Shown: piece after piece, positions 1 to 64,000 of the stretch | Layout of the letters: each line of letters opens with the position of its first letter | Numbering within the stretch: the first letter of the stretch is position 1 | Translations under genes and position numbers: made by a program | The notes under the pieces: generated by a model | What the model was told of the DNA's origin: nothing | The model's input: the letters and a program-made list of their open reading frames with translations, nothing else | The model's database searches: none | IMG/VR virus record: IMGVR_UViG_3300025065_000001 | Span: 16,545-80,544 of that record | Source of the DNA: a virus | Strand: one strand, 5' to 3' | Length of the DNA: 64,000 nucleotides

Positions 1-792
1 TCTGTCGGGGCAGCTCCCAATCACGCGTACTGTTCTGAATGTGGTTTCGACTACATGGCCGAAGGCAACGAAATTAGTTTCTGGTTTCGTGAATGTGATA
101 ACGGCCATCGAATCGGTGAGAACGGAACCCACCTTCGCTTAACCGACCTCCGTGCTTGGAAAGAATTATCACTCGTGAACAAAGGCGCGAGTAATAAACC
201 GAAGATACTTGGCTCTGCCAAGCAACGTCTGGGCAAAGACGCATATAACCAGCTTGCCGCTTCAAGTTCTCCTGAAGCCGTACAGTTCAGTTATATGACT
301 TGCTCCCCCACTCAAAGTGAAACAACAGGTGAAACTATGGATTTATCAGCATTAACAAACCAAGTTTCTACGTTGTCCGCAGCTAACGGCAAGCTAGAAG
401 TTAAACTCGAATCGGCAGAGGCAGCGCTTACCGCTTCTCAGTCGGAAGTTGCCGCGCTGAAAGGACAAGTAGAAGAACTAAATACGAAGATTGAAAACGG
501 TTCTGAAACCAAACTTCAATCTGATCTTTCAGCCGCTCAAGCGCAACTTGAAACGGCGAATAAAATTGTCGGCGTGTTCGATGAACAAGTTAAGCTTGCC
601 GCAAAAATGGCGGGTTTGACGTTGGCTGAAGACGCCAGCGCGGACGACAAAATTGAGCTGTTAAAACAAGCTCAAATTAAACTGGCAGCAATCCCAAGGG
701 ATGGTGTTGGCAAAGGTGCGGATACACCGGTAGCTGACGACGTTCTGGTGCTTACTGCCGCGCATAACAGTGCGTTTGTTTCTAATCGATAA
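1..792 (+). CDS. Prohead protease, C-terminal part, fused to scaffold region (partial)
   Basis: The frame is open from base 1, so the gene begins upstream of the window; 263 residues are visible. An early stretch reads AWKELSLVNKGASNKPKI, which resembles the ELSLV-x-GA-x-P end of phage prohead serine proteases. After about residue 110 the protein becomes a long coiled-coil, rich in A, E, Q and K, as in capsid scaffolds. By analogy with lambda C/Nu3, the protease would mature the head and the tail part would act as internal scaffold. A CSECGF sequence lies just inside the left edge. The catalytic serine and histidine are off the window, so the protease call rests on this C-terminal motif, the scaffold-like tail and the position before decoration and capsid genes. 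Confidence 0.72.
   Translation, partial: SVGAAPNHAYCSECGFDYMAEGNEISFWFRECDNGHRIGENGTHLRLTDLRAWKELSLVNKGASNKPKILGSAKQRLGKDAYNQLAASSSPEAVQFSYMTCSPTQSETTGETMDLSALTNQVSTLSAANGKLEVKLESAEAALTASQSEVAALKGQVEELNTKIENGSETKLQSDLSAAQAQLETANKIVGVFDEQVKLAAKMAGLTLAEDASADDKIELLKQAQIKLAAIPRDGVGKGADTPVADDVLVLTAAHNSAFVSNR
337..792 (+). CDS. Putative nested scaffolding protein (internal in-frame start)
   Basis: An in-frame ATG at 337 is preceded by AGGTGA at 327-332, a fair Shine-Dalgarno sequence. It would yield a 151-residue protein (MDLSALTNQVSTL...) that covers just the coiled-coil part of the protease gene. Lambda Nu3 is made the same way, from a start inside gene C. The product would guide procapsid assembly and then be degraded. 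The start is seen in sequence; its use is inference. Confidence 0.55.
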   Translation: MDLSALTNQVSTLSAANGKLEVKLESAEAALTASQSEVAALKGQVEELNTKIENGSETKLQSDLSAAQAQLETANKIVGVFDEQVKLAAKMAGLTLAEDASADDKIELLKQAQIKLAAIPRDGVGKGADTPVADDVLVLTAAHNSAFVSNR

Positions 793-803
793 GGGGAAGA
801 GTC

Positions 804-1196
804 ATGCAAATTGGCGATTTACAACATCAGGGTATCCGCACTGAATCCGCGGCAGCGTCATTCTATTTGGATACCTCTATTACAGGCTTCGACGCCATTG
901 GTAAGCCTGTTTCTATTACCGGTAATTTTACGGTGGGTTTCGGATCAGCAGACGATGAGATTCTAGGTTATCTCGAGTCTTATGAAGACCGTGATGTAGA
1001 AAAAGTAAAAATGGGTGCGGTTTCTTGGCATATGTGTGCGGTTTTTGAATACGCCGGTACAGCGCCAACCGTAGGTGGCAATGTAGTATCAAATGGTGAT
1101 GGTAAGGTAAAGGTTGCCGGAGCTGGGGCGGGTCGCAACGTAGTTGTTACCGCTGTTGATACCACCAACAAAACGGTATCGGTAATCTTCCGTTAA
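804..1196 (+). CDS. Putative capsid decoration / head stabilisation protein
   Basis: A 130-residue protein lies between the scaffold and the major capsid gene, the usual place of lambda D-like or cement proteins. It is rich in beta-type sequence (VSITGNFTVGF, VKVAGAGAGRNVVVTAVD) and small residues, as trimeric head decoration proteins are. GGGGAAGAG at 792-800 gives a good ribosome site before the ATG. The call depends on gene order and general composition; no diagnostic motif is visible. Confidence 0.6.
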   Translation: MQIGDLQHQGIRTESAAASFYLDTSITGFDAIGKPVSITGNFTVGFGSADDEILGYLESYEDRDVEKVKMGAVSWHMCAVFEYAGTAPTVGGNVVSNGDGKVKVAGAGAGRNVVVTAVDTTNKTVSVIFR

Positions 1197-1238
1197 TTCG
1201 GAAGATTCAAACCGCAAATAAAAATTTGGAGATTGACG

Positions 1239-2444
1239 ATGCAAGCAGCAAATCTTAGTCAGATTAAACGCGCCCCACTTAACGTGGTTTTAGCGGGTAT
1301 TAATAGTGAGCACAGCGACGAATCTATTCGCGCTGGCGTAAAGCTGGTACAAGCAGCAAAACAATACGGTATTAACGTTCGTGATTACCTAAACCTAGCA
1401 GTTGACGTTCGTGCGTCGAATGATGAAAAGGCTGGTAAAAACTTCCGTTTGGATAACGGTAACTTTATGACCGGCTACCAAGCCGCTATCGTAGAGTTGA
1501 ACCTTCCGTTCAAAAACGCTTTTGAGCAAGGCATTACCCTTCAAGCTGCAGCGGATACTTTCAGTGCACGCCCAGGCTCTCGCGCACTTTTCCCAGAAGT
1601 TATCGATGATATGCTTCAGTGGAATACGCGCCAAGATATGTTCGAATCAACGGCCCCTATGGTGGCGCAAACCCGAACTATCACTGGTAATGAACTTATT
1701 ACCACCGCAATTTTTGACGACCAAGGCCAGCTAAATACTTCGCCTATCGCGGAACTTGCGAACATTCCGATGCAGACTATCAAAAGCTCTGATAAGTCGG
1801 TTAAGTTCTTCAAACATGGTTCTGGTATCCGTACCTCATACGAATTCGAACGTCGTGTGAGCTTAGATATTCTTACCCCATATGCTGCCCGTATAGCGCG
1901 TAACAAAGAAATCAGCAAAGTGAAGATGGCTACCTCGCTATTGATCAATGGTGATGGTGTTCACGAAGCTGCAGAAGTGGTTCCAGCTTCTAATTATAAA
2001 GATTGGGATGCGGCTAAAGGCCTTAAAGGTAACTATGTTGCCTTAGCGGACTTCTTGGCGCAACGTGCGCGTAAAGGCGTACCGGTTGATACTATCGTAG
2101 GTAACTACGATATGTGGCTAGAACTGTTCCTAATGTTCTTACCAACTCAACCTAACGGTAAGTCTACCTCTGAAATTCTTCAGGAGAACGGTGGTCCTCG
2201 CGTGGCTCTGGCCATGGACTTCTTAAGCGGTGTCAACTTCCATATTTCAAGCTCAGCCCCTACGGGTAAGCTGATTTGTTATTCGAAGGCTGACACGCTG
2301 GAAGAACTTATCGAAGCCGGTTCTGTACTGTCTGAGTCTGAGACAGCAATCAAGAACCAGTCGATTACTTACGTGAAAACTGAGAACTCAGGCTATCGCC
2401 TAGTTTACGGTGATACTCGCGTAATCTTCGATACCACGGCCTAA
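1239..2444 (+). CDS. Major capsid protein
   Basis: A 401-residue protein follows protease, scaffold and decoration genes. Features fitting an E-like/HK97-fold capsid subunit are the AALFPEVI-like SRALFPEVIDDML segment, an FKHGSGIRTSYEFERRVSLDILTPYAARIAR segment (in two halves), and a C-terminal VYGDTRVIFDT. I place the start at ATG 1239 rather than TTG 1233, because GGAG at 1228-1231 is then 7 bases away. The start box (GGAGATTGACGAT, 1228-1240) overlaps the ribosome site and start codon. Its one change from consensus (A to G) still allows a G-U pair with the sRNA at 13191-13269. Confidence 0.85.
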   Translation: MQAANLSQIKRAPLNVVLAGINSEHSDESIRAGVKLVQAAKQYGINVRDYLNLAVDVRASNDEKAGKNFRLDNGNFMTGYQAAIVELNLPFKNAFEQGITLQAAADTFSARPGSRALFPEVIDDMLQWNTRQDMFESTAPMVAQTRTITGNELITTAIFDDQGQLNTSPIAELANIPMQTIKSSDKSVKFFKHGSGIRTSYEFERRVSLDILTPYAARIARNKEISKVKMATSLLINGDGVHEAAEVVPASNYKDWDAAKGLKGNYVALADFLAQRARKGVPVDTIVGNYDMWLELFLMFLPTQPNGKSTSEILQENGGPRVALAMDFLSGVNFHISSSAPTGKLICYSKADTLEELIEAGSVLSESETAIKNQSITYVKTENSGYRLVYGDTRVIFDTTA

Positions 2445-2454
2445 CCAACAATAA

Positions 2455-2472
2455 CCCCCTTAATTAAGGGGG
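2455..2472 (+). repeat. Perfect 18-bp palindrome after the capsid gene
   Basis: CCCCCTTAATTAAGGGGG can fold into a 7-bp stem with a 4-base loop. It lies 11 bases after the capsid stop and ends 7 bases before the GGAG of the next gene. There is no T-run, so it is more likely a 3' RNA-stabilising hairpin for the highly expressed capsid message than a full terminator. Confidence 0.55.
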
Positions 2473-2491
2473 CTACTTGGAGAATCAACTA

Positions 2492-2929
2492 ATGAAAATG
2501 ATCTTAGCTAAAACCACTAAAAATTTTATGCTAATGACGCGTTTCGGAATTATTGAAGCGTTCCGCCCTTCGGTAATTGGCCATTGCACGGAAGTGGACC
2601 AGTTTGTTTCACAGCAGCAAATAAAGGTGCTGGATAACGACTTGCCAGATAACGCCACGGATGAAGAGTTCAAAAAGTTCTTTGACGATCACGATGGTGA
2701 CTGGGAAACCGCACTGGAAAATTTCAAGCTGAGTCTTGAAGGCATTGAAGAGAGTAAGGAAGACTCTGGCGAAGGTGATAAGGAAGACTCTGATAAAGAG
2801 ACTGGCGAAGGTGATAAGGAAGACTCTGATAAAGAGACTGGTGAAGGTGATACGGACAACTCACCAGAACCGGCACCGGCACCAGCCCCTAAGAAAACCA
2901 CGACTCGCACGACTAAAGCGAAGTCTTAA
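2492..2929 (+). CDS. Head protein with acidic tandem-repeat tail, unknown role
   Basis: A 145-residue protein. Residues 1-85 look globular. After that comes a very acidic tail with two near-identical copies of GEGDKEDSDKET, then a proline/alanine stretch (PEPAPAPAPKK) and a basic end (TTTRTTKAKS). I chose ATG 2492, 9 bases after the GGAG at 2479-2482, over the upstream TTG 2477. It lies between the capsid and the connector genes, so a minor head or head-tail joining role is likely. The 36-base nucleotide repeats could expand or contract by slippage. I do not recognise the N-terminal domain. Confidence 0.65.
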   Translation: MKMILAKTTKNFMLMTRFGIIEAFRPSVIGHCTEVDQFVSQQQIKVLDNDLPDNATDEEFKKFFDDHDGDWETALENFKLSLEGIEESKEDSGEGDKEDSDKETGEGDKEDSDKETGEGDTDNSPEPAPAPAPKKTTTRTTKAKS

Positions 2930-2938
2930 GGAACAACC

Positions 2939-3625
2939 ATGTTAAGTGTCCCAAATAACGAAATGTTAATGCTGACCGAGTTTCAAATAGGTGACTACAC
3001 CTATTTGCCGGACTTTGGGACCGTAAGTGTCTCCCTCAAGGACCAAGAGGGCGTTGAGGTACATTCGGTGGATGTACCTTTTGATGCTGATTACAGCATC
3101 CCTCAAGATATCCTGAAAGTCAGCAGCAGTGATATCTTGAGCTTTTTTAAGTTGACGGTTAAGTTCACTAGCGAAAATCGCCAACGTATTTATACGGATA
3201 TTGTTCGGGTTCATATGGATTTTATGTTTACATCCACACCTTCGAATCTAAGAAGCCTTATCGGGCTATACGAAGAAGAACTTCCTGATAGTGATATTGA
3301 TTTTATTTACTCGTTCAATGAGCTGGTAAATGAACTTGGCCAAGGCCTACTTGAAGATACAAACGCTCGTATCAACAAGTTAATTTTGCTACATGAAGCT
3401 GTGCGCCACCTCCCTGCGTTAGGACTGAAAACTCTAAAGTCTAATGAAATTGACGACACTAAGAAGTCTCGACTATCAAATATTGATATAAAAGCCGTGC
3501 AGGACTCTATTACCTCTCAGTATTGGGCTCACAAATTAACGTTTGAGTCCGTGGCTGAATTCCCTCAACCTCCACTACTTGAGTTTGTGAGCCGAACCGA
3601 CCCATTCACAGGTGAGGACGCATGA
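2939..3625 (+). CDS. Putative head-tail connector (adaptor) protein
   Basis: A 228-residue protein of unknown family in the connector block. The C-terminal half is mostly helical (NELVNELGQGLLEDTNARINKLILLHEAVRHL), and the N-terminal half is beta-rich. Position after the capsid and before a head-closure-like gene suggests an adaptor ring. The last bases overlap the next start (ATGA, 3622-3625). Bases 3446-3456 happen to match most of the start box inside the coding sequence (codons EIDD). Confidence 0.5.
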   Translation: MLSVPNNEMLMLTEFQIGDYTYLPDFGTVSVSLKDQEGVEVHSVDVPFDADYSIPQDILKVSSSDILSFFKLTVKFTSENRQRIYTDIVRVHMDFMFTSTPSNLRSLIGLYEEELPDSDIDFIYSFNELVNELGQGLLEDTNARINKLILLHEAVRHLPALGLKTLKSNEIDDTKKSRLSNIDIKAVQDSITSQYWAHKLTFESVAEFPQPPLLEFVSRTDPFTGEDA

Positions 3626-4104
3626 ATATCTTCACCAGATATACTTCAGGGAATCTTAATTTGGTTGCACGTACTACGCAGCCGAATGAGAGTTTCAGAA
3701 GTCTGGTACCTGTTAGGTCCATGGTGCATATACCAAAGCGATTCAGGGTTAAAGCAGGGGACATTATTCGTAAGAATGAACACACAGCGTTCCTACTGGC
3801 CGAACACCATGCTTACGGCTTAAATAACGTTTTCCTTGGATTGGCTATTAACGCTGAGGTTGATGTTACCTATTCTATTCGCGTCCGCCATCCTGTAACT
3901 GGGTTGGAGACCAATGGCTTTAGTACTGAAAGTGAAACCCTTTCTTGTGTACAGGAAATTGAAACCCCCGCTGAGGTAAAAGGTCTTACGGTCTCACAGG
4001 AGGTCTTTTACTTTGGTTCTGAAATCCCCAGGGATGCCAAGATAAATGGCCGAACCGTAACTAAGGTTATGCCTGTTTCAGGAATTTACCGCGTAGAGGT
4101 GTAG
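3622..4104 (+). CDS. Putative head-closure / neck protein
   Basis: A 160-residue beta-rich protein with no family that I recognise, starting inside the stop of the upstream gene. It sits second in a run of three connector genes. Head-closure or stopper proteins of siphoviruses have this size and position, so the call is positional only. Confidence 0.45.
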   Translation: MNIFTRYTSGNLNLVARTTQPNESFRSLVPVRSMVHIPKRFRVKAGDIIRKNEHTAFLLAEHHAYGLNNVFLGLAINAEVDVTYSIRVRHPVTGLETNGFSTESETLSCVQEIETPAEVKGLTVSQEVFYFGSEIPRDAKINGRTVTKVMPVSGIYRVEV

Positions 4105-4107
4105 GCC

Positions 4108-5016
4108 GTGTCGGTTACCGCTGATTTTCAAGCCCAGTTCGAAGCTCTAGTTACAGGTTTAACAGAAGGGGAAACCGCTTTTGTTCGAAGTGAAATAGAG
4201 TCGGCCACCGTTGCTTTTCTGAATAATGTTTTCACTTCGCTAGCTGCAATGATAAGCGCTATGTCGAAGGAGGCGGAGGTAATTGGTTACGCGCCGAATG
4301 CTTTTGGCTATGAGGGAACGAGTAAACGAATAACCTCACGATGGCAAATTCGCAAAAATATAGGCTTAGGTAAAAAGCCTTTAACTCAAGAGCCGATGTT
4401 GTTCAGGGGGCTCAGTGAGAAAAAAGGCAAGACTTCTCTAGTTCAGTTGCTAAGACGATTAGGCAGCAATAATGATGTTGGTGCAAAGCTTTATACGGGA
4501 CTTGGGGGGCTTTCGTTGTCTCCGGTTGCTACGGGTTCCTCAGCTTTAAAGCCTGGGCTCAAGTTTTCAAAATGGGCGGGTAAAGCTTATAACCCTAGAA
4601 CCCGAGAATATGTGGCGTGGAAAGATGCCGTGATCCCTGCGGTAAATCATTACTTGAGACAAGGTGCGGTTAGAACCAATACAGGTGCAAGATTAGGTCC
4701 CAACTCTAGAGTATCGGTTGAAGGAAGACGAGGCCAGATATCGGTACAACGTGCCTTAGTTGAGGGGTTGGCCAGTGCCGGTATCAACGTGAGCTTCCTA
4801 TCCAAACTCAACAGCTTTTTAGGTGCTAAATCGGACTTTGATGAACTGGCCGACATACTTGAAACGTTAGGCTTAATAGACCAAAAGGAGCGAAACAAGA
4901 TAGGTCATTTGCATAAGTACAAGCACGCTATTTTGTTACCTTACTTTGGCGCCTTACTTTCTAGCACAGGAAAAAATTCTTTAACCGCTTACCTACAACG
5001 AGAGGGTGTCCTTTAA
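4108..5016 (+). CDS. Putative neck / minor tail protein
   Basis: A 302-residue basic protein starting at GTG 4108, with GAGGTG just upstream. It is third in the connector run and ends directly at the next ATG. Its position matches that of lambda Z or similar tail-completion proteins. An internal basic stretch (TNTGARLGPNSRVSVEGRRG) is notable. No family motif is clear. Confidence 0.45.
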   Translation: MSVTADFQAQFEALVTGLTEGETAFVRSEIESATVAFLNNVFTSLAAMISAMSKEAEVIGYAPNAFGYEGTSKRITSRWQIRKNIGLGKKPLTQEPMLFRGLSEKKGKTSLVQLLRRLGSNNDVGAKLYTGLGGLSLSPVATGSSALKPGLKFSKWAGKAYNPRTREYVAWKDAVIPAVNHYLRQGAVRTNTGARLGPNSRVSVEGRRGQISVQRALVEGLASAGINVSFLSKLNSFLGAKSDFDELADILETLGLIDQKERNKIGHLHKYKHAILLPYFGALLSSTGKNSLTAYLQREGVL

Positions 5017-5475
5017 ATGGCCCAGTATATAAATATCCAAGCCTCTCTACTTCGGTTCTGTAGTGATAATGCAAAACTATTGCGTGCGCTTGTCGGAACT
5101 GAATTTAAGAGCCTCAACCTCGATGCCTTTTCCAATGAAGATGAGTTACCGGAAGGGGACTTTATTGGTATTGAGGATTTAGCCGTACAGTCGGCCACGG
5201 ACGATATTCCGCTAGACACACTTTCTGCGGCAGTAACGATTAGTACGGTATCCGACACTAACAATATGCGACTAACAAAAGTCGTAGATCATATTTTTGA
5301 GTGTTTAAGGCCAACGAAAGCCTTTACGCTTTTTGATGAAACTACAGGGGCTAGAAGGGGAAATATTACGTGTATGAATATGACCCAAATTCTTCCTGTT
5401 CAGGACGGAAAAAACTCTCGGGTTATTCAGTCGATAATTTTTCAGGCCTCAGCTTTAGATGAATCGACAAAATGA
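5017..5475 (+). CDS. Putative tail terminator protein
   Basis: A 152-residue protein placed just before the major tail protein, the usual site of lambda U-like tail terminators that cap the tail tube and join it to the head. The call is based on size and position. The 3' end overlaps the convergent minus-strand gene at 5442-5783 by 34 bases. Confidence 0.5.
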   Translation: MAQYINIQASLLRFCSDNAKLLRALVGTEFKSLNLDAFSNEDELPEGDFIGIEDLAVQSATDDIPLDTLSAAVTISTVSDTNNMRLTKVVDHIFECLRPTKAFTLFDETTGARRGNITCMNMTQILPVQDGKNSRVIQSIIFQASALDESTK

Positions 5476-5783
5476 GTAAGTCCTAAGTCCTTCAAGCTGG
5501 CGCAAACAGCGATTTGAAAAGCTTGTTGACGGGTGTATAGTGTTCGTTGGCAGTACTGATCAAGACGATTCAAAACTTTTTTGGGTAGTCTTAAGGTAAA
5601 GCTTTTTGATGATGCCGACTTAGGAACAACACGCATATCGATTGGACTTAAGTTATTGTGTAAAAAGTGGTCTAATAAGACGCGCAACTTGTCCGCATCA
5701 GATTCACCCTCAATAGGTGCTCTGGCTGCGGTCTCAAAAATGTTCGTGGGTGTGATGATTGAAATTGGTGTAAGTTTTGCCAT
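5442..5783 (-). CDS. Ribbon-helix-helix-like protein inserted in tail operon (moron)
   Basis: A 113-residue protein on the strand opposite to all neighbouring structural genes. Its C-terminal half (KSFTLRLPKKVLNRLDQYC then RQQAFQIAVCASLKDLG) has the strand-helix-helix pattern of MetJ/Arc-type DNA-binding proteins. It has a canonical Shine-Dalgarno (AAGGAGGA, 7 bases before ATG) and no start box, unlike most first-in-unit phage genes. That suggests a separately acquired moron gene, perhaps expressed in the lysogen. The DNA-binding call is a pattern judgement. A toxin-antitoxin partner was looked for and not seen. Confidence 0.6.
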   Translation of the reverse strand: MAKLTPISIITPTNIFETAARAPIEGESDADKLRVLLDHFLHNNLSPIDMRVVPKSASSKSFTLRLPKKVLNRLDQYCQRTLYTRQQAFQIAVCASLKDLGLTHFVDSSKAEA

Positions 5784-5838
5784 GTTTCATCCTCCTTCAG
5801 CAAGGTATCAATAATAACCTAAAATTTGGAGATTGACG

Positions 5839-6669
5839 ATGGCTGGTGAAGCTAAAACAACTGATTTTATGTTGGGTACTGCCACTGTAATGATTGGTAA
5901 CCCAGAAGACCTCTACAAACTAAACCCAGAACAACATTCTGTGGGCCTAGTTAAGAATTTCACAATCGAAGCAACCAAGGAACGTTCTGACCTTACCCAA
6001 GGCCGAACTAACGATGTTGTTTTCACACTAACAACCGGTGCCACGACTCGAGGCACATTCGAAATGTATGAATACACCGAAAAGAACCTTGCTTACGCGT
6101 TAGGTCTAGACGGTGGGGAGTTGGTATCTCCTGAAGGTGATGCTCACGTAGTTAAGACTTCTGCTTCTTTCTCAGCCGGTTCGGTTACTCTAGCTCTCAA
6201 TGATGGTACAGGACAGGATATTGAGGTAGGTAGTTGGGTTAGTGTTCGCGACCCTATTTCAGAAAATATTGTTTTAGGTACCGTAAAAACTACTTCAGGA
6301 CTAACGGATGGTACAGCAGCAACCGCTACTATCGAAGTAGAAGTCCCTGACAGCACTATGGCTTGGGAAGTTCCGGCTGGCGCATATGTATCCCTAGTAA
6401 CGGTACTTGATGTGGGCTCAACGGATGTTGACCGAGACTTTGCCGCTAAGGTTCAAGGCCAGCTAGCTAACGGTAAGTGGATCACACTTCTTATTCCTAA
6501 GATGCGTGTTTCTTCAGGTCTTACTATGGCATTTGGTACCGACAACTTCGGTAATACACCGTTTGAGTTTACGCCACTTAAAGTTACACCTTCCGATACT
6601 TACTATGCACCTTTCAAAGGTACCTCTGGTAAGTTAGTTCATGACTCAGTACAAAGCGCATTGTCGTAA
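5839..6669 (+). CDS. Major tail tube protein
   Basis: A 276-residue beta-rich protein between the tail terminator and the tail chaperone genes, the place of the major tail protein (lambda V-like). It contains MLGTATVMIGNPEDLY near the N terminus and repeated beta segments, and an extra Ig-like or insertion part is possible near residues 95-190. ATG 5839 is preferred over TTG 5833, because GGAG is at 5828-5831. The start box at 5828-5840 has the same G-variant as the capsid box. A terminator follows at 6696-6719. Confidence 0.78.
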   Translation: MAGEAKTTDFMLGTATVMIGNPEDLYKLNPEQHSVGLVKNFTIEATKERSDLTQGRTNDVVFTLTTGATTRGTFEMYEYTEKNLAYALGLDGGELVSPEGDAHVVKTSASFSAGSVTLALNDGTGQDIEVGSWVSVRDPISENIVLGTVKTTSGLTDGTAATATIEVEVPDSTMAWEVPAGAYVSLVTVLDVGSTDVDRDFAAKVQGQLANGKWITLLIPKMRVSSGLTMAFGTDNFGNTPFEFTPLKVTPSDTYYAPFKGTSGKLVHDSVQSALS

Positions 6670-6695
6670 AAACCCTGGGTCTAAAAACTGTTTAG

Positions 6696-6719
6696 AAGGC
6701 CTCTTCGGAGGCCTTTTTT
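6696..6719 (+). terminator. Rho-independent terminator after the major tail gene
   Basis: AAGGCCTC-TTCG-GAGGCCTT forms an 8-bp stem with a UUCG tetraloop, followed by a run of six T including the stem end. It lies 27 bases after the tail tube stop and just before the chaperone gene. It would lower downstream transcription relative to the abundant tail tube message. Confidence 0.88.
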
Positions 6720-6732
6720 AAGGAAATTGACG

Positions 6733-7080
6733 ATGAGTGATAACCCTCCTGTAACCTTTACTATCAGCGTTAACGACGAAGATAAAGAAGTTTTCATGAG
6801 TTTTGCGCTACTCAATACCATCACAGGGTATTTTAGAACTGCGGATGAACTCGAACAAATCTTACTAAATCCAGACGTTCGGGCGAGTGTCATTACTGAA
6901 CTCCTATCTGAAAGAAATGAGACGGGCCGAATAACCCAGAATTTCGATATTAATACAATGAAGGCAGACCCAGACCAAATACTGGACTTGCTGGAATGGG
7001 TATCGGAGCACGTTGAGACTTTTTTTATGAAGGCTCTACAAAGAGCCAAGCAACGAATGAAGAAGAAGCAGACCACTTAG
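6733..7080 (+). CDS. Tail assembly chaperone, G-like product
   Basis: A 115-residue protein in the position of lambda G, just before the tape measure gene. The first part is beta-rich and the end is a basic helix (KALQRAKQRMKKKQTT). It is made without frameshifting. ATG 6733 follows GGAAATTGACG directly, so the box at 6722-6734 covers the ribosome site and start codon. See the T7 slippery run at 7020-7026 for the longer product. Confidence 0.75.
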   Translation: MSDNPPVTFTISVNDEDKEVFMSFALLNTITGYFRTADELEQILLNPDVRASVITELLSERNETGRITQNFDINTMKADPDQILDLLEWVSEHVETFFMKALQRAKQRMKKKQTT

Positions 7081-7391
7081 AAGTCTTCAATTCTTGGTAC
7101 CTAAAACTGTCGTTTGAAGAGCAGTTGTGTTTTGTTTTCGAAACGGTACCCAGCCAGCTACAGAAGATATTTTGGTCACATAGTAACCAAGATATCAAAG
7201 TTAAAACCAAGCTAACACTTGGCTTAAAGACTGTCACAATGACCCAAGAGTATGTGACGTTATTGAATGCCGCAGGGACTATCTTCGGTAAAAAAGAAAG
7301 TGGTTCAGGCAAGCCCAGACGTAAAACTACGAGCACGGTACCAAAAGATGAAATAGAAGCTGAGGCCCGAGCAAGAGCCGTTTTTGGGTAA
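6733..7391 (+). CDS. Tail assembly chaperone GT-like frameshift product
   Basis: A -1 shift at 7020-7026 would join the first 98 codons to a second open frame ending at 7391, giving about 219 residues. The second frame is open without a good start codon from the slip site (YEGSTKSQATNEEEADHLEV) through VKTKLTLGLKTV to the end. In lambda and most long-tailed phages the extended protein binds the tape measure while the G part spreads the complex. The frame relation and heptamer are seen; the shift itself is inferred from family behaviour. Confidence 0.72.
7020..7026 (+). other. Programmed -1 frameshift slippery site (T7)
   Basis: Seven T bases read as ACT TTT TTT ATG in the zero frame. Sliding back one base keeps perfect TTT pairing in both tRNA sites. 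The site lies near the end of the G-like frame and opens the T-like frame, as expected for tail chaperones. Confidence 0.7.
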
Positions 7392-7410
7392 CAATTAGGG
7401 GAAATTGACG

Positions 7411-10400
7411 ATGGCCGGCAGCACTGCATCCAATACAATTAGAAATACCTTACTTAATTTTACCGTCGATCCTAAATCCAAAAAGGTAATCGAGGAACTA
7501 ACTCGCGAGTTTGAAAAGCTAGAGCGGGTCACACAAGCCGCGAGTCAACAACTTCAAGCCAACATTAAGGCCATTAAGGACACCCCACAGGGGCGCTCTG
7601 AACTCGCCCAGAACGCTAAGAATGAAGTTAACACCCAACGCAAAATCTTAAGTGAGAACCAAAAGAATGCGCGTGCGTTACTAGATCAAATTGCCTTAAC
7701 CCTTGGGAAGGGACTTAACCCTCAACAGCAACAGCAGTTAGTGAAAGGTTTGAATCAAGCCTTTGGGGAAATTACAGGTCGCTTCACTAAACAGGCGCAA
7801 GCGCAAGCCAAGAAACAAGCAAAGGACCTTGCTGATTATTACGATCTTCAATTTCGTAAAAACCCCACCGTCCCAAAAGGTAGCCAGCTCTATAAATCTA
7901 GAGTAAACGCGTTAAACGAAAGTGAATTGCGCACAGGTATTCAAAGGCAAAAGCTTTTACGTAGTGGAGCCCAAAGTGCGCTTAACGATGCTATTCGTCT
8001 GGGGGATGTTAGCCTTGAGAAGAAAGCTCAAAGTGCACTTAAGAAACTTGAATCGGGTTTAGTCGCTGCAGAAGCACGACTAAAGAAGTTTACCGAGGCT
8101 TCTAAAAAAGCAGAAGTAGCACAAGACACCCAAGCTAGAACCGTAAGACGAACCCTTAAATCCTACAATGATGATGAGTTTCGATTAAACCCTACCGTAG
8201 CTAAAGGGCAAAAGGTTAAAGCGTCTCAAATCTCTACGTTGAACAGAACTCAACTAGAGGACGCTATTGCTCGGAATAAAGTTTACGAGAATGCTGCCCG
8301 TAAAGCGTTGAAGTCCAGTCTGGCGCCGGAGACGAGAAATAAAACGCTAGAGAATAACGCGGGTAAAGCGCTAAGAGAGCTTGAAGAATCAACCAAGCTT
8401 GCCAAAGCACGTTTAAAAGAATTCGCTGATGCTGCGGCCGAGGCCAAACGCGCTGAAAAAGCCGCACAGAAAGCCCAGCGACCTTCGACACAAGTGACCG
8501 AACAACAGCGTGTAGCTCGTCGTATTGAACAGATTAGACAATCTCAAACCAATCAGCGCTTAGATGGCGGAGCCCAGCTATTCAGAAACCAAGGGCAATT
8601 ACTTCGTAACTACGCTGTGATGGGCGCCGGTGTTGGTGGCCTTGCAACGTCCGCGACTTTCTCAACAGAGTTAGATAGACAGTTCAAACAACTACAATCC
8701 ATTGTGAACCTCACCAATGAGGAAATGGAAGAGCTATCTAAAAACCTTATTGATGTTTCGGAGAAAACTAAGTTTACAGCCACGGACGTAGCGGATGCGG
8801 CCATAACGCTTGGTCAGGCTGGCTTAGGTCAAAATGATATCCAAAATGCGATAGAGGGCGTTACGCTCTTTGCTACAGCGGTAGGTTCGGACTTAAAAAG
8901 TGCCGTTGACCTAGCCACATCAACATTAGGGGTATTTAATAAAGACAGTTCGCAGATGACCAACATCGTAGACAAAATGACTACGGCTGTGAACAGCTCC
9001 AAATTGAACCTAGATAAACTCGCCTTAGGTCTTCAGTACTCGGGTAACTTAGCGGCCCAGTCGAATGTGACTTTTGAAGAAACGGTCTCCGCACTTGGCG
9101 CAATGGCTAACTCGGGTATCCGAGCGGGTTCGACACTTGGTACCGGCCTTCGACAAATTATTATATCCCTGCAGAAACCGTCAGAGTCTTTTACCGAGAT
9201 TGTACACAACCTCGGGCTCTCAATGTCTGACCTAGATATTACGACTCACGGTTTAATACCGGTAATGAAAACACTGGCCGAGAGTGGCTTTACTGTCCGT
9301 GATGCTATGGAAAGTATGGAAGTACGTGCAGCATCCGCATACGGAGCGTTTGCAAACAACATTAGCGTAGCGGAAGACTTAAGCGAACAAATGCGTATTG
9401 GGGGTTCTGCGGCCCGTGCGAACGACACGCAGATGGAAGCCTTAGCTAACCAGCTAGACCGTTTAGGCTCTATCAGTAAATCGATTGTATATGAGTCAAT
9501 GGAGCCACTACTAGACACTATTACCAAGCTTACTGAAAAGACCGCTGACTTTCTTTCAGTGGTAAGAGACCTCGGGCCAATTTTAAGCGCTTTAGCAGTA
9601 CCAGCTTCCATACTAGGGGGCGTACTGGCCACAAGAAGCGTTCTTCGTCTGGGAGCGGGGTTACTTGGCGGCGTCGATATGCTAACCGGAGGAAAAGGTA
9701 AAGGTAGCACAATCTCTAGGCTTGCTAAGGTTGCCACTGGTAGAGGATTAGGTACGGCTGCGGGGTTCGCCGCTCGTGCAATACCTGGGGTTGGGCTTGC
9801 TACTGCCGTAGGTACCGCAGGGGTTTATGGGTACCAGTACCTCGATGGCCGAGCCCGAGCTAATGATCGTGTTGATAGTACGCAAGCGGCCTTAAACCGT
9901 GGTACCTCTGAAACTAAGGTTTATGAAGACCAGCTTAAGAAAGTTGGGTCGGCTATCGATACGCTTATCTTAAAGCAAAATGACCTTACAAATAACGAGT
10001 CCCTTCAGCGCGAGATACGTCGTCTTAACGATGAGTTTCGTCAGCAAGGGTTGTACATCGATGATTCGATAGACAGCTACGACAAGCTTATTACCAAGAT
10101 GAAGGAGTTTGAGGACGCTACTCGTGATGGGGTGGGGTACCTTCAAACCCAAAACCGAAATAACTTTGTTGATAACTCTGAGGCTAAATTAAATGAGCTG
10201 TTTTCAATCGGCTTTTTCGATTCATCTGAGCGCAGACTATTAGCCCAAGAGAAGGGAACGGATGTTAGCGTTGGTAGCGGTAAAACCGCGACCCAACGAG
10301 GCCGCTTTGCCAGCCGAGGAAATGTTTATAGAAGTCTGATAGATACCGCGCTGCCGAATTTCGGGGATGATCTTGCGAGTATCAACGAGCTTATCCGCAA

Positions 10401-12732
10401 CATTAACCCCCAAGAGGCCGGTGCTTATGGTCGTGCACAAGAGGCACGCACGCAAACACAAGCATTGCAAAGCCAGTTATTCAATATCCTAAACCAATCC
10501 CCGCAAGAACTAGATTCTCTCATGGCGCAATTTGGCTTATCGGGTGATGCACGGGATAAAGCCGAAGAGTATATAAACAACCTTGCTCAAGAAATGCTTA
10601 ACCGAGCGAACACGTTACTGGAAGTGGAGAACAACCAGAAACAATACGATTCGTTAGACCCGAGTATCAAAGAGGAAGAGCGAAAGATTGCCCAAGTGGT
10701 AATTAAAAACCGTCGCGAACTGTTGAATGATATCGCTGAGACCAGCGAGGAAATCAATGCGTTAACAGAGAAAAACAAAGACTACGAGACCAGTGACTAC
10801 TTAGGCACATTCAAGGACATAAACACACTGGTTCGTGATCAGATAAAAGCCTTGCTCGAAGATGAGAAAGAGGCCATTGCGGAATTGGAAGCGCAAGGGG
10901 TTTCTAACCCTAGACTTGTGCTTCAAGAGCAAGGTTATTACCAAGCTGCAGGGGAAGCGAGAGGTAAGCTTGAGCGCTCTCTACAATCGGCTGCGAAAGA
11001 TGCAAGGCCGGATGCTAATTTATATTACCCCGCACGACTGGCTGAGTTAGATAAAGAGCTGGATGTACTGCGTGATCAACTTCGCCAAGTTACAGACCGA
11101 GAAACTTCAGATGAAATAAAAACTAAGCTCAAAGAGCTTAATCTCGAGCGAGAACGTGTGGCCAATGAGCAAGATACGCTTTTCGCGGCCATTGATGGTA
11201 ACTCTCCTGTTTCTGTTGCCCAGCGAGACAGAGAGCTCAATGCTCGGGTTACCTTGGGCAACCAAGAATTCGATACGATACAAGCCAAGACTTTTGCCCG
11301 TAGTCGTTTAGAACGTTCCATTGGTCAACAACAAGACCTAGACGTCCGCGATTTTAAATTGCTTGGGGATGATGATGAGTTATCGCGCCTCTTAACGGAT
11401 GTTATCGGAACCGAGCGCGGTGAGATAAACAATGCCTTGGCCAAAGCACGACAAGAAGCTGAAAAACTTCGAACCCAAGCGGAAGATACCCGCTATGAGG
11501 CCCAGCGCTATATTGATATCTCAAACAACGAAGGTTACACCGACGAAACCCGAGAGCGTGCTGCGGGTATTGCTAATGATATTGAGAGCCAAGCAGTACA
11601 ACTTGAGAAAGAGGCTATCGCTTTAGAAGAACAAGCCGTTCGACAAGCGAAAGAAGCCTTAACTGAGTTTGCTAATTATCTGCAAGAAACCATTATTGAT
11701 AACCCCGCGCTAACGGATGGCCGCTCAAAAGCTAAAACAAGGAAGTCAGTTGAAGATCTTGAGACACAAAATATTGGGTTGGACGCTAATCTCGAAGACC
11801 TGTCACAAGCCTCTAAGGAAGCGGATAGAGGCCTACGTGAATTTAGAGACCAGATGGGAGACACGATACGCAAGATAAATCAGAGTATTTATGAAAGCGA
11901 CCAATTCCGTAGAACCCAAGCCGCGATTTATGGCACTAAATATTCACCTCTAGGGGAGCAAGGTGTTGATGAAACCTACGGTGGGCAGGGAGGCAAAGGT
12001 GTAGCTTCTCAGTTCGCAAACGCTGGCTCTTATATCGTTGATGAAGTCAATAATAGTTACGAAAACTTTGACGTCTTGACCCAAATGACCTTAGAAGCTA
12101 CGGACGCGGCCAAAGGTTTAGGGGATGCGTTTGGTGCAACGTTCGCGGATATTATAACGGGTGCGGCGGAGGGAGAGGACGCCTTTAGAGCCTTAGGTGC
12201 GACTGTACTGACGGAAATGGCCAATATCGCGACCCGCGCTCTCGCCAACCAAATGATCTCGTCAATATTCTCTGGTCTAGGCCTAATGGGTGGCGGCGGA
12301 GGTTTAGGTAGTTTATTCGGTGGAGCCGGAGCGATGTTTACCGGCGGCCCAGTAATAGCCGGTAGCTATAAGACTGGGGGATTAATTACCAGTGGAATGT
12401 CTACTCGAGATTCAACCTACGCCAAAGTAAGCAGAGGGGAATTTGTATTACGTAAAGCTGCGGTAGATGCCCTGGGTTTAGAGACAGTTAAGGCTTTAAA
12501 TTCTGCCGACCCCAGCAGCGTTTCAGATAAAGAAATGATGACAAGTAGCGCAGCCCAGTCTATGTCTACAACAAACAGTAAAGATTCAGGAACCGTAAAC
12601 GTTTATGTAGTAAGCGAGAAACAGTTACCTCCGATGGGGCCAAATGACGTAAAAGCAGTAATTGGAGACGATATCGCCCGAGACGGTGAACTTGCTTCAC
12701 TAATCGCATCTGTAGCAATGAGGACTAAGTAA
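7411..12732 (+). CDS. Tail tape measure protein
   Basis: At 1773 residues it is by far the longest coding region, and it follows the tail chaperones. A TP901/lambda-H-like core lies at about residues 420-690 (DRQFKQLQSIVNL, FTATDVADAAITLGQAG, IRAGSTLGTGLRQIIISL). A hydrophobic, glycine-rich region follows at about 720-790, then long coiled coils. The C-terminal end has a glycine-rich stretch and STYAKVSRGEFVLRKAAVD, common in tape measures. An N-terminal tandem duplication of about 109 residues is visible (around 7850-8110 and 8178-8440). Tape length sets tail length, here perhaps 250 nm at the usual ratio. The start is ATG 7411 with the box at 7400-7412. Confidence 0.93.
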   Translation: MAGSTASNTIRNTLLNFTVDPKSKKVIEELTREFEKLERVTQAASQQLQANIKAIKDTPQGRSELAQNAKNEVNTQRKILSENQKNARALLDQIALTLGKGLNPQQQQQLVKGLNQAFGEITGRFTKQAQAQAKKQAKDLADYYDLQFRKNPTVPKGSQLYKSRVNALNESELRTGIQRQKLLRSGAQSALNDAIRLGDVSLEKKAQSALKKLESGLVAAEARLKKFTEASKKAEVAQDTQARTVRRTLKSYNDDEFRLNPTVAKGQKVKASQISTLNRTQLEDAIARNKVYENAARKALKSSLAPETRNKTLENNAGKALRELEESTKLAKARLKEFADAAAEAKRAEKAAQKAQRPSTQVTEQQRVARRIEQIRQSQTNQRLDGGAQLFRNQGQLLRNYAVMGAGVGGLATSATFSTELDRQFKQLQSIVNLTNEEMEELSKNLIDVSEKTKFTATDVADAAITLGQAGLGQNDIQNAIEGVTLFATAVGSDLKSAVDLATSTLGVFNKDSSQMTNIVDKMTTAVNSSKLNLDKLALGLQYSGNLAAQSNVTFEETVSALGAMANSGIRAGSTLGTGLRQIIISLQKPSESFTEIVHNLGLSMSDLDITTHGLIPVMKTLAESGFTVRDAMESMEVRAASAYGAFANNISVAEDLSEQMRIGGSAARANDTQMEALANQLDRLGSISKSIVYESMEPLLDTITKLTEKTADFLSVVRDLGPILSALAVPASILGGVLATRSVLRLGAGLLGGVDMLTGGKGKGSTISRLAKVATGRGLGTAAGFAARAIPGVGLATAVGTAGVYGYQYLDGRARANDRVDSTQAALNRGTSETKVYEDQLKKVGSAIDTLILKQNDLTNNESLQREIRRLNDEFRQQGLYIDDSIDSYDKLITKMKEFEDATRDGVGYLQTQNRNNFVDNSEAKLNELFSIGFFDSSERRLLAQEKGTDVSVGSGKTATQRGRFASRGNVYRSLIDTALPNFGDDLASINELIRNINPQEAGAYGRAQEARTQTQALQSQLFNILNQSPQELDSLMAQFGLSGDARDKAEEYINNLAQEMLNRANTLLEVENNQKQYDSLDPSIKEEERKIAQVVIKNRRELLNDIAETSEEINALTEKNKDYETSDYLGTFKDINTLVRDQIKALLEDEKEAIAELEAQGVSNPRLVLQEQGYYQAAGEARGKLERSLQSAAKDARPDANLYYPARLAELDKELDVLRDQLRQVTDRETSDEIKTKLKELNLERERVANEQDTLFAAIDGNSPVSVAQRDRELNARVTLGNQEFDTIQAKTFARSRLERSIGQQQDLDVRDFKLLGDDDELSRLLTDVIGTERGEINNALAKARQEAEKLRTQAEDTRYEAQRYIDISNNEGYTDETRERAAGIANDIESQAVQLEKEAIALEEQAVRQAKEALTEFANYLQETIIDNPALTDGRSKAKTRKSVEDLETQNIGLDANLEDLSQASKEADRGLREFRDQMGDTIRKINQSIYESDQFRRTQAAIYGTKYSPLGEQGVDETYGGQGGKGVASQFANAGSYIVDEVNNSYENFDVLTQMTLEATDAAKGLGDAFGATFADIITGAAEGEDAFRALGATVLTEMANIATRALANQMISSIFSGLGLMGGGGGLGSLFGGAGAMFTGGPVIAGSYKTGGLITSGMSTRDSTYAKVSRGEFVLRKAAVDALGLETVKALNSADPSSVSDKEMMTSSAAQSMSTTNSKDSGTVNVYVVSEKQLPPMGPNDVKAVIGDDIARDGELASLIASVAMRTK

Positions 12733-13118
12733 TGTCGTTGGAACAATTTAATTTTATTTACCATAAGGTCTCTCACCGCTATAGGGACCGGTCAACTAAA
12801 CTCTCATTAGGTAATCAATGGGATTATGTAACTAAACCTACAGCGCCCGTTAGTCGGATATTCACACTTAAATATTCAGTAATGAAATATTTTGAAAATC
12901 CCCAGCTTCTAGGGCCAAAGGAAAGACGTTATAGTGCAGATCATTTGGATGAGTTTTACCAACGTCACGAAACATGGAAAGAATTCCTTTTCCAACATCA
13001 TAAGTTTGGTAATGTTGTTGTTCGATTTGACCAAGCGCTAGAGTTACCAGAAGGGATTACTGGCGGAGACGGGGCGATAGAACCCTTTACGGTAGTGTTG
13101 CGTGAGGTAGCACTTTAA
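12732..13118 (+). CDS. Minor tail protein, M-like
   Basis: A 128-residue protein between the tape measure and the L-like gene, the site of lambda M. Its start overlaps the tape measure stop (TAATG). It would belong to the tail tip complex. The protein has aromatic and basic residues typical of tip proteins, but no named motif. The sRNA locus follows directly. Confidence 0.55.
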   Translation: MSLEQFNFIYHKVSHRYRDRSTKLSLGNQWDYVTKPTAPVSRIFTLKYSVMKYFENPQLLGPKERRYSADHLDEFYQRHETWKEFLFQHHKFGNVVVRFDQALELPEGITGGDGAIEPFTVVLREVAL

Positions 13119-13141
13119 TTAATAAAATATTTATTAATTAA
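13115..13141 (+). repeat. AT-only 12-bp inverted repeat
   Basis: TTAATTAATAAA and TTTATTAATTAA are perfect inverted copies separated by three bases. The left arm overlaps the stop codon of the M-like gene. With only A-T pairs it would be a weak hairpin in RNA. In DNA it may help promoter melting or bind a protein just upstream of the promoter at 13156. Confidence 0.5.
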
Positions 13142-13155
13142 TTTAAACAATATTA

Positions 13156-13184
13156 TTGACAATAAAATTGTGTGTCCGTAATAT
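13156..13184 (+). promoter_or_regulatory. Sigma70-type promoter of the putative sRNA
   Basis: The -35 is a perfect TTGACA (13156-13161), the spacer is exactly 17 bases, and the -10 is TAATAT (13179-13184), with AT-rich sequence upstream. It is the best promoter I can see in the window and lies inside an otherwise co-directional late tail operon. Transcription would start near 13191. Nothing about the core suggests dependence on a phage activator, so it may be active in the lysogen. Confidence 0.82.
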
Positions 13185-13190
13185 TGACCT

Positions 13191-13269
13191 CGGTTAGTAG
13201 TCCAAGTGGCTCCTAATTATCGTCAATTTCCAAATCAACGCCTCAGCCTTGCTGGGGTGTTCTGTTTTT
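13191..13269 (+). ncRNA. Putative trans-acting phage sRNA complementary to the start boxes
   Basis: The locus is about 79 nt, from the predicted start to the U-rich end. A 5' hairpin comes first: 13194-13197 pairs with 13213-13216, and 13199-13202 with 13208-13211, with a 5-base loop. Next is an unpaired region whose ATCGTCAATTTCC (13219-13231) is the exact reverse complement of the start box; complementarity reaches 17 bases (13219-13235) against the excisionase, ligase and DUF3560 gene starts. A terminator hairpin ends it. No convincing coding frame fits the interval. Stem, free seed, terminator with U tail is the standard layout of Hfq/ProQ-class sRNAs. Pairing would cover ribosome site and start codon, so repression is the simplest prediction. 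Expression is not shown by sequence. Confidence 0.72.
13239..13269 (+). terminator. Rho-independent terminator of the sRNA
   Basis: CGCCTCAG (13239-13246) pairs with CTGGGGTG (13252-13259), including two G-U pairs, around the loop CCTTG. TTCTGTTTTT follows. The bases 13237-13242 can alternatively pair with GGCGTT at 13271-13276, which would break this hairpin. Termination may therefore be partial or switchable, feeding the downstream L-like gene. Confidence 0.68.
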
Positions 13270-13338
13270 GGGCGTTTGAAAAATATTCAATCTATTCCTC
13301 TTTTCGGTATACTAAGCGAAAATTGAGGGAAATTGACG

Positions 13339-13827
13339 ATGAAAGAACTTTCACAAGAAATTCAGTCTCAACGGCATTCGCTGACCCCTGAAGACTTAAC
13401 CACCTATCTAGAACTCATTATCGAAGACCCTGATGGTCAGCCGGTTATCATTCGTCTTACGGATAGAGAAACCCGTGAGTGGAAAGGTACCACATGGGTG
13501 CATTCTCCTTTTAAAGTGACTGGGGTTGGAAACAAATCCAGCGGTGAGAAAAATCGTCCTAGTTTATCCCTCCCCAATGAAGGGGGGCTTTATAGTTACT
13601 ACTTGAACCAAGGTCTTTTAGAGGACTCCGTGGTAACCCGTTATAAAGCTCTCCCGCATGAGAAGGGGGGAACCCTCACTTCCAAACACGTATTTTATGT
13701 TTCACATGCCAGTAATATCAGTGCCTCTATCCTAACTCTTCAGTTGCGAAGGCTTTCTGACGGTAACAAAACAAAATTCCCACCCCGCAGATATGTGCAG
13801 CCAGAGTTTAGAACGGTAATCGTATGA
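13339..13827 (+). CDS. Minor tail protein, L-like
   Basis: A 162-residue protein in the L position. It ends with LSDGNKTKFPPRRYVQPEFR, close to the conserved DGN...FPPRRY part of lambda-L-like proteins. Lambda L is longer and ends in an iron-sulphur domain with four cysteines; that domain is absent here, as there are no cysteines. It helps build the tail tip. ATG 13339 carries the box at 13328-13340. The same transcript can hold the anti-box at 13219-13231, so this gene could also be controlled in cis. Confidence 0.72.
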   Translation: MKELSQEIQSQRHSLTPEDLTTYLELIIEDPDGQPVIIRLTDRETREWKGTTWVHSPFKVTGVGNKSSGEKNRPSLSLPNEGGLYSYYLNQGLLEDSVVTRYKALPHEKGGTLTSKHVFYVSHASNISASILTLQLRRLSDGNKTKFPPRRYVQPEFRTVIV

Positions 13828-14321
13828 TCAAAGAATTAAATACCTTTTGCGGCCATGTGTATGAACAAGGCATTCAGGATTGTTATACCTTGGTTCGCGA
13901 TTTCTACAAGGTCCGTTACCAGATGGACCTTACTAATTACGCTAGACCTAACAACTGGATTCTCGACCCTAATTTAGATTTCTTTACCAACCTATTCCAG
14001 CGTGAAGGTTTTGAAGATACCAATAATTGCCCTCACAAAGTTAGGTTCGGCGATGTATTGATGATGCGAATTGTTGGAAGTGAAGTCGTAAACCACGTAG
14101 CAATTTATGTTGGCCGACAGAAAATACTTCACCACTTACAAGGCCGCGTAAGCGAAATCGTTGACTATGACGATAAATGGCGTTTCCGTGTGGTTCGTGT
14201 TGTAAGACACCCAGAAATTGAGAAAACGACGGATGCTGTAGCCCTTCACAATCTGCATAAAGGTTTACCCATTCACCTACGTGCAAAATTACGGAGTGCG
14301 AATAGTGAAAAAGTTGAGTAA
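13824..14321 (+). CDS. NlpC/P60-type tail tip peptidase, K-like
   Basis: A 165-residue cysteine peptidase-like protein. The catalytic Cys is in IQDCYTLVRDFY (about residue 20) and the His in VVNHVAIYVG (about residue 92), both in NlpC/P60 order. It corresponds to the C-terminal domain of lambda K and probably cuts peptidoglycan crosslinks during DNA entry. The ATG overlaps the upstream stop (ATGA). The JAB domain that lambda K carries at its N terminus is a separate gene here, placed downstream. Confidence 0.85.
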   Translation: MIKELNTFCGHVYEQGIQDCYTLVRDFYKVRYQMDLTNYARPNNWILDPNLDFFTNLFQREGFEDTNNCPHKVRFGDVLMMRIVGSEVVNHVAIYVGRQKILHHLQGRVSEIVDYDDKWRFRVVRVVRHPEIEKTTDAVALHNLHKGLPIHLRAKLRSANSEKVE

Positions 14322-14640
14322 TTTGTGGAATGACACGGCTGAGCGCTGTGGCTTTATTCTTAAGTCCGGTGAAATTGTTGAGGTAGATAATATTGCCGAG
14401 GACCCTAAGAATGAATTTGAGGTCTCCGAGGCAGACTTTGAAAAGTATTATGCCAATGCCGTAGCGTCTTGGCATTCTCATACGGATGATTTCTCCAATC
14501 TAAGTTTATCTGATTATTATACATTCCTGTCTCTACCGGAGTGGGATCATTGGATAGTGTCTAAATACAAATCGGTAAAATTCTCCGTGAAATCCGAATG
14601 TGTAATTTTAGAAGAGGTAGTACCCCATGGTGACGATTAA
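14305..14640 (+). CDS. JAB/MPN metallopeptidase-like tail protein (K N-domain)
   Basis: A 111-residue protein with the JAMM pattern: Glu in AERCGFIL, then WHSHTDDFSNLSLSD, matching H-x-H followed by S-x-x-D. This is a zinc peptidase fold found fused to NlpC in lambda K. I chose GTG 14305, because GGAG at 14293-14296 is 8 bases upstream; earlier in-frame GTG codons have no ribosome site. It overlaps both neighbours, consistent with coupled translation. Confidence 0.82.
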   Translation: MKKLSNLWNDTAERCGFILKSGEIVEVDNIAEDPKNEFEVSEADFEKYYANAVASWHSHTDDFSNLSLSDYYTFLSLPEWDHWIVSKYKSVKFSVKSECVILEEVVPHGDD

Positions 14641-15391
14641 GTTGGTTGGGTTTAGCAATGCTATCCCTAAAGTTATTAAGACCGTTGCGGCAAATTATAG
14701 AGAGGCCCTTGAAGCACTGAAGCTACAAGAGGCTTTTAACCCTCGCAAGGCTAAAGTTAGATATGTCTGTGAAGTCGAAGGGCTTAATTCCACCTTGGAC
14801 TTAGACGAGCCGGTTATGGATGGGGTTATGACGTTACGCCGCAAGCAAACACTTAAGACACTTAAGGGCTTTCAGGGTAGTGGTGGTAACAACGGCTGGG
14901 TAAAAATAGTTGTTGGTATAATCTTGATCACCGTGGCGATATTAGCACCGCCGGTAGCCGCAGGGTTCGCGGCCTTAGGTTCGGCGGGTATGGTAAGCAT
15001 AAACCTTCTCGTGGCTAACTTAGGTTTAGCGCTTATTGTAGGCGGGTTAGCCCAAGAGCTGATGCCCACACCAGAGAATAATACTTCGGATGAAACGAGT
15101 AATACCGCTACCTCATACCCCAACACCATACGTTCAGGTACCCCCGTGGCGATGATTTTTGGGCGCCATAGATTCGGTGGCCATCTATTTCAGTTCAATA
15201 TTGAAAGTGTTGGTAGGTCGTCAGCAGATATTCGAAATTTTACTAACGTTGTTTGGGATGAAGTTAGTGACAACAGACGAGATTCTTGGTCTACTCTATA
15301 CTTCAATAGTGAGTCTCAAGAAGTAGGCCAAACTACTTCGACCCCCCGAGGGCGCGAGACTGATGGTATAAGAGCAACACAAGTTTTTTAA
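14627..15391 (+). CDS. Tail assembly protein, I-like
   Basis: A 254-residue protein located between K-like and J-like genes, as is lambda I. It has two long hydrophobic, glycine/alanine-rich segments at about residues 90-145 (KIVVGIILITVAILAPPVAAG and following), as the family does. An N-terminal ubiquitin-like fold is likely (VTIKLVGFSNAIPKVIKTV). It assists tail tip assembly and could interact with membrane on entry. Near the end the sequence is low in motif content. Confidence 0.72.
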   Translation: MVTIKLVGFSNAIPKVIKTVAANYREALEALKLQEAFNPRKAKVRYVCEVEGLNSTLDLDEPVMDGVMTLRRKQTLKTLKGFQGSGGNNGWVKIVVGIILITVAILAPPVAAGFAALGSAGMVSINLLVANLGLALIVGGLAQELMPTPENNTSDETSNTATSYPNTIRSGTPVAMIFGRHRFGGHLFQFNIESVGRSSADIRNFTNVVWDEVSDNRRDSWSTLYFNSESQEVGQTTSTPRGRETDGIRATQVF

Positions 15392-15400
15392 AATCTGGCT

Positions 15401-15411
15401 AAATTGACGAT
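15401..15411 (+). promoter_or_regulatory. Detached start box before the J-like gene
   Basis: AAATTGACGAT occurs 13 bases upstream of the GTG start, and a separate GGGG at 15414-15417 serves as ribosome site. The box here is not part of the Shine-Dalgarno, which argues that it is a regulatory target and not just a translation signal. Confidence 0.6.
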
Positions 15412-15423
15412 ATTGGGGCTTCC

Positions 15424-18400
15424 GTGACGCATAACACGTTCAAGGGCCGCGGAGGGGGTAGTGGACCCTCGAATGACGCGGACAACCTATTTTCTACAGA
15501 CGCATTTGAGTTTGTCCTTGGGATATCCGAAGGGCCGATAGGCGGCGTTGTGGGAGATACCCCCGAAGAAAAGCTTCGCAATATCTTTATCGACGACACC
15601 CCAGTCTTTAACAGCCTCAATCAAACAAACTTTGATAACGCCAGCTTAATGCTGCGTTTCGAGCAAGGTACCTTAATTTCAGCTAAGGACGACCCCGAAG
15701 AAGGGCAGACCCCTATTTGGTTTGGTCTGGGTGGCCAGAACGTCATTCAGCAAGTGTCGGCAAACCTAGCATATCAGGCTCCAATAACTAGAGTTACTGT
15801 ACCCACTGTAGCGGGATTTGACGAAATTGAATTGCGGTTCACCGTGTCTCAGTTAGTCAAATATACGGATGATGGCTCTAAAAGGCATAGTGCGAATTTC
15901 AGAATCCAATACAAGAACCTATTGGATGATAACTGGAATACAAAAACTATGACCATTTCAGGTAAAACCACGGTTAGTCCTTTTGTGAAAGTTCACAATA
16001 TACGGATGGCCAGAACCAAGCCTGAAGACCAGTTTGAAATTAAAGTTACTCGTCTTACTGAAGATTCTAATGAGGAAGAAGTAGCGGCGATATCTTGGAC
16101 CAGTTATGAACTACTTACCAAATCTGGGGATGCCTACACCGACAATGGGGTTGAATATAGCGACCCCGATTTAGAGTACCACCCTGGACTTGCGATGATG
16201 CACGTTGTGGGTGTTCTCGGCCAGCAGCTCACCAGTATCCCTAACGTAAGCGCGAATTACGATGGTATTAAGTGTTCAGTTCCTTCGAACTATGACCCAA
16301 AGACTAAAACCTATGAAGAAAGCTCAGCATGGGATGGGCAATTTAAAGCTGAAAAGTCTACTACGGATAATCCTTTTTGGATTGCACACGAGCTGGTTAC
16401 TAATCCAGTGTGGGGTATTGTCAAAGCCAATCCACGGGTAAAGATAAATCGCTATAACGTCTATCGAATGGCGAAATATGCGGACGGTTATGACCTTCAA
16501 ACCAACGAAAAGAACTTAACTAATCCGATTACAGGTCAGGAGAAAGCCCCGCGCTACGCCTTCAATGCCGTATTAACTGAGCCTCAAAATGGTTGGGACG
16601 TTCTTCGTTATGTTTTAGGTAGTGCTTTCGCTAGGCCTATTGAAGAAGACTCGGGCGAAATAAAGTTTATCGCGGATTTGCCGGATCTTCCTGTTGCGTG
16701 GGTTACTCCTGAAATGTGCGTGGCCGAGACCGATGGCTCCCCGTTTTCTTATAATTTCTCTGCCTTATCTGAGCGTCACAATGCGGTGACTTCCAGTTAT
16801 ATCGACGCATCTTTGGACTACCAACAACAGTACGTTGCTGAGATACGTGATGAAGACTCCATTCTAAAATACGGGCTAAACACACATGAGTTTGATGCTA
16901 AAGGCGCGACTGATGTGTGGGAAGTGAAACGACGAATGACGTTTTACATATCATCCGTAACGACTGAAGTTAGAACGGTTTCGTTCTCTGCCCCTCAACT
17001 GGGGATGGAGTTTGAACCGATGGATATTATTAACATCGTAGATCCTGAAACAGGCCATGCCTATTCTGGTAGGGCTGTGAAGTTAGAGAGCAAGGCTGTC
17101 ACACTTCGAGACCCTGTGTATTTTGATGAAGGCGGCACCTATAACGTAAAAGTTATGGGTAAGTACGAGAATTTTGACTTCACTATCGATGTGCTGTCTT
17201 CGGATGTTGGCCGACCTATTTACCGGCTAAAACTAAAACAGCCAATGCCAGAGCTTACACTTTTTAATAAGTATGCACCGGTTGTTGTTTCGGCATCTAA
17301 GAATGGTCAGCTTATAGGTCTACCTAAGCCTTGGCGCATCATAAGTGTTACTGAAAACGACAGCGTACCCGAGCTCTACGATTTCTTTTGTCAGGAAGTA
17401 AACCTAAACAAGCATGGTGACGCTGACAACCTAATTATTTCTGAAGCTCCTAAATACTCGTTTCTTCTGAGACCACAAGTTCGCAAGGTTAAGAACCTTC
17501 GCGTTTTGGATGAAGAGCATATTCAGGTTCGTGGAGTAGAGCAGATAAACCTTTGGATTGGTTGGGAGCTAGAGGCCCCTTTACCGCCAGGGGGTTATTT
17601 TGAAGTTCGTATTACAGAACAATCGGTTAATGGCCGAGAGTACACCACGAAAACCAACAACCTTTATTTCGAGATTCAGAACGTAAAATTAGGCGATATC
17701 CAAATTGAGGTACGTAGTGCCCAAGGGGACAACGCTAGTCCATGGACCGTTCTGCAATGGTCTACAACTATGGTATCCGCTGAAGATTTGAGAGACGCGG
17801 GTATCACCCCAGAAATCACTATTCGCTATGAGAACTATGCCCTAACTATTGATAGTAAAGTAATGTTTGACTTTGGCTCTACAGAAGTTAACCGCGTTAA
17901 CTTACTTGAGACAAATGGTGTGTTGGGTATTCAGTTTAAGATATACGACGATGTGGACCCAGATAACCGCGTACACCTTTTGACCAAGACCGCAAAGTCT
18001 TCGCTAATTATCCCTAAAAGCGAGTTCGAGGTTGCTGTTGAAGGTAAGGAACTGCCTTCTGATTTATATATTACAGCACGCGTTGTGGATCTTGTCGGAG
18101 GCTTTTACCCCGACCTATTCCAAAGCCCTCTAGCATTCCAAGTAAGTAACCCCGCGCAAGAGATAACGAACTTAAGCTATCAATACGTTTTCTCTGATGA
18201 AGACCCGCATTTGGTAACGTGGGATGATAACAACTATGGGTATGAAATCACGCTTTATAAGCCGGATGGCCAGAGCGAGATTTCTAGTTACAAGATATAT
18301 GACAGTAGCCAAGTATTCGGGTTCTTACGAGCAGCCGAAGGTTATGTCGTAAAAGTTAAGGGTTTTACTAATACACTTAGCTACGGCAAGCCTAAGACGA

Positions 18401-19986
18401 TAACGTTCACGGTTACCGCACCACCAACCCCACCAGAAGAACCTACTATCACTAACGAAGGCGGCATTATCACGCTTACGCCTCCGAAAGTTGATAAGAC
18501 TTCTAGTTACTATGAGTTCAAATACCATAGCGAGAATGTGATCACGGAAGCGACGGACTACTCGAACGGAAGTACGATCACTCTTTATTCCTCTGCAGAA
18601 GGTCAAGTCTTCCATATTTGGTACCGCTTAGCCTCTAAAGAAGGTTTTGGCGCATGGGTACGTAAAGAGATTACGGCAACAGAAGCCTTCCAAGTAGACC
18701 TTGGGAGTGTTGTAAATGAGGTGCTTAACTACGAGGGCCCAGATTGGGGTAAATCCCTAAGCGACAGCATCACACAGATGCTTGCGGATATGACTATCTG
18801 GGATGAGAGAACCACAGCGTTAGGTGATACCTATGAGAACCTAATCCTAACTCAGTCAAGTCTTGACGATGCCAATAAGATTAACTCCCTCGATATTATG
18901 GCGCTAAGGGGTAAGGTCGGAGATAAAACCGTTCAGACCCAAATTGTCGAAAATAATATCGTCCAGATTGGCTATGAAGATGATGAAGGTAATTGGGTCA
19001 TGGGTGCACCATTGGCCCGTGCTTTCACTGAGCTAAAAATCAAAAATCTAGATGGTGATTCCGTCTCGGTAGTCAGCTACATGCAAGCGTTAGAAAACGC
19101 TATGGGTAACCTAGAAGCAACCTTTACCCTCGGTGTAGTTGATGAAGAACAAACGTTTACAGGTTTAGAGATTACAGGGGGCAGCGGGGTCAGCGCGATT
19201 AAGCTTTATATGGATAACCTAACGTTCGCCAATAAAGCCGGAAAAGACTTTTTTACCTACGACTCTGCTTCTCAGAAGCTCGTAATGACTGCGGATGTTG
19301 AGGTTAGAGGAACGTTAGTTTCAACCCGAAAAATTACGGTTACACCAAATGTTATGGAGATTGAAGACCCTAATGGCTTTGGTCCAGATAATCTTTGGAT
19401 ATGGAAAGGTACCCCAATTCTCAACGGTTCTGACCCTAATTACAGTGCCCTTACAAAACAGAACGCATCCCTAGGCTGGCGAGACCTTAACGGTAACGAA
19501 TATTTCGGTGGTTCTGTGACTACCGGCCAGTTGATAAATGGGGGGGATAGTACCTTATTGTCTCTCAACCCTTCGGTTGAAGTCGGTCCATTTACTACTA
19601 ATGGTAACCCTAAATTGGTGAGCTGTAGCTTAAACTGGCGCGGGACTTACTCATGGGACGAAGCGTGCCCAACTAATCAAGGGTTTGTTCCTGAAGCAAC
19701 GATCATTTTAGAGCGTAGTTTAGGGGGTGGGGGGTGGTCAGAGCTTCAACGCCAAGTCTTGACAGGGACAGTCACATACCGCGAGTTTGATGATCCTGAA
19801 CACGGCGTTACAACCTGTACCATGGCTGAAGTTTCTGGGGGCTCATTTACCTTCACAGATACTAGCACCTCCCTTGCAACATTCACTTATAGGCTACGAG
19901 TGACAAACCAGCAGCGTGCATTACTACAACAATTTATAGACTTACAGCGTTTGAGTCTCGTTAGTGTAGAAGAGAGACCCGCCTAA
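15424..19986 (+). CDS. Tail tip / central fibre host-specificity protein, J-like
   Basis: A 1520-residue protein. The N-terminal region matches the J family pattern (FEFVLGISEGPIGGVV, FIDDTPVF, LRFEQGT, VTVPTVAGFDEIELRFT). Fibronectin-III-like modules follow in the middle (around residues 820-1080, for example the TAPPTPPEEPTI linker). A C-terminal coiled-coil and receptor-facing part (VSYMQALENAMGNLEATF) follows. It closes the tail tube and contacts the host. GTG 15424 is used, as it is the first start after GGGG. The stop overlaps the next gene (TAATG). Confidence 0.9.
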   Translation: MTHNTFKGRGGGSGPSNDADNLFSTDAFEFVLGISEGPIGGVVGDTPEEKLRNIFIDDTPVFNSLNQTNFDNASLMLRFEQGTLISAKDDPEEGQTPIWFGLGGQNVIQQVSANLAYQAPITRVTVPTVAGFDEIELRFTVSQLVKYTDDGSKRHSANFRIQYKNLLDDNWNTKTMTISGKTTVSPFVKVHNIRMARTKPEDQFEIKVTRLTEDSNEEEVAAISWTSYELLTKSGDAYTDNGVEYSDPDLEYHPGLAMMHVVGVLGQQLTSIPNVSANYDGIKCSVPSNYDPKTKTYEESSAWDGQFKAEKSTTDNPFWIAHELVTNPVWGIVKANPRVKINRYNVYRMAKYADGYDLQTNEKNLTNPITGQEKAPRYAFNAVLTEPQNGWDVLRYVLGSAFARPIEEDSGEIKFIADLPDLPVAWVTPEMCVAETDGSPFSYNFSALSERHNAVTSSYIDASLDYQQQYVAEIRDEDSILKYGLNTHEFDAKGATDVWEVKRRMTFYISSVTTEVRTVSFSAPQLGMEFEPMDIINIVDPETGHAYSGRAVKLESKAVTLRDPVYFDEGGTYNVKVMGKYENFDFTIDVLSSDVGRPIYRLKLKQPMPELTLFNKYAPVVVSASKNGQLIGLPKPWRIISVTENDSVPELYDFFCQEVNLNKHGDADNLIISEAPKYSFLLRPQVRKVKNLRVLDEEHIQVRGVEQINLWIGWELEAPLPPGGYFEVRITEQSVNGREYTTKTNNLYFEIQNVKLGDIQIEVRSAQGDNASPWTVLQWSTTMVSAEDLRDAGITPEITIRYENYALTIDSKVMFDFGSTEVNRVNLLETNGVLGIQFKIYDDVDPDNRVHLLTKTAKSSLIIPKSEFEVAVEGKELPSDLYITARVVDLVGGFYPDLFQSPLAFQVSNPAQEITNLSYQYVFSDEDPHLVTWDDNNYGYEITLYKPDGQSEISSYKIYDSSQVFGFLRAAEGYVVKVKGFTNTLSYGKPKTITFTVTAPPTPPEEPTITNEGGIITLTPPKVDKTSSYYEFKYHSENVITEATDYSNGSTITLYSSAEGQVFHIWYRLASKEGFGAWVRKEITATEAFQVDLGSVVNEVLNYEGPDWGKSLSDSITQMLADMTIWDERTTALGDTYENLILTQSSLDDANKINSLDIMALRGKVGDKTVQTQIVENNIVQIGYEDDEGNWVMGAPLARAFTELKIKNLDGDSVSVVSYMQALENAMGNLEATFTLGVVDEEQTFTGLEITGGSGVSAIKLYMDNLTFANKAGKDFFTYDSASQKLVMTADVEVRGTLVSTRKITVTPNVMEIEDPNGFGPDNLWIWKGTPILNGSDPNYSALTKQNASLGWRDLNGNEYFGGSVTTGQLINGGDSTLLSLNPSVEVGPFTTNGNPKLVSCSLNWRGTYSWDEACPTNQGFVPEATIILERSLGGGGWSELQRQVLTGTVTYREFDDPEHGVTTCTMAEVSGGSFTFTDTSTSLATFTYRLRVTNQQRALLQQFIDLQRLSLVSVEERPA

Positions 19987-21269
19987 TGAACTATCTCCGA
20001 AATTTTACCTCCGTCTCTATAAATACGAATGAAAACGTTGTTCAAATTAATGACAACGTTTCAAACTTTGCGATTAAAACAAATAGTCAGTTATTTATAG
20101 AAGGATATTCCATACCCGTTACGGTGGAGAGCTCTAACACTCAGGATAGAACGCTAACACTTACAGCGCCTTGGCCAAACGCTAACGTTGTAGAAAAAAC
20201 CGCAAAGATAATCCCGTTAGGGGACGCCGACGTTTATTTAAGTGCCGTTGAAGCTAACAGAGCTGCTTACGACGCATTAATTGAGGCTATAAATAATCCT
20301 GCGGGGGATTTGCAACCCGCGGTGGAGGCAGCGCTTAATTATTTATACACGCAAGTGGCCCAGAGCGCTCCGGTTGAGAAAGAAGAAAATCTATCTCATC
20401 GATTGATTGATTACCCAACATATAAACCTACAGAAGAGTTGCCAACCGAATCCCCCAACGATAAACGGCTTATGCTGTTTGATAATGTGCGAGGTTTATT
20501 CCATGTGGCTTTTACAGACCGTTGGTTCACGGTACCAACTAATCTAGAAAGTCGAAGGTTCGCGGTATTTTACAGGGGACTAATTCTTCGATTTAAAAAT
20601 AACAGTTCCTACACTGGCACTATAAAGATGCGTGTATATCCGATGGGGGTTGGTGGCTTAGGCTTACCAAATAACCCGACTTTGGCGAACCATCAATGGC
20701 ATGTATATGAAACTACCGTTACTGAGCTTTATAAAATCGGTGAGTTTGGGAGCCAGTATTTCGAGGGGATCATTGACTATGTTCAGCTCGAGACAGGGTG
20801 GCAAACCTTCGACACAGATATGTCTGACTGCAGCTCATTAAATGCTAGCTTTGATACCGCGTTCGGTACGCTCAAAAGCCCCTTTAAACAATTTCACCGT
20901 CGAGCGGATGGCTTTTGGTATAGCGAAGATATGATGCCAACTACACCGAATGCTATGGGCGCAAGCTGGGCTCAAGACCCGAATAACCCTCGCGTGTTTA
21001 CGGTAACGGGTGCTACGAGTGGAACTGACGCTTTACGTTTCTTCGGAGACGCATTCGATGAATTCCAATTTGAACTTATCTTAGACGTATCTTACGTCAG
21101 TGGCACCCTCGCACTAACAGTCTCCAACAGTGACCCGAACAAGGTTTATTACCCTGGACCTGCAAGATTTATAACCGATGAAAGAATTTACTTTAAAAGA
21201 GCCGGTTCAGAAGTTACCGCAGCTCTGACCGTAGAGTCCATTAAAATGAGAATACCCCATTATGAATAG
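19986..21269 (+). CDS. Tail fibre / tip accessory protein, unknown fold
   Basis: A 427-residue protein directly coupled to the J-like gene. The N-terminal 80 residues resemble a small beta domain (INDNVSNFAIKTNSQLFIEGYSIPV) often used to attach fibres. A helical stretch (VEANRAAYDALIEAINNPAG) and beta-rich domains follow. The position and the overlap with the next gene by 8 bases suggest a fibre attachment or chaperone-like part. Family not recognised. Confidence 0.6.
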   Translation: MNYLRNFTSVSINTNENVVQINDNVSNFAIKTNSQLFIEGYSIPVTVESSNTQDRTLTLTAPWPNANVVEKTAKIIPLGDADVYLSAVEANRAAYDALIEAINNPAGDLQPAVEAALNYLYTQVAQSAPVEKEENLSHRLIDYPTYKPTEELPTESPNDKRLMLFDNVRGLFHVAFTDRWFTVPTNLESRRFAVFYRGLILRFKNNSSYTGTIKMRVYPMGVGGLGLPNNPTLANHQWHVYETTVTELYKIGEFGSQYFEGIIDYVQLETGWQTFDTDMSDCSSLNASFDTAFGTLKSPFKQFHRRADGFWYSEDMMPTTPNAMGASWAQDPNNPRVFTVTGATSGTDALRFFGDAFDEFQFELILDVSYVSGTLALTVSNSDPNKVYYPGPARFITDERIYFKRAGSEVTAALTVESIKMRIPHYE

Positions 21270-24174
21270 ATTGTTCGACGTTAACTTAAACAAAGCTGCA
21301 GAATGGACCGATGGTGAAGAATGGGATAACTGTAACCCTGCTCAAGACCTAGAGGAAATTTATAAACGTATCTATTCAACCAGCGACTACAACGACCCAG
21401 ACTATCGTGTAGACCCTGGGGATAATTTTTATATTGGCGCTAAAGCTGAACAGGTACGTAACTGGACGCCAAGAACTCTCCCCTGGAACCTTAACCTAAC
21501 CAAAGGCCAGAATGGTAACCCCTTATCATTCTACTTTGGGTTACAGGTTGGCGAGAGAGAAATAGATACCAACCTCAATTCTCATAGCCCATGGATTCAG
21601 TTCGTGAGTGGGGAGTTAATTGTCCTAGGTGGTAATTATCATCGTTTCTTTGGGATAAAACTAAAGGACTCTGATCCTTTCATCACCCTTGAAAAAGATA
21701 ATAAAGGTAGCGAGATTCACGGCGCGGTACTTAAAAATGCTGGGTTAATTGCCACCAATGGCTTTTCTATGACCGACTGGATATTGAGGGATTTGACCTT
21801 TATCGAGACCCCTTTTAAAGCTTTAGATATCCCTATCGGTTCATCAAATGTAAGTATTCAGGACTTCAATGTCTCTGGTTTTGGGGATTGTGGGGTAGCT
21901 ATTCGTTCCGGCCATACAGGGATTGAGGTGATTGGTGGAAAAATAAAAAACGAAAACCACTACTTCAGCCAGAACGAGACCTTACTACATGGACTGGTTT
22001 TAGAGTCTGGGTCAAAGGCTCTCGTAAGATATGTGAAAACGATGGGCTTCAGCGGCAACGGGTTTAGGTTCGATTGCCCTGTAGACGTTAGGAATTTGAC
22101 TTCCGAATACGATGGCGCGGGTATTGAATTTGAAGAAGAATCCAGTGCTAGAAATTGTATGGTCTCGTGGACGCGTCAGAAAGCGGGGGATAGTTTTGCT
22201 TATTATCTTCACAAAGGCGGGGAGCTAAACAACTGTGGTTGTAATTTGGAGGAAACGAGCGGTTTAGGTGTAGTCGTCGTTGGCCCTAATGCCACGCTAA
22301 CGATTAATGGGGGAGATTACCGAGCTCACGCGCCGTTACCTTTTGCCTCGGCTCAAGGCCCATGCACGATTGTCTTGAACAACGTAATGATGAATGGAGT
22401 TCTATATAACGAAACCTTAGAGCTTCTAGAAGGGGAATCTTGGCGTGGGGAAAAAGCTGAGGTAACGATAGACACCTTAGAGGTTTATGCCAATAAGACA
22501 CTAAACCTACCATACATGCACATCCCGAATCTCAATGATGCAATATCAATACAAGGTACTGAAAGACCCTTCCAGAGTGTAGTAACCCTGCCAAGTGGGG
22601 CAAGGATTTTGGCAACCGAAGAAGGTTCACTTCGCTATATGCCTGCCGAGGCTTGGCTTCATTTAGACCCTGGGGAAACAGCAATTGATTACTTTAGGTA
22701 TTCCACCGAAAGCATCATTTATATGCACAAGTTTATTATCAATCCTTCACCGGAGGTGGGGCCTAAGGTTGTTCAGCCTAATAGTTTTTCGGGCTCTGGG
22801 TGGTCTAGGAATGGTAATACTTATAGCACGCTAGGTACCAGTAACTCTCTAACAGCTTCATATAATTTTGAAGAAGGTGAGATATACCAAATCTACTTAA
22901 AGCTAAGGGAAAAGCAAAGTGGTTGGGTTAAGCCCAAGCTGGGCAGTGTTTTAGGCCAATATAGCCATAGCTTAGAAGGTAGCGAGGTTTGGTTAATCCG
23001 TGCACCGGCAAATGCCACACAGATTGAAATAACGGCTAGTGGCTATAAAGGTCTTCTTGAAAATATTTACGTTCGTAAATTGCTTAGAACGGAAACCCCT
23101 GCAGTTCCTACACTCACAGGCGAAGTCTCAGGGGCCACCGTGAATCTTTCGTGGAAACTGCCGCCAATCGATAGATTAAAAAATAGATACACAGCGGACG
23201 TTCATATTCAAAACCAAGAGTTGGCACAGAACTCTGCGGATGGATACCGCAGTAGTAATTCAGATCGTCACTACTTATTTGAGAACGTATGGGTACAGAA
23301 CCGAAGAAACGGTGTAAACCTACGTGGATGTGAGTCGGTTGAAATTGACGGTATGGATTTTGTTGGGGGATACACAGGGCAGTACGATACTTGGCAAACC
23401 GCGATGGTTTCAGAGTACCGCAATCCTTACACCAAAATCCAGCAGATTGGTAACGTAACTGCTGACTTGTTACTTGAATCGAATAGAGGTAACTACAACG
23501 CTCAGTTTGGTAACAGTGACATATTTGTCATTAACGCTCCGTACTGGGGAGCAGGTAGTTGGGGTACACCAACAGAAATTTACACAGCCCACATCTATAA
23601 CTTTGAGGGTAGAAACTCTTCAGACGCAATCATTGACTGTAAGCGTATTACTGAGGTCAATAACGGTAGATTCGAAGGCTCATGTAAAGTCGTCCGTACT
23701 CACAGACGCGGTGCAGCAATGCTTAACAACAGCGAGTTTATTTCGACATTTGGTACCCGCGAAACTTTCGCACCCAATCACTCACCGGCATACCAAGAAA
23801 TTTGGAACTGTGTTGCAGACGGCGTGCGATGCGTTACCAAAGAGCAAATGCGCAACCAGAAGAAAAACGGAGACTATTACTTCTCTGGTAGAAGTCTTCT
23901 GGCGGGATTCCAAGCCTCAGTCGAAATTCTAAAAACCTACCCGACTATCGACGACCTCAATCGTTTCGCTATGACAGATATGCAGTTTGAAGTGTCTAGT
24001 AACGGTGGTTCTAGCTGGTCACCTTTAACCGTTCCGAACGTTGAACTTCCTGGGGTTATAGGCTGTTTCAAACGTTCACTTTCTTTTACTTCAGGCACAT
24101 ACAAGATCAGATGCCGATGCCTCAACGGTGCGTTAGTTGGTACTTGGTCTAACACAATTTCAATTACAGTATAG
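21262..24174 (+). CDS. Tail spike-like protein with beta-helix region
   Basis: A 970-residue protein. Residues about 110-400 show repeating short hydrophobic turns (WILRDLTFIETPFKALDI, SNVSIQDFNVSGFGDCGVAI, LVRYVKTMGFSGNGFRF) typical of right-handed parallel beta-helices such as pectate-lyase-like spikes. A beta-sandwich domain follows, then a second beta-helix-like part (ENVWVQNRRNGVNLRG, VEIDGMDFVGGYTG). Such proteins bind or cut surface polysaccharides. I cannot name catalytic residues. The in-gene GAAATTGACGGT at about 23340 is a near match to the start box with no start codon role. Confidence 0.72.
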   Translation: MNRLFDVNLNKAAEWTDGEEWDNCNPAQDLEEIYKRIYSTSDYNDPDYRVDPGDNFYIGAKAEQVRNWTPRTLPWNLNLTKGQNGNPLSFYFGLQVGEREIDTNLNSHSPWIQFVSGELIVLGGNYHRFFGIKLKDSDPFITLEKDNKGSEIHGAVLKNAGLIATNGFSMTDWILRDLTFIETPFKALDIPIGSSNVSIQDFNVSGFGDCGVAIRSGHTGIEVIGGKIKNENHYFSQNETLLHGLVLESGSKALVRYVKTMGFSGNGFRFDCPVDVRNLTSEYDGAGIEFEEESSARNCMVSWTRQKAGDSFAYYLHKGGELNNCGCNLEETSGLGVVVVGPNATLTINGGDYRAHAPLPFASAQGPCTIVLNNVMMNGVLYNETLELLEGESWRGEKAEVTIDTLEVYANKTLNLPYMHIPNLNDAISIQGTERPFQSVVTLPSGARILATEEGSLRYMPAEAWLHLDPGETAIDYFRYSTESIIYMHKFIINPSPEVGPKVVQPNSFSGSGWSRNGNTYSTLGTSNSLTASYNFEEGEIYQIYLKLREKQSGWVKPKLGSVLGQYSHSLEGSEVWLIRAPANATQIEITASGYKGLLENIYVRKLLRTETPAVPTLTGEVSGATVNLSWKLPPIDRLKNRYTADVHIQNQELAQNSADGYRSSNSDRHYLFENVWVQNRRNGVNLRGCESVEIDGMDFVGGYTGQYDTWQTAMVSEYRNPYTKIQQIGNVTADLLLESNRGNYNAQFGNSDIFVINAPYWGAGSWGTPTEIYTAHIYNFEGRNSSDAIIDCKRITEVNNGRFEGSCKVVRTHRRGAAMLNNSEFISTFGTRETFAPNHSPAYQEIWNCVADGVRCVTKEQMRNQKKNGDYYFSGRSLLAGFQASVEILKTYPTIDDLNRFAMTDMQFEVSSNGGSSWSPLTVPNVELPGVIGCFKRSLSFTSGTYKIRCRCLNGALVGTWSNTISITV

Positions 24175-24185
24175 AGAGAATAAAA

Positions 24186-25004
24186 ATGGCTTTACAGTTT
24201 AAAGGTTCAAGTTCTTTAGTGTTACCAGATATAGTTATATCTGGGGATTTTACAATTAACCTTCCAACCATTCACTACACACCTTCACCTACGGGCGACC
24301 CTCAAGTAATTATATCAACTGTTGCTTCTAATAGTGTCGTAGTAGGTATTTATGATGGGGGGAATGCCTACATAAACGCGGGAGGAAGCTCAGCAACAAT
24401 TCCTACAGGTTTTCAGGATGGTGATTTAATTGAAGGGGTTAAAGTACAAAGAGTCGGTGACACTATAACAATCACCTACAATAACGGTACAGAAACACTT
24501 TCTAATTCTGTTACAGCCAACTTAGGGTTTACACTTTTAAGGATTGGTAACGATAAAAATAACGGCAGACCTTTACACTCTACTGTGTCAGGGGTGCTAG
24601 AAATAATTCGTAGTAACGATACCAATGTTACTTATGACTTCGATACTGAAGTAACCCCTAATGTATTAACCGATACTACATCAGGATTAGACGGTACTTA
24701 CGGAGACTCAGTGGCAGAATTTGTGGAACTAGGTGTAGTAATTAAGCAAATTACATTTGACTTACCCTCGCAAATGCAAGGCGTAAGCGGGTTATACTAC
24801 CTTGTTACTTCCGTACCGTTAGGGGCTTCTATTTTAAACGGTGAAAATTTAGATACCTCCGAATCCACCCTTAACATGAGTCTAACTAGCGTAGAAGGTA
24901 TAGCTGTAGGAATGCCTCTAATGCTAGTAGCTACTGATAAATTAGAAGCTACGGATGCTAGCGACATTATAGGCTGGTCAGTAGCCACAGTCACAGGGGA
25001 ATAA
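24186..25004 (+). CDS. Tail fibre-region protein with LamG-like beta sandwich
   Basis: A 272-residue beta-rich protein. The N-terminal 160 residues (ALQFKGSSSLVLPDIVISGDFTINL and following) resemble a concanavalin/LamG-type sandwich. It is followed 2 bases later by the esterase gene. It is probably a carbohydrate-binding part of the adhesion device. The call is fold-pattern only. Confidence 0.55.
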   Translation: MALQFKGSSSLVLPDIVISGDFTINLPTIHYTPSPTGDPQVIISTVASNSVVVGIYDGGNAYINAGGSSATIPTGFQDGDLIEGVKVQRVGDTITITYNNGTETLSNSVTANLGFTLLRIGNDKNNGRPLHSTVSGVLEIIRSNDTNVTYDFDTEVTPNVLTDTTSGLDGTYGDSVAEFVELGVVIKQITFDLPSQMQGVSGLYYLVTSVPLGASILNGENLDTSESTLNMSLTSVEGIAVGMPLMLVATDKLEATDASDIIGWSVATVTGE

Positions 25005-25006
25005 CC

Positions 25007-27388
25007 ATGGCGAATTCAGCGTTATTTAGTGAAGGTTCTTCTTATTTTGAAGAGTCAGCAGGACTTTACACTGTGAATGAGGGGCTTACCCACAACAAAT
25101 GCTACGCTCGAACTACGGAATTTGGTGGCTTATTTGGTAAAGGTCAAGCTACGGTTTCTGTGGCAATTACCACTGGTGCAGCGTCAGCGTCCTATCGTTT
25201 AGTTGATGAAGACGGAACAACGCCTGTAGGTGATGGCTCTTATACCACTTTTAGTAGCGGGGAAGCCTTCAACCTGGTCATTCCTGCAAATGCTCAGTGG
25301 TATAAGCTTCAACTGCTATTAGATGGTGAAACAGTCACACACTCTAGTCGATTTGGTTGTGGTGGTGTGACAATGATGAACGGTCAATCTCTTATTCAAA
25401 GAGTAATTACCGTGCCAGAAAGCAACACGATTACTGCAACGAGTTTAGGTATAGTTGCCACGCCATTTCACACAACCTTTCTTAGTACAAACACATTAGA
25501 CGCTCAATGGCTGCAACAAGCTGATGATGGTGTTATTCAGTCGGCATTTATTGCTGAGTATGTAAACAGAAAAGTTGAAGAAACTGGCGTCATGTGGGCT
25601 ATCTGTGGTCACGCAAAAGGTGGCGAGGTTATAGGAAACTTTATTCCTAACGGCTCAGAATGGCCCAAAATGGAAATCGTATATGCTGAGACTGACTGGC
25701 ATGAATGGATATGGTTTCAAGGTCACTCTGATGTAAATACAACATCGTCTACCTACACAAGTCGTTTAGAGCTTCTTAACAACGAAGTGGACCAAAGAAA
25801 TAATCTACAAGCCGTTAAGCTTATTGGTTCTATACCCAACATAAACAATACTGGGGCCAATAGCGGTTATGATGAAAGACTGAACAAGATCAGGCTTGCG
25901 CAAAAAGCTTACTGTGATGCAAACGGTATTGCTTACACGCAACCTAATGATTTAAAAACAGTAGATGATGGTGTTCATCCTACTGAAGCTGCTAACGTAG
26001 TTATGGCTCACCATTTTCTACGTGGACTTAAAGGAACTGATTTAGGGCCATTGCTCACTGGTTTTACACGTAATGGGGCAGAGTTAACACTTTATTTTAA
26101 TTTTGCGGATGGTAGTGACCAATTTGAAATATCTGGTGACATAAGTGATGTGATAAAAGTAGCTCGTTCCACCACTAGGTTTTCATACTTACCAATACAG
26201 TCAACATCGGTAAGTGGAAATACTATAGTTATTACATTGGTTGATGACCCTGCAACCGATGACCTAGTTATTTGGACGGGCTCTACAAACACCAATGACG
26301 GTAGTTCGTATATTCGCGATAACTACACGTATGATGGTTATGGTACGGGTCGCTCCATGGTTAGCACCATAGATATCGTTGACGGTGAAATGGTCTACTC
26401 TGAGACTGAGGCTCGCGTCATAGACACTACGTCCCCAGTTGTTATAAATAACGGTCCGAGCACGGTAACTATTTATGTTGGAGACAGTTATACCCCAAAC
26501 TTCAGTACCAACGAAGGGACGCTTTCAATTGATAACCCTGTAGATACTAGTACTGCCGGAACCTACACCGTAACTGCAACGGCAACAGACGCGGCAGGGA
26601 ACACAGGTTCTGCGACTCAAACCGTTATTGTCGAGGAAGTCCCTGTGATTACACCACCAACCGTGGTTCTAGGACCAAACCAGTCCGTCGAGTCTGGGCA
26701 AACTGTGTATTTAGATGCCACACAAAGTACGGCGGGTTCTCATCCGATTGCCAGCTATGAATGGACGCAGACCGCGGGGGATACTGTAACTTTAGTCAAC
26801 GGTAATACTGCCAGCCCGAGCTTCATCGCGCCAAGCGAGAATGACGCACAAACAATTACGTTTAGTGTCGTGGGCATCGACACAGAGGGAACCCGAAGCA
26901 CTGCTAAAACGGTTTCAATTGCCGTGGCCGCGTTCAACTTCGACGGTAGTATCTTGGAGTTAATCGACTCGGTAGCCTTTGAGTTGATCACAGATGGTAA
27001 CTTAATGATTTACCCTGGCAGAGCGAACCGTGAGATTATCAAACTTCGTCCGAGTAGCGAGTTAGGTTTGGTAGTTGATGATGATGGTTGTATAGACTTC
27101 GAAGCCACCGCTAACACAATTAGCAAGCTAGAAGTAATCATATATAACACTTCTGAAAAAGCGCGAATCGACTCAGACACCACCGCTATTGTTTTCGAAG
27201 GCACAGAAGCCCATTGCCGCTTTGGAGACTTCCAACCTAAGAGCGCGAGAGAACCTTTTGATGTTGCAGTAGTTCTCTACATTGAGGGTGATGGAAGAGG
27301 CGTTGTTGTCTACTCAACCAGTGAAGCGTTATCGACGCAGGGAGCCTCACCAATAAGCGCTTATGTGCAAGCTAACTTAGGTGCATAA
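25007..27388 (+). CDS. SGNH esterase-like tail protein with Ig/PKD-like domains
   Basis: A 793-residue protein. Residues about 118-350 have the SGNH/sialate O-acetylesterase signature blocks: MMNGQSLIQR (nucleophile Ser in G-Q-S), WFQGHSDVN (like the W-x-Q-G-E-S-D block) and DDGVHPTE (Asp-x-x-His pair). A DUF5011/Ig-like domain follows (SPVVINNGPSTVTIYVGDSY), then a PKD/REJ-like domain (VVLGPNQSVESGQTVYLDA), then a C-terminal beta domain. It likely removes acetyl groups from capsule or O-antigen during adsorption. The Glu of the block is His here. Activity is inferred from motifs. Confidence 0.74.
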   Translation: MANSALFSEGSSYFEESAGLYTVNEGLTHNKCYARTTEFGGLFGKGQATVSVAITTGAASASYRLVDEDGTTPVGDGSYTTFSSGEAFNLVIPANAQWYKLQLLLDGETVTHSSRFGCGGVTMMNGQSLIQRVITVPESNTITATSLGIVATPFHTTFLSTNTLDAQWLQQADDGVIQSAFIAEYVNRKVEETGVMWAICGHAKGGEVIGNFIPNGSEWPKMEIVYAETDWHEWIWFQGHSDVNTTSSTYTSRLELLNNEVDQRNNLQAVKLIGSIPNINNTGANSGYDERLNKIRLAQKAYCDANGIAYTQPNDLKTVDDGVHPTEAANVVMAHHFLRGLKGTDLGPLLTGFTRNGAELTLYFNFADGSDQFEISGDISDVIKVARSTTRFSYLPIQSTSVSGNTIVITLVDDPATDDLVIWTGSTNTNDGSSYIRDNYTYDGYGTGRSMVSTIDIVDGEMVYSETEARVIDTTSPVVINNGPSTVTIYVGDSYTPNFSTNEGTLSIDNPVDTSTAGTYTVTATATDAAGNTGSATQTVIVEEVPVITPPTVVLGPNQSVESGQTVYLDATQSTAGSHPIASYEWTQTAGDTVTLVNGNTASPSFIAPSENDAQTITFSVVGIDTEGTRSTAKTVSIAVAAFNFDGSILELIDSVAFELITDGNLMIYPGRANREIIKLRPSSELGLVVDDDGCIDFEATANTISKLEVIIYNTSEKARIDSDTTAIVFEGTEAHCRFGDFQPKSAREPFDVAVVLYIEGDGRGVVVYSTSEALSTQGASPISAYVQANLGA

Positions 27389-27390
27389 TT

Positions 27391-27420
27391 ACAATGGCCA
27401 AGGATGGCCATTGTTCATTT
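27391..27420 (+). terminator. Terminator-like hairpin after the tail module
   Basis: ACAATGGCCA-AGGA-TGGCCATTGT is a perfect 10-bp stem that starts just after the esterase stop, followed by TCATTT. The T-run is weak, but the stem is strong. It separates tail and lysis transcription. Confidence 0.6.
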
Positions 27421-27446
27421 ACAGTCTTGCTTAAGGGTAGTATGCT
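27418..27446 (+). promoter_or_regulatory. Sigma70-like promoter of the lysis cassette
   Basis: TTTACA (27418-27423), a 17-base spacer and TATGCT (27441-27446) lie between the hairpin and the first lysis-region gene. The predicted start is near 27453, so the detached box at 27463 would be in the first bases of the mRNA leader. Confidence 0.6.
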
Positions 27447-27462
27447 TGATTGAAAATTAGGC

Positions 27463-27473
27463 TAATTGACGAT
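27463..27473 (+). promoter_or_regulatory. Detached start box in the lysis leader
   Basis: TAATTGACGAT lies 14 bases before the ATG at 27488. The gene uses its own weak GGCGG ribosome site. Pairing of the sRNA here would cover the 5' leader close to the ribosome site. Confidence 0.55.
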
Positions 27474-27487
27474 ACTTAGGCGGCAAG

Positions 27488-27880
27488 ATGGGCATACTCG
27501 ATCCCTCTAAGCTCAATATAAAAGTTGAGCAAATCCCTACCGAAAGTGAAGTTATTAAAATCTTCAATGAACGACATAAACTTGTCGCTCTATTTATCTG
27601 TTCGCCTATGGCCGTTAAGAAAGGCCGATACACTTTTACTTCAGTGCTTCTAGACGTTAGTTATGAGGATAGTGTCTGCCAGATACTCAACTCATTTCTA
27701 GCTGCGGAAAAGAGTGGAGATTATCGCAAGTTCTTAAACTTCAAAACGCGGTCCTCCGATGTATCTTATTTTTCTATAAATACCCTTCGCTTAAAGCTCT
27801 CATACTTTGGCGTCTGGGTGCTAATTATCTTGAGTTCACTTGGTATTAATCTCGGTTTAATGAAGTATTTGGGGCACTAA
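27488..27880 (+). CDS. Lysis-region membrane protein, unknown
   Basis: A 130-residue protein with a soluble N-terminal part of about 95 residues and one C-terminal transmembrane segment (YFGVWVLIILSSLGINLGLM). It is first in the lysis transcript and could be a holin or antiholin component, but one tail anchor is not diagnostic. The next gene begins 2 bases after its stop codon. Confidence 0.5.
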   Translation: MGILDPSKLNIKVEQIPTESEVIKIFNERHKLVALFICSPMAVKKGRYTFTSVLLDVSYEDSVCQILNSFLAAEKSGDYRKFLNFKTRSSDVSYFSINTLRLKLSYFGVWVLIILSSLGINLGLMKYLGH

Positions 27881-27881
27881 G

Positions 27882-28340
27882 ATGGACTCAACAACCTTGC
27901 TAGCACTCTTAGGGGTGATGGCCACTATTAGTGGTGTAGCGGTAACAATCGCGCTATTTATCATATCGGGAATAAAATCTGATATGAAAAGCGCACATGA
28001 AAGTTTTTCACAAAGTAATAAAAACCTGTGGGAAACCGTAAATAAAAATCACGCCACGGCAAACTCCTTAGCCACAAAAATCGCGGGAGAACTCGCAGCA
28101 TTCAAAGAGCACGTTGCATTAGCTCACCCGAGGGAAGAACGCGTTAATGAAAAGCTTGAATTCAACAAGCAGCATATCGACCAAGCCCTCTCAGGTATAA
28201 ACCACCGTCTTTCGAAACTGGAATCTGACCAAAGTATCGTCATTCAGCATATGACCCAGATCAGTAACCAGCAATCACAAACAATGTCCTATTTAAAAGA
28301 ACTGGTTAAAAACAAAAATTCTGAGGCTAAAAATGGCTAA
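27882..28340 (+). CDS. N-anchored coiled-coil lysis-region protein
   Basis: A 152-residue protein with an N-terminal membrane segment (LLALLGVMATISGVAVTIAL) and a long helical, probably coiled-coil, remainder (INHRLSKLESDQSIVIQHM). The topology resembles spanin-like or antiholin-like proteins. It overlaps the endolysin start by 8 bases, so the three genes are translated together. Function not established. Confidence 0.5.
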   Translation: MDSTTLLALLGVMATISGVAVTIALFIISGIKSDMKSAHESFSQSNKNLWETVNKNHATANSLATKIAGELAAFKEHVALAHPREERVNEKLEFNKQHIDQALSGINHRLSKLESDQSIVIQHMTQISNQQSQTMSYLKELVKNKNSEAKNG

Positions 28341-28902
28341 CTACTCCGCAGACCCAAGAGTTCAGGCTTATATCGCGCAAATTGTGAAACTAGAAGCGGG
28401 GTACGTAGATAATCCTCGCGATAAAGGTGGGCCTACGAACTGGGGAATTACTGAAAAGGTTGCACGCGCTCACGGTTACACTGGCGCTATGAAAGATATG
28501 CCGCAATCCAAAGCCCGAGAAATCTACTTACAGACCTATTGGTTTGGCCCTCGTATCTCGGAGCTGGCTTCGGTAAGCCCTGAGATAGCGTGGGAGGTGT
28601 TTGAAGCTGGGGTGAATCTTGGTACCGGTACAGGGATTAAGTTTCTGCAGCGTGCGTTGAATGCCTTTAATAAGATGCAAACCATCTACATCGATATAAA
28701 GGTGGATGGGATATTTGGTAGCAAAACTCTAAAGGCCCTGCAGCTTTACTTTGCTTATCGTAAAGGCTTGGCCGAACCGGTTCTATTGAAAGCGCTCAAT
28801 TGTTTACAAGGGGCCTATTATTTAGAACTGGCCGAATCCCGAGAGACAGATGAAACGTTTGTCTTTGGTTGGATAAATAAGCGCATAGCGCTAAGAGATT
28901 GA
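28333..28902 (+). CDS. Endolysin, GH108-type muramidase
   Basis: A 189-residue lysozyme-like enzyme. The glycosyl hydrolase 108 signature LEAGYVDNPRDKGGPTNWGI holds the catalytic Glu at about residue 18. A C-terminal part (KVDGIFGSKTLKAL) is a peptidoglycan-binding domain. It would cut the glycan backbone for lysis. There is no signal peptide, so release depends on a holin. The last codons overlap a box at 28895-28906. Confidence 0.9.
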   Translation: MANYSADPRVQAYIAQIVKLEAGYVDNPRDKGGPTNWGITEKVARAHGYTGAMKDMPQSKAREIYLQTYWFGPRISELASVSPEIAWEVFEAGVNLGTGTGIKFLQRALNAFNKMQTIYIDIKVDGIFGSKTLKALQLYFAYRKGLAEPVLLKALNCLQGAYYLELAESRETDETFVFGWINKRIALRD

Positions 28903-28906
28903 CGAT
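28895..28906 (+). promoter_or_regulatory. Detached start box over the endolysin stop
   Basis: GAGATTGACGAT spans the TGA stop of the endolysin and is followed by AATTGGAG, the ribosome site of the next gene, which starts at 28922. Complementarity to the sRNA continues to AATT on the 3' side. Confidence 0.55.
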
Positions 28907-28921
28907 AATTGGAGCTACAAC

Positions 28922-29266
28922 ATGAAAGCCGCATTAATACTTCTTTTTAGAAACTTTGGTGCCGCATTGCTGACACGACATATGGTTTTGTTGTTGTTAA
29001 GGCTAGCGGCAAAATTCACTGAAAACAAAATCGACGACAATGTTGTTGGTTTGATCGACGCAGGGTTTAAAAACGATATCAACTCAATGCAGTGGTATAT
29101 TGAAGCGATATCTGACCAAATAGAAATCGAGCTGAGGAAAAGGCGAGAGGCTGAAGAAGCTGAGGCCGAGGCCAAGAGGAAGAAAGCTGAAGCTGAGAAA
29201 CCTGTACCTAGACCTGATAACCCTGTCCCCGAACCTGAACCTCGAGAACCAACTAAACAAAAGTAA
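28922..29266 (+). CDS. Small lysis-region protein, holin-like N terminus
   Basis: A 114-residue protein. The first 35 residues are hydrophobic with one or two possible membrane spans (MKAALILLFRNFGAALLTRH, VLLLLRLAAKF). The remainder is a charged helix (RKRREAEEAEAEAKRKKAEA) and a proline-rich end. The small hydrophobic start and charged end fit a small holin or accessory lysis protein, but this is uncertain. It is the last gene before the terminator at 29282. Confidence 0.5.
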   Translation: MKAALILLFRNFGAALLTRHMVLLLLRLAAKFTENKIDDNVVGLIDAGFKNDINSMQWYIEAISDQIEIELRKRREAEEAEAEAKRKKAEAEKPVPRPDNPVPEPEPREPTKQK

Positions 29267-29281
29267 CTAAACCCTAGAAAC

Positions 29282-29310
29282 AAAAAAGCCACTCTAAGAG
29301 TGGCTTTTTT
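29282..29310. terminator. Bidirectional Rho-independent terminator
   Basis: AAAAAAGCCACTC-TAA-GAGTGGCTTTTTT is a perfect 13-bp inverted repeat with T-runs on both strands. It ends the rightward lysis transcript and could also stop leftward transcription that passes through the integrase and attP. Confidence 0.93.
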
Positions 29311-29327
29311 ATGGGTTTCACTTAATT

Positions 29328-29384
29328 TGTGTCACGAAACTAAACTCGTGTCGTACTCGTGTCATTTCGTGTCCCTTTCGTGTC
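29328..29384. repeat. attP arm-type direct repeats (CGTGTC array)
   Basis: CGTGTC occurs at 29347, 29358, 29368 and 29379, and TGTGTC at 29328. The last four are spaced 10-11 bp, one helical turn, so all face the same side of DNA. Related CGTGCC/CGTGTC copies occur at 29517, 29533 and 29544 on the other side of the core, inside the integrase gene. A second pair, TTTGTACC, lies at 29420 and 29431. These are likely integrase arm or excisionase binding sites. Confidence 0.65.
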
Positions 29385-29446
29385 ACCTTTCGGTACTGGT
29401 AAAAGAGGTAAGTTGTTGATTTGTACCCTCTTTGTACCTTCTTGTT

Positions 29447-29477
29447 TGGTGGAGCTGGCGGGATTTGAACCCGCGTC
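29447..29477 (-). other. attP core: copy of the ssrA (tmRNA) 3' end
   Basis: Read on the minus strand, the 31 bases run GACGCGGGTTCAAATCCCGC then CAGCTCCACCA: a T-arm, acceptor strand and CCA end. This equals the usual tmRNA 3' end of gammaproteobacteria. There is no matching tRNA body nearby, so it is not a phage tRNA. Integration would restore the host ssrA 3' end. The position next to the integrase end supports attP. Confidence 0.85.
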
Positions 29478-29486
29478 GATTATTTC

Positions 29487-30725
29487 CTAAATAGCTGATA
29501 AGCTTGGTTTTTTATTCGTGCCATTGGTATCTCGTGCCGCACTCGTGTCATTTTGGATTTTTTTCTCGTAATCCTCGATGAATTTACCGTAGTGTCGAAA
29601 TAGCATTTCTGGCGAAGAGTGGCCCATCCAATTTGCCAACTGCCACAAGTTAATTCCCTCACTAATATGTCGAGTCGCGAAAGTGTGACGCATTTGATAC
29701 GGGTACCGGTATCTTACTTTTGCAGCGGTAAGAATTCGACTCCATTTGTGTTTACGAAATGAGTCTGGGTTTATCCGGTTCAACTCCCCCTCTGGCAGTT
29801 CCATTCCAAACTTTAAGTTTTTAGGGAACACAAAACCGCGACCCAGATAGGAAAGTTCTCTTTGCCGGTTAAGGGCATTCATCGCGCTTTCATTTAAAGG
29901 TATGGCACGTTTACCGGCTTTTGATTTTGGACCCTTGATCTCGTTATGCACAATGGCCGCTTTTACGACTAAGGTGTTGTGAATGAAATCGACTTCGTTC
30001 CACTTAAGCGCCGACCATTCACTAGGCCGCATCCCCGTATTGAAAACCAGCTCAACAATATTTAGCTCTTCCGGTCTGCAATGCTCATAGATTGCTTCGA
30101 CTTCTTGTGGTGTGAACGGGTCGATATCATCGTGGCCACCGTCTAAATCTACCTTGTTATCTTTTTCTACGTAGTTAGAAAGCTTCACACCATCAATCGG
30201 ATTGGTTGGTACCAGTCCGTCAGTCACAGCTTCGGCCAGTGCAGTACGTAAAAAGCTGAACTTGTTTCGCAGTGTTTTAGGTGAGTTCCCAGACTTGAGA
30301 ACAAAGCTTTTCAAAACTTGCGGCGAGAGCTCGGTCACAGGGATAGGGTGGAGTTCCTTAACCGAGGTCTTCAGTTTTTCGTAGCCTTTAATAGTAGAAG
30401 GTGAGAGCCCCCGTTTCTTGACGCTCTCAATATATTCCTCCAAGTACGCTTCAACAGTCTTGCCCCACGCTACAGCGCCACCGAATATTTTTAGCTTTGG
30501 TGAGCTGGGGAAGTAGTCCGCGTATCGGAAAGTTTCACGCTCAATTTTATTTAATATCTCACCGCGTAAGTTACCCGCGTATTTGATATTTGATTTGTTG
30601 ACTGGAACCTTAAGGAGTTCGCGGCAGCGAACCCCTTTATATTCGAAGTTAATTTGAATACGGTCTTCTTTGGCCCCAGGCCTAATAGTTACCCCGCGAG
30701 GGAGTTGCCCCCATTTCTTATCCAT
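29487..30725 (-). CDS. int: Tyrosine recombinase integrase
   Basis: A 412-residue enzyme. It has an N-terminal arm-binding domain of the DUF3596 type (GVTIRPGAKEDRIQINFEYK), then a core-binding SAM-like domain (VEAYLEEYIESVKKRGLSPS), then the catalytic domain. The catalytic Arg is in NTGMRPSEWSALKW, a Lys in KSKAGKRAIPL, the H-x-x-R box in QMRHTFATRHI, then GHSSPEMLFRHYGKF with the nucleophile Tyr. It should insert the phage at ssrA. The 3' end lies beside the attP core, and the start is inside the excisionase gene. Confidence 0.93.
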   Translation of the reverse strand: MDKKWGQLPRGVTIRPGAKEDRIQINFEYKGVRCRELLKVPVNKSNIKYAGNLRGEILNKIERETFRYADYFPSSPKLKIFGGAVAWGKTVEAYLEEYIESVKKRGLSPSTIKGYEKLKTSVKELHPIPVTELSPQVLKSFVLKSGNSPKTLRNKFSFLRTALAEAVTDGLVPTNPIDGVKLSNYVEKDNKVDLDGGHDDIDPFTPQEVEAIYEHCRPEELNIVELVFNTGMRPSEWSALKWNEVDFIHNTLVVKAAIVHNEIKGPKSKAGKRAIPLNESAMNALNRQRELSYLGRGFVFPKNLKFGMELPEGELNRINPDSFRKHKWSRILTAAKVRYRYPYQMRHTFATRHISEGINLWQLANWMGHSSPEMLFRHYGKFIEDYEKKIQNDTSAARDTNGTNKKPSLSAI

Positions 30726-30937
30726 TGTTCTACCGCTTCTAAGTCAATCCAAAGTTCGCGAATATGGGGTGGCTTAATAGCATGTACGCCTTTTACCCAG
30801 TGTCCGCGTTTAATTCTCTGTCGTACCGTTTCTATGTCTTCACCAGACAGTTCACAATATTTAGTGAGTGGTACGGTTCTTAGGCTAGTAGTCACATTAA
30901 TAGCAACAGGGTAGTTATCATTAGCTGAGTTCGTCAT
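30689..30937 (-). CDS. xis: Excisionase-like DNA-binding protein
   Basis: An 82-residue protein with a winged-helix excisionase pattern (LTKYCELSGEDIETVRQRIK...WVKGVHAIKPPHIRELWIDLEAVEQW, split here). It would bend attP and direct excision. It overlaps the integrase start by 37 bases, so the two are translationally linked. ATG 30937 is preferred over TTG 30952. The box at 30938-30950 is perfect, and the 17-base match to the sRNA extends through ATTTGG. Confidence 0.8.
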   Translation of the reverse strand: MTNSANDNYPVAINVTTSLRTVPLTKYCELSGEDIETVRQRIKRGHWVKGVHAIKPPHIRELWIDLEAVEQWIRNGGNSLAG

Positions 30938-30962
30938 ATCGTCAATTTCCAAATTTTAAAAG

Positions 30963-31145
30963 TTAGATTCCAAAGGGTTTAGGGTCTCTTGCGTGATATT
31001 TACAAAGAAACTCGTATTTTACTTCAGGACCAAACATTGTAAGGGGTTCGTCACTCACAACATCCGGAGGAAGAAATTTTTTCACCGTCGCATACTCATT
31101 ACAGTATTTACAGTAGCGGACTTTGAAGTGAGGTTTATCTTTCAT
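30963..31145 (-). CDS. Small zinc-ribbon-like protein, copy 1
   Basis: A 60-residue protein with YCKYCNEYATV near the N terminus and a CKYH near the end, a possible four-ligand zinc site. It is a clear paralogue of the next upstream gene (KPHFKVRYCKYCNEYATV versus KPRFKVPYCKYCHEYATV). Function unknown. ATG 31145 is preferred over GTG 31151, though the ribosome site (AGGGA) is only fair. Confidence 0.6.
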   Translation of the reverse strand: MKDKPHFKVRYCKYCNEYATVKKFLPPDVVSDEPLTMFGPEVKYEFLCKYHARDPKPFGI

Positions 31146-31363
31146 AACCACAAATCCCTAGAACATGCGAGGTTATCGAATCTGAAGGTTAAAGCATCGT
31201 GAGCGTTTCTAACGTGGTCAAAACAAACGCTCTCAAAAACAACAGCATCGTCGTTTTTAGTTATCTTTTCGAAAGGCCCTCGGATTGGTGCTTGCTGAGT
31301 TACCGTCGCATACTCATGGCAGTATTTACAGTAAGGGACTTTAAATCGTGGTTTCTCTATCAT
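31142..31363 (-). CDS. Small zinc-ribbon-like protein, copy 2
   Basis: A 73-residue paralogue of the adjacent gene, with YCKYCHEYATV and later FESVCFDHV. ATG 31363 follows GGGAATTGATTTT, a decayed form of the start box. The pair probably arose by tandem duplication followed by divergence of the C-terminal halves. It overlaps the next gene by 4 bases. Confidence 0.6.
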   Translation of the reverse strand: MIEKPRFKVPYCKYCHEYATVTQQAPIRGPFEKITKNDDAVVFESVCFDHVRNAHDALTFRFDNLACSRDLWL

Positions 31364-31384
31364 AAAATCAATTCCCAAATCAAA

Positions 31385-31402
31385 GGCTGGCTTTCACCAG
31401 CC
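31385..31402 (-). terminator. Hairpin after the SbcC-like gene
   Basis: GGCTGG and CCAGCC pair around a six-base loop. On the minus strand the stem is followed by TTTGATTT. It may act as a leaky terminator between the nuclease pair and the small-gene/integrase end. Confidence 0.5.
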
Positions 31403-31410
31403 TATAAAAG

Positions 31411-33435
31411 TTAAACAGCTACGCGGTTCTCGGCATCTAGTTCTTTATGTGATGCCTGTAAAACCTGTCCGATATGAGGCGTGATACGTTGGATACATTG
31501 CCATGTGAAGCTGGCTCGTGTGTCGTCCATCGCGCTATCAATCTCGTCTAACATCATTAAAGGTAATACACGGTGAGTCAAAATACGACCTAAACCTATG
31601 CGTAGCGTTAAATTAGCAAGGTCTTTACCCGAACCTGATAGCGTTCTTAGCGGCTGGCCATCAACAACAACCTCGAAATCCTGTCCCACTTCAACGGACT
31701 GGAATTCGCCACCGGTCATTTCACTCATAAGCATCGAGGCCACTTTATTAAGCGAAGGCAATAGGTGACTCTGAACCTTAGCTTTCACCACTTTAAGTGC
31801 TTCACGGGCCCGAGACAGTTCCGATAAACGCTCTTCCTCGGCAGCTACACCATCAATACTTTTATTATAGGTGGCCAAAGCCTGTTCGTACTGCCCCGAA
31901 AGGTGCTCGTAGTTCGCCCATTCTTGACGGGCCGACTCTAGTTGGCTAATAACATTACGTAAGGTCGCTTCAGTATTCTCAGGGAATTGCTGTGTAATAC
32001 TGTTAAGCGTTTCTTGCGCTTGGTCATACCTAGCTGTAGCCTCAGCATAAGCTTGCATTAAACCTTCAAAATGCGTTGCTTGACTGTCATACATCCGCAT
32101 CTGGTTATCATACTGGTCTTTTATCCGCTTACAGGTACCTTCCCAGTTCTTAATTTGCTGGTCATTCATCTGAGAAATATTCGATACATGGCTCTTATAG
32201 TCCTTGTTCTCTTTCTCAAACTGCAGTATTGCAGACTTAGCCGTGCGAACTTCATGAAGCGCGGTTCTCAAATCATCAATATTTAAGCTCTGCAGCTCTT
32301 CTAATACCGTGTCATGCCTCTTGTTTATTTCAATTTGGGCAGCGATATCATTCCATTGCTTAATGGTTAAGCTCGGTGCCTTTTCCCTTAAACGTAATTT
32401 TTCCAGTTCTGCAATCTCTGCCGACAAATGGAAGTGATGGTTACATTTAGGACACTCAATCGTGTGTGAAGCCTTGAGCTCTTGGATACGAGTATAACGC
32501 TCGTGTTCGGCCCAAGCTTCATAAAGCTCTCCTATTTCGGGCCACTCGGCGTTAGGTTCACAAGGCTTGTACTGTGCCTCGAGACGCAAGAACTCAGCTT
32601 CAACCTTCACCGCTTTATCAAGGTTATTCTGAAGGTTCAGTTCCACGGTGGTTAACTGGGATACTGTGCTTGGCATACCGTTAGTTAACGTCGGGAACTC
32701 AGGGGCTTTCATCGTAGGCGATAGAAGCTGTGGTTTTTCTGGGTAAATCGGCTCTTCGGGTTGTACAGGTTTTGTTGGCTCCGTTGGTACCGAGACCGCT
32801 TTTGCCGTTAACCAGTTCTCAAGACTTGTTTTATACGTTGCTAGCGCATTCTCGATATCGGCCTTAGGAGTTTGAGGTTGAGTCGGCGCCACAGGTTCTA
32901 CCAAGTTCTTTTTGTGAGTGTCGATAACCGCACGCAGTTCTCTAATCTCTCCGGCCATATTATTAGCAAGCCCATCCATCTGTGTAAGGCCAGCTACCGA
33001 ATCAATCATTTGTTTACGTTCAGTTGGGCGCATATCCGCAAGCGCTTGGATATCACCTTGAGCGCACCAGTGAGCAATACGGAATACATCAAAGCCATAA
33101 CCCAGGGTTCTAACTACCCACTGATTTACAGGCTTGGTACCACTTACGATAGGCTCATTTTTATGGAAGACTTCAGACTTAGATTTGGTACGGTTGATAG
33201 TGTACGTCTCGCCATTGATAGCAATAACAACCTCTACCTTCATTCGCTTGTAATCGCCAGCAATGCCGCGTAGTGCTTTGTTACCGAAGAGGGCAAAGCC
33301 TACCATTTCAAAGTTAAGTGATTTACCTTTGCCGTTCGCTCCGGTGATCAAGGTCGAACCCGCATTTAGTTCCAACTCGTTTTTAATTGTTTTGCCGTTC
33401 GAGAACGTTAAGTCATATTTAATTAAAGAAAGCAT
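31411..33435 (-). CDS. SbcC/Rad50-like ATPase nuclease subunit
   Basis: A 674-residue protein. Walker A is GANGKGKS near residue 34; two long coiled-coil arms flank a zinc-hook ECPKC near the middle; the C-terminal ABC signature is LSGSGKDLANLTLRIGLGR, followed by Walker B LMMLDEIDSAMD. With the SbcD-like partner it should process DNA ends and hairpins, like T4 gp46/gp47. The start is the internal ATG 33435, which overlaps the partner stop (TAATG) behind GGAGGCGG. Confidence 0.9.
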   Translation of the reverse strand: MLSLIKYDLTFSNGKTIKNELELNAGSTLITGANGKGKSLNFEMVGFALFGNKALRGIAGDYKRMKVEVVIAINGETYTINRTKSKSEVFHKNEPIVSGTKPVNQWVVRTLGYGFDVFRIAHWCAQGDIQALADMRPTERKQMIDSVAGLTQMDGLANNMAGEIRELRAVIDTHKKNLVEPVAPTQPQTPKADIENALATYKTSLENWLTAKAVSVPTEPTKPVQPEEPIYPEKPQLLSPTMKAPEFPTLTNGMPSTVSQLTTVELNLQNNLDKAVKVEAEFLRLEAQYKPCEPNAEWPEIGELYEAWAEHERYTRIQELKASHTIECPKCNHHFHLSAEIAELEKLRLREKAPSLTIKQWNDIAAQIEINKRHDTVLEELQSLNIDDLRTALHEVRTAKSAILQFEKENKDYKSHVSNISQMNDQQIKNWEGTCKRIKDQYDNQMRMYDSQATHFEGLMQAYAEATARYDQAQETLNSITQQFPENTEATLRNVISQLESARQEWANYEHLSGQYEQALATYNKSIDGVAAEEERLSELSRAREALKVVKAKVQSHLLPSLNKVASMLMSEMTGGEFQSVEVGQDFEVVVDGQPLRTLSGSGKDLANLTLRIGLGRILTHRVLPLMMLDEIDSAMDDTRASFTWQCIQRITPHIGQVLQASHKELDAENRVAV

Positions 33436-34460
33436 TATTCCGCCTCCGCGCTTAGGTCCATAAACTGGCCCCAAAGTTGATTCGTAGTTTCAGTTGAAAC
33501 GTCGTGTTCCGCCATTGTCGATTTGAAGATGCCTTCTAAGTCGAAGCTATCGAGGTTAACTTCCAGTTCGTCGTCTTTATTTTCCGACACGCGTTTGAAA
33601 GTCAGGCTCAAACAATCCACTTCGGCAATCGGGGCCTCCGTTGGTAGAAGCGTGATTCGAAGGTTCATGTTTTTGAACTTATCAGGGTCAGCTTCTAAGG
33701 CCGTGGTTGCTTCTTGAAGAGAGAGCGTTATGTAGAGCTGGTTATTTGGGTCCTCGGCATGCGAGTAGGGTTGCATAGAGCCGGTAACCCAGACTGGCGT
33801 ATCACCTTCCATAAAAATACGGGGTGTATGATAGTGGCCAGTGATAACCGCAAGTGCGGTTTGCATTTCTTCAAACGGGATCAAGTTATCTGTCGCTGAG
33901 CTATCTTCACTAAAAGCAAGAATGTCCCAATGGCCAAAGGCGAAGAACCCTACCGGTGGCTTAATCTCGGCAGCAATTTCTTTCGCAGTTTTAAAGGGGT
34001 GCCACGGGTAGAAAACAAAATGCTCTTTCTCAATGGTTAGGTAAAGGGCCTTTTCTGCAACTACGTGAATATTTGGCACATGAGCCACAAGCTGTGTAAA
34101 TACATCAAACGAGCTCTTGAACTGGGTGTCCCTCGAGGCATCATGGTTGCCGCGAATTATCACGAACTGACGGTCACGGTAAGTGCTGGCCGCGAGACGA
34201 TAAACGTCGGCCGCAAATAAAATATCTTCTTCAGGAACGCGAAACTTATCAAACAAGTCTCCCATACAAACGTGAAGCTTATACCCTGGCGCATTTACAA
34301 TGCCGGCAAAGGTATCTTTCACCATTTCTTCGCGCTCACCTTTGCGGTGTGTAGGCACGCCAGTATTGAATTTACGTGCTAGGTGAGGGTCACCTAACGT
34401 CTGAACAAAAGAGGGGAGTTTAATTAAATCGTTTAGCGATTCGATTGGTAACATTTGCAT
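33435..34460 (-). CDS. SbcD/Mre11-like nuclease subunit
   Basis: A 341-residue metallophosphoesterase. Motifs in order: GDPHLA, GDLFDK, RGNHDAS, FGHWD, GHYHTP, which supply the metal ligands of the Mre11/SbcD nuclease. It acts with the SbcC-like gene downstream. ATG 34460 has a perfect box at 34459-34471. A hairpin at 34483-34501 lies just upstream. Confidence 0.9.
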   Translation of the reverse strand: MQMLPIESLNDLIKLPSFVQTLGDPHLARKFNTGVPTHRKGEREEMVKDTFAGIVNAPGYKLHVCMGDLFDKFRVPEEDILFAADVYRLAASTYRDRQFVIIRGNHDASRDTQFKSSFDVFTQLVAHVPNIHVVAEKALYLTIEKEHFVFYPWHPFKTAKEIAAEIKPPVGFFAFGHWDILAFSEDSSATDNLIPFEEMQTALAVITGHYHTPRIFMEGDTPVWVTGSMQPYSHAEDPNNQLYITLSLQEATTALEADPDKFKNMNLRITLLPTEAPIAEVDCLSLTFKRVSENKDDELEVNLDSFDLEGIFKSTMAEHDVSTETTNQLWGQFMDLSAEAE

Positions 34461-34470
34461 CGTCAATTTC

Positions 34471-34845
34471 CTAAATAATAATTGAGGGGACTTGGCCCTC
34501 AGTAAAGTTAACTCTAATTTTCCAGTTTAAATCTGGGCTAAAATACGGCCAGTATTCGAGTACAAATCTTTTAATATCTGGATAGACACTAACAGCGTGT
34601 CCCAGCACAGCAAAGCATAAAACTCGGTAAGCCGCATTAGGGTTCCTAAGTTCATTGAAGTCCTCAAACTCTTCGGATTCTTCATCTGGTTCCCAAGGTT
34701 GAACAATTCGGGGTAAAAAGTTCTGGTCTGTTATATGTCCTCTTCGCCACAACAAAACCAGCTTTGCCAGCCTAGCATTCCTCCAAATTAAAGTATTAAT
34801 TTCAGTTTCAGCGTGTAAGGCCCATCCACAAGTAACCTCAAGCAT
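34471..34845 (-). CDS. Unknown phage protein
   Basis: A 124-residue protein starting MLEVTCGWALHAETEINTL, with an acidic middle (PDEESEEFEDFNEL) and aromatic end. I chose ATG 34845, because GGAGAT is 8 bases upstream, straddling the stop of the nuclease gene. No family recognised. The neighbours suggest a role in DNA processing. Confidence 0.6.
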   Translation of the reverse strand: MLEVTCGWALHAETEINTLIWRNARLAKLVLLWRRGHITDQNFLPRIVQPWEPDEESEEFEDFNELRNPNAAYRVLCFAVLGHAVSVYPDIKRFVLEYWPYFSPDLNWKIRVNFTEGQVPSIII

Positions 34846-34849
34846 AGGT

Positions 34850-35257
34850 TTATCTCCACGTAAATTGAAACTGCGTGAGTTCTTCAAAACGCATAGACTT
34901 CTTAGGCCAGCTTAGAATTAGGGATGCTGGTACTTTAAACCAGCCATCAATACTTATGAAATGGAGGTAGAAATAGTAGAGGCCCCCAGCTTTGGTTACC
35001 TTGGTTGCTTCGCGCCATTGACGTTTCTCAATTCGAGAGAAATCAAAGCGTGAACTTTCAGCAATACTTTTTACTTCCGCGTAGGCCGTTAAACCTTTTT
35101 CGGTAACAAGATAGTCTGAGGGTTTTGATGAAACGATACGTTTGCGAACGCGAGACTTGTTTACATCAGCATGGTCTTCGAAGCGATATACATGAGCGCC
35201 CAGCGCTTTCATATTCTCTTCGAAGATATCTTCGGAGGGTTTACCAGTGTTTTGCAT
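34850..35257 (-). CDS. PD-(D/E)XK nuclease-like, possible Holliday junction resolvase
   Basis: A 135-residue protein with SKPSDYLVTEKG followed by AYAEVKSI, the Asp...Glu-x-Lys core of PD-(D/E)XK nucleases, then SRIEKRQW as the trailing helix. Size and context (next to SbcCD, near polymerase) fit a RecU/Hjc-like resolvase for replication intermediates. ATG 35257 has a perfect box at 35256-35268. Substrate is inference. Confidence 0.72.
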   Translation of the reverse strand: MQNTGKPSEDIFEENMKALGAHVYRFEDHADVNKSRVRKRIVSSKPSDYLVTEKGLTAYAEVKSIAESSRFDFSRIEKRQWREATKVTKAGGLYYFYLHFISIDGWFKVPASLILSWPKKSMRFEELTQFQFTWR

Positions 35258-35282
35258 CGTCAATTTCCTAATTGTATAAAAC

Positions 35283-35789
35283 TTATTTTGTTTTATTTAG
35301 AGTTAATACTCTTTTAGGTTTATCACCTTTATCATCTGATGTTGACTGGCGTGTGCCGCGTCCCACTTTCTGATTTATGATAATCCCTTGCTTCTTGTTC
35401 TTACGTCGAGAGCGTAAGTACATAGAATGTAGTTCAACCATTCTCTTACGAGCATGGTCTGCTTCGGATTCGGTTACTCTACCGTCAGGCTTTCCCCAGA
35501 GGTTAAAGCGCTGGGCACCAGTACGAATACGATTGAGGTATTTTATAGAATTAACGTGAAAGCCTATCGCATCGTATAGTTCTCTTGAGCTGACTTTCTT
35601 AGGAGAAATAACCGCACGAAGTTGCTCATAAATATCCCTACTTAACGGTTTGTTAGTTAAGATTCGGAATTTATTTTTACGACAATAGGTGACCACCCAA
35701 AGCCAGCAATGGATAGGTTTTTCAAATTGTAATTTTTTAGAATTATATTTAAGGCTTACACCTTCAATTCCAAAAGTGGCGTTATCCAT
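35283..35789 (-). CDS. ProQ/FinO-family RNA chaperone
   Basis: A 168-residue protein. Residues about 25-125 match the ProQ/FinO domain in order: KPLSRDIYEQL, SSRELYDAIGFHVNSIKYLNRI, the TGAQRFNLWGKPDGRVTESE block and ADHARKRMVEL. In E. coli ProQ the matching parts include PLKIGIFQDLV, GATRVDLDGNPCGEL and HVEHARKQL. The C-terminal 45 residues are basic and probably disordered. ProQ/FinO proteins bind the terminator hairpins of sRNAs and promote pairing with mRNAs. In this genome the obvious partner is the sRNA at 13191-13269. ATG 35789 lacks a strong ribosome site. Its box is decayed (GAATTGACGAG, without the GG), so it may escape the control it helps impose. Confidence 0.85.
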   Translation of the reverse strand: MDNATFGIEGVSLKYNSKKLQFEKPIHCWLWVVTYCRKNKFRILTNKPLSRDIYEQLRAVISPKKVSSRELYDAIGFHVNSIKYLNRIRTGAQRFNLWGKPDGRVTESEADHARKRMVELHSMYLRSRRKNKKQGIIINQKVGRGTRQSTSDDKGDKPKRVLTLNKTK

Positions 35790-35816
35790 GCTCAACTCGT
35801 CAATTCATATTTTAAA

Positions 35817-35836
35817 AAGGCTCCTAGTGGAGCCTT
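35817..35836 (-). terminator. Rho-independent terminator before the ProQ-like gene
   Basis: AAGGCTCC-TAGT-GGAGCCTT is an 8-bp stem; on the minus strand it is followed by TTTAAAA. It sits between the primase-helicase stop and the ProQ-like start, so the chaperone is partly uncoupled from replication transcription. Confidence 0.72.
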
Positions 35837-35883
35837 TATAATTATTATATTAATTAATAGGTATTATGCTTAATAATACAGCG

Positions 35884-38800
35884 TTATGCAACGTTAGTAG
35901 TAACGACAAACAATTTATTATTAAGTAAGTTGATAAGTCGGTTTTGAATTTCTGGATGTAATTTAGAAATATATGGATGTAATTCAGAAACTTGCGGAGA
36001 CCCAGCCAAAGCTTGAAATACATAGGCTTTCAAATTTCCTGGCACTTCTTCAAGACCTGTGAACATCGTACTGTGGGAGAGCTCTTTAGCCCTTCTCACA
36101 TCCTCAACCCAGCGATTAAAACGTTCATCATCTAAATAATATTTATAAACTGAACGGACACCTACACGTTTCTTTTCTCTACGATATTTCATACCAAACG
36201 AAGTAAGAACGCGGCGAACGAACTCATGACGCTTCTTGTCGGTATCACATAAAGGCATGCGGATACCTTGAAGGATTTCTAAATCCCTTGCATGGGCTAA
36301 TAGAAAATCAAAAGCGCGGTCTTTTTCTAAATCCGTTATTTCACGGCCATCGTAGGTGGGGATATCATTTAGAAATATCACACCTAAATGGTAGAAGAAG
36401 CCACGGCCCAAGCCTTGGTGATCTGCAAACGCCGTTTTATCTTTATCGTGTCGCTTAGTATCAAAGCGGTTAATCATATCGATAAGGAACAGGTCGTCAT
36501 TGTTAGCACCCAGCATCAAACCCTTGCGTCTACCATTGAGAGCCTGTGTTGACATAGTAACTACATCGTTCAGTTCATCCCCAGCCTCGAGGCCAAAGAG
36601 TCGCGCTTGGCGTTTCTTAAGTAGCTGGCGTTGTTCCTCTGCGTTTTTCAAAGTCTGGTTATCTAAAATTTCAAATTCTTCGTCCGTTAACAGCTCAGTA
36701 TCCCTAAGCTTTTGTTTTTCAACTTCTCGAATCTGATCTGTTAGTTCATCCATCAACATTTTCAAATTGTAGCCCTCATCCGAGGCCAGCGTATAAAGCG
36801 TGTTAATGTTGTAACCTTCATTTTCTAAAGCGTTTATCAAATTTTTAGAAAAGTGATTGAGTTTATTATTTTCAAAACTCTTAAGTTGGCCATACCAGTC
36901 TGACCAACCATGGTCGTTTATTTTCAAACGTTCTGTTGCATAATCATATTCAGAAATAAACTGCACGCAGAGTTTGTTATCTATAGTGTTACGGTTCCCG
37001 TATATCTCTTTTTGAACGATTTCTAAAGGCGCGGTTGGATAACGTCTCGCGTTATCGAGGTACATAACATGGTAGTCGGTACATTCACGAACGCGGCTCA
37101 TATGCTGCAAACAATCCGAAGGTAAATTACCCGCCATCTTTGTGAAAAACGCGAACGTCTTTTTAAAACGCGCTCCGGCTGCGGTAGCATCGATGGAGTG
37201 ACCGGTACCCATAGAAGGTGAAGACATAAAAATATCATCGTCTCTCAGATTGCCATTCAAGTCTCGAATAAAGGCTTGTACTTCTGGGGTCTGGGAATTG
37301 TTACTCGTTATTGTGATAACGCGACGACCATTAATCTCCGTCATGAAGTGTTCGTGCTCTAGCTGGCTATCTCCACCCATTTCCTCAATAATTGTGGCCG
37401 CTTTCTTAAGTACGTCCACTTTAGAATTTGAAGCATAGAATAGGCCTGTAGTCTTGGCCTCACACATCAAAGCTTCTACGAACGCTGAAGTATCCCCTTT
37501 ACCATCGGTATCTTGGTACAGCGTCACTTGGCGCTGTTGCTCCTTTGCGGGACGGTACTTATTAACGATAACGTTAATCGTGCGGTCTTCAGGAAGGATA
37601 CCAAATTGCGGGTCTCTCATTAGGTCCACGAACTCTTTGTTTAAGTCAGCATCCATACAGATTACGAACTTGGCCCCAGCGATAATCTCACGTAAGACTT
37701 TTAAACATGCGGCCGGTTTATCAACGGTTGTTGCTTTAATCGCACGCACAAGCTGACAAACCTCATCCATGATCACAATGTCGTAGTTCTGACCTTGCAG
37801 CTTGTATATCGAGTTAAGACAAATACCTAAGCGCTTCTGCATACGTAACGAGTGCAGCCGTTCGCTTTCGATTTCGTTATAGTCTGCAAGATTGAACTGC
37901 TTAGAGAGTGAGTTAACCAACGAGATTAGCTGGCTGATAGCGATAACTCGACCATCAAAGTCTTGTACTTGTTGCTTCAACATATAAGTCTTACCGGTAC
38001 CTTTCTCACTTTTTACCAGTGTAATACCTGGTCGTAGTCGTAGCTCCGGTAGATAGCGTTGGTCTATTACCATAGCTTTATTATCAAATTCTTCCAGTCT
38101 AGATTCGGTGGCCTCGGTCTTACTCATAAAGGTTTCAATAGACTCACGCAGCTCAAAGTTTCGCTCCCCCTCCACAAACGAGTGAATCGTAGGATTGTAG
38201 TCACCGTAGCGGCCAGCGTTAGCGTAGAACTTGGCTTTTGAATAACCTTTCTCAGGGCGTAGTGGGTCTTGTAACTGAGCGCCATCATAAAGCGTTGGAT
38301 TTAAGAACGCTTCAAGCACACTGGTAATACGACCATCTTCAAACTCAAGAATATCGGCAGGGTGAAGTATTTTGTTCTCATGTGCCTTAACAATCTTCAT
38401 GGCCTCGTCACGAGAAAGCGGCATCTGAGTATAATGTGTCGTGTTCACCATTCGCTGAACTTTGATTTCTCTGAATTCAGAGACACGGTTTATAACATCC
38501 TCAGATTGCTTTTCCAGCTCAACCACACGACGGAATTCTTTATCTTGGGTTGGGGTGTAGTCTTTGAGTAGTGTGGTTTTTAACGAGCGCTTACCTCTTC
38601 GGTTAATCTCACCTTTTGGTAACTTCTGGTAGAACGATTCTTTTAGTTTGATGAAGGCACCGGCTTCGAAACATAGACGTTCAGGCTGGAAAACCGAGGT
38701 ATCAAAAATCGTTCTTGGTAGTCGTCCACCGCTAGCACTTACTTTAATGTGGCCTAACCCAGCCATCCAGCAGCGCTTCTCAAGCATTTTACCAAACCGA

Positions 38801-39387
38801 GCAATATCTTCCCCTTTATCAACGAGCATATAAATGTGGAAGCCATCCGCAGGGCGAATTACTTTATTGGTTTCTTTGTCAAACAATGACGTTGAAGTAC
38901 TGTAAGTTCTGATATAGTCCGTGTTGTTTAGTTCTAATTCTGGAACCGCACTATTCAGATGAGTTAGGAAATCTTCAGGATTGGTGATTTTTAGCTTAGC
39001 GTGCTCGTCTTTATCATAATCGAATAGGATTAGACTTGGACCTTTTGTGATCATAGATTTCGAAGAACGTGTGCCATACACACCGGTTTCATCTACGTGC
39101 ACTGGGTATTCATAGCCACGGCGCTCAAACTCGTTACTGGTTAGGACCTCTACAAACTCGTGGTCCGTATCCATAACGCCAGGGGTAAAACACTGGTTAG
39201 GCTCTAAGCTTTTTATAAAATCGGGTAACTGTGAGAGTGTTAGCTGCACTCGTTTTGCTGTACCTGTCACCATCTTAGGTGCATCACTTACAATTTTACC
39301 ATGCTCCATTCGTAGCTCTTTGGTGAGCACTCCGGTGGAGTTCGTAAAAAGTGTCAGGTAAAACGGTTGTTCTACTTGGTTAGCCAT
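35884..39387 (-). CDS. Primase-polymerase/helicase fusion, replication initiator-like
   Basis: A 1167-residue protein. The N-terminal part (LILFDYDKDEHAKLKI, PADGFHIYMLVDKG, SASGGRLPRTIFDTSVF) resembles archaeo-eukaryotic-type primases. A helicase part starts near residue 430: Walker A VKSEKGTGKTYML, Walker B DIVIMDEVCQLV, then MDADLN and SPSMGTGHSID, similar to origin-binding-protein helicases of the UL9 type. A single protein could thus open DNA and prime it. The start box is GAATTGACGAT, with a changed 5' end. Primase assignment is weaker than helicase. Confidence 0.75.
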   Translation of the reverse strand: MANQVEQPFYLTLFTNSTGVLTKELRMEHGKIVSDAPKMVTGTAKRVQLTLSQLPDFIKSLEPNQCFTPGVMDTDHEFVEVLTSNEFERRGYEYPVHVDETGVYGTRSSKSMITKGPSLILFDYDKDEHAKLKITNPEDFLTHLNSAVPELELNNTDYIRTYSTSTSLFDKETNKVIRPADGFHIYMLVDKGEDIARFGKMLEKRCWMAGLGHIKVSASGGRLPRTIFDTSVFQPERLCFEAGAFIKLKESFYQKLPKGEINRRGKRSLKTTLLKDYTPTQDKEFRRVVELEKQSEDVINRVSEFREIKVQRMVNTTHYTQMPLSRDEAMKIVKAHENKILHPADILEFEDGRITSVLEAFLNPTLYDGAQLQDPLRPEKGYSKAKFYANAGRYGDYNPTIHSFVEGERNFELRESIETFMSKTEATESRLEEFDNKAMVIDQRYLPELRLRPGITLVKSEKGTGKTYMLKQQVQDFDGRVIAISQLISLVNSLSKQFNLADYNEIESERLHSLRMQKRLGICLNSIYKLQGQNYDIVIMDEVCQLVRAIKATTVDKPAACLKVLREIIAGAKFVICMDADLNKEFVDLMRDPQFGILPEDRTINVIVNKYRPAKEQQRQVTLYQDTDGKGDTSAFVEALMCEAKTTGLFYASNSKVDVLKKAATIIEEMGGDSQLEHEHFMTEINGRRVITITSNNSQTPEVQAFIRDLNGNLRDDDIFMSSPSMGTGHSIDATAAGARFKKTFAFFTKMAGNLPSDCLQHMSRVRECTDYHVMYLDNARRYPTAPLEIVQKEIYGNRNTIDNKLCVQFISEYDYATERLKINDHGWSDWYGQLKSFENNKLNHFSKNLINALENEGYNINTLYTLASDEGYNLKMLMDELTDQIREVEKQKLRDTELLTDEEFEILDNQTLKNAEEQRQLLKKRQARLFGLEAGDELNDVVTMSTQALNGRRKGLMLGANNDDLFLIDMINRFDTKRHDKDKTAFADHQGLGRGFFYHLGVIFLNDIPTYDGREITDLEKDRAFDFLLAHARDLEILQGIRMPLCDTDKKRHEFVRRVLTSFGMKYRREKKRVGVRSVYKYYLDDERFNRWVEDVRRAKELSHSTMFTGLEEVPGNLKAYVFQALAGSPQVSELHPYISKLHPEIQNRLINLLNNKLFVVTTNVA

Positions 39388-39411
39388 CGTCAATTCAATC
39401 CAAATTGTAGC

Positions 39412-39430
39412 GGCCCTCTAAGTGAGGGCC
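39412..39430 (-). repeat. Intergenic hairpin before the primase-helicase
   Basis: GGCCCTC and GAGGGCC pair around TAAGT. It lies in the 50-base gap between the MazG-like stop and the primase-helicase start, without a T-run. It is one of several hairpin-then-box gaps in this region. Confidence 0.5.
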
Positions 39431-39437
39431 GACTTCA

Positions 39438-40046
39438 TCAAAGTTTACTTAGGTCTGCAGGGGTGTAATCAACAGACTTAAGCACTTTGCCAGCAGCATA
39501 GCTTTTACCATCTTTATCGGTACTCTCTTTTTTGACCTTAACGGCCCAGAGCGCGGTACCTTCATTTTTATTTTTATTGGTAAGTTTTACAGGTTTTGCT
39601 TCAACACTAACACCCAAGGTGGTGTAGTGGTCGAGTGTCGCTTGCACGTTATCATCGTTACATAGCTTACTCATATTCGAGTGATGGACAATATCCCAAG
39701 CTTTTAGGATATCGAAGTTTATTTCTTCGGAAGCCGATAGAAGTGTTTCTATGATGTTTAGTTCCCAAGCAGGCATGTGATTTAGGGTATGGTAGGACTG
39801 AACATACTTACCAAACAACACATATAGACTATCTACAATAGCATCTATTTTATCTACTCGGGTTTCTGCGCTGAAAAGCTCACGCATTTCCTCGCGGTAG
39901 AGGTCGAAGTGTAAGTTTAAAGATTCCGTGGTGAATCCAACATCAATAGGTAAGTCAAAAGCGGTTCTAAAATCTACAATATTCGCAAAGAACTTCTCGA
40001 AAATTTCAGCCGTTAAAAAGTTATATTTAATACCATGAAGTAGCAT
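39438..40046 (-). CDS. MazG/HisE-like all-alpha NTP pyrophosphohydrolase
   Basis: A 202-residue protein with the two acidic helices of the family (LYREEMRELFSAET then KIDAIVDSLYVLFGKYVQ) and, further on, KAWDIVHHSNMSKL and GKVLKSVDYTPADL, typical of phage members. It probably hydrolyses nucleoside triphosphates to monophosphates, shaping nucleotide pools. ATG 40046 has a perfect box at 40045-40057. Confidence 0.72.
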   Translation of the reverse strand: MLLHGIKYNFLTAEIFEKFFANIVDFRTAFDLPIDVGFTTESLNLHFDLYREEMRELFSAETRVDKIDAIVDSLYVLFGKYVQSYHTLNHMPAWELNIIETLLSASEEINFDILKAWDIVHHSNMSKLCNDDNVQATLDHYTTLGVSVEAKPVKLTNKNKNEGTALWAVKVKKESTDKDGKSYAAGKVLKSVDYTPADLSKL

Positions 40047-40135
40047 CGTCAATTTCCTTTAATTTTTAAGTATGAGACCAGCATTATAAAAAGTAATCAA
40101 GTGAGTTGCTGGCAAACTAACTGGATTTTTATTAA

Positions 40136-40345
40136 TCAGATTAGTCTTCCTGAATCGTTTTTCTCAATGGTTGTAAGGTCGTTCTCCGGTTTTGGTTCTT
40201 GAAACGGTTCATAAGGTTCTGAACCTAGAGCCATTTTCTTAGATTTAGCGATTCGCTCTCGTATATAGCGGGGGATAATATAGAGCGCTGTAATTAACAG
40301 CGCTACCCATAAACCCCAAACGTAAAACTCTAGTTCGGTATTCAA
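40136..40345 (-). CDS. Small membrane protein
   Basis: A 69-residue protein with one membrane segment (YVWGLWVALLITALYII) followed by basic residues and a polar tail. I place the start at TTG 40345, which overlaps the upstream TGA and has GGAGAG 6 bases before it; a TTG at 40357 lies before that site. Function unknown. Confidence 0.5.
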   Translation of the reverse strand: MNTELEFYVWGLWVALLITALYIIPRYIRERIAKSKKMALGSEPYEPFQEPKPENDLTTIEKNDSGRLI

Positions 40346-41028
40346 AATTCTCTCCAAGGTTCTGCGTCCGGCATATCAACTTCTTCCCACTGCGGGTCGT
40401 CAAACTCCGGTCCTAGTTCCTCAAACTCGGGTTCGTTAGCGGAAACCACGAATTCAGACATTATCTTGTGCACCAAATCATAAGTTAGGTCACAATCAGC
40501 AACGGCGCGATGTAGCGTTCCTTTGGGCGTAATGCCTTCTAGTGCTGCGGCATCTACAAGCTTAAAGCTGCGGTTGCGACCATGAAGGTGATTGTAGATA
40601 CGCGCTCGTCTCGAGTACTCGGTCATAGCACAGAAGTACTCTTTAGCACCAAAGTAACCGTTACAGTTAATATTCCACGCCGCATTGGTTTGCACTAGCA
40701 TTTGGATATCGAAGTTCGCGTTATAAATGATCACGGTCTTTCCCTTTACCGCTTCCATCAGCTTATAGCGAACCTCCGGCCAAGTAGGTGCCAAAGCACA
40801 AGACTGAAGGCTAATGCCGTGAACAGCTTGTGCTTTAGGGTCGATATCCCGAGTAGGGCGTACCAGCGTATCGAGTAATACTTTTCCGGTTAGGCCATCT
40901 TTTACCGCAATTTCTACGATTTGATGGCCATGGCCTATACCTGTCGTTTCAGTATCTAGCGTGCACCAGTGTTTTCCAAGTAGATACGAAAACGGAGCTG
41001 GTAAATTATTTCCGGTTGCTGGGGCCAT
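40342..41028 (-). CDS. DnaQ-like 3'-5' exonuclease
   Basis: A 228-residue DEDDh-type exonuclease: CTLDTETTGIG (ExoI), IIYNANFDIQML (ExoII) and HRAVADCDLTY (ExoIII, with His and Asp). It probably proofreads or degrades DNA next to the phage polymerase. It starts inside the small gene upstream and ends overlapping the next start. Confidence 0.9.
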   Translation of the reverse strand: MAPATGNNLPAPFSYLLGKHWCTLDTETTGIGHGHQIVEIAVKDGLTGKVLLDTLVRPTRDIDPKAQAVHGISLQSCALAPTWPEVRYKLMEAVKGKTVIIYNANFDIQMLVQTNAAWNINCNGYFGAKEYFCAMTEYSRRARIYNHLHGRNRSFKLVDAAALEGITPKGTLHRAVADCDLTYDLVHKIMSEFVVSANEPEFEELGPEFDDPQWEEVDMPDAEPWREF

Positions 41029-41209
41029 GTGTGTCTCTCAGTAAAGGATGTTGCGGGTTTAGTTCCCGCAACGCATGTTCAAGTAATAAGGCGCGTTCTA
41101 TCTGGCTACTTATTTGTGTGATAAGTCGAGACTTATCACACAAAGAACCACAACAGAATTCAGCCTCAGGGGTAAGCTGTACTATCACCCCAGGAATATG
41201 CGAACTCAT
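41006..41209 (-). CDS. Small protein between polymerase and exonuclease
   Basis: A 67-residue protein with EAEFCCGSLCDKS, a cysteine cluster. ATG 41209 overlaps the polymerase stop (ATGA) and has a strong GGAGGT. The 3' end overlaps the exonuclease start by 23 bases. Good ribosome site and overlaps support a real gene. Function unknown. Confidence 0.6.
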   Translation of the reverse strand: MSSHIPGVIVQLTPEAEFCCGSLCDKSRLITQISSQIERALLLEHALRELNPQHPLLRDTHGPSNRK

Positions 41210-44082
41210 GCGGCCACCTCCACAGGAACTACAGGTTCGTGTCCCATTAGATAAGCAACAACATTATGTCGGTATTCCGTGGTGAGCTTAGTATCTTTCA
41301 GTTCCTTTGGAATATACCCTTCAAGCTCCGGTGCTTCGTCTAGTTCGACTTGACCGAACGGGGCCTTCGTTGGGTGATACGGCTCGAGCGTGCGACCAAC
41401 TGAAACGGTACCATCTAGTTTCAGCCAGCTCACTAAGTCAGGGTGACTACACATCACTTCGAGTATGCGTTGACCAAAATCAACAGCTTGGTCCCATCGT
41501 ACACTAAATACTAATTCGTCGTGAATAGGCATTACGATATCTGCGTCCCATTTTGTATCTGGGGCATTAATCTCGTGCCATAGTTTGAGCATCGAGCGCT
41601 TAGCTAACGTTGCACAACCACCTTGAATTTTAGCATTTACCGCTTGGTTCCCAGCTCGGCGTTGAATCTTCTTAGCGATAAACGCCCCGAACTGTGACAA
41701 TACCGGATCGTTATACGCATCCCACTTGGCCGTGAAGTGATAGAACCAATCGTTGGTACCTTCGTATTTATAACGTCTGTGACCATCGAAGATATCAACG
41801 TAACCTTGTACTTCAATCTCGCGCTGGGTGTTTATTCTCCATTGCTCTGCAACAGGGAAGGTATCTCGATAGTTGTCGGTACCCGCCCACATTTCATCCG
41901 ACGTCCAACCTAGCTTATCCTGTACCGTCATTAGAGAGCCCGAGTACCAGTAACCGAAGTTAGAAGGTTTACCGGCTGAACCACGCCACCATTTAGCCAC
42001 TTCATAAGGTTCAAGCGCTGCGTTTTTAACTGGGTCAATAAGCACTCGAGAGTACTGCAGTTTGAACGCTTCTAATTCTTGGCCCTCGAGGTTCTTAATA
42101 CTAGCCAACATACCCGAAGTAAAATCAGGGTAGAAAACCTTGATTGCTGAGGTTGCCGCGCCTAAATGCAAATCATCATAAGGTATCTGGCCATAAGCCT
42201 TCTGGAAGTTAGGGTCTTTACTTAACTCCCCAATCAACACAAGTTCTACCTGAGACCAATCCACAGCAACCAATAAATGGTCGTCACGATGTGGTAAGAA
42301 GAACCCCCGAATATAGGTAGATTCACCACGTTTACTTAGCTGCATCGGGTTAGGGTTCTCAGCGGCCATCCGGCGCGTGTTAAGTCGCGAACTAATAATC
42401 GGGTACATACGGTCTGTCTCAGGGTCCGTAAGTAGCAAATAGTTCGTGATATACAACTTCATTCGCTGTTCTATCTGAGCCAGCTTATTAATTGCTGTTA
42501 TTACTTGCTTAGCTGTCTCAGTCGGATACTGATCACAACACTGTTGCGCAAGAACTTGTAACGTTTCTTCCGGCAGCTCAGCTAACTGGCCATAGCGTTT
42601 CCATTCCTTAACCCAAAGCGCGGGGTCAGAGCCTAAACGTTCAGCAAACTCAATCAGCTTACCGCGTGCCTCGGCATCCGTTTTGATATCACCTTTGATA
42701 TAAACGAACGGCAGATACAGTAAGTCGTGAAATAACGTGCGCTGTACCATGTAATGCGAGAAGTTACCGCGTAAGTCGAGTTCCTTCTTCTTGAGCTTGA
42801 ACTTTTCTTCTTCCATCCAGGGTATTGAAACCGGTCCTGAGGTTAGCGTGGCAAAATCGAAGTCTTCAACGGGGGCGTCGTGTACTTCGTGGGCTAACAT
42901 AAAGTCCGCATAACCATCTTTTAGAAACAATATCTTGTCACGATAGCGCTGGTACGAAATACCTTCCTTTCCAACATACCATTTAGGTTGTTTCTGATAG
43001 AGACGCGGGGCAGGGGCCTCGGGGAACTCTAAGGTTTGAAGTAGTTCGCCTAGCTCTTTAATTACTTCGATGTAGTTGGAGCGTTCCGTTTCACGGCGGG
43101 AAAGAACCGCGTCTTTGTTAACCCGCCAACCTTTTACCCAGCAATCCGAGTAAACGTAACACATTGGGTTTTCTTGCTCGAAGAACGTGCGTAACACTTC
43201 AGGATTCGTGTTCTGCATGAATTGGCAAAGCCAATCGTAAAGACGTACACACCAGTAAGCATCGTCCGCACCGTAATGAAGGACTTCTTCACCGGTGAGT
43301 AACCCCATATGGGATTTACCCTGAAGCGCATCTTTAAATGACGTCTGCTTGTAGCCAAAGATACGTTCTGTGATCTGCTTTAGGTTGTACCCGTAGTTAA
43401 TCGACTTCACATACCCATTGTAGCTATGGTCGGCCTTCGACTCTTTGGCCAATACCTTTTGCATAAGTTCTTGCTGAGCGGTATCTAACTTTCTAAAGTC
43501 TTGAACCCCCGCGAAGGTACGGCGTATTTGAGGGATAAGTTTCTTAATCCCTAGTAGGTCCGACTGGCGGAACACTTCAATATCATACTGGTCCGAATTA
43601 TAGGCCGATACCGCCATTTGAAGCGTATCTACATAGTTCCAACCTAAGTCTATACCTAAGCTTTTAAAGCACATCGTCCGTTCAAAGGGATAGTTATGAA
43701 TTATCTTCAACGGGTGATCTGCCATATATTGAACAAAGCTACGGATAATATCTGGCGGTATACGATTGTCTGCATCAGCGTGGGCGGCGTTTGCATAATA
43801 AACGGTAGTATCCCCTCGGATATACAGAGAAAAGCCCGTCACCGTTGTTCTGTTGATATCAAAGACCAGCTTCTTAGGGTTGCGATAGTCCTCATCATCT
43901 TTGTTTAACTTCATGAATTGGTTCAGGCCTTCATGCCTGTCAGCATCATGGGTTTCAATATCGAAACCCACAGGCTGTCCCATCTGGTTAATTTTGGCTT
44001 TGATTTCCTCGAGAACATGGACATTACGAGCATCAACCAATTGCTCGACTAGTCCAGTTCTCTCGTTAATTTGCGAGTACAT
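41206..44082 (-). CDS. Family A DNA polymerase
   Basis: A 958-residue polymerase. The N-terminal 3'-5' exonuclease domain has GFDIETHD and IIHNYPFERT. Polymerase motif A is VAVDWSQVELVLIGELS, motif B is around GKPSNFGYWYSGS (with Phe at the position linked to sugar discrimination), and motif C is PIHDELVFSV. Spacing between the Arg and Lys of motif B is one residue longer than in Pol I. There is no N-terminal 5'-3' nuclease domain; that function is separate at 48954-49757. Confidence 0.93.
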   Translation of the reverse strand: MYSQINERTGLVEQLVDARNVHVLEEIKAKINQMGQPVGFDIETHDADRHEGLNQFMKLNKDDEDYRNPKKLVFDINRTTVTGFSLYIRGDTTVYYANAAHADADNRIPPDIIRSFVQYMADHPLKIIHNYPFERTMCFKSLGIDLGWNYVDTLQMAVSAYNSDQYDIEVFRQSDLLGIKKLIPQIRRTFAGVQDFRKLDTAQQELMQKVLAKESKADHSYNGYVKSINYGYNLKQITERIFGYKQTSFKDALQGKSHMGLLTGEEVLHYGADDAYWCVRLYDWLCQFMQNTNPEVLRTFFEQENPMCYVYSDCWVKGWRVNKDAVLSRRETERSNYIEVIKELGELLQTLEFPEAPAPRLYQKQPKWYVGKEGISYQRYRDKILFLKDGYADFMLAHEVHDAPVEDFDFATLTSGPVSIPWMEEEKFKLKKKELDLRGNFSHYMVQRTLFHDLLYLPFVYIKGDIKTDAEARGKLIEFAERLGSDPALWVKEWKRYGQLAELPEETLQVLAQQCCDQYPTETAKQVITAINKLAQIEQRMKLYITNYLLLTDPETDRMYPIISSRLNTRRMAAENPNPMQLSKRGESTYIRGFFLPHRDDHLLVAVDWSQVELVLIGELSKDPNFQKAYGQIPYDDLHLGAATSAIKVFYPDFTSGMLASIKNLEGQELEAFKLQYSRVLIDPVKNAALEPYEVAKWWRGSAGKPSNFGYWYSGSLMTVQDKLGWTSDEMWAGTDNYRDTFPVAEQWRINTQREIEVQGYVDIFDGHRRYKYEGTNDWFYHFTAKWDAYNDPVLSQFGAFIAKKIQRRAGNQAVNAKIQGGCATLAKRSMLKLWHEINAPDTKWDADIVMPIHDELVFSVRWDQAVDFGQRILEVMCSHPDLVSWLKLDGTVSVGRTLEPYHPTKAPFGQVELDEAPELEGYIPKELKDTKLTTEYRHNVVAYLMGHEPVVPVEVAA

Positions 44083-44508
44083 TTACTGCCACTCTTGGTC
44101 TTCTTCTTCAGAAGACCTCACAGGTATAGCCGATTCATCAAACAACTTGCCTAACTCGGCCATAACGCGCTGTATGCCGCCTTCATTATGTTTTGCTGCA
44201 AAGTATGCGTCTTTAAGTGCAATAACTTGTTTGGGATTAAGATACCCTAGCTCGGCAAGAGCTATCTGCACCCCTTGGTCATGTAATTTAACGATTCGTC
44301 TTGATATCTCTTGGAATACTGAGTAGTTCTCTGAGGATATACTCGACTGCTCAATAATATCTTTATTGAATTGGGTTTTTACCCTAACGGTATTTTCATA
44401 GTCTTTAGGTTCTACAACCAGAGGCCTACCAACTTCCGGCATTGGTGTACCTGAACTTGCTTCTGGTAAAACTTCATCAACTTTTTGCATTGGTGGAACA
44501 AATGGCAT
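44083..44508 (-). CDS. Unknown protein upstream of the polymerase
   Basis: A 141-residue protein, polar at both ends (acidic SSEEEDQEWQ at the C terminus) with a helical middle (VFQEISRRIVKLHDQGVQIA). It ends directly at the polymerase start. ATG 44508 has a box with the G-variant (GGAGATTGACGAT). A polymerase accessory role is possible from position only. Confidence 0.6.
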   Translation of the reverse strand: MPFVPPMQKVDEVLPEASSGTPMPEVGRPLVVEPKDYENTVRVKTQFNKDIIEQSSISSENYSVFQEISRRIVKLHDQGVQIALAELGYLNPKQVIALKDAYFAAKHNEGGIQRVMAELGKLFDESAIPVRSSEEEDQEWQ

Positions 44509-44519
44509 CGTCAATCTCC

Positions 44520-45407
44520 TTACTCTTCGTTATTCAAATTAAACGCCGCTTTAAGGTCCAGCGCTAACGATAGAAGTGCACTGGCTCCGAGATAGATTTC
44601 TGAATCGAGACGCGCTTCCTGTTGGTCCTTAGGAATATCGTCGCTTTCTTCAATCAAGCGGTCTGAATACTTGATACGCTTAACAGAACCATCTTCACAG
44701 AGCATAGCGGTCAATTGGTCGTCATAACTGACAGCAAGTTTCTGAACGAGCTTGCCTGAGTCTAAACACAGTTGAATTTCTTCTGAGTCGAGTTCTTGAT
44801 TTTTTGCACGGATAACCGCTTTGGTCTCATCTGTGGCTTGAAGCTCAGTCTCTTCGAGCAATTCAAATTTGTCAGGGTGGCCATTAACAATCCAGCTTGT
44901 TAGGTCTGAAGCGAGAGACCGTCTTGCGAATGGAACTACGGGTAAACTACCTAGCGCTTTACGAAGTACCGCAAGGAAGATTTCGGCCTCACCATCTGAA
45001 GAGGCATTCACTAACACTAGTTTATGCTCTGGGATGATTGTGCCAATAGTTGAGGTTTGGTCTGTGAACGCACGCGGCGTTAGGTGCGTAACTATTTCTT
45101 CTTTTAAGTCTTGACGCTGTTTTTTCCCAACCGGTGATCCCGTTTCCGCTTCAACAAGCTTAACTTTTTCTTCTAACTCACGGTTGATAACTCGCGCAGG
45201 GAGTATCTTGCTTTCTTTCAAAAGCTTAACCGTGTAAATACCTTGAACCTCATGAGCCAGTAAAGAACCAATGATAGGTGCAAAACCTAGAGAGGCTAGG
45301 GTATGTGAACCGCAAGGGTGGAAGGGGATTGCCTCTAGCGCTGGCACTAGGTTAGACAAGTCTACATTTTGAGTGAGTGAATAAATCTTTGCGTTTTTAA
45401 AATACAT
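44520..45407 (-). CDS. rdgC: RdgC-like recombination-associated protein
   Basis: A 295-residue protein matching RdgC along its length: MYFKNAKIYSLT start, AHEVQGIYTVKLLKESKILPARVINRELEEKV (in pieces), GSPVGKKQRQDLKEEI, HLTPRAFTDQTS, LRKALGSLPVVPF, IQLCLDSGKLVQKLAVSYDD. RdgC forms a DNA-encircling dimer that limits RecA filament activity. In a phage it may protect replicating DNA or tune recombination and induction. ATG 45407 has a perfect box. Confidence 0.88.
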   Translation of the reverse strand: MYFKNAKIYSLTQNVDLSNLVPALEAIPFHPCGSHTLASLGFAPIIGSLLAHEVQGIYTVKLLKESKILPARVINRELEEKVKLVEAETGSPVGKKQRQDLKEEIVTHLTPRAFTDQTSTIGTIIPEHKLVLVNASSDGEAEIFLAVLRKALGSLPVVPFARRSLASDLTSWIVNGHPDKFELLEETELQATDETKAVIRAKNQELDSEEIQLCLDSGKLVQKLAVSYDDQLTAMLCEDGSVKRIKYSDRLIEESDDIPKDQQEARLDSEIYLGASALLSLALDLKAAFNLNNEE

Positions 45408-45431
45408 CGTCAATTTCCTGTTTTTAGTTAG

Positions 45432-45587
45432 TTAAGCTGGTAGTTGCTGTTTCATTTCTTCAACATCGGCCATAGCATCACCACAACAATCTCTAAGGCA
45501 TGGCTTCCAATGTCGTTCCGCGAATTCTTGAACAATCTCTAGGGCCTTCGCAACTTCCTCAAGAGACTCTTTAGTTTCCTTTGACAT
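45432..45587 (-). CDS. Small helical protein (51 aa)
   Basis: A short gene on the minus strand: MSKETKESLEEVAKALEIV..., with a CLRDCCGD segment and MKQQLPA end. The ribosome site is weak (AAAGG 11 bases upstream). It fills the gap between RdgC and the small-gene cluster, and the strand and codon pattern fit its neighbours. Function unknown. Confidence 0.5.
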   Translation of the reverse strand: MSKETKESLEEVAKALEIVQEFAERHWKPCLRDCCGDAMADVEEMKQQLPA

Positions 45588-45589
45588 AA

Positions 45590-45748
45590 TTAAAAGCCTT
45601 TCGAAGGATCATACACACCCCTAGGCTCTCGGCTCGGGAGGTCTTTTAAACGCATCCCTGCGGTACTATCACGCTTCGTAAAACTTGTAACTGGTAAGCG
45701 GTTCTCTTTGTTCTGAGACTCTTTAAAACGGTTGAATTCTTTACCCAT
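45590..45748 (-). CDS. Small basic protein (52 aa), coupled cluster
   Basis: Starts at ATG 45748, 10 bases after AAGGAG in the repeated CTACGCAAGGAGCA string, and overlaps the upstream stop by 8 bases. Sequence is basic and polar (MGKEFNRFKESQNKENRLPV), ending in GVYDPSKGF. Function unknown. Confidence 0.6.
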   Translation of the reverse strand: MGKEFNRFKESQNKENRLPVTSFTKRDSTAGMRLKDLPSREPRGVYDPSKGF

Positions 45749-46028
45749 GCTCGTGCTCCTTGCGTAGTTGTTCAAGCATAGGTTTGAGCCCTATAACCTG
45801 GTCACCTTCAACCACCAATCGATACAGCATGGCAATATTCTGAGTGATTTCTTGTTTCAAATTTGAGTAAGACTGACGCCCTTCAGCGCAATGAACGGCA
45901 TCCTTAACAACCTCGCCACTTTCTTCTGCAACTTTGCAAACAACGTAATTTGGCTGTGGAAATTTTGACATTGCCTTTTCAGCCTCGGTAACCGCATCAA
46001 GAATTATTTGTTCAAACAGTTTATTCAC
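45741..46028 (-). CDS. MazG-like small protein, coupled cluster
   Basis: A 95-residue helical protein with VCKVAEESGEVVKDAVHCAEG, close to the E-E-x-G-E-V helix of MazG-type pyrophosphatases, then EITQNIAMLYRLV. It ends in EQLRKEHEHG, where AAGGAG of the last codons forms the next ribosome site. It starts at GTG 46028. Confidence 0.62.
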   Translation of the reverse strand: MNKLFEQIILDAVTEAEKAMSKFPQPNYVVCKVAEESGEVVKDAVHCAEGRQSYSNLKQEITQNIAMLYRLVVEGDQVIGLKPMLEQLRKEHEHG

Positions 46029-46389
46029 TGGCTTGCTCCTTGCGTAGTTGTTCTATTTCCCAATTGCAAGCATCGGAGACAACATCATAACTAGTCTCGT
46101 AAGCAACCTTCTTCAGCGCTTCAATCTTCTTCTCTATGGCGAATTTTTTTAAAAGCTTTTCACCTAAAGCCCAAGTTGATTCTCGCCCTGTAGCAAGTGT
46201 TAACATTGACAGCTCATCTTCGAGTTCACTGACTCGCTCCTTAGCCTTTGACAACCTATTAGGCATATCTACGAGGCTACTCCTATCGAACAAATTGGAA
46301 CAAAAATGAGTTACAGCCTTTATTTGTGATGCTGTCAGGTCTTCAGGGAGAAAATTCATCATTTCCTCAATAAATTTAGCTTTGTCCAT
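46021..46389 (-). CDS. Unknown helical protein, coupled cluster
   Basis: A 122-residue helical protein (KAKERVSELEDELSMLTLA) ending in EQLRKEQASE. ATG 46389 lies inside the upstream gene, 7 bases after GGAG. No family recognised. Confidence 0.58.
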   Translation of the reverse strand: MDKAKFIEEMMNFLPEDLTASQIKAVTHFCSNLFDRSSLVDMPNRLSKAKERVSELEDELSMLTLATGRESTWALGEKLLKKFAIEKKIEALKKVAYETSYDVVSDACNWEIEQLRKEQASE

Positions 46390-46645
46390 GCGCTTTCTCC
46401 TTACGCGTCAGTTTCTTTTGCCACACGAAGGGATGCCAGTCTCTCGAGTAAGCAAAGTGGGTTCTCATGGGGTAACTGAAGGGGTCTCGGATTGAAAACC
46501 GACCCAGCGAATAAAGCTTCCAAGTGCCGTACTGGCGCAAATTGTTTAAAAGCTGTACGTTAAAGCGCCAAAACTTACTAGATTTATTGTCGATAATTCG
46601 AGGTCTAAACTTCATAATGTAAAATATATAAATTGCTCTAACCAT
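46376..46645 (-). CDS. Unknown basic protein, coupled cluster
   Basis: An 89-residue basic, aromatic-rich protein (MVRAIYIFYIMKFRPRIID...). It starts at ATG 46645 in a TGATG overlap with the upstream stop, 8 bases after the repeated AAGGAG string. It ends LTRKEKAHGQS, a diverged form of the shared C-terminal tail. Confidence 0.55.
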   Translation of the reverse strand: MVRAIYIFYIMKFRPRIIDNKSSKFWRFNVQLLNNLRQYGTWKLYSLGRFSIRDPFSYPMRTHFAYSRDWHPFVWQKKLTRKEKAHGQS

Positions 46646-46929
46646 CACTCTTGCTCCTTGCGTAGTTGTGGAGCCCATTGGGCCTTAGGCTTATGTTCAG
46701 TTAACTTCCCACTTATATTCTGCTCATACAAAACAAAAACAGTATTATTGTGCTTTGCGCTTTGCCCCGTCTCTTTTGCTTCATCTATTGCGCCTTGACA
46801 AGTGCTGCCTGTAATATTTACGTCAATACCGTAATGAGAAAAAAGTGCGTTGCTTATAACCTCTAAAACTTCGCTTTTTCCTGAGCCAGTTTTTCCGCTT
46901 ACCGTTATTTCTATAATGTTACTTTTCAT
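46645..46929 (-). CDS. Small P-loop protein, coupled cluster
   Basis: A 94-residue protein with Walker A VSGKTGSGKSEVLEV near the N terminus, but no clear Walker B within its short length. It ends in APQLRKEQE. At this size it may be a truncated NTPase or a regulatory nucleotide-binding module. Starts at ATG 46929 after GGAGCAATAGTG. Confidence 0.6.
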   Translation of the reverse strand: MKSNIIEITVSGKTGSGKSEVLEVISNALFSHYGIDVNITGSTCQGAIDEAKETGQSAKHNNTVFVLYEQNISGKLTEHKPKAQWAPQLRKEQE

Positions 46930-46931
46930 CA

Positions 46932-47105
46932 CTATTGCTCCAACTCTTGAACCCATGAATCCATCACATCCGAGCGGTACTCATTAATTAAGTCCTTCTG
47001 TTCCTGCTCCGACATTGCATCCCATTGCTCTTTGGTAACGTCTAAGTCCGTACTACACTCAGAACCCTCGGCGTTTGTTCTTACAAAGAAGTGCATGGTT
47101 TTCAT
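46932..47105 (-). CDS. Small acidic protein (57 aa)
   Basis: A short reading frame MKTMHFFVRTNAEGSECSTD... with WDAMSEQEQKDLINEYRSD and end WVQELEQ. Its last codons (GAGTTGGAGCAA) supply the GGAG of the P-loop gene. The N-terminal beta strand and acidic helix resemble many small phage proteins. Function unknown. Confidence 0.55.
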   Translation of the reverse strand: MKTMHFFVRTNAEGSECSTDLDVTKEQWDAMSEQEQKDLINEYRSDVMDSWVQELEQ

Positions 47106-47109
47106 AATC

Positions 47110-47316
47110 CTATACCCTCATCCAAGTTTGATAATCGGCTTCAGTAAGCCTTTGTTCTTGCTCTGCTTCTCGCTTCTCATGTTGAGCTAAGTCGCTCTTA
47201 TGCTCAGAACAAGCGAACGTACTAGCAAAGCCATTCTCACGATAAACCGCTCTTTCAGTTTTAGGGGCGCAGAACGAGCACCACGGGCCGAGCTGATTAG
47301 CTTTTAGTTTTTTCAT
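47110..47316 (-). CDS. Small zinc-binding protein, coupled cluster
   Basis: A 68-residue protein with WCSFCAPKTERAVYR and FACSEHKSD, a likely zinc site (C-x-x-C and C-x-x-H). ATG 47316 follows AAGGAGCAAGACC and overlaps the end of the upstream gene by 20 bases. Confidence 0.62.
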   Translation of the reverse strand: MKKLKANQLGPWCSFCAPKTERAVYRENGFASTFACSEHKSDLAQHEKREAEQEQRLTEADYQTWMRV

Positions 47317-47803
47317 GGTCTTGCTCCTTTCGTAGTTGCCTAGCGGTAACCCCAACAATATTAAAAATTTTGTCCCCTAAAACATCAGGATTTATCTTAA
47401 CCTCGTTGTCTAACTCGTTAATACATGATTCATAGACCAGTGAAGCCAGAGCCTTTACTTTATTTCTAAGTTCGGACACTTCTCTTGTAAGCTTGTGGTT
47501 TCTATCAATAACCGACACGTTTTGACGCATACGAACGTGAGCCCTTTCGCATAACCCTTGAATCTCGGTGTTATCCGTTAAGTGCTTAACTCGGATAAAC
47601 TCATCAAGCAAAAGGTCGTTTTGGTCAGTTGATAAAGTAAGCTCTTTCTCCAAAACAGCAAATTCCTCTAATAAGTTCTTATAATCCTCTTTGCCCTTAC
47701 TTAGCTCCCCGTCCATTTCGTTCAGAGCTTCTACAACGCTAGTCATTGGCATCCTAAAACCGTTGCAATAAATGAAGCCATTATTAAATTTGTATTTGCT
47801 CAC
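47297..47803 (-). CDS. Unknown coiled-coil protein, coupled cluster
   Basis: A 168-residue protein with a long helical middle (YKNLLEEFAVLEKELTLS) and end RQLRKEQDHEKTKS. It starts at GTG 47803, overlapping the upstream stop (GTGA), with AAGGAG 9 bases upstream. Function unknown. Confidence 0.58.
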   Translation of the reverse strand: MSKYKFNNGFIYCNGFRMPMTSVVEALNEMDGELSKGKEDYKNLLEEFAVLEKELTLSTDQNDLLLDEFIRVKHLTDNTEIQGLCERAHVRMRQNVSVIDRNHKLTREVSELRNKVKALASLVYESCINELDNEVKINPDVLGDKIFNIVGVTARQLRKEQDHEKTKS

Positions 47804-48318
47804 GCTACTTTCTCCTTCTCAAGCTGGTCATTCTCCCACTTTGAGAGGTAGTCGAACGCGCCGAGGTTTTCGTAAATTTTGCCGAGGGTCTCGAGGTCGA
47901 GGTTTTCCGTTTCATCTATAACCGGAATAGCGACCCAGGCCATCGTGATAACATGAAGTGGGTTCTGTTTTTCTTTGAATGCCACATGAACATCAATGAG
48001 ATATTTATTTAAACGCTCGTCTGATTGGCGGTAACGCGATTGGAAATAATGGGGCTCACTTACGACGTACTCTTTTCCGTTCTGGTCACGACAGACCACA
48101 GAGCATTCGTAATACCAATTGAAACAACCTTTCTCAACGCTCTCGGCCACATCCACCGTTACGTTAAGCTCCTCACCCGTCTTATAGTCAATAAGCGTGC
48201 AATACTTCGTTTCACCCAACACCATCGCGATAGCAAAGTTCTTCACTTTGTCGCGAACCACAAGGTCTAGGTACTTTCTAGGGTTGTATTTCTTATTACG
48301 CTTGGCTTTCTTTTTCAT
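47800..48318 (-). CDS. Unknown protein
   Basis: A 172-residue protein with a very basic start (MKKKAKRNKKYNPRKYLDL) and mixed alpha/beta body; ends DQLEKEKVA. ATG 48318 overlaps the methylase gene end, behind a box variant with one extra base (GGAAATTGACTGATG). First gene of the small cluster in transcription order. Confidence 0.58.
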   Translation of the reverse strand: MKKKAKRNKKYNPRKYLDLVVRDKVKNFAIAMVLGETKYCTLIDYKTGEELNVTVDVAESVEKGCFNWYYECSVVCRDQNGKEYVVSEPHYFQSRYRQSDERLNKYLIDVHVAFKEKQNPLHVITMAWVAIPVIDETENLDLETLGKIYENLGAFDYLSKWENDQLEKEKVA

Positions 48319-48922
48319 CAGTCAATTTCCGGTTGTCTATCTTCTTGCTGCGACGCTTTTTAGGCTTCTCCCAGTTAAGGCGCCCAACGTTCGAGTCTAC
48401 GAGTAAAATCCCTGTAGGGTCCCAGCAGAACCACGCATACTCGCAGCTATCACCACCCCCACCACTAAAGTCAGGGCGAGGTACCGCGACAATAATTTTA
48501 TCGGGCGGATTATCAGCCCAGAACTGTTCACGCTTCTTTGTCCCTAAAGCGTTAATACGCATTAAGAAGCATACAAACCCGTGGTCCGCGGCCTCACTGC
48601 GTGCTTTGGTGACAAACTCTTCGAAAAGCGAGAATGGGGGATTAGTTACGATAATATCGAAGTGTAATGGGCTAAGGTCTGTCTCTAGGTAGTTCAAACC
48701 TTCCTGAATTTCGCAGTAATACTTTTCAAAGTCCTGTGGTACCAAGTCGTAGATATTTCTTTTCAGACCACGACACGGCTCTAGGAACCTAGCTGGCCGG
48801 TTGTCGTAGGACGCAAAGTGCCTAAGTGCATCCCAGTCAATATACTTGAATAAGGCTTCGACAAGTTCTCGCGGGGTAGGGTAGTCTTCGAACTCAGCGA
48901 CCTTTTTATTTGTGCTACTCAT
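48296..48922 (-). CDS. DNA adenine N6-methyltransferase-like protein
   Basis: A 208-residue protein with the amino-methylase motif TNPPFSLFEEF (N-P-P-F) and an upstream SAM region (ARFLEPCRGLKRN). A GGGGDSCEYAWFCWD segment follows, as in phage Dam-like relatives. It may protect phage DNA against host restriction or mark it for replication timing. Motif I is unusual, so activity is not certain. Confidence 0.68.
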   Translation of the reverse strand: MSSTNKKVAEFEDYPTPRELVEALFKYIDWDALRHFASYDNRPARFLEPCRGLKRNIYDLVPQDFEKYYCEIQEGLNYLETDLSPLHFDIIVTNPPFSLFEEFVTKARSEAADHGFVCFLMRINALGTKKREQFWADNPPDKIIVAVPRPDFSGGGGDSCEYAWFCWDPTGILLVDSNVGRLNWEKPKKRRSKKIDNRKLTDEKESQA

Positions 48923-48953
48923 AATCGTTCTCGAGGGGCCGAAGCCCCAGCCA

Positions 48954-49757
48954 CTATAAGTTGATAGGAATTGCTAAAGCGTCGAAGACAGCTTTGGCCG
49001 CTACGGTGTCTTGCTTACCGATAATCGTACCAGCGTGAATTTCGCTTTGTGGTACGTGGAAGAAACCGATGATCTTCCAGAACTTCTTCAGCTCATCACG
49101 ACTCTCAACAAATCGAGTAGCCATCGCTTTAGTGAAACCCGCTTCAGCTTCAACTTGCTCCGCTGTGATAGGGTCGTCACTCTGCAGAGCATCTTCTAAG
49201 AAGCACTTGGCTGAGTCACTTAGCTTTTGGTATGTACCGTGACCAAAACGTGAGAGGCCGGTAATGGCATCCGATTTATCACCTACCAGGGTTTTGTAAA
49301 GGCGCATATCATCGGGCTTGAATTCTTTAAGCTTCTCACTAACGTATTCCATGGTTACCGTGTCGCTGAGTAGCTGGCGATAATCTTGGTCGTTACTGTC
49401 AATAAAGATTTCAGTCTCAGGGGATTTAGTATTTACCAGCTCGGCAATAACATCATCCGCTTCTCGGCCTTGGCATCTAATCTGGATGCAGCCAGAGTGA
49501 GTAAGCAATTCACGGAACTTATCCATGAAAAGGTAAAATTCGTCTGTAGAATCTGAGCTGGCTTTATATGCTGGGTGGATATCTTGGCGAGGCTTCTTAG
49601 CGTTCTCACCATCCCAAACCCAGATCAACGAGCCATAAGGAGAGTTATTTGCACAGGCCTGAACATAGGCATGAATAGCCCAGTTAGGACCATCGCTTTC
49701 AAACTTGCGGCGAAGAAGGTTATTACCATCACAAATGTGTAGTTTTAGCTTTGTCAT
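48954..49757 (-). CDS. 5'-3' exonuclease / flap endonuclease
   Basis: A 267-residue FEN-family enzyme: LHICDGNNLLRR, QGREADDVIAEL, FIDSNDQDYRQLL and VGDKSDAITGLSRFG are the metal-binding and helix-hairpin-helix blocks. It supplies the domain missing from the family A polymerase and should remove RNA primers. ATG 49757 has a perfect box (GACGAT then ATG). Confidence 0.9.
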   Translation of the reverse strand: MTKLKLHICDGNNLLRRKFESDGPNWAIHAYVQACANNSPYGSLIWVWDGENAKKPRQDIHPAYKASSDSTDEFYLFMDKFRELLTHSGCIQIRCQGREADDVIAELVNTKSPETEIFIDSNDQDYRQLLSDTVTMEYVSEKLKEFKPDDMRLYKTLVGDKSDAITGLSRFGHGTYQKLSDSAKCFLEDALQSDDPITAEQVEAEAGFTKAMATRFVESRDELKKFWKIIGFFHVPQSEIHAGTIIGKQDTVAAKAVFDALAIPINL

Positions 49758-49777
49758 ATCGTCAATTTCCGAGAGTA

Positions 49778-49802
49778 AAAGGGCCGGACTAGCCGACCCT
49801 TT
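49778..49802 (-). terminator. Terminator-like hairpin after the Q-rich gene
   Basis: AAAGGGCCGG and CCGACCCTTT pair with one mismatch around a short loop, with T-runs on both strands. It would reduce read-through from the Q-rich gene into the exonuclease gene. Confidence 0.62.
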
Positions 49803-49820
49803 TTTAAGTTAATTAAAAGG

Positions 49821-50921
49821 TTATTGTGCTGCGATTTGGCCTTGTGCCGGACCAATCAGTTTGAATTCCAAGGTACCCCACTTGTAAGTGATACCTTTAG
49901 GAGCAACCGGTTGGTTAGACACTTCAACAATCACTTTCTGACCTAATAAACCAGCTTGCTTACACGCATTGTGGAAGTTCTGCCAGTTCTGCCATCCCGT
50001 CTTAGCCGTAGTATGACCAATCATAATACCTGCTTGGGCAATTACCGTGCCTTGTTGGTCAGCAATGTCGTTGATTAAACGCATTGGTAACTGAACACTT
50101 GGGAACGGTACGTTAGGTTTTTTCGGGTCTGTGGTGGTGTGGTAGGCTGTCATTACCGCATTCGCCCAAGGTTGACCATCTGAACCAATCAAACCATCGT
50201 ATGTGTGGACATAGTTGGTTTGATCACCTGTAGCCCCTGCTACGGTCCAGCGAACCATTTGGCACAACATATAGCCCACGTTCTCAGTCATATCAATCTC
50301 AACCTGGAAGGGGTTAAGAAGTGTTGACGGAGCACTACCTAAAACCATACCGTGGTAGCTTGGCTTCAGCCAATCTTGAACCAACAGGTCAGAGTTAGAC
50401 ATGGTATCCATCGACATTTCGCGCTGACCAATAAACTTAGCCAACTCTGGCGGTAAGTTCGCTGGTAGGTCCATGCCGGTGTTTCCAACTGGGTTCACAG
50501 CCATAGGCGTTTGCTGAACCTGAGCCGTTTGCTGAGCTTGAGCCGTTTGCTGCGATTGCTGGGCTTGCGCTGCTTGTTGTGCTTGTAACTGTTGTTGTAA
50601 GTGCTGTGGAATAGCACTTGTTTGCTGCGTATTAACCGGCGTGGTATTAGCTTGCTGGTTAACAACTTGGGGGTTAGCTTGGTTCGTGGTTTGTTGTGGT
50701 GTGGCTTCCGCAGTCTGAGTATAAGTCTCAGTCTGGTTAACAACCTGAGGGTTAGCTTGAGCCTGTGTAGCTTGCTGCTGCGTAGTCTCGGCTTGAGCGG
50801 TGTTAGCTTGCTGGTAGTCTTGACCTACGGCTTGCTGGGTAACTTGAGTTTCTTGCTGAGTAGTAGCGGCTTGAGCTGCGTTATTTTGAGCAGCGGCGAT
50901 CATTTGTTCGATATTGTTCAT
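49821..50921 (-). CDS. Q/N/T/A-rich low-complexity replication-region protein
   Basis: A 366-residue protein. Residues 1 to about 160 are almost entirely Q, A, T, N, V and P, with QANPQVVNQ occurring twice and runs such as QQQLQAQQAAQAQQ, a prion-like disordered region. Residues about 160-366 look folded and beta-rich (GYMLCQMVRWTVAGAT, GTVIAQAGIMIGHT). Between helicase and exonuclease genes, with its own terminator, it may be the single-strand DNA-binding or scaffold protein, but I see no OB-fold proof. ATG 50921 has a perfect box. Confidence 0.65.
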   Translation of the reverse strand: MNNIEQMIAAAQNNAAQAATTQQETQVTQQAVGQDYQQANTAQAETTQQQATQAQANPQVVNQTETYTQTAEATPQQTTNQANPQVVNQQANTTPVNTQQTSAIPQHLQQQLQAQQAAQAQQSQQTAQAQQTAQVQQTPMAVNPVGNTGMDLPANLPPELAKFIGQREMSMDTMSNSDLLVQDWLKPSYHGMVLGSAPSTLLNPFQVEIDMTENVGYMLCQMVRWTVAGATGDQTNYVHTYDGLIGSDGQPWANAVMTAYHTTTDPKKPNVPFPSVQLPMRLINDIADQQGTVIAQAGIMIGHTTAKTGWQNWQNFHNACKQAGLLGQKVIVEVSNQPVAPKGITYKWGTLEFKLIGPAQGQIAAQ

Positions 50922-51054
50922 CGTCAATTTCCTGATTGTAGATTAATTACATTTTGATTAATTACTGTTTGTGCGGCTTTCGCCCTTCGCTTTTCTCCGA
51001 AGTCCAGCTATAGCGCAGTTTAATGCGGTATAGATGGTAACCTTAGCTTATTAA

Positions 51055-51324
51055 TTAACCTTCGTCAACTAATGTTGCTAATTCTTTTTCAGCGTCGTCT
51101 AAGACCATTCTTATTGTCGCTAAATTATTCTTTGCTTCTGCAAGGAACGTTGCTAATTCCTCACCTTCAAGAGTTTGAAGCGTGTTTTGCATTTTTAGTA
51201 TCCCATACTCCATTAGATGCTCTGCTTTGTCCGAAGGGTTTTTCATCGACTTAGATAAAAAATCTAACTGGGACTTCAGAAGCGTGGGAAGTAACATAAC
51301 CTCAGTCGGCTTAAACTTCGGCAT
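51055..51324 (-). CDS. Unknown small helical protein
   Basis: An 89-residue helical protein (MPKFKPTEVMLLPTLLKSQ... AEKELATLVDEG). ATG 51324 follows GGAG in the end of a tiny upstream frame; longer in-frame starts lack a ribosome site. Function unknown. Confidence 0.58.
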   Translation of the reverse strand: MPKFKPTEVMLLPTLLKSQLDFLSKSMKNPSDKAEHLMEYGILKMQNTLQTLEGEELATFLAEAKNNLATIRMVLDDAEKELATLVDEG

Positions 51325-51406
51325 TTTTATTCTCCATAACGGTTTGATGGAATGCGTCTGTATACAGCGCGAGTTGTACAGCGAGTGCAACTTTTGTCTT
51401 TTTCAT
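51311..51406 (-). CDS. Tiny ORF (31 aa), possible leader peptide
   Basis: MKKTKVALAVQLALYTDAFH and 11 more residues, starting at ATG 51406 with AAGGA just upstream. It overlaps the following gene and carries its GGAG, so it may act for coupling rather than as a product. Confidence 0.4.
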   Translation of the reverse strand: MKKTKVALAVQLALYTDAFHQTVMENKNAEV

Positions 51407-51414
51407 AATGGTCC

Positions 51415-52893
51415 TTAAGCGGCTTGCATTATTGGGGTTACAAGGTCAACCGTTACACCTTCTTCAACTTGTGTACGGTCATTCGATTTATTCAGCAGTT
51501 TCTTAGCTACGTGAAGCTCTAGGCCACCACGATAGACAAGCAAGGTAATTCGCACGGCTTTCTCTCGAACACCCCGAAGCGCTCTTCGATAGTTCTGGAT
51601 GAATGTCGTGTCTTGCCAGTCGAAAGAGGTAAATATCATGTGGTCTACATGACCCCAGTTAAAACCAACACCAGCTACTTCAGGGCTACAAATCAACACA
51701 TCAATTTCACCTTGGCGAAACTTGTGGTCTATTTCTCCGCGTCGGCTGGTTATGCTGCCGTTTATATACTCAGCACGTAGCCCCATTTTTTCGCATATCT
51801 TCTTATAGCGTGCATGGGCCGCAACAACCGTTTCGAAGATAATCAAAGGTTCTTCGTTGAACTTGTGCGTCTCAAGGTGCTGCATAAGGTGTGCGTCTTT
51901 ACCATCAGAGTCGTTATGCTTTAAACCGTACTCCTCAGGGCATTGCATGATCTTAAAGCATCGCTGCAGCGTTACCGCTTCGTTCTCAGCTTCTAAGAAA
52001 TCATCTTCTAGTTCAGTAATACCTTTTTGCTTAATGTCATTGAACGCTTTTGCCTGAGACGGTGACATAGTGCACATTTCGGCAACGATGATTTTCTTTT
52101 CCTTGCCGTAAGCTTGCTCATATGTAACCCGACGACTGTGCTTATCGATAAGCGCTTGCAACCTGTCATGATTCTTCCACATGAAAGGCTTTCCATACTC
52201 ATCCAACATGGCGTGCCACATCATGAAGTTGTTGTACGTTGGATAGTACAGGGGATTAATTAACTTCAAACCTGGATACGCTGAGCACAACCGGCCATTG
52301 ATAAAGGTTCCCGTCATGATCAACAAGTCACCCCCGCGCTTCATGTACTGGTACATTTTGTGGGTGCGCTGGGGACCAATGAACGTATTGGGTTTTCTGT
52401 AATGAGGTTCGCCATGGGTGCTAAAGCCCAAGTGCCACTCATCACCACATAGGTGATAGGTGTCAGGGTATCGTTCAACAATCTCCTTGTGATTGTTAGC
52501 AAAGGCATCGAACCCCATCATAAATACTTTGGTTTCTTTGTTCGCGAACTGTTTAGCGCGTTGAGCTGGCGTACCATCTATCACCATAATTTGGTGAGGC
52601 TCTAAGTCTGACCACAACAATAATTCATGGTAGTTCTTTACGAGCAGAGATTTAGGCATCGTCCAAATAACGCGGCCATCTTTAGAGTGATGGTAAACCC
52701 AGAGGCAACCGGCCGGAGTTTTACCGGTACCGGCCTCGGATAAGTCCATAGAACGAGAGTTCGCCAGTGAAAAACCTAAATGCTCGATTTGATAGGGGCG
52801 CAATGACAGTGAATCTCTTCTGTCATACACATCATTCATATCGAACCAGATTTCGTTAGCTGGCTGCTTTGGTATCTTTTGAATGCTGGTCAT
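51415..52893 (-). CDS. SNF2/DEAD-like helicase
   Basis: A 492-residue superfamily 2 helicase: LRPYQIEHLGFSLA (Q-like), LSEAGTGKTPAG (Walker A), CGDEWHLG (DExx), LIMTGTFING (motif III), ICSPEVAGVGFNWG (motif V) and FIQNYRRALRG (motif VI). It may remodel replication or recombination structures. The start overlaps the end of the HTH gene upstream by 38 bases. Confidence 0.88.
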   Translation of the reverse strand: MTSIQKIPKQPANEIWFDMNDVYDRRDSLSLRPYQIEHLGFSLANSRSMDLSEAGTGKTPAGCLWVYHHSKDGRVIWTMPKSLLVKNYHELLLWSDLEPHQIMVIDGTPAQRAKQFANKETKVFMMGFDAFANNHKEIVERYPDTYHLCGDEWHLGFSTHGEPHYRKPNTFIGPQRTHKMYQYMKRGGDLLIMTGTFINGRLCSAYPGLKLINPLYYPTYNNFMMWHAMLDEYGKPFMWKNHDRLQALIDKHSRRVTYEQAYGKEKKIIVAEMCTMSPSQAKAFNDIKQKGITELEDDFLEAENEAVTLQRCFKIMQCPEEYGLKHNDSDGKDAHLMQHLETHKFNEEPLIIFETVVAAHARYKKICEKMGLRAEYINGSITSRRGEIDHKFRQGEIDVLICSPEVAGVGFNWGHVDHMIFTSFDWQDTTFIQNYRRALRGVREKAVRITLLVYRGGLELHVAKKLLNKSNDRTQVEEGVTVDLVTPIMQAA

Positions 52894-53197
52894 AATGGTT
52901 AGTTAATTTCATCAAATTAAGTAAATTAGTCGTGGCCTGTTGACTGGCCCCCTTCTCAAGTAACGTTACAATTTCTTGTAAATCGTTTCTCAGGTCTGGG
53001 AACACTCTCTCGATTGGGAACTCAGATTGAAGAAGTATCTCGAGTAAAAATTCCATTGGGACCTCTTTAGTCCCAGAAAGAGCTAAAGAAACTTTGGCTT
53101 GATTGCTACCTAGCGAGTCAGCAAGATCTTTCTGTTTGAGGCCTTTTTCTCGTATCGCATTCTTCAAAAGCGCGAGTCTTTCTGAAAATTTCAACAT
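52856..53197 (-). CDS. HTH (XRE/Cro-like) regulator
   Basis: A 113-residue protein with a helix-turn-helix near residues 18-40 (GLKQKDLADSLGSNQAKVSLALSG) and a C-terminal helical tail. ATG 53197 lacks a good ribosome site; a detached box (AATTGACGAT, 53215-53224) is 17 bases upstream. It may be an early gene regulator similar to Cro or CII. Target sites are unknown. Confidence 0.72.
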   Translation of the reverse strand: MLKFSERLALLKNAIREKGLKQKDLADSLGSNQAKVSLALSGTKEVPMEFLLEILLQSEFPIERVFPDLRNDLQEIVTLLEKGASQQATTNLLNLMKLTNHYDQHSKDTKAAS

Positions 53198-53227
53198 GGC
53201 TATCGTGTCTCTTATCGTCAATTATTC

Positions 53228-53920
53228 TTATGCTACTTTGTCAAACGAACGGGTACCTTTGCAGTACTCGGATAATACGTAACTTCCCAAGTGTTCTAGG
53301 GGCAAGCTGATTAAATCTCTTAGTGGTATAAGTTTACTAAGATTCGTTTCTAAACGCTGAACGTGCTTTGGAAGCACAATTGAAGAGTCACCACAAAAGA
53401 TAACCGTTCTTGGAGACGTCTTTGCAGCCGTAGCCAGCTTTATCACGGATTCGTTGTCTGTGTTCTTTAAATCAACAAACACCATTGGGTGAATGTTTGT
53501 TTTATCAATATGTTTGATAGCGTGGTTCATGCCCACAACGAACAAAGGCTTTACCCACGTATGAAGTGGAGAGTTCAACCGTTCTAAACACGCAAGCCAT
53601 ACCGCAGCATCTGGAAGTTGTTCTTCGTCTAGGAAGTAAGTTTTTCCATTAGGTATTGGTAACATAGCTTGAACGAGCGGGTCGGCTATAAGGTTGTTGA
53701 ACTTACTTAAGTGGACCTTACTTAGCTTACGTGTAGCTAAATTCACATTGATATTATGTGAGCACTGGTTTCTCAGTGGTTTAACCGTAAGATTTGATTT
53801 GGTGCTTAGGCCTATAAAGTTCCAGCCATAGGGACAAGTATCTTGGTAGATATAGCTAACACCCTCGTCCTCGTGAATACCATAGTGCCCAAGGGGGGTG
53901 GGTTTTTTTTGCTGTTGCAT
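53228..53920 (-). CDS. Unknown early-region protein
   Basis: A 230-residue protein. The C-terminal half alternates strands and helices (HPMVFVDLKNTDNESVIKL, RTVIFCGDSSIVLPKHV), as in a Rossmann-like or ATPase-related fold, but no P-loop is present. ATG 53920 has a perfect box. Function unknown. Confidence 0.55.
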   Translation of the reverse strand: MQQQKKPTPLGHYGIHEDEGVSYIYQDTCPYGWNFIGLSTKSNLTVKPLRNQCSHNINVNLATRKLSKVHLSKFNNLIADPLVQAMLPIPNGKTYFLDEEQLPDAAVWLACLERLNSPLHTWVKPLFVVGMNHAIKHIDKTNIHPMVFVDLKNTDNESVIKLATAAKTSPRTVIFCGDSSIVLPKHVQRLETNLSKLIPLRDLISLPLEHLGSYVLSEYCKGTRSFDKVA

Positions 53921-53946
53921 CGTCAATTTCCTGATTGTCTGAGTAA

Positions 53947-54225
53947 TTAAAAATTAGATTTGATAATATTTATTACCCTAGTGTTAAAGAATTCTGCCAG
54001 ATTTTGTAAGTCTGTCAAAGTTATTTCTTTGGTCCCCCGTCTTAAGCGACTGAAACTACTTTCAGCCATTCCGAGTTTCTTCCTTAACGCCTCACCATCA
54101 TCATCAAACGTAAACGTGGTGTGGAAGTCTATTCGCATCCCAATAGCCTTGTGCAGGGGGGATACAACCTCAAGTTGGAGCGATACCTGCTCCAACTTGG
54201 GTTGGTTTTTAGTGTTTAACGACAT
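53947..54225 (-). CDS. Small HTH protein
   Basis: A 92-residue protein; residues about 45-90 have a helix-turn-helix (ALRKKLGMAESSFSRLRRGT) and a following helix (TLTDLQNLAEFF). It resembles XRE-type regulators. It overlaps the upstream gene by 17 bases. Could be a second early regulator. Confidence 0.65.
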   Translation of the reverse strand: MSLNTKNQPKLEQVSLQLEVVSPLHKAIGMRIDFHTTFTFDDDGEALRKKLGMAESSFSRLRRGTKEITLTDLQNLAEFFNTRVINIIKSNF

Positions 54226-54478
54226 TAGAAAGATTCGGGACGTCTAATCCCGTTTGCTGATAACGCGTTAAACGGTCTTGCATGGCCTCAATTTCACTCA
54301 CTAAGGAGTCGGGATAAGGTTGCTTAATCCCGAGCGTATCGGCCATTTTGTTAGCGGACTCAATATCCTTCAACAAAGCTTTAAAGTTAGCACTCGAACC
54401 TAGGTTACGAAGCTGGGACAACTCAGCTTGCACTTTCTTTAGCTTTACAAAGTAATCCGCTTGTAAGTTTTGTGGCAT
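54209..54478 (-). CDS. Unknown coiled-coil protein
   Basis: An 89-residue helical protein (YFVKLKKVQAELSQLRNL, ESANKMADTLGI). ATG 54478 has GGAGG 11 bases upstream; TTG 54502, overlapping the upstream TGA, is an alternative start. Function unknown. Confidence 0.52.
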   Translation of the reverse strand: MPQNLQADYFVKLKKVQAELSQLRNLGSSANFKALLKDIESANKMADTLGIKQPYPDSLVSEIEAMQDRLTRYQQTGLDVPNLSNVVKH

Positions 54479-54498
54479 ATTGTTTAGGTCCTCCAAAG

Positions 54499-55134
54499 TC
54501 AATAAAGCGCTAGGATAGTTTTTAAATCGTGGTGTCTTGCCTGAACTCTCGTTCCTGTTACCGCTTCAAAATGGTTTAAGGGTAAACGGTACTTCCTAGC
54601 AAAGTACTGGCAATATTCACTACGCTTAACAAGATACTTTTGGTAACGGTCACCTTTAATCTCTTCATGCCTACGCTCTCCATAGACACTTTCAAAGTAA
54701 CTATAAACGTGTGCCGGAAGATGCCAATATCGTGAGGGGTAGTGAAACATAGGGTTCGCCCAATTCAGCGTTTCACTATCCATCGTCTTTTGTTTTCCTG
54801 GGGGCCAGAGCGGATAAGTTATCAATAAGTAATCAGGATAAAGTAAACACCACATCATTTTACTTACCTGAATATTTATCTTTTGGCCTTTCACATCGAT
54901 AATTAGACGAGACTTTTCAAGCCTCGTCTCTAGGTTCCCCCAAGTCTTCACATGCCAGAAGTCTTCTCGCGCTAACTTCAGTTCCTCATCCCAGTCTAAA
55001 TCTGGGAACTTATTTTCAACATACGCTTTCAGCTTTTTGTAAATAAGGTGAACGAAAGGCGCATCGAAAGACTTATCCCAATAGAACAAGCTACGCTGTA
55101 ATCGAAAAACATTATCACGACGTAGCTGGGCCAT
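54499..55134 (-). CDS. Unknown protein next to ligase
   Basis: A 211-residue protein rich in aromatic residues and histidine (FWHVKTWGNLETRLEK, FHYPSRYWHLPAHVYSYFE). Its start overlaps the ligase stop (TAATG). Function unknown; a DNA-processing role is only suggested by position. Confidence 0.55.
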   Translation of the reverse strand: MAQLRRDNVFRLQRSLFYWDKSFDAPFVHLIYKKLKAYVENKFPDLDWDEELKLAREDFWHVKTWGNLETRLEKSRLIIDVKGQKINIQVSKMMWCLLYPDYLLITYPLWPPGKQKTMDSETLNWANPMFHYPSRYWHLPAHVYSYFESVYGERRHEEIKGDRYQKYLVKRSEYCQYFARKYRLPLNHFEAVTGTRVQARHHDLKTILALY

Positions 55135-56309
55135 TACAGGTCCTCACGAATACGAGAATTAGTGATATGGCAGGGCTTACCTTCTTTAGTGTATCCATAT
55201 GAGAACACGGTGAGTTTCTTGCCGATATTCTTATGCCCGTTCATAGCATGATCGTGTTTCTCATTCGCATCACCTGGCGCCGTAACATCAAAGGTCTTGC
55301 CATCTGCCGTTTGACAGACATATATACCTACCTCGGTACCTAGGCGCTTATTAGGCTTACCTTTGCGAATCCCGATAATCTCAAACTCCGCGTCTTCTTC
55401 GTCCTTACGCTTCATCAAAGATGCGCTGCGTTTATCCGTTTCGTAAGGGGCATCCCCTTGGCGAACCATCGTACCTTCATAACCGTTAGAGGTCCAAGAA
55501 GCATGGTAGTTGTCGATACCCGCCTGATCATTAACTTTGTAACAGGCCGTTAAACACAGGGTGGGGTAGGAGCTTTCAGTTATACGAGAGTCCAAGTAAT
55601 CAAATCTATCAGCGTAAGGAAGATCAAGAACAACGTCATAAATATTGTACGACAGGTATTTACTGTCTTCTTGTGGCTTCTTGATGAGGCTAGAAATATT
55701 TTCAAAGGCTTTACCATGGCAGTAAAGCTCACCATCCAAGGTTGTGCCATCCCAAATACCTCTGTCATAAAGAAACTGTAAGCGTTCCATGATGTGAACA
55801 ACCGTGATTGGCTTCCCGCCACGAGAGTAAAGGAACACCTTTTCTTCTTGTATGGTGGCAAGACAGCGGTGGCCATCCATTTTAGGCTGAACAAATATAG
55901 GGAATTCCCAGTCTTTTACTTTATCAATTGGCTGGGCCAACATAGGTTTTACCAAGCCTAAGGCATTGGTGACCGCTGCACCTTCCTCAGGTTGCTCTTC
56001 AACATAGCCTTTATCCAGTTGTTTTTTGACTTTGCTTTGCGCTTCAAACACGGCTTGCATAATTGGCGTGGTTTCATTACTGCGGCCAATGTTCTTGCCT
56101 TCAGTGTAATCCGTTGCGGTTTCAACGCCTTTACCACCTAAGACCTTGCGAGAGGTAACAAGCGTGCTAGCGGTATCGTCGGGGTTAAGCGTAACCTTGA
56201 TATGCCAAGAACCTACTTTTCCGCCCGAATGGACTTTAAATAGTGTTTGTTCAAAGCGAACGTCGGCATCTAAAGAAGTAGTGCTAGAGGTATTAGCAGG
56301 GATATTCAT
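55134..56309 (-). CDS. ATP-dependent DNA ligase with N-terminal WGR-like domain
   Basis: A 391-residue ligase. The catalytic Lys is in VQPKMDGHRC; other blocks are TLDGELY, GYEGTMVR and SLMKRKDEED; an OB-type domain ends the protein. The first 95 residues (SWHIKVTLNPDD, GKNIGRSNETTPIMQAVFEA, KKQLDKGYVEE) resemble a WGR domain, a nucleic-acid-binding module also found in PARPs. It joins nicks in replicating DNA. First gene leftward of the control region; ATG 56309 with a perfect box and a 17-base sRNA match. Confidence 0.88.
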   Translation of the reverse strand: MNIPANTSSTTSLDADVRFEQTLFKVHSGGKVGSWHIKVTLNPDDTASTLVTSRKVLGGKGVETATDYTEGKNIGRSNETTPIMQAVFEAQSKVKKQLDKGYVEEQPEEGAAVTNALGLVKPMLAQPIDKVKDWEFPIFVQPKMDGHRCLATIQEEKVFLYSRGGKPITVVHIMERLQFLYDRGIWDGTTLDGELYCHGKAFENISSLIKKPQEDSKYLSYNIYDVVLDLPYADRFDYLDSRITESSYPTLCLTACYKVNDQAGIDNYHASWTSNGYEGTMVRQGDAPYETDKRSASLMKRKDEEDAEFEIIGIRKGKPNKRLGTEVGIYVCQTADGKTFDVTAPGDANEKHDHAMNGHKNIGKKLTVFSYGYTKEGKPCHITNSRIREDL

Positions 56310-56539
56310 ATCGTCAATTTCCAAATTTTAAAGTTAAGCCAGTAGGCAAAGTTAAAACTACGCTTTCAACTTTTGTATATCAAGTTAAAAACGAAGTCCG
56401 TCTACAAAAACACAATTTATTTGTGTTTTTAATATTTATTAAAAAAATATGCTTTCTTTAATTTATTTAATTGGTTAGAATTTGTTCGTTTTGTTTTGTA
56501 GTAAAAGATTTACATTATGGCCTTGATGGAGTACTCGCC
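56310..56539. promoter_or_regulatory. Divergent control region between ligase and HTH regulator
   Basis: About 230 AT-rich bases between leftward and rightward units. A perfect inverted repeat AAAAACACAA-TTTAT-TTGTGTTTTT lies at 56406-56430 and is a likely operator. AAAGTT and AACTTT face each other at 56348-56373, and AAGTTAAAA recurs. A possible leftward promoter is TTGATA with 17-base spacing to a poor TAGTTT (56355-56383). I could not find a convincing rightward promoter. Confidence 0.55.
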
Positions 56540-56860
56540 GTGTCTAAGAAAATTGACGATAATATAGAACCACCATGGGAGCTAGAGCGCCGTAGGCGAA
56601 TAGCTCGAAAATTTAAAAATATGCGCCAGAATTATCGATTGACGCAAGAAGAACTCGCTATTGCTGCGGACGTTCACAAGAATACTATTTCAAATGCTGA
56701 GCGATACGGCAAAATCTCCACTGAAGAATTCTACAAATATCAACAAATTGCAAAACGCGCTCACATGAAGAAGGGACTCGGTGCGGTAGTGAGTAAAATT
56801 ACCTTATCGGATATCCCATTCTCGGATTTTAAAAGATTCTTAGCGACGTTTTGGGAGTAA
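56540..56860 (+). CDS. HTH regulator, candidate lysogeny repressor
   Basis: A 106-residue protein with a helix-turn-helix at about residues 36-58 (RLTQEELAIAADVHKNTISNA) and a C-terminal helical part. It lacks the peptidase domain of LexA/CI repressors, so RecA-driven self-cleavage is unlikely. I place the start at GTG 56540 with GGAG 8 bases upstream. The box core AAATTGACGATAAT lies within codons 4-8 (14 contiguous bases complementary to the sRNA), so its mRNA may also be a target. It would be transcribed against the long leftward region, as expected for a repressor. Confidence 0.72.
   Translation: MSKKIDDNIEPPWELERRRRIARKFKNMRQNYRLTQEELAIAADVHKNTISNAERYGKISTEEFYKYQQIAKRAHMKKGLGAVVSKITLSDIPFSDFKRFLATFWE
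56550..56560 (+). promoter_or_regulatory. Start-box core inside the repressor coding sequence
   Basis: AAATTGACGAT lies 10-20 bases after the GTG start, within reach of sRNAs that block initiation (up to about codon 5). It encodes K-I-D-D here. The same amino-acid string appears in the long-start readings of several box genes, but in this gene it is real coding sequence. Confidence 0.5.
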
Positions 56861-56863
56861 TTT

Positions 56864-57622
56864 ATGTATCGTCACTTCTTTAAAACTTATGGTTTACGGT
56901 TCGCGCTATTCGTTTCAGCATTGCTAATTTTCACGGCTGTTCTAAACAATTTTCTAGTTGAGGGCAAATGGCAACTAAACTCACTGTCCGATATGCTCAG
57001 CTACTACGCGGTGATGTTTTCATGCGTTATCTTAGCTGGCGTAATGGTTAAGGGTTTCAATAATCGTATCGTTTTGGCTTTGATCATAATTGCTTCAATC
57101 TCTGAACAGGCGATTGCCAGCCTAATGTTTACGCTAAGTCCTACACTCCATACCGCTATTGCCATGATTTATGTGCCAGGTATTCTAACCATGGTGATGT
57201 ACCAGTATCGGGTTAAGTTCCAGTTTTGGGTGGCAAACAGACTCATCAAGTCTGAGCGCTTTCGTGACACCGGCTTTAATTTGCTAGAAAAGACCGAGGA
57301 CACGAATCTAGGTACATGGTTGTGTATGGTGTATAAGCTGTGCTGGTTTATCTGTTTTGCTATTGCGGTTTACTACCACATATTCACGATACATTTTGGT
57401 ATTCATGAAACAGGCCCACTACTTTATGGTTATCGTCTCGTTGATATTGAGTACGCGCTACACTTACCTAGCTTCTATTTTCTGTTTAATATCGTCTTTA
57501 TTACTCAGACTGTTATGTTGCTTATGCTGTTGTTCCACGCAAGTATTCAAGAGTTCTACGTTAAAGATCTTGCTGGGGCTATACCTAAGAAATTGGAAGT
57601 ACTATTTAAAAGAGCGGCTTAG
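56864..57622 (+). CDS. Multi-span membrane protein, possible lysogenic conversion gene
   Basis: A 252-residue protein with about six membrane segments (FALFVSALLIFTAVLNNF, VMFSCVILAGVMV, IVLALIIIASI, LCWFICFAIAVYY, FLFNIVFITQTVMLLMLLF and one more). It lies 3 bases after the HTH regulator and shares its terminator, so it is probably expressed in the lysogen. Superinfection exclusion or host surface change are plausible, not shown. Confidence 0.65.
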   Translation: MYRHFFKTYGLRFALFVSALLIFTAVLNNFLVEGKWQLNSLSDMLSYYAVMFSCVILAGVMVKGFNNRIVLALIIIASISEQAIASLMFTLSPTLHTAIAMIYVPGILTMVMYQYRVKFQFWVANRLIKSERFRDTGFNLLEKTEDTNLGTWLCMVYKLCWFICFAIAVYYHIFTIHFGIHETGPLLYGYRLVDIEYALHLPSFYFLFNIVFITQTVMLLMLLFHASIQEFYVKDLAGAIPKKLEVLFKRAA

Positions 57623-57632
57623 CCGCTCTTTT
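57608..57632. terminator. Bidirectional terminator between convergent units
   Basis: AAGAGCGGC-TTA-GCCGCTCTT forms a 9-bp stem, with T-runs on both strands. The stem overlaps the last codons and stop of the membrane protein gene and ends both the rightward immunity unit and the leftward small-gene unit. Confidence 0.88.
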
Positions 57633-57643
57633 AGTTTCTAGAC

Positions 57644-57796
57644 TTAAAAACCAACCGTAGGCTTTTTAGGCTTGAGTGATTCGGTTTTAGGGTTGTCCGC
57701 TGGCTTAGGGACAACAACGTTGCTATCAACCTCAGCCATAGCCATTGTTGAACCCATACCAAGTACTAGCGCGATTGCAAATCCTAATTTTTTCAT
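57644..57796 (-). CDS. Small secreted peptide (50 aa)
   Basis: A short gene: KKLGFAIALVLGMGSTMAMA is a clear signal peptide with a likely cut after AMA, leaving about 28 residues (EVDSNVVVPKPADNPKTESL and a lysine/proline end). GGAG is 8 bases before ATG 57796. It would be exported to the periplasm. A role in superinfection exclusion or lysogen fitness is possible. No family recognised. Confidence 0.62.
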   Translation of the reverse strand: MKKLGFAIALVLGMGSTMAMAEVDSNVVVPKPADNPKTESLKPKKPTVGF

Positions 57797-57899
57797 TGTG
57801 TTTCTCCATAAGAGGTTTGGTTGTTTTCTATGGAGTCAATTGCAAAGCCTGTGCCCAACCGAAAGACTAGGGGTTTTAGACAGTTTCAGGCTGTAAGAA

Positions 57900-57950
57900 G
57901 TGATATACGAGGCGAAATGTTGCCTAACTGCGGCAACATTTCGATATCAC
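57900..57950 (-). repeat. Long two-part RNA hairpin
   Basis: GTGATAT (57900-57906) pairs with ATATCAC (57944-57950), and CGAAATGTTGCC (57913-57924) with GGCAACATTTCG (57932-57943). A six-base bulge lies on one side and a seven-base loop at the tip. It abuts the stop of the gene at 57950-58789. There is no T-run, so it may protect the 3' end or be a processed structured RNA. Confidence 0.62.
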
Positions 57951-58789
57951 TATAACAGTATTGGTAGTTCTGTTGCCAGTTCCCGACGTTTTAGCAGTGG
58001 GACTTGGTTTTTTATCCAAGTCTTAATTTTTTGAATCCGACTGCCAGCACGCTCTTTTTTATGGTTCGCTACTATCGATAAAGCTTCTAATAACGCCCAT
58101 CCTTCACCGTCAGGGCCAACGTAACCCCAGCAAGAATCATCAATGTCGTGACCTTCGATAACATAACCATACACATCCCCTTCTAGATACGCTGCATAGG
58201 TTTTAACTTCGCTATCTAAGTATTCATAGACCTTTTGAATGCGTGCTTTTGTTAACCGCTTAAAACCATACTCTTCACGAGCTTTCTCTTTGGTAACGTA
58301 GATAAAACCGACTTGGCCAGAGTCCCAAGAACACGAGAAACCCCCTGTATTCATCGTTATTCCAGAATGGTCGTACAGGTAGAGTGGGAGGATGAGGTAG
58401 TATTTATCAAGTCGCGCTTCAATCTTCTTCTCAACCAGTTCTTGGTAATCTTTAGTCCCTTGGGCATCCCAATTTGTTGAAGGCCAGTTATGTTCTAGTC
58501 TTTCCAACATCGCCTCAAATCCTGGCTCAACTTCTTCTACCATACCGATACGATAGTCTTGGTAGCTTACTGAAGGTTGTTCGTCACCTAAATTGTATCT
58601 ACTATGCCAGCACACCATTGTGCCCACGTTATCCCACTCACGAGGGCTTTCAGCATCCCCATCACGCTCGATTTTAATTGTTATATCTTTTATCTGAGTT
58701 TCAGACTCACCAATTAAATCAAGGGTGTTAAAATCTAGGTTTAATTTCTGGCAGTTTGCCTTCAGTTGTTTTGATAGTTCAGGGTGCAT
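57950..58789 (-). CDS. Conserved phage protein of unknown function
   Basis: A 279-residue protein. The block YYLILPLYLYDHSGITMNTG, FSCSWDSGQVGFIYV, and TKEKAREEYGFKR is one I recognise from many phage hypothetical proteins, without a known function. A later EGDVYGYVIEG block belongs to the same family. ATG 58789 has the G-variant box at 58788-58800. A hairpin of the GGGGG-type lies upstream at 58818. Confidence 0.7.
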   Translation of the reverse strand: MHPELSKQLKANCQKLNLDFNTLDLIGESETQIKDITIKIERDGDAESPREWDNVGTMVCWHSRYNLGDEQPSVSYQDYRIGMVEEVEPGFEAMLERLEHNWPSTNWDAQGTKDYQELVEKKIEARLDKYYLILPLYLYDHSGITMNTGGFSCSWDSGQVGFIYVTKEKAREEYGFKRLTKARIQKVYEYLDSEVKTYAAYLEGDVYGYVIEGHDIDDSCWGYVGPDGEGWALLEALSIVANHKKERAGSRIQKIKTWIKNQVPLLKRRELATELPILL

Positions 58790-58817
58790 CGTCAATCTCC
58801 AACAAGTTAATTTCAAG

Positions 58818-58837
58818 AGGGGGAGAACATTCCCCCT
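58818..58837 (-). repeat. Intergenic GGGGA-GAACAT-TCCCC hairpin, copy 1
   Basis: AGGGGGA and TTCCCCCT pair around GAACA. Related hairpins with the same AGAACATT centre lie at 59869-59887 and 62126-62145, and a changed one at 63063-63081. Each is between a stop codon and the next start box. Confidence 0.6.
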
Positions 58838-58846
58838 TTCAGGGTT

Positions 58847-59197
58847 TTAAATTTCGCAACTGGGCTGGGCGTCATGCCAAGCTTCAAAAACGCGTAAACG
58901 AATCGCTTCAGGTATTTCTATCTTGTCCGCACAGCTCGTTATATATGAGACTGCTCTCATGTTTTCAGTGAACACGAACAAGGTAGGCTTCAACGAGTTT
59001 CGAGCTCTAGACGCTGCCCCCATATCAATATTGTTATCAATAAAAACCACTTGGGGGTCTATTTCATTGAGGTGAGCTTCAATGAACTCTTTCAGGCTAG
59101 GGTTAATCAAGCTCATGTAAGCTCGAACGCAATGGCCTATAAAAGCACTGTTGATCTCTTCAAGAATTGCTTTAGTGTCTGCGGTACTAATTTGCAT
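58847..59197 (-). CDS. Unknown protein
   Basis: A 116-residue alpha/beta protein (DPQVVFIDNNIDMGA, KPTLFVFTENMRAVSYI). ATG 59197 has a perfect box at 59196-59208. It overlaps the upstream gene by 11 bases. Function unknown. Confidence 0.58.
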   Translation of the reverse strand: MQISTADTKAILEEINSAFIGHCVRAYMSLINPSLKEFIEAHLNEIDPQVVFIDNNIDMGAASRARNSLKPTLFVFTENMRAVSYITSCADKIEIPEAIRLRVFEAWHDAQPSCEI

Positions 59198-59399
59198 CGT
59201 CAATTTCCTTCTGTGATCGAGTGAAGAACTCTTCACTCGTTAAATTACGGATATCTACAATTTGTTGTTGTAGTCTCTGTATGGCTTCGTTCTTAGCACG
59301 GTTTAGTGTTTTCTCCCCCGTCTCATAAGGTCGAGGAATAAAGTAACCAGCAAGAATTTCTTTTGTCCGAAGCAGGGTGCCTAGGTCTTTACCACTCAT
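59187..59399 (-). CDS. Unknown small protein
   Basis: A 70-residue protein (MSGKDLGTLLRTKEILAGYF...). Its ATG 59399 overlaps the upstream TGA (ATGA). Function unknown. Confidence 0.52.
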   Translation of the reverse strand: MSGKDLGTLLRTKEILAGYFIPRPYETGEKTLNRAKNEAIQRLQQQIVDIRNLTSEEFFTRSQKEIDDAN

Positions 59400-59842
59400 T
59401 CGCTGTCCCATCCCCAGTTACGCGCTTCAGGGCAGACTTCTTCTCGGGTTACTGCACTGTCCGTGTAATTACTGAACCACTCAGATAAAGCCGTTTCGTC
59501 GAGTTCGGCTAACGTGTCCCACTCATAGACAGTGGTGCTTTCCTGCTCGAGGTAGAAACCGTTCTCTTTGATATACTCTTTGCAGTGTTCAATCCATTCG
59601 TCCCAGTCTGAAATCCAGTCCATTTCTTCAACATTAAGATACGCATTACCAAAAGGACGTCCGTTAGTATCATTGAAAGACTTTTTCCAAAACTCTTCAC
59701 TATCCCCGACGCCACCTTCTAATTCAGCAATCGTCGCTTTTAAAACACGAATAATCTCGCTCTTCATCTTAGTCGTGTCGTCGGTAGCCTCTCCTGCATG
59801 GGAGACTGATAATTCAAAATCAAAATTACTTATACGTGTCAT
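59396..59842 (-). CDS. Unknown acidic protein
   Basis: A 148-residue acidic protein rich in Trp and Glu (MDWISDWDEWIEHCKEYI, ARNWGWDSE). Charge and size fit a DNA-mimic or small inhibitor, but this is speculation. ATG 59842 has a perfect box at 59841-59853. Confidence 0.55.
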   Translation of the reverse strand: MTRISNFDFELSVSHAGEATDDTTKMKSEIIRVLKATIAELEGGVGDSEEFWKKSFNDTNGRPFGNAYLNVEEMDWISDWDEWIEHCKEYIKENGFYLEQESTTVYEWDTLAELDETALSEWFSNYTDSAVTREEVCPEARNWGWDSE

Positions 59843-59868
59843 CGTCAATTTCCAACAAGTTAATTAAA

Positions 59869-59887
59869 AGGGGAGAACATTCCCCCC
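59869..59887 (-). repeat. Intergenic GGGGA-GAACAT-TCCCC hairpin, copy 2
   Basis: Same hairpin core as 58818-58837. It lies between the stop of the 63-residue gene and the start box at 59841. Confidence 0.6.
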
Positions 59888-59893
59888 TAAGAT

Positions 59894-60085
59894 TTAAACC
59901 AATACCCAGTGGCCGTAATAAAGTTCGGCACCAAATTCGGTTTCTACTCGGCCCTCCATGTGCTCATCACAAATGTAATTTGTGATTTCGGGTAAGCATC
60001 GGCATGTGAGTAGTCGGTCAACATCCGCAGCTACCTTTCTTTTAGGATGTTTCTTCATCACCCACTCAACTTTTAAAATAGCCAT
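59894..60085 (-). CDS. Unknown small protein with Cys/His
   Basis: A 63-residue protein with LLTCRCLPEITNYICDEHM, a possible metal site. ATG 60085 follows GAGGG in the upstream stop region. Function unknown. Confidence 0.52.
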   Translation of the reverse strand: MAILKVEWVMKKHPKRKVAADVDRLLTCRCLPEITNYICDEHMEGRVETEFGAELYYGHWVLV

Positions 60086-60087
60086 GG

Positions 60088-60705
60088 CTAACCCTCATAC
60101 CGCACGATTTTCGTGAACACCTTACAGGTGCTAAACGTGTCGCTGGGTAACGTCTCGACTTCCTCATAACTGGGGTGGTCGAACGACGTTGGTACCACCG
60201 CAACAAGTACCCCTGTGAAGCGGAGTAACTTGCGTGCGGCCTCCATATGCTGTTTCACCTGTTTGAACGGGGGGTTCATTATGATCTTTTCATAACGATA
60301 CCCTGCGTTGTAACGAGCCTCGGCCCAGCTAAGGAAGTCTTCGTGATGCACCAAGGGGACAGCCCCCTCGCAATCGGCACTACAAAAACGCTGTAACAAA
60401 GCTTCAACCAACGAATACTCACGTTCGACAATCGTAATAAGGTCAGCATCATGCCCCTCGGCTTTAACAGCCTGAACCAAATTACCGGTACCCCCCGAAG
60501 GTTCTAGAACACGATCGTCTGATTCCAACTCCAACAGCTCGACCATACGCTCAGCTATCGCCGGAGGCGTAACGTGGCATTCAGTTGAAGCATGAACCAC
60601 GACAGGCTTTGGGGCCTCAGAGAACTCGATAGGCTCGAGTTCTACTTTTTCCGGTGCCTTAACATGCTTGGGTTTATTGGGTCTTACATACACTGATGAA
60701 TCCAT
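60088..60705 (-). CDS. SAM-dependent methyltransferase-like protein
   Basis: A 205-residue protein. Motif I is DDRVLEPSGGTGNLVQAV and motif IV is IIMNPPFKQVKQHMEA (N-P-P-F), as in N6-adenine DNA methylases of the kind found on plasmids beside DUF3560 genes. The ATG overlaps the DUF3560 stop (TAATG). It may modify phage DNA or RNA. Confidence 0.75.
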   Translation of the reverse strand: MDSSVYVRPNKPKHVKAPEKVELEPIEFSEAPKPVVVHASTECHVTPPAIAERMVELLELESDDRVLEPSGGTGNLVQAVKAEGHDADLITIVEREYSLVEALLQRFCSADCEGAVPLVHHEDFLSWAEARYNAGYRYEKIIMNPPFKQVKQHMEAARKLLRFTGVLVAVVPTSFDHPSYEEVETLPSDTFSTCKVFTKIVRYEG

Positions 60706-62090
60706 TAGGCTGTCTCCACTTCTACATACTCAAGAGCCGTTGAATTCGGCGCGGCGTGCGTCTTTGAGTCTGTTAGGTAAACCGCAGCCCATTCGCCTTT
60801 CCAAAAATCCTGGCCTTTTGGAACAATTCGACAAACTTTTACTCTGAACTGGCCACAGATACTCGGCTTCACGCCACGCTGCTCACTATGGGTAGTTGAA
60901 TACTCCGCTTTCGTCATTGAGACGATAGGATACTTGTTCACGTTGCCCCACATTTTCACCGTCACGCTTTTTACTTCTTCCGGTGAAAGGTTAAGAATAG
61001 GTGGGGCCTTAGGCTTAGGGACCGGCACTTCATAGCCCACCTCATACATCAGGTCGCGCCATTCCAGTTCTTCCAGTTCCAGTGTCGAACCCTCACCAAT
61101 GTGGATAGGTAAGTCGTTGTCACACTCCGCAATCCAACCAACGTCAGATTTTGTCGCTTTAGGTTTATCAGCGCCATGCGTTCTAAGGAACGTCTGCAAT
61201 ACAGGGGCGGTAAGCTTACCGGTAAAGTATTCAACTTCCCCTAACTGAGCCCGTTCGTAAGTAAGACGGTTCAAGATATGGTTTATCTTGCGGTGTAAGT
61301 TTTGGTCGTTCTTACGCTTGGTACCTAGCTCAATATTCGCGTCGATAATTTCGCTTAAAGGTTTCTTATCTTCCTTAATGTCGCGATAACTATCTGAAAT
61401 GCAGATATCCCAACGATAATTTGCAATCATTAAAGCAAACTCTTTTTGCTTCTCGGAATCCTCCATACCTTTGCAGCGTTCCCAAAGAGAAAGGCAATCA
61501 CCAGCAGCGTGCAAATAACGCTGTTGCTTTCGCAAGTCCGTAAGTAACGTTTTAATACGTCTATAAATAACGTCAGGGCGATTTTTGTGGTTGGCGTGAG
61601 CAATGGTACCCATCATGCGCCAGTTCCAATAGCGGACCGCTGAGCTAGCTTCTTTGGCGCGTTCTTCGTTACGCTCTTGGGCTTCTTGCGCTTTCTGCAT
61701 TTTACGCTGGCTGTGGTGGCCCAAAAGAATAGGTTGATCACCATATTCCATACTGTTCGCCGCAGCACTAAAACCTCGCGCTTGGTCAGCACGCTTTTCA
61801 GCAAGCGCTTTTAAGCGTTCGGCTTTCGCTTCTGCACGCTCGGCCATCGTCGTGTCTTCAGGTTCAATCGTACCGGCCAAGCGAATACATAAGTCTTCCG
61901 CTTCAGGGGACCATGAAGGTTTTACGAAAAGCTCTTGTTTTGGCGCCCAACCAAAGCCGAGTGCTTTTAGCTCATCATAAAGGTCTTTATCTAAGCGGTG
62001 GAGAGGGTAGATACGCAACTTGTTATCTTCAGGGGAGTAAGTAGCGCGTTCGATATCTTCGTGTTTTGTAGCAACAGTTTGATTATTCAT
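60705..62090 (-). CDS. DUF3560-family protein
   Basis: A 461-residue protein that begins TYSPEDNKLRIYPLHRLDKD, GFGWAPKQELFVKPSWSPE, then AERAEAKAERLKALAEKRAD and DQPILLGHHSQRKM, the DUF3560 pattern as I know it. The family often sits beside a methyltransferase, as here. The biochemical role is not known to me. ATG 62090 is behind a perfect box (62092-62104) with a 17-base sRNA match. Confidence 0.75.
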   Translation of the reverse strand: MNNQTVATKHEDIERATYSPEDNKLRIYPLHRLDKDLYDELKALGFGWAPKQELFVKPSWSPEAEDLCIRLAGTIEPEDTTMAERAEAKAERLKALAEKRADQARGFSAAANSMEYGDQPILLGHHSQRKMQKAQEAQERNEERAKEASSAVRYWNWRMMGTIAHANHKNRPDVIYRRIKTLLTDLRKQQRYLHAAGDCLSLWERCKGMEDSEKQKEFALMIANYRWDICISDSYRDIKEDKKPLSEIIDANIELGTKRKNDQNLHRKINHILNRLTYERAQLGEVEYFTGKLTAPVLQTFLRTHGADKPKATKSDVGWIAECDNDLPIHIGEGSTLELEELEWRDLMYEVGYEVPVPKPKAPPILNLSPEEVKSVTVKMWGNVNKYPIVSMTKAEYSTTHSEQRGVKPSICGQFRVKVCRIVPKGQDFWKGEWAAVYLTDSKTHAAPNSTALEYVEVETA

Positions 62091-62125
62091 AATCGTCAAT
62101 TTCCAAATTGTAAAAGTTAATTGAA

Positions 62126-62145
62126 GGGGGGAGAACATTCCCCCC
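62126..62145 (-). repeat. Intergenic GGGGGGA-GAACAT-TCCCCCC hairpin, copy 3
   Basis: GGGGGGA and TTCCCCCC pair around the GAACA core. It is the strongest copy of the set. On the minus strand it is followed by TTCAATT. Confidence 0.6.
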
Positions 62146-62148
62146 AGG

Positions 62149-62253
62149 TTAAACGGCTGCAGCAATCGCTTTTGCTTCAGCCAGGACTTTTTCTTCTTCC
62201 GCAAGCTCTTGTTCCGCTAGGTCTTCATGCGGCCACCTGTTTAGTTCGGCCAT
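62149..62253 (-). CDS. Possible tiny acidic helical protein (34 aa)
   Basis: MAELNRWPHEDLAEQELAEE then EKVLAEAKAIAAAV, read from ATG 62253 inside the end of the upstream gene. It has no clear ribosome site, but composition is that of a real charged helix and the frame ends just before the hairpin. It could be the remnant of a longer gene. Confidence 0.3.
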   Translation of the reverse strand: MAELNRWPHEDLAEQELAEEEKVLAEAKAIAAAV

Positions 62254-63028
62254 ACGTTTTATGGCGTAGTTCTCGATAACCGTGACTGCTCAAGATATTT
62301 CTAGTCTCGGAAGTGATAGACCATGTAGAACAGAACTCAGTTCGTAGCCCGATACCTTGATAGTCTTTGCGCTGATCACCCGTATTTATCATTCGGTCAA
62401 CAACCAATAAGTCGTGTGGATACCCCTTCACGAACCATTCTATTTTATTGCCGAACTCGGTTAATACGTCTTCAAAAAACATCATGCCTGTGTCGTAGGC
62501 CAGCGTGTCTTTGGCAATAACGAAACTATATAGCGCGGCCAGAAAGATATCGGCATTGGCAATATCGCCACCCCAACGCCAGTCATGATCTGGGTGGGTC
62601 GGGGTTCGAGACTGACTTAAAATTATTCGGTGAGGTTGGGCGCTTAACATCAAGTCAGTTAAAGCTTTCGATAAACTCACACCGCGAGGGACAATAAATT
62701 TCTTACTGCTTTGGTGAAGCTTTACGCGCCATTTGTGAGCCGTGCGGTTACCTAGGTCGATAAGCTTCTCACTCATCATTTGTAACTTTTCTTCCCAGCT
62801 CAAAACTGAATACTGTTCAGAATACACACTTATGGCTTGCTTAAGCTGAAAATCAAATAGTTGGCGTAGCTTGTCGTGAAGCTCTTCAACGGTACCCGTA
62901 CCATCTGAGCCAAATCGAGAGGTATTATCTTCTAAGAACTTTACGAAGCGCGGTTGTGTAATCGCGTCAGCAATTACAAATAGCATCGTGGCCGTAGCCT
63001 GTTTATTGATACGTTTAACATCAGTCAT
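62225..63028 (-). CDS. Unknown protein
   Basis: A 267-residue mostly helical protein (KLRQLFDFQLKQAISVYSEQ, MMSEKLIDLGNRTAHKWRV). No family recognised. ATG 63028 follows a perfect box (GACGAT then ATG). Confidence 0.58.
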   Translation of the reverse strand: MTDVKRINKQATATMLFVIADAITQPRFVKFLEDNTSRFGSDGTGTVEELHDKLRQLFDFQLKQAISVYSEQYSVLSWEEKLQMMSEKLIDLGNRTAHKWRVKLHQSSKKFIVPRGVSLSKALTDLMLSAQPHRIILSQSRTPTHPDHDWRWGGDIANADIFLAALYSFVIAKDTLAYDTGMMFFEDVLTEFGNKIEWFVKGYPHDLLVVDRMINTGDQRKDYQGIGLRTEFCSTWSITSETRNILSSHGYRELRHKTYGRTKQVAA

Positions 63029-63062
63029 ATCGTCAATTTCCAATTTTAAAAGTTAATTAAGA

Positions 63063-63081
63063 GGGGGGAATATTCTCCCCC
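63063..63081 (-). repeat. Intergenic hairpin, diverged copy 4
   Basis: GGGGGG and TCCCCC (with a G-U pair) face each other around AATATTC. It shares the position and G/C-run layout of the other three copies, but its centre differs. Confidence 0.5.
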
Positions 63082-63086
63082 GAGCG

Positions 63087-63365
63087 TTACGACTTTTCAG
63101 GTCGTTCGAACTTCTCACCACAATAGCAGCAATGGCTTGCTAGTATCGTTATTGAATCTTTCTTAAGATTCTTTTGCGGGGTACCGTCTCGCTTCATAGG
63201 CCGATACTCGTAGTCAATTTTAGGACTGGTTGGAGCATACTGACCTTCCGCAAGGATATAAGCTCGGCCCTGCCATTCGGCTTTAAATTCTTCCACGTTG
63301 TCCGGCAATTGCTCTTTAATATGCTCGGTTACTTTTTCCATCGTTTCTTCAAAACAATTACACAT
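63087..63365 (-). CDS. Small protein with C-terminal zinc-ribbon-like motif
   Basis: A 92-residue protein. CNCF at the start and SHCCYCGEKFERPEKS at the end suggest metal binding. ATG 63365 has a perfect box at 63364-63376. Function unknown. Confidence 0.58.
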   Translation of the reverse strand: MCNCFEETMEKVTEHIKEQLPDNVEEFKAEWQGRAYILAEGQYAPTSPKIDYEYRPMKRDGTPQKNLKKDSITILASHCCYCGEKFERPEKS

Positions 63366-63376
63366 CGTCAATTTCC

Positions 63377-63619
63377 TTAGCTTGCAGCCCGTATAGGGCT
63401 ATGGGGTGTTACTTCATACCAATCATAGAGCTTCATAGTCTCTCGACTATAATCTCGCTCCCACGTTCGGCCATTTGCATCTACTAAACAGTAAGGCACT
63501 TTACGTCGCTCACACATGCTATCTGCGTGCTCTTTTGCTTTCTCAGGATTCGGAGCAAAGAACTCTTGCATACGGCGCTCATGCGTAAACCTGTCGTGAT
63601 ACACCAGTTCGTACTTCAC
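63377..63619 (-). CDS. Unknown small protein
   Basis: An 80-residue protein (MKYELVYHDRFTHERRMQEF...) with mixed alpha/beta pattern. It follows directly after the methyltransferase stop. Function unknown. Confidence 0.52.
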   Translation of the reverse strand: MKYELVYHDRFTHERRMQEFFAPNPEKAKEHADSMCERRKVPYCLVDANGRTWERDYSRETMKLYDWYEVTPHSPIRAAS

Positions 63620-64000
63620 TTAAGCCACCTTGTCTAATTTTTTACTTTGTTGAAAATAGCGGAACAACTCGCCGCCTACCCATTCACCTTTCGGCACTGA
63701 CACACCATTACCAATCTGGCGATATGCCGATGTAGCCGAGACAGGGAACGTAAACCAGTCTGGTACACCCTGCAGCCTCGCATACTCACGCACTGAGTAA
63801 GGACGAACACCCATTGGGAATCGCTTGTCAGCAACCAAGCGCGTCGATTTATCCTTGGCGTAGTGAGCAACACAAGTCGGCGCTATATCTCCTTTGCGGG
63901 GGTCGCTGATTATTGGGAGGTCACGGTACTTACCCGACATTCGCGCTTTAATAGCGCTGGGCAAGGTTACTTCTGGGTCATGCTCGACAATTTCAGCCAG
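63620..64000 (-). CDS. Cytosine-C5 DNA methyltransferase, C-terminal part (partial)
   Basis: The frame is open to the window edge, so the gene begins to the right. The visible end has RPYSVREYARLQGVPDWFTF and AYRQIGNGVSVPKGEWVG, matching C5-methylase motifs IX/X (R-E-x-x-R-L-Q-x-x-P and Q-x-G-N-x-V). The catalytic PC and ENV motifs are off the window. It probably protects the genome from host restriction. Confidence 0.82.
   Translation of the reverse strand: MAEIVEHDPEVTLPSAIKARMSGKYRDLPIISDPRKGDIAPTCVAHYAKDKSTRLVADKRFPMGVRPYSVREYARLQGVPDWFTFPVSATSAYRQIGNGVSVPKGEWVGGELFRYFQQSKKLDKVA

Follow-up and report, generated by a model that had tools for sequence, protein, structure and literature searches.

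The stretch of DNA considered here raises the question of whether one small RNA, encoded in a gap between two tail genes of a phage, is directed at the starts of a large part of the phage's own genes. The phage record comprises 80,544 bases and represents a temperate siphophage-like genome, with the genes for the major head protein, the tape-measure chaperone and the tape-measure protein on the + strand and those for the integrase, the ligase, DNA polymerase A, RdgC and the exonuclease on the - strand. The window, i.e., the whole stretch of DNA that was analysed, covers 64,000 nucleotides of this record, and the coordinates below refer to it unless stated otherwise. The 214-bp gap between the tail genes 12732-13118 and 13333-13827 holds a complete small-RNA unit, in the order promoter, 5' hairpin, unpaired seed stretch and terminator (13156-13269), all four of which were confirmed as the initial annotation had described them:

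13156..13184, + strand: sigma70-type promoter TTGACA-17-TAATAT of the small RNA (-35 at 13156-13161, -10 at 13179-13184)
13191..13269, + strand: small RNA (predicted start about 13186-13192; end within the T run)
13192..13218, + strand: 5' hairpin of the small RNA, paired throughout across relatives, with two pairs alternating between G-C and G-U
13219..13231, + strand: seed ATCGTCAATTTCC, single-stranded, exact antisense of the box and co-varying with the boxes
13237..13269, + strand: intrinsic terminator with a ProQ-type 3' end and a U-rich tail (11-bp hairpin stem at 13237-13261, then CTGTTTTT)

The promoter matches the consensus at 10 of 12 positions with a spacer of 17 nt, and a -35/-10 pair with the same spacing can be read by eye at the equivalent place in four other lineages. 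The RNA 13191-13269 folds at -22.7 kcal/mol (z = -3.4), better than all 200 shuffles, and the seed sits within 18 single-stranded nt flanked by the two hairpins, with an unpaired probability of 0.8-1.0. The terminator stem shows one compensatory change among relatives (C-G to U-A); since this is the only compensatory pair and the stem co-variation is not above shuffles, it is no main argument here. A search of Rfam with the small RNA gave no family at the gathering threshold (best chance match 14.2 bits vs 56), which speaks against a known RNA family. The unit carries the marks of trans-acting bacterial small RNAs, namely a predicted short intergenic transcript enclosed by its own promoter and terminator, which recurs in five lineages, an unpaired seed matching many distant target mRNAs, and co-variation of seed and targets. 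The small RNA is probably made.

The box, which is the reverse complement of the seed and reads GGA[A/G]ATTGACGAT, occurs 33 times in the 80.5-kb record, and 31 of these sites are at gene starts, against a background of 16% (p = 1e-22); one of the two others is the RNA locus itself. The boxes reported initially at about 25 gene starts do exist, the number being slightly low for the full record (26 exact boxes and 5 G-variants at gene starts). Of the 18 exact copies of GGAAATTGACGAT in the window, 17 mark gene starts, on either strand, and one lies in antisense at 13219-13231. The G variant GGAGATTGACGAT is found at four further gene starts of the window and, as had been claimed, keeps its pairing with the seed through a G-U pair. 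The sites are:

1228..1240, + strand: box GGAGATTGACGAT (G variant), start of the major head protein gene
5828..5840, + strand: box GGAGATTGACGAT (G variant), start of gene 5833-6669 (tail tube in the earlier annotation)
6722..6734, + strand: box, start of the tape-measure chaperone gene, immediately after a terminator
7400..7412, + strand: box, start of the tape-measure gene
13328..13340, + strand: box, start of the tail gene adjoining the RNA
30938..30950, - strand: box, start of the gene preceding the integrase (probable excisionase)
34459..34471, - strand: box, start of the calcineurin-like (SbcD-like) nuclease gene
35256..35268, - strand: box, start of the RecU-like resolvase gene
40045..40057, - strand: box, start of gene 39438-40052
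44507..44519, - strand: box GGAGATTGACGAT (G variant), start of gene 44083-44514
45406..45418, - strand: box, start of the RdgC gene
49758..49770, - strand: box, start of the 5'-3' exonuclease gene, immediately after a terminator
50920..50932, - strand: box, start of gene 49821-50927
53919..53931, - strand: box, start of gene 53228-53926
56310..56322, - strand: box, start of the DNA ligase gene
58788..58800, - strand: box GGAGATTGACGAT (G variant), start of gene 57950-58816
59196..59208, - strand: box, start of gene 58847-59236
59841..59853, - strand: box, start of gene 59396-59848
62092..62104, - strand: box, start of the DUF3560 gene
63029..63041, - strand: box, start of gene 62225-63043
63364..63376, - strand: box, start of gene 63087-63371

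When up to 3 mismatches are allowed, GGAAATTGACGAT has 51 sites in the window versus 19.8 +/- 5.0 in shuffles, and none of 100 shuffles reaches 51. A de novo count of start words, in which the seed was not used, also places the box at the top, with ATTGACGAT in 34 of 100 ORF starts. The contiguous matches of up to 17 bases proposed for the excisionase, ligase and DUF3560 genes were found again, the seed-box pairing read by eye extending over 17-18 nt at 30950, 56322 and 62104. One exact box, at 9388-9400 (-) of G000 and outside the window, has no obvious gene start after it.

Such a box could be nothing else than a strong ribosome-binding consensus with an accidental antisense copy, given that its GGA is normally spaced to ATG and that GGAG, as in the A4>G variant, makes a stronger Shine-Dalgarno as well. 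The box does double as the ribosome site in most genes, with GGA 8-11 nt before ATG. However, the start codon lies 11, 13 or 14 nt from the first base of the box, so that conservation does not stop at the Shine-Dalgarno but includes the T of GAT, also in genes with a later ATG; as this T is kept outside an ATG too, the box exceeds a Shine-Dalgarno plus start codon. Moreover, the chance of an antisense 13-mer within the 214-bp gap is about 3e-6 in one lineage, yet the arrangement recurs with a new sequence in five, and the relatives without the RNA have no such consensus. The probability left to this explanation is practically negligible, and both chance and a plain Shine-Dalgarno consensus are rejected.

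In each of five phage lineages the equivalent tail-operon gap carries an RNA built in the same way, and each of the five seeds matches the box of its own genome (GGAAATTGACGAT, GGAAATCGACGAT, GGAATTGACGAT, GGATTGACGAT and GGATTGACAAT), these five seed-box codes amounting to few independent seed changes. Among close relatives, the gap with promoter, RNA and terminator is kept in nine contigs and the seed is invariant. G009 and G010 have the seed ATCGTCGATTTCC and boxes GGAAATCGACGAT or GGAAATTGACGAT. The Pseudoalteromonas phage KB12-38 (MF098558) has a major head protein 58% identical to that of the window phage; it is described as the only isolate of its subfamily-level cluster, and the passages of that source naming the phage hold no mention of a small RNA (PMC10232697). 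Its tail gap contains TTGACT-17-TACTAT, the seed ATTGTCAATCC and a strong terminator; the 5' stem takes up part of this seed, and the box at the gene starts of the phage is GGATTGA[C/T][A/G]AT. A second conserved element, TTAAACTAAAACT, is found 5-15 nt upstream of many KB12-38 boxes. In G015 (contig 3300019755_000002) the seed is ATCGTCAATCC and every box reads GGATTGA[C/T]GAT, and in G017 (contig 3300035698_018668) the seed is ATCGTCAATTCC and the box GGAATTGACGAT. The G017 box GGAATTGACG is the same as a universally conserved piece of 16S rRNA in the 907 primer region, perhaps by coincidence, the box core being GGA(A)nTTGACG. The A-tract is 3, 2 or 1 long across lineages and identical in seed and box, two single-base changes appear in both, and the table of box variants against genomes is close to diagonal. 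The comparison of relatives called for in the initial annotation thus shows seed and boxes changing together in five lineages. Searching viral contigs with the KB12-38 capsid gave no relatives, the tail-protein alignment no lineage beyond those already known, and the plasmid search only one remote match.

Under RNA pairing, a seed G is expected to allow C or T in the box, a seed A only T, a seed U A or G, and a seed C only G. Opposite a seed A, T was present in 31 of 31 boxes (G000), and the C-variant in none of the boxes of five seed-A genomes; opposite a seed G, G010 has 8 C and 17 T boxes, and in KB12-38 and G015 both bases likewise occur at the C/T position facing a seed G. Boxes facing the seed U of KB12-38 carry A in 8 cases and G in 5, and those facing the seed C of G015 carry G in 18 of 18. 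The association of box variation with the seed base is significant (Fisher p = 8e-4 and 2e-4). Base pairing between seed and box is well supported by these patterns, and variation that obeys the G-U pairing rules would not be the product of a DNA-binding protein. The box has nevertheless to be considered as a DNA operator or promoter element for a phage protein, the inverted copy in the tail gap being one more site, because the copies of a DNA site would likewise change together and the boxes lie on both genome strands. Against this, they are always sense-oriented, just before a start codon, and stand inside operons straight after terminators with no common promoter sequence, the sole antisense copy of the tail region lies in an RNA-like unit in five lineages, and the G-U rules are not expected of DNA recognition. 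We hold the operator to be most improbable, the wobble pattern disfavouring it as a reading of the box.

The window also encodes a protein that travels with the RNA and is absent from the initial annotation:

35283..35789, - strand: ProQ/FinO-domain protein of 168 aa, candidate RNA chaperone of the system

It matches Pfam PF04352 at 48.9 bits (cut-off 27), and its closest solved chain is the RNA chaperone ProQ, PDB 5nb9 (E=1.6e-6). The start of this gene shows only a degenerate box, TGAATTGACGA, before the ATG. A ProQ/FinO-domain gene is also present in KB12-38, G010, G015 and G017, and thus in every RNA-bearing record covering that region; G009 is without it, its alignment with G010 indicating that the contig probably ends before the locus. 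No such gene was found in the RNA-less relatives JWF, Lumi, Seuss, G012, G014 and G016 (0/6). Relatives keeping the box with no antisense locus, which had been named as a case against the RNA, did not appear: none of five RNA-less relatives from the same phage family (Achromobacter JWF, Xylophilus Lumi, G012, G014, G016) has a start box, and the de novo start-word search returned the box only in RNA-bearing phages. Searching viral contigs with the chaperone alone led to one new genome, G017, in which, as predicted beforehand, the same gap holds the RNA with a new seed and a matching box. The RNA-bearing phages probably form one branch, and the co-occurrence of RNA, box and ProQ gene may, as these lineages are related, be a single historical event. 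The hairpin and U tail of ProQ type in the small RNA, together with the co-occurrence of the two genes, suggest that the protein may serve as its chaperone.

Seed duplexes of -14 kcal/mol or better form at 36 of 100 gene starts and at 1 of 100 gene interiors, the number reached with shuffled seeds being 1.7 on average and 7 at most. The contrast is equivalent in the other lineages tested, though weak in G015 (29 starts vs 8 interiors, with shuffled seeds reaching up to 15), and the energies are at background in JWF, Lumi and G016; because the boxes share a core, energies compared across lineages discriminate only partly, and the table of exact variants is sharper. In KB12-38 the median upstream gap is 61.5 nt for boxed genes vs 2 nt for unboxed ones (p = 9e-7). 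The boxes mark the leading genes of translation units, early and late. Terminator-like hairpins immediately precede those at 6722, 49758-49770, 59841-59853 and 58788-58800; a hairpin thus closes many phage units and a box opens the next.

These data are in agreement with a phage-wide antisense brake on translation exerted by one small RNA, a reading to which we give a probability of roughly 78%. Host RNA polymerase would start at the unit's sigma70-type promoter and stop at its terminator, which would yield a trans-acting antisense RNA of about 80 nt. The exposed 13-nt seed of this RNA would pair with the box, from the Shine-Dalgarno GGA to the start codon, where most phage translation units open with their first gene (about 31 such places in the 80.5-kb record). 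Since the box covers this whole interval, the bound RNA would keep the 30S ribosome off, and a single RNA would brake the translation of about one third of the phage's genes, both early and late ones. Pairing is probably promoted by the phage ProQ/FinO-domain protein, with the terminator hairpin as its binding site. The simplest reading would be that pairing represses translation in most phage units, but the same RNA and pairing could have a positive effect, by protecting mRNA 5' ends from RNases or by loading ribosomes, as a 'self' mark in lytic growth. Co-variation and chaperone co-occurrence suit any pairing function, many boxes come right after terminator-like hairpins, where pairing could stabilise new 5' ends, and in a few cases a separate Shine-Dalgarno follows downstream of the box. 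At these boxes, 24-28 nt before the start codon with the Shine-Dalgarno between (27461 and 28894 in the window; 39384 and 71588 in KB12-38), start-site blocking is less direct and pairing may act differently. In most genes, however, the box is the ribosome site itself and a duplex would cover it, which makes a positive effect improbable.

The sigma70-type promoter, independent of phage factors, suggests that the RNA is present in the lysogen. Since this promoter looks constitutive, the brake would most likely hold lytic genes down in the lysogen, and it would be outrun once lytic mRNA is abundant. Its stage of action, lysogeny or lytic timing, is the part on which another view has to be weighed, in which the RNA, arising by transcription or processing along with the late tail operon, is mainly a lytic scheduler that shuts early genes and balances structural proteins. 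The RNA gene does lie inside the late tail operon, from which read-through would also yield the RNA, and the box occurs in early and late genes alike. However, the RNA has its own sigma70-type promoter in all lineages and, the late genes being boxed too, a brake made late would hit the genes being expressed; we find the scheduler rather doubtful. A helix-turn-helix gene at 56540-56860 (+; likely GTG start at 56540), possibly the lysogeny repressor, contains AAAATTGACGAT inside codons 4-8, conserved in G006, and the seed could pair there as well.

Taken together, the way these sequences have evolved suggests that about 30 genes are addressed by a single RNA of the same genome, the targets being re-coded in step in each lineage. 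If the translational brake is real, the RNA would be a counterpart of T4 RegA and a new means of keeping an entire prophage in check or setting its timing; exchanging seeds should then exchange the target sets, and incoming phages should be silenced by a resident prophage only when their boxes match. The phage ProQ/FinO proteins are linked to a specific candidate RNA partner, and the five seed-box codes found in nature provide orthogonal pairs without further design. On a wider proposal, a phage-wide RNA regulon in which one RNA, one box and a ProQ/FinO chaperone would govern about one third of the genes and the drift of seed and box would create heteroimmunity groups, our opinion is evenly balanced. 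The type of mechanism is known, and its scale and dedicated-regulon design appear to be new.

To our knowledge, the known phage antisense RNAs have one or two targets each. Like P4 CI RNA, which is a phage immunity antisense RNA, and like c4 and sar, the present RNA is an antisense RNA encoded by a phage, with a probable role in lysogeny; the targets of those three are one or two mRNAs, leader or anti-repressor, whereas about one third of all genes would be addressed here, and the small RNA gives no sequence match in Rfam. The pointers to the class of phage immunity antisense RNAs are only the sigma70-type promoter and the integrase gene. Both c4 (P1/P7) and sar (P22) limit phage gene expression in lysogeny, and seed differences between the c4 RNAs of P1 and P7 give heteroimmunity (PMC12197685). 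A review of phage small RNAs describes single-target or host-directed cases, plus VpdS, which uses host Hfq (PMC12197685); in the open-licence literature we found no phage RNA with a genome-wide set of own targets, although a report that we did not see may exist. VpdS of vibriophage VP882 and PreS of lambda are trans-acting phage small RNAs, VpdS affecting phage and host mRNAs; both need host Hfq, whereas the phage studied here encodes its own ProQ/FinO-domain protein, and the review describes for them no shared box at phage gene starts, the visible targets here being the phage's own genes (PMC12197685). FinO-FinP of F-like plasmids and other FinO-domain systems are found on mobile elements (PMC9977716), and the likeness lies in a mobile element that combines a FinO/ProQ-family chaperone with an antisense RNA ending in a terminator hairpin; FinP targets one mRNA, traJ (PMC9977716), and the partnership of chaperone and RNA is a candidate one here. 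In T4, the protein RegA and the ribosome compete for translation initiation regions on about 30 mRNAs of the phage (PMC3014915), so that in both cases one phage factor would be set against ribosomes at some 30 phage mRNAs, the brake being a proposed one here. RegA is, however, a protein without a clear shared target sequence (PMC3014915), whereas the factor proposed here is an RNA with a 13-nt box that co-evolves with it.

Follow-up and report, generated by a model that had tools for sequence, protein, structure and literature searches.

RegA of phage T4 is a protein that represses translation at the starts of many phage mRNAs. The open literature describes phage sRNAs that have one target or a few (OOP, sar, PreS and VpdS, with C4 named among cited references), and multi-target control that is protein-based, as for RegA. 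OOP of lambda and sar of P22 are antisense RNAs that each act on the mRNA of one lysis-lysogeny regulator, and sar blocks translation initiation of ant (PMC12197685). VpdS of vibriophage VP882 is an sRNA that acts in trans, together with host Hfq, on mRNAs of both phage and host and influences the lytic programme (PMC12197685). FinO-FinP and FopA-Inc on plasmids and RocC-RocR in Legionella combine a FinO/ProQ protein with a terminator-bearing antisense RNA, and the known plasmid-encoded members of this protein family have, with rare exceptions, one target each (PMC9977716). For pairing near a start codon, the published zone in which initiation is blocked is the 'five codon window' (+1 to +15), as cited in PMC9486967.

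The DNA analysed here, which we refer to as the window, is a stretch of 64,000 nucleotides taken from a virus record of 80.5 kb (bases 16545-80544). A tyrosine integrase gene recognized by its domain match (29487..30725, minus strand), an adjoining attP-like sequence that resembles a tRNA 3′ end (about 29446-29488), and the integrated relative G004, which runs past the attP-like point into DNA without a match to the phage, indicate that this marine bacterial virus is temperate. The same terminase is present on a MAG contig of Alteromonadaceae. No tRNA genes were found in the window or in the other stretches scanned. The related phages comprise clade 1 (G000-G004) and clade 2 (G005, G006). One clade-2 phage encodes an Aca2/YdiL-like protein (L076 9212-9670, minus strand; PF08965, E = 8e-16) from a family that is associated with anti-CRISPR loci.

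A candidate trans-acting sRNA and its boxes

The sRNA candidate, whose ends are inferred and whose structure is conserved according to folding and alignment, occupies 13189..13272 on the plus strand. The locus contains, in this order, a sigma70-type promoter found by consensus scan (TTGACA-17-TAATAT, 13156..13184, plus strand), a hairpin, the seed ATTATCGTCAATTTCCAAATC (13216..13236, plus strand), which sequence and covariation identify as complementary to the boxes, and an intrinsic terminator stem-loop found by terminator scan (13237..13261, plus strand). The candidate folds more stably than shuffled sequences (z = −3.8), and the structure predicted from aligned sequences of six phages has the seed ATCGTCAATTT unpaired. 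That alignment contains one terminator pair that is changed on both sides and two pairs that are changed on one side, and two weak closing pairs are lost from the sRNA of clade 2, in which part of the seed pairs with its own 5′ end when the RNA is folded alone. An Rfam search of the window returned no matches. As predicted from the scans and from folding, the transcript would come from a free-standing gene with its own promoter and intrinsic terminator, as expected of a trans-acting sRNA, and a cis-antisense RNA of the OOP type was ruled out because the sRNA (13189-13272) is not encoded opposite the repressor gene (56540-56860).

The box core AAATTGACGAT has 20 exact copies in the window, one of them in the sRNA and one in the repressor gene; among the remainder, one lies shortly upstream of the gene at 15424 and the others stand directly at start codons. 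When variants are included, the genome contains 33 boxes at translation starts, located on both strands, and the seed is thus complementary to many unlinked mRNAs, with support from covariation, as in a trans-acting regulon. In clade 1 the seed carries an A, and the facing box base is T 168 times and C once. In clade 2 this A is replaced by G, and the boxes are divided between T (31) and C (29), either of which pairs with G. Reduced to one phage per clade, the T:C ratio is 33:0 versus 18:15 (P = 8e-6, which serves as a guide only, because the boxes of related phages share ancestry). In phage G012, with a terminase identity of 59%, an sRNA-like locus is accompanied by many boxes reading GGAATTGACGAT, a matched variant of sRNA and box. 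The view that the boxes would work by RNA pairing with the seed draws its strongest support from this covariation. The covariation also bears on a very improbable reading in which the box is bound by a protein that represses translation, as RegA does in T4, or is a ribosome-related element, with the antisense RNA in a secondary role; the position of the box at many translation starts resembles that of RegA sites, but between clades the changes in box and seed fit each other as base pairs, with G accepting both C and U.

Two further features of the boxes were observed. A second kind of target has the box upstream of a GG-rich, Shine-Dalgarno-like stretch (15401, 27463 and 28896, plus strand), and at 28896 the match extends across GGAGC, which pairs with GCTCC of the sRNA. 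The box consensus GGAAATTGACGAT resembles a universal stretch of 16S rRNA, GGAATTGACGG; the match is so short that this likeness is probably a coincidence.

A candidate sponge lies upstream of the window on the minus strand (L009, about 9447-9265): an RNA-like unit, recognized by its conservation and its terminator, that carries the box in the sense direction. No start codon follows its box, the relatives differ by frame-breaking indels, and the conserved unit appears to be a non-coding RNA with a terminator; its conserved promoter-like element, TTGACC...TATACTTTAG, was judged by eye and was not reported by the consensus scan. The unit is kept in clades 1 and 2, each time with the box base of its own clade. 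In G000, G001 and G004 it matches the sRNA over 19 nt, more than any other site; the match is 16 nt long in G003 and 12 nt in G005, where other sites are longer. This RNA (L009 9265-9447) has the appearance of an sRNA decoy. A candidate protein partner of the sRNA is a ProQ/FinO-family RNA chaperone (35283..35795, minus strand; PF04352, E = 7.5e-13, 48.9 bits with a cut-off of 27), relatives of which are encoded in G001-G005 and G011.

The repressor gene and the match in codons 4 to 8

The repressor gene (56540..56860, plus strand) was delimited by its open reading frame and domain matches, encodes an HTH_3-type protein of 106 aa from a GTG start, and is kept in 7 related phages; its Shine-Dalgarno sequence GGAG (56528..56531, plus strand) lies 8 nt upstream of the GTG. 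The HTH_3 match is weak (E = 9.2e-5, 22.8 bits, 0.2 bits short of the Pfam cut-off of 23), and the protein also matches a phage repressor PHROG (E = 2.7e-5). The first-pass annotation had called the protein a candidate lysogeny repressor without a self-cleaving domain, and both parts of that description are supported: the two matches place a helix-turn-helix in it, as in CI-like phage repressors, and its Pfam and PHROGs matches include no LexA/CI-type self-cleaving C-terminal domain. The AlphaFold model has a pLDDT of 54, and relatives were found neither in annotated phages nor in 84,980 genomes. Divergently oriented to the repressor gene is an operon that begins with an ATP-dependent DNA ligase gene (55134..56309, minus strand; PF01068, E = 1.2e-18), itself a box target with a canonical box at its start (56307..56320, minus strand), which was found in the box search of the window. 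On the other side, 3 bases past the repressor stop codon, begins a gene for a 252-aa protein without family matches (56864-57622, plus strand), which is membrane-like by eye and missing next to the clade-2 repressor. It probably shares the operon of the repressor and is possibly a lysogenic-conversion or exclusion gene.

The sRNA box AAATTGACGATAAT lies in codons 4-8 of the repressor gene (56550..56563, plus strand; CDS nt 11-24) as a perfect 14-nt match to the seed. The 14 contiguous complementary bases noted earlier at this site are confirmed (56550-56563). Elsewhere in the window AAATTGACGATAAT recurs exactly only once, as the reverse complement within the sRNA candidate (at 13216-13229), and with up to 3 mismatches there are 35 matches, compared with 9.1 ± 2.8 in shuffled sequences. 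The chance expectation for an exact copy of the 14-mer anywhere in the window is 0.0005, and for one gene start to match an RNA of 84 nt over 14 nt it is about 1e-5. Because a genome-wide ranking of duplex energies with a long seed was swamped by GC-rich matches, it was dropped, and contiguous matches and net energies at the known boxes were used. The best duplex of the repressor box with the seed has an energy of −28.6 kcal/mol, which none of 1000 shuffled seeds matched; the target is predicted to be accessible (opening cost, 0.6 kcal/mol), and its net pairing energy ranks third among 22 box targets.

The sequence AAAATTGACGATAA is present in the repressor gene of all five clade-1 phages. Codons 4-7 of the box are codon-invariant (4/4), versus 22 of 85 codons that lie outside the box core and encode an invariant amino acid (26%; P = 0.006), in a comparison of four distinct but related clade-1 sequences in which the signal of the box consists of four codons. 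No invariant run of the gene is longer than this block, even though codons 2, 3 and 8 vary. The match, reported at first from complementarity, is thus genuine also in its conservation at the nucleotide level, at silent sites in clade 1. These data argue against the match being a functionless accident of encoding Lys-Ile-Asp-Asp-Asn, to which we give little credence: the first residues of the repressor are poorly constrained and the box is absent from the sister clade, but the probability at one gene start is about 1e-5, as given above, and the silent sites of codons 4-7 are fixed while 74% of the other conserved codons vary. Because the clade-2 repressor, which is 69% identical and has the same recognition helix, is without a box (its longest exact pairing is 6 nt), the link between sRNA and repressor is clade-specific; the best gapped duplex of the clade-2 gene with the seed nevertheless beats most shuffles (P = 0.003).

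The position of the match agrees only in part with the earlier claim that it lies inside the window in which sRNAs can block initiation. The duplex, at +11 to +24, straddles the edge of the +1 to +15 zone rather than lying wholly inside it, and with its start only at +11 it is less central than in other boxed genes. The presence of a separate, apparently non-coding RNA with a box makes it plausible that titration operates in this phage, and the repressor mRNA, with its peripheral match, might pair with the sRNA but, like other box RNAs, mainly soak it up with little effect on the protein. We consider that use improbable for the repressor box, which is placed where pairing can hinder initiation, and a dedicated sponge candidate with a longer match (19 nt) already exists.

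Given this genuine match and its silent-site conservation, the RNA is likely to reduce the repressor. We favour, on balance, the reading that the exposed sRNA seed AUCGUCAAUUU pairs with the box at about 33 translation starts, that the repressor mRNA, with its box just past the start codon, is one of these targets, and that pairing would hinder 30S initiation and/or destabilise the mRNA, so that high levels of the sRNA would lower the repressor.

Operator-like palindromes and a possible reciprocal loop

We searched for repeated non-coding palindromes with no preset motif. This search recovered the CACAA-N5-TTGTG family and otherwise GC-rich hairpins and a few two-copy chance pairs. A candidate operator of this family lies between the ligase and repressor genes (56411..56425), and its arms are fixed and its centre variable in five phages. 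An operator-like palindrome, GACAA-N5-TTGTG (13158..13172; also ACAAT-N3-ATTGT at 13159), covers the −35 element and spacer of the sRNA promoter, where its chance occurrence with the hexamers fixed is 0.0014, and the TTGTG arm is retained in every clade-1 sRNA promoter seen. Two palindromes of the family, 56 bp apart, precede the leftmost operon (L009 9582 and 9638), likewise as a pair 56 bp apart in G003, and a conserved one-mismatch palindrome lies about 110 bp upstream of the start of a boxed gene (L009 6340). In all clade-1 phages a palindrome adjoins the repressor gene and another spans the −35 region of the sRNA. LexA-type boxes with at most one mismatch had 13 matches, fewer than the 22 expected, and none of them is at the switch.

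GC-rich hairpins reading GGGGGAGAACATTCCCCC, and variants of them, are repeated in non-coding DNA upstream of boxed genes (L009 1626, 7152, 7968 and 8199; window 58819). At comparable positions, the sequence in clade 2 is GTGGGG...CCCCAC.

The palindrome common to the repressor locus, two early-operon leaders and the sRNA promoter suggests mutual repression. If the repressor reads the palindrome at the sRNA promoter, then repressor and sRNA would repress each other, and the repressor may in this manner turn down the sRNA gene in return. In clade 2 the palindrome is present at the leftmost operon only, with none at the repressor locus or the sRNA promoter, and therefore another protein may be its reader; no common palindrome was found among the clade-2 control regions. 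An arrangement in which the pairing is real, the palindrome is read by another host or phage protein, and a steadily made sRNA only tunes the repressor without mutual repression seems somewhat unlikely to us. It would fit the sigma70-consensus-like promoter of the sRNA and the retention of the recognition helix in clade 2 without a palindrome at the repressor locus, but every clade-1 phage has the palindrome both next to its repressor gene and over the −35 region of the sRNA promoter.

The mutually repressing arrangement would work as follows. The repressor would bind CACAA-N5-TTGTG near its own gene, at the early operons and at the sRNA promoter, resulting in a double-negative loop with the sRNA; a drop in repressor would allow the sRNA to rise, and its re-synthesis would then be blocked. 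The same box is present in lytic genes, so that sRNA produced during lytic growth would restrain them too unless it were titrated. The sRNA may set a threshold that lytic mRNAs, aided by the sponge-like RNA, would have to exceed, with a timing that is conjectural. The complete toggle, in which repressor and sRNA repress each other within a phage-wide regulon that has its own sponge and a ProQ-type chaperone, is a possibility that we put forward tentatively. The first-pass annotation had proposed a switch in which repressor and lytic mRNAs compete for the same RNA; the sequence gives more direct indications of a possible reciprocal loop and of a separate sponge-like RNA.

Comparison with described systems

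The closest named phage found is Pseudoalteromonas phage KB12-38 (MF098558), the terminase of which is 50% identical and which resembles this phage in having an integrase, ProQ (by annotation), PolA and a herpes-type ori protein. It was ruled out as a box carrier because it has no enriched ATTGACGAT box. KB12-38 (L123/L124) carries a repeated palindrome, GGGGTAACGTTACCCC.

In the openly accessible literature, we found no phage sRNA that acts on a box at dozens of the phage's own starts including the repressor. The candidate resembles OOP and sar in being a phage antisense RNA that would pair with the mRNA of a lysis-lysogeny regulator, but each of those RNAs has a single target gene that adjoins or overlaps its own, whereas here about 33 starts on both strands would be addressed and the repressor itself lies 43 kb away. 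With VpdS it shares the property of a trans-acting phage sRNA; VpdS, however, works with host Hfq and is described without a common box at dozens of phage starts (PMC12197685), while the candidate partner here is a phage-encoded ProQ/FinO protein. FinO-type systems are similar as specialised control by a mobile element, but their plasmid members mostly have one target, compared with about 33 candidate targets and a putative protein-RNA pair here. Like T4 RegA, one regulator would act at many translation starts, by base pairing instead of as a protein.

Through a common box, one phage sRNA would thus act on the repressor as well as on about 33 other starts, in a candidate RNA-protein toggle that would offer an induction route for a repressor seemingly unable to cleave itself. 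Natural compensatory variants of seed and box make the pairing directly testable. The phage switches known so far consist of protein-protein circuits or of single-target antisense RNAs, and an sRNA acting at many starts, including that of the repressor, would differ from both.
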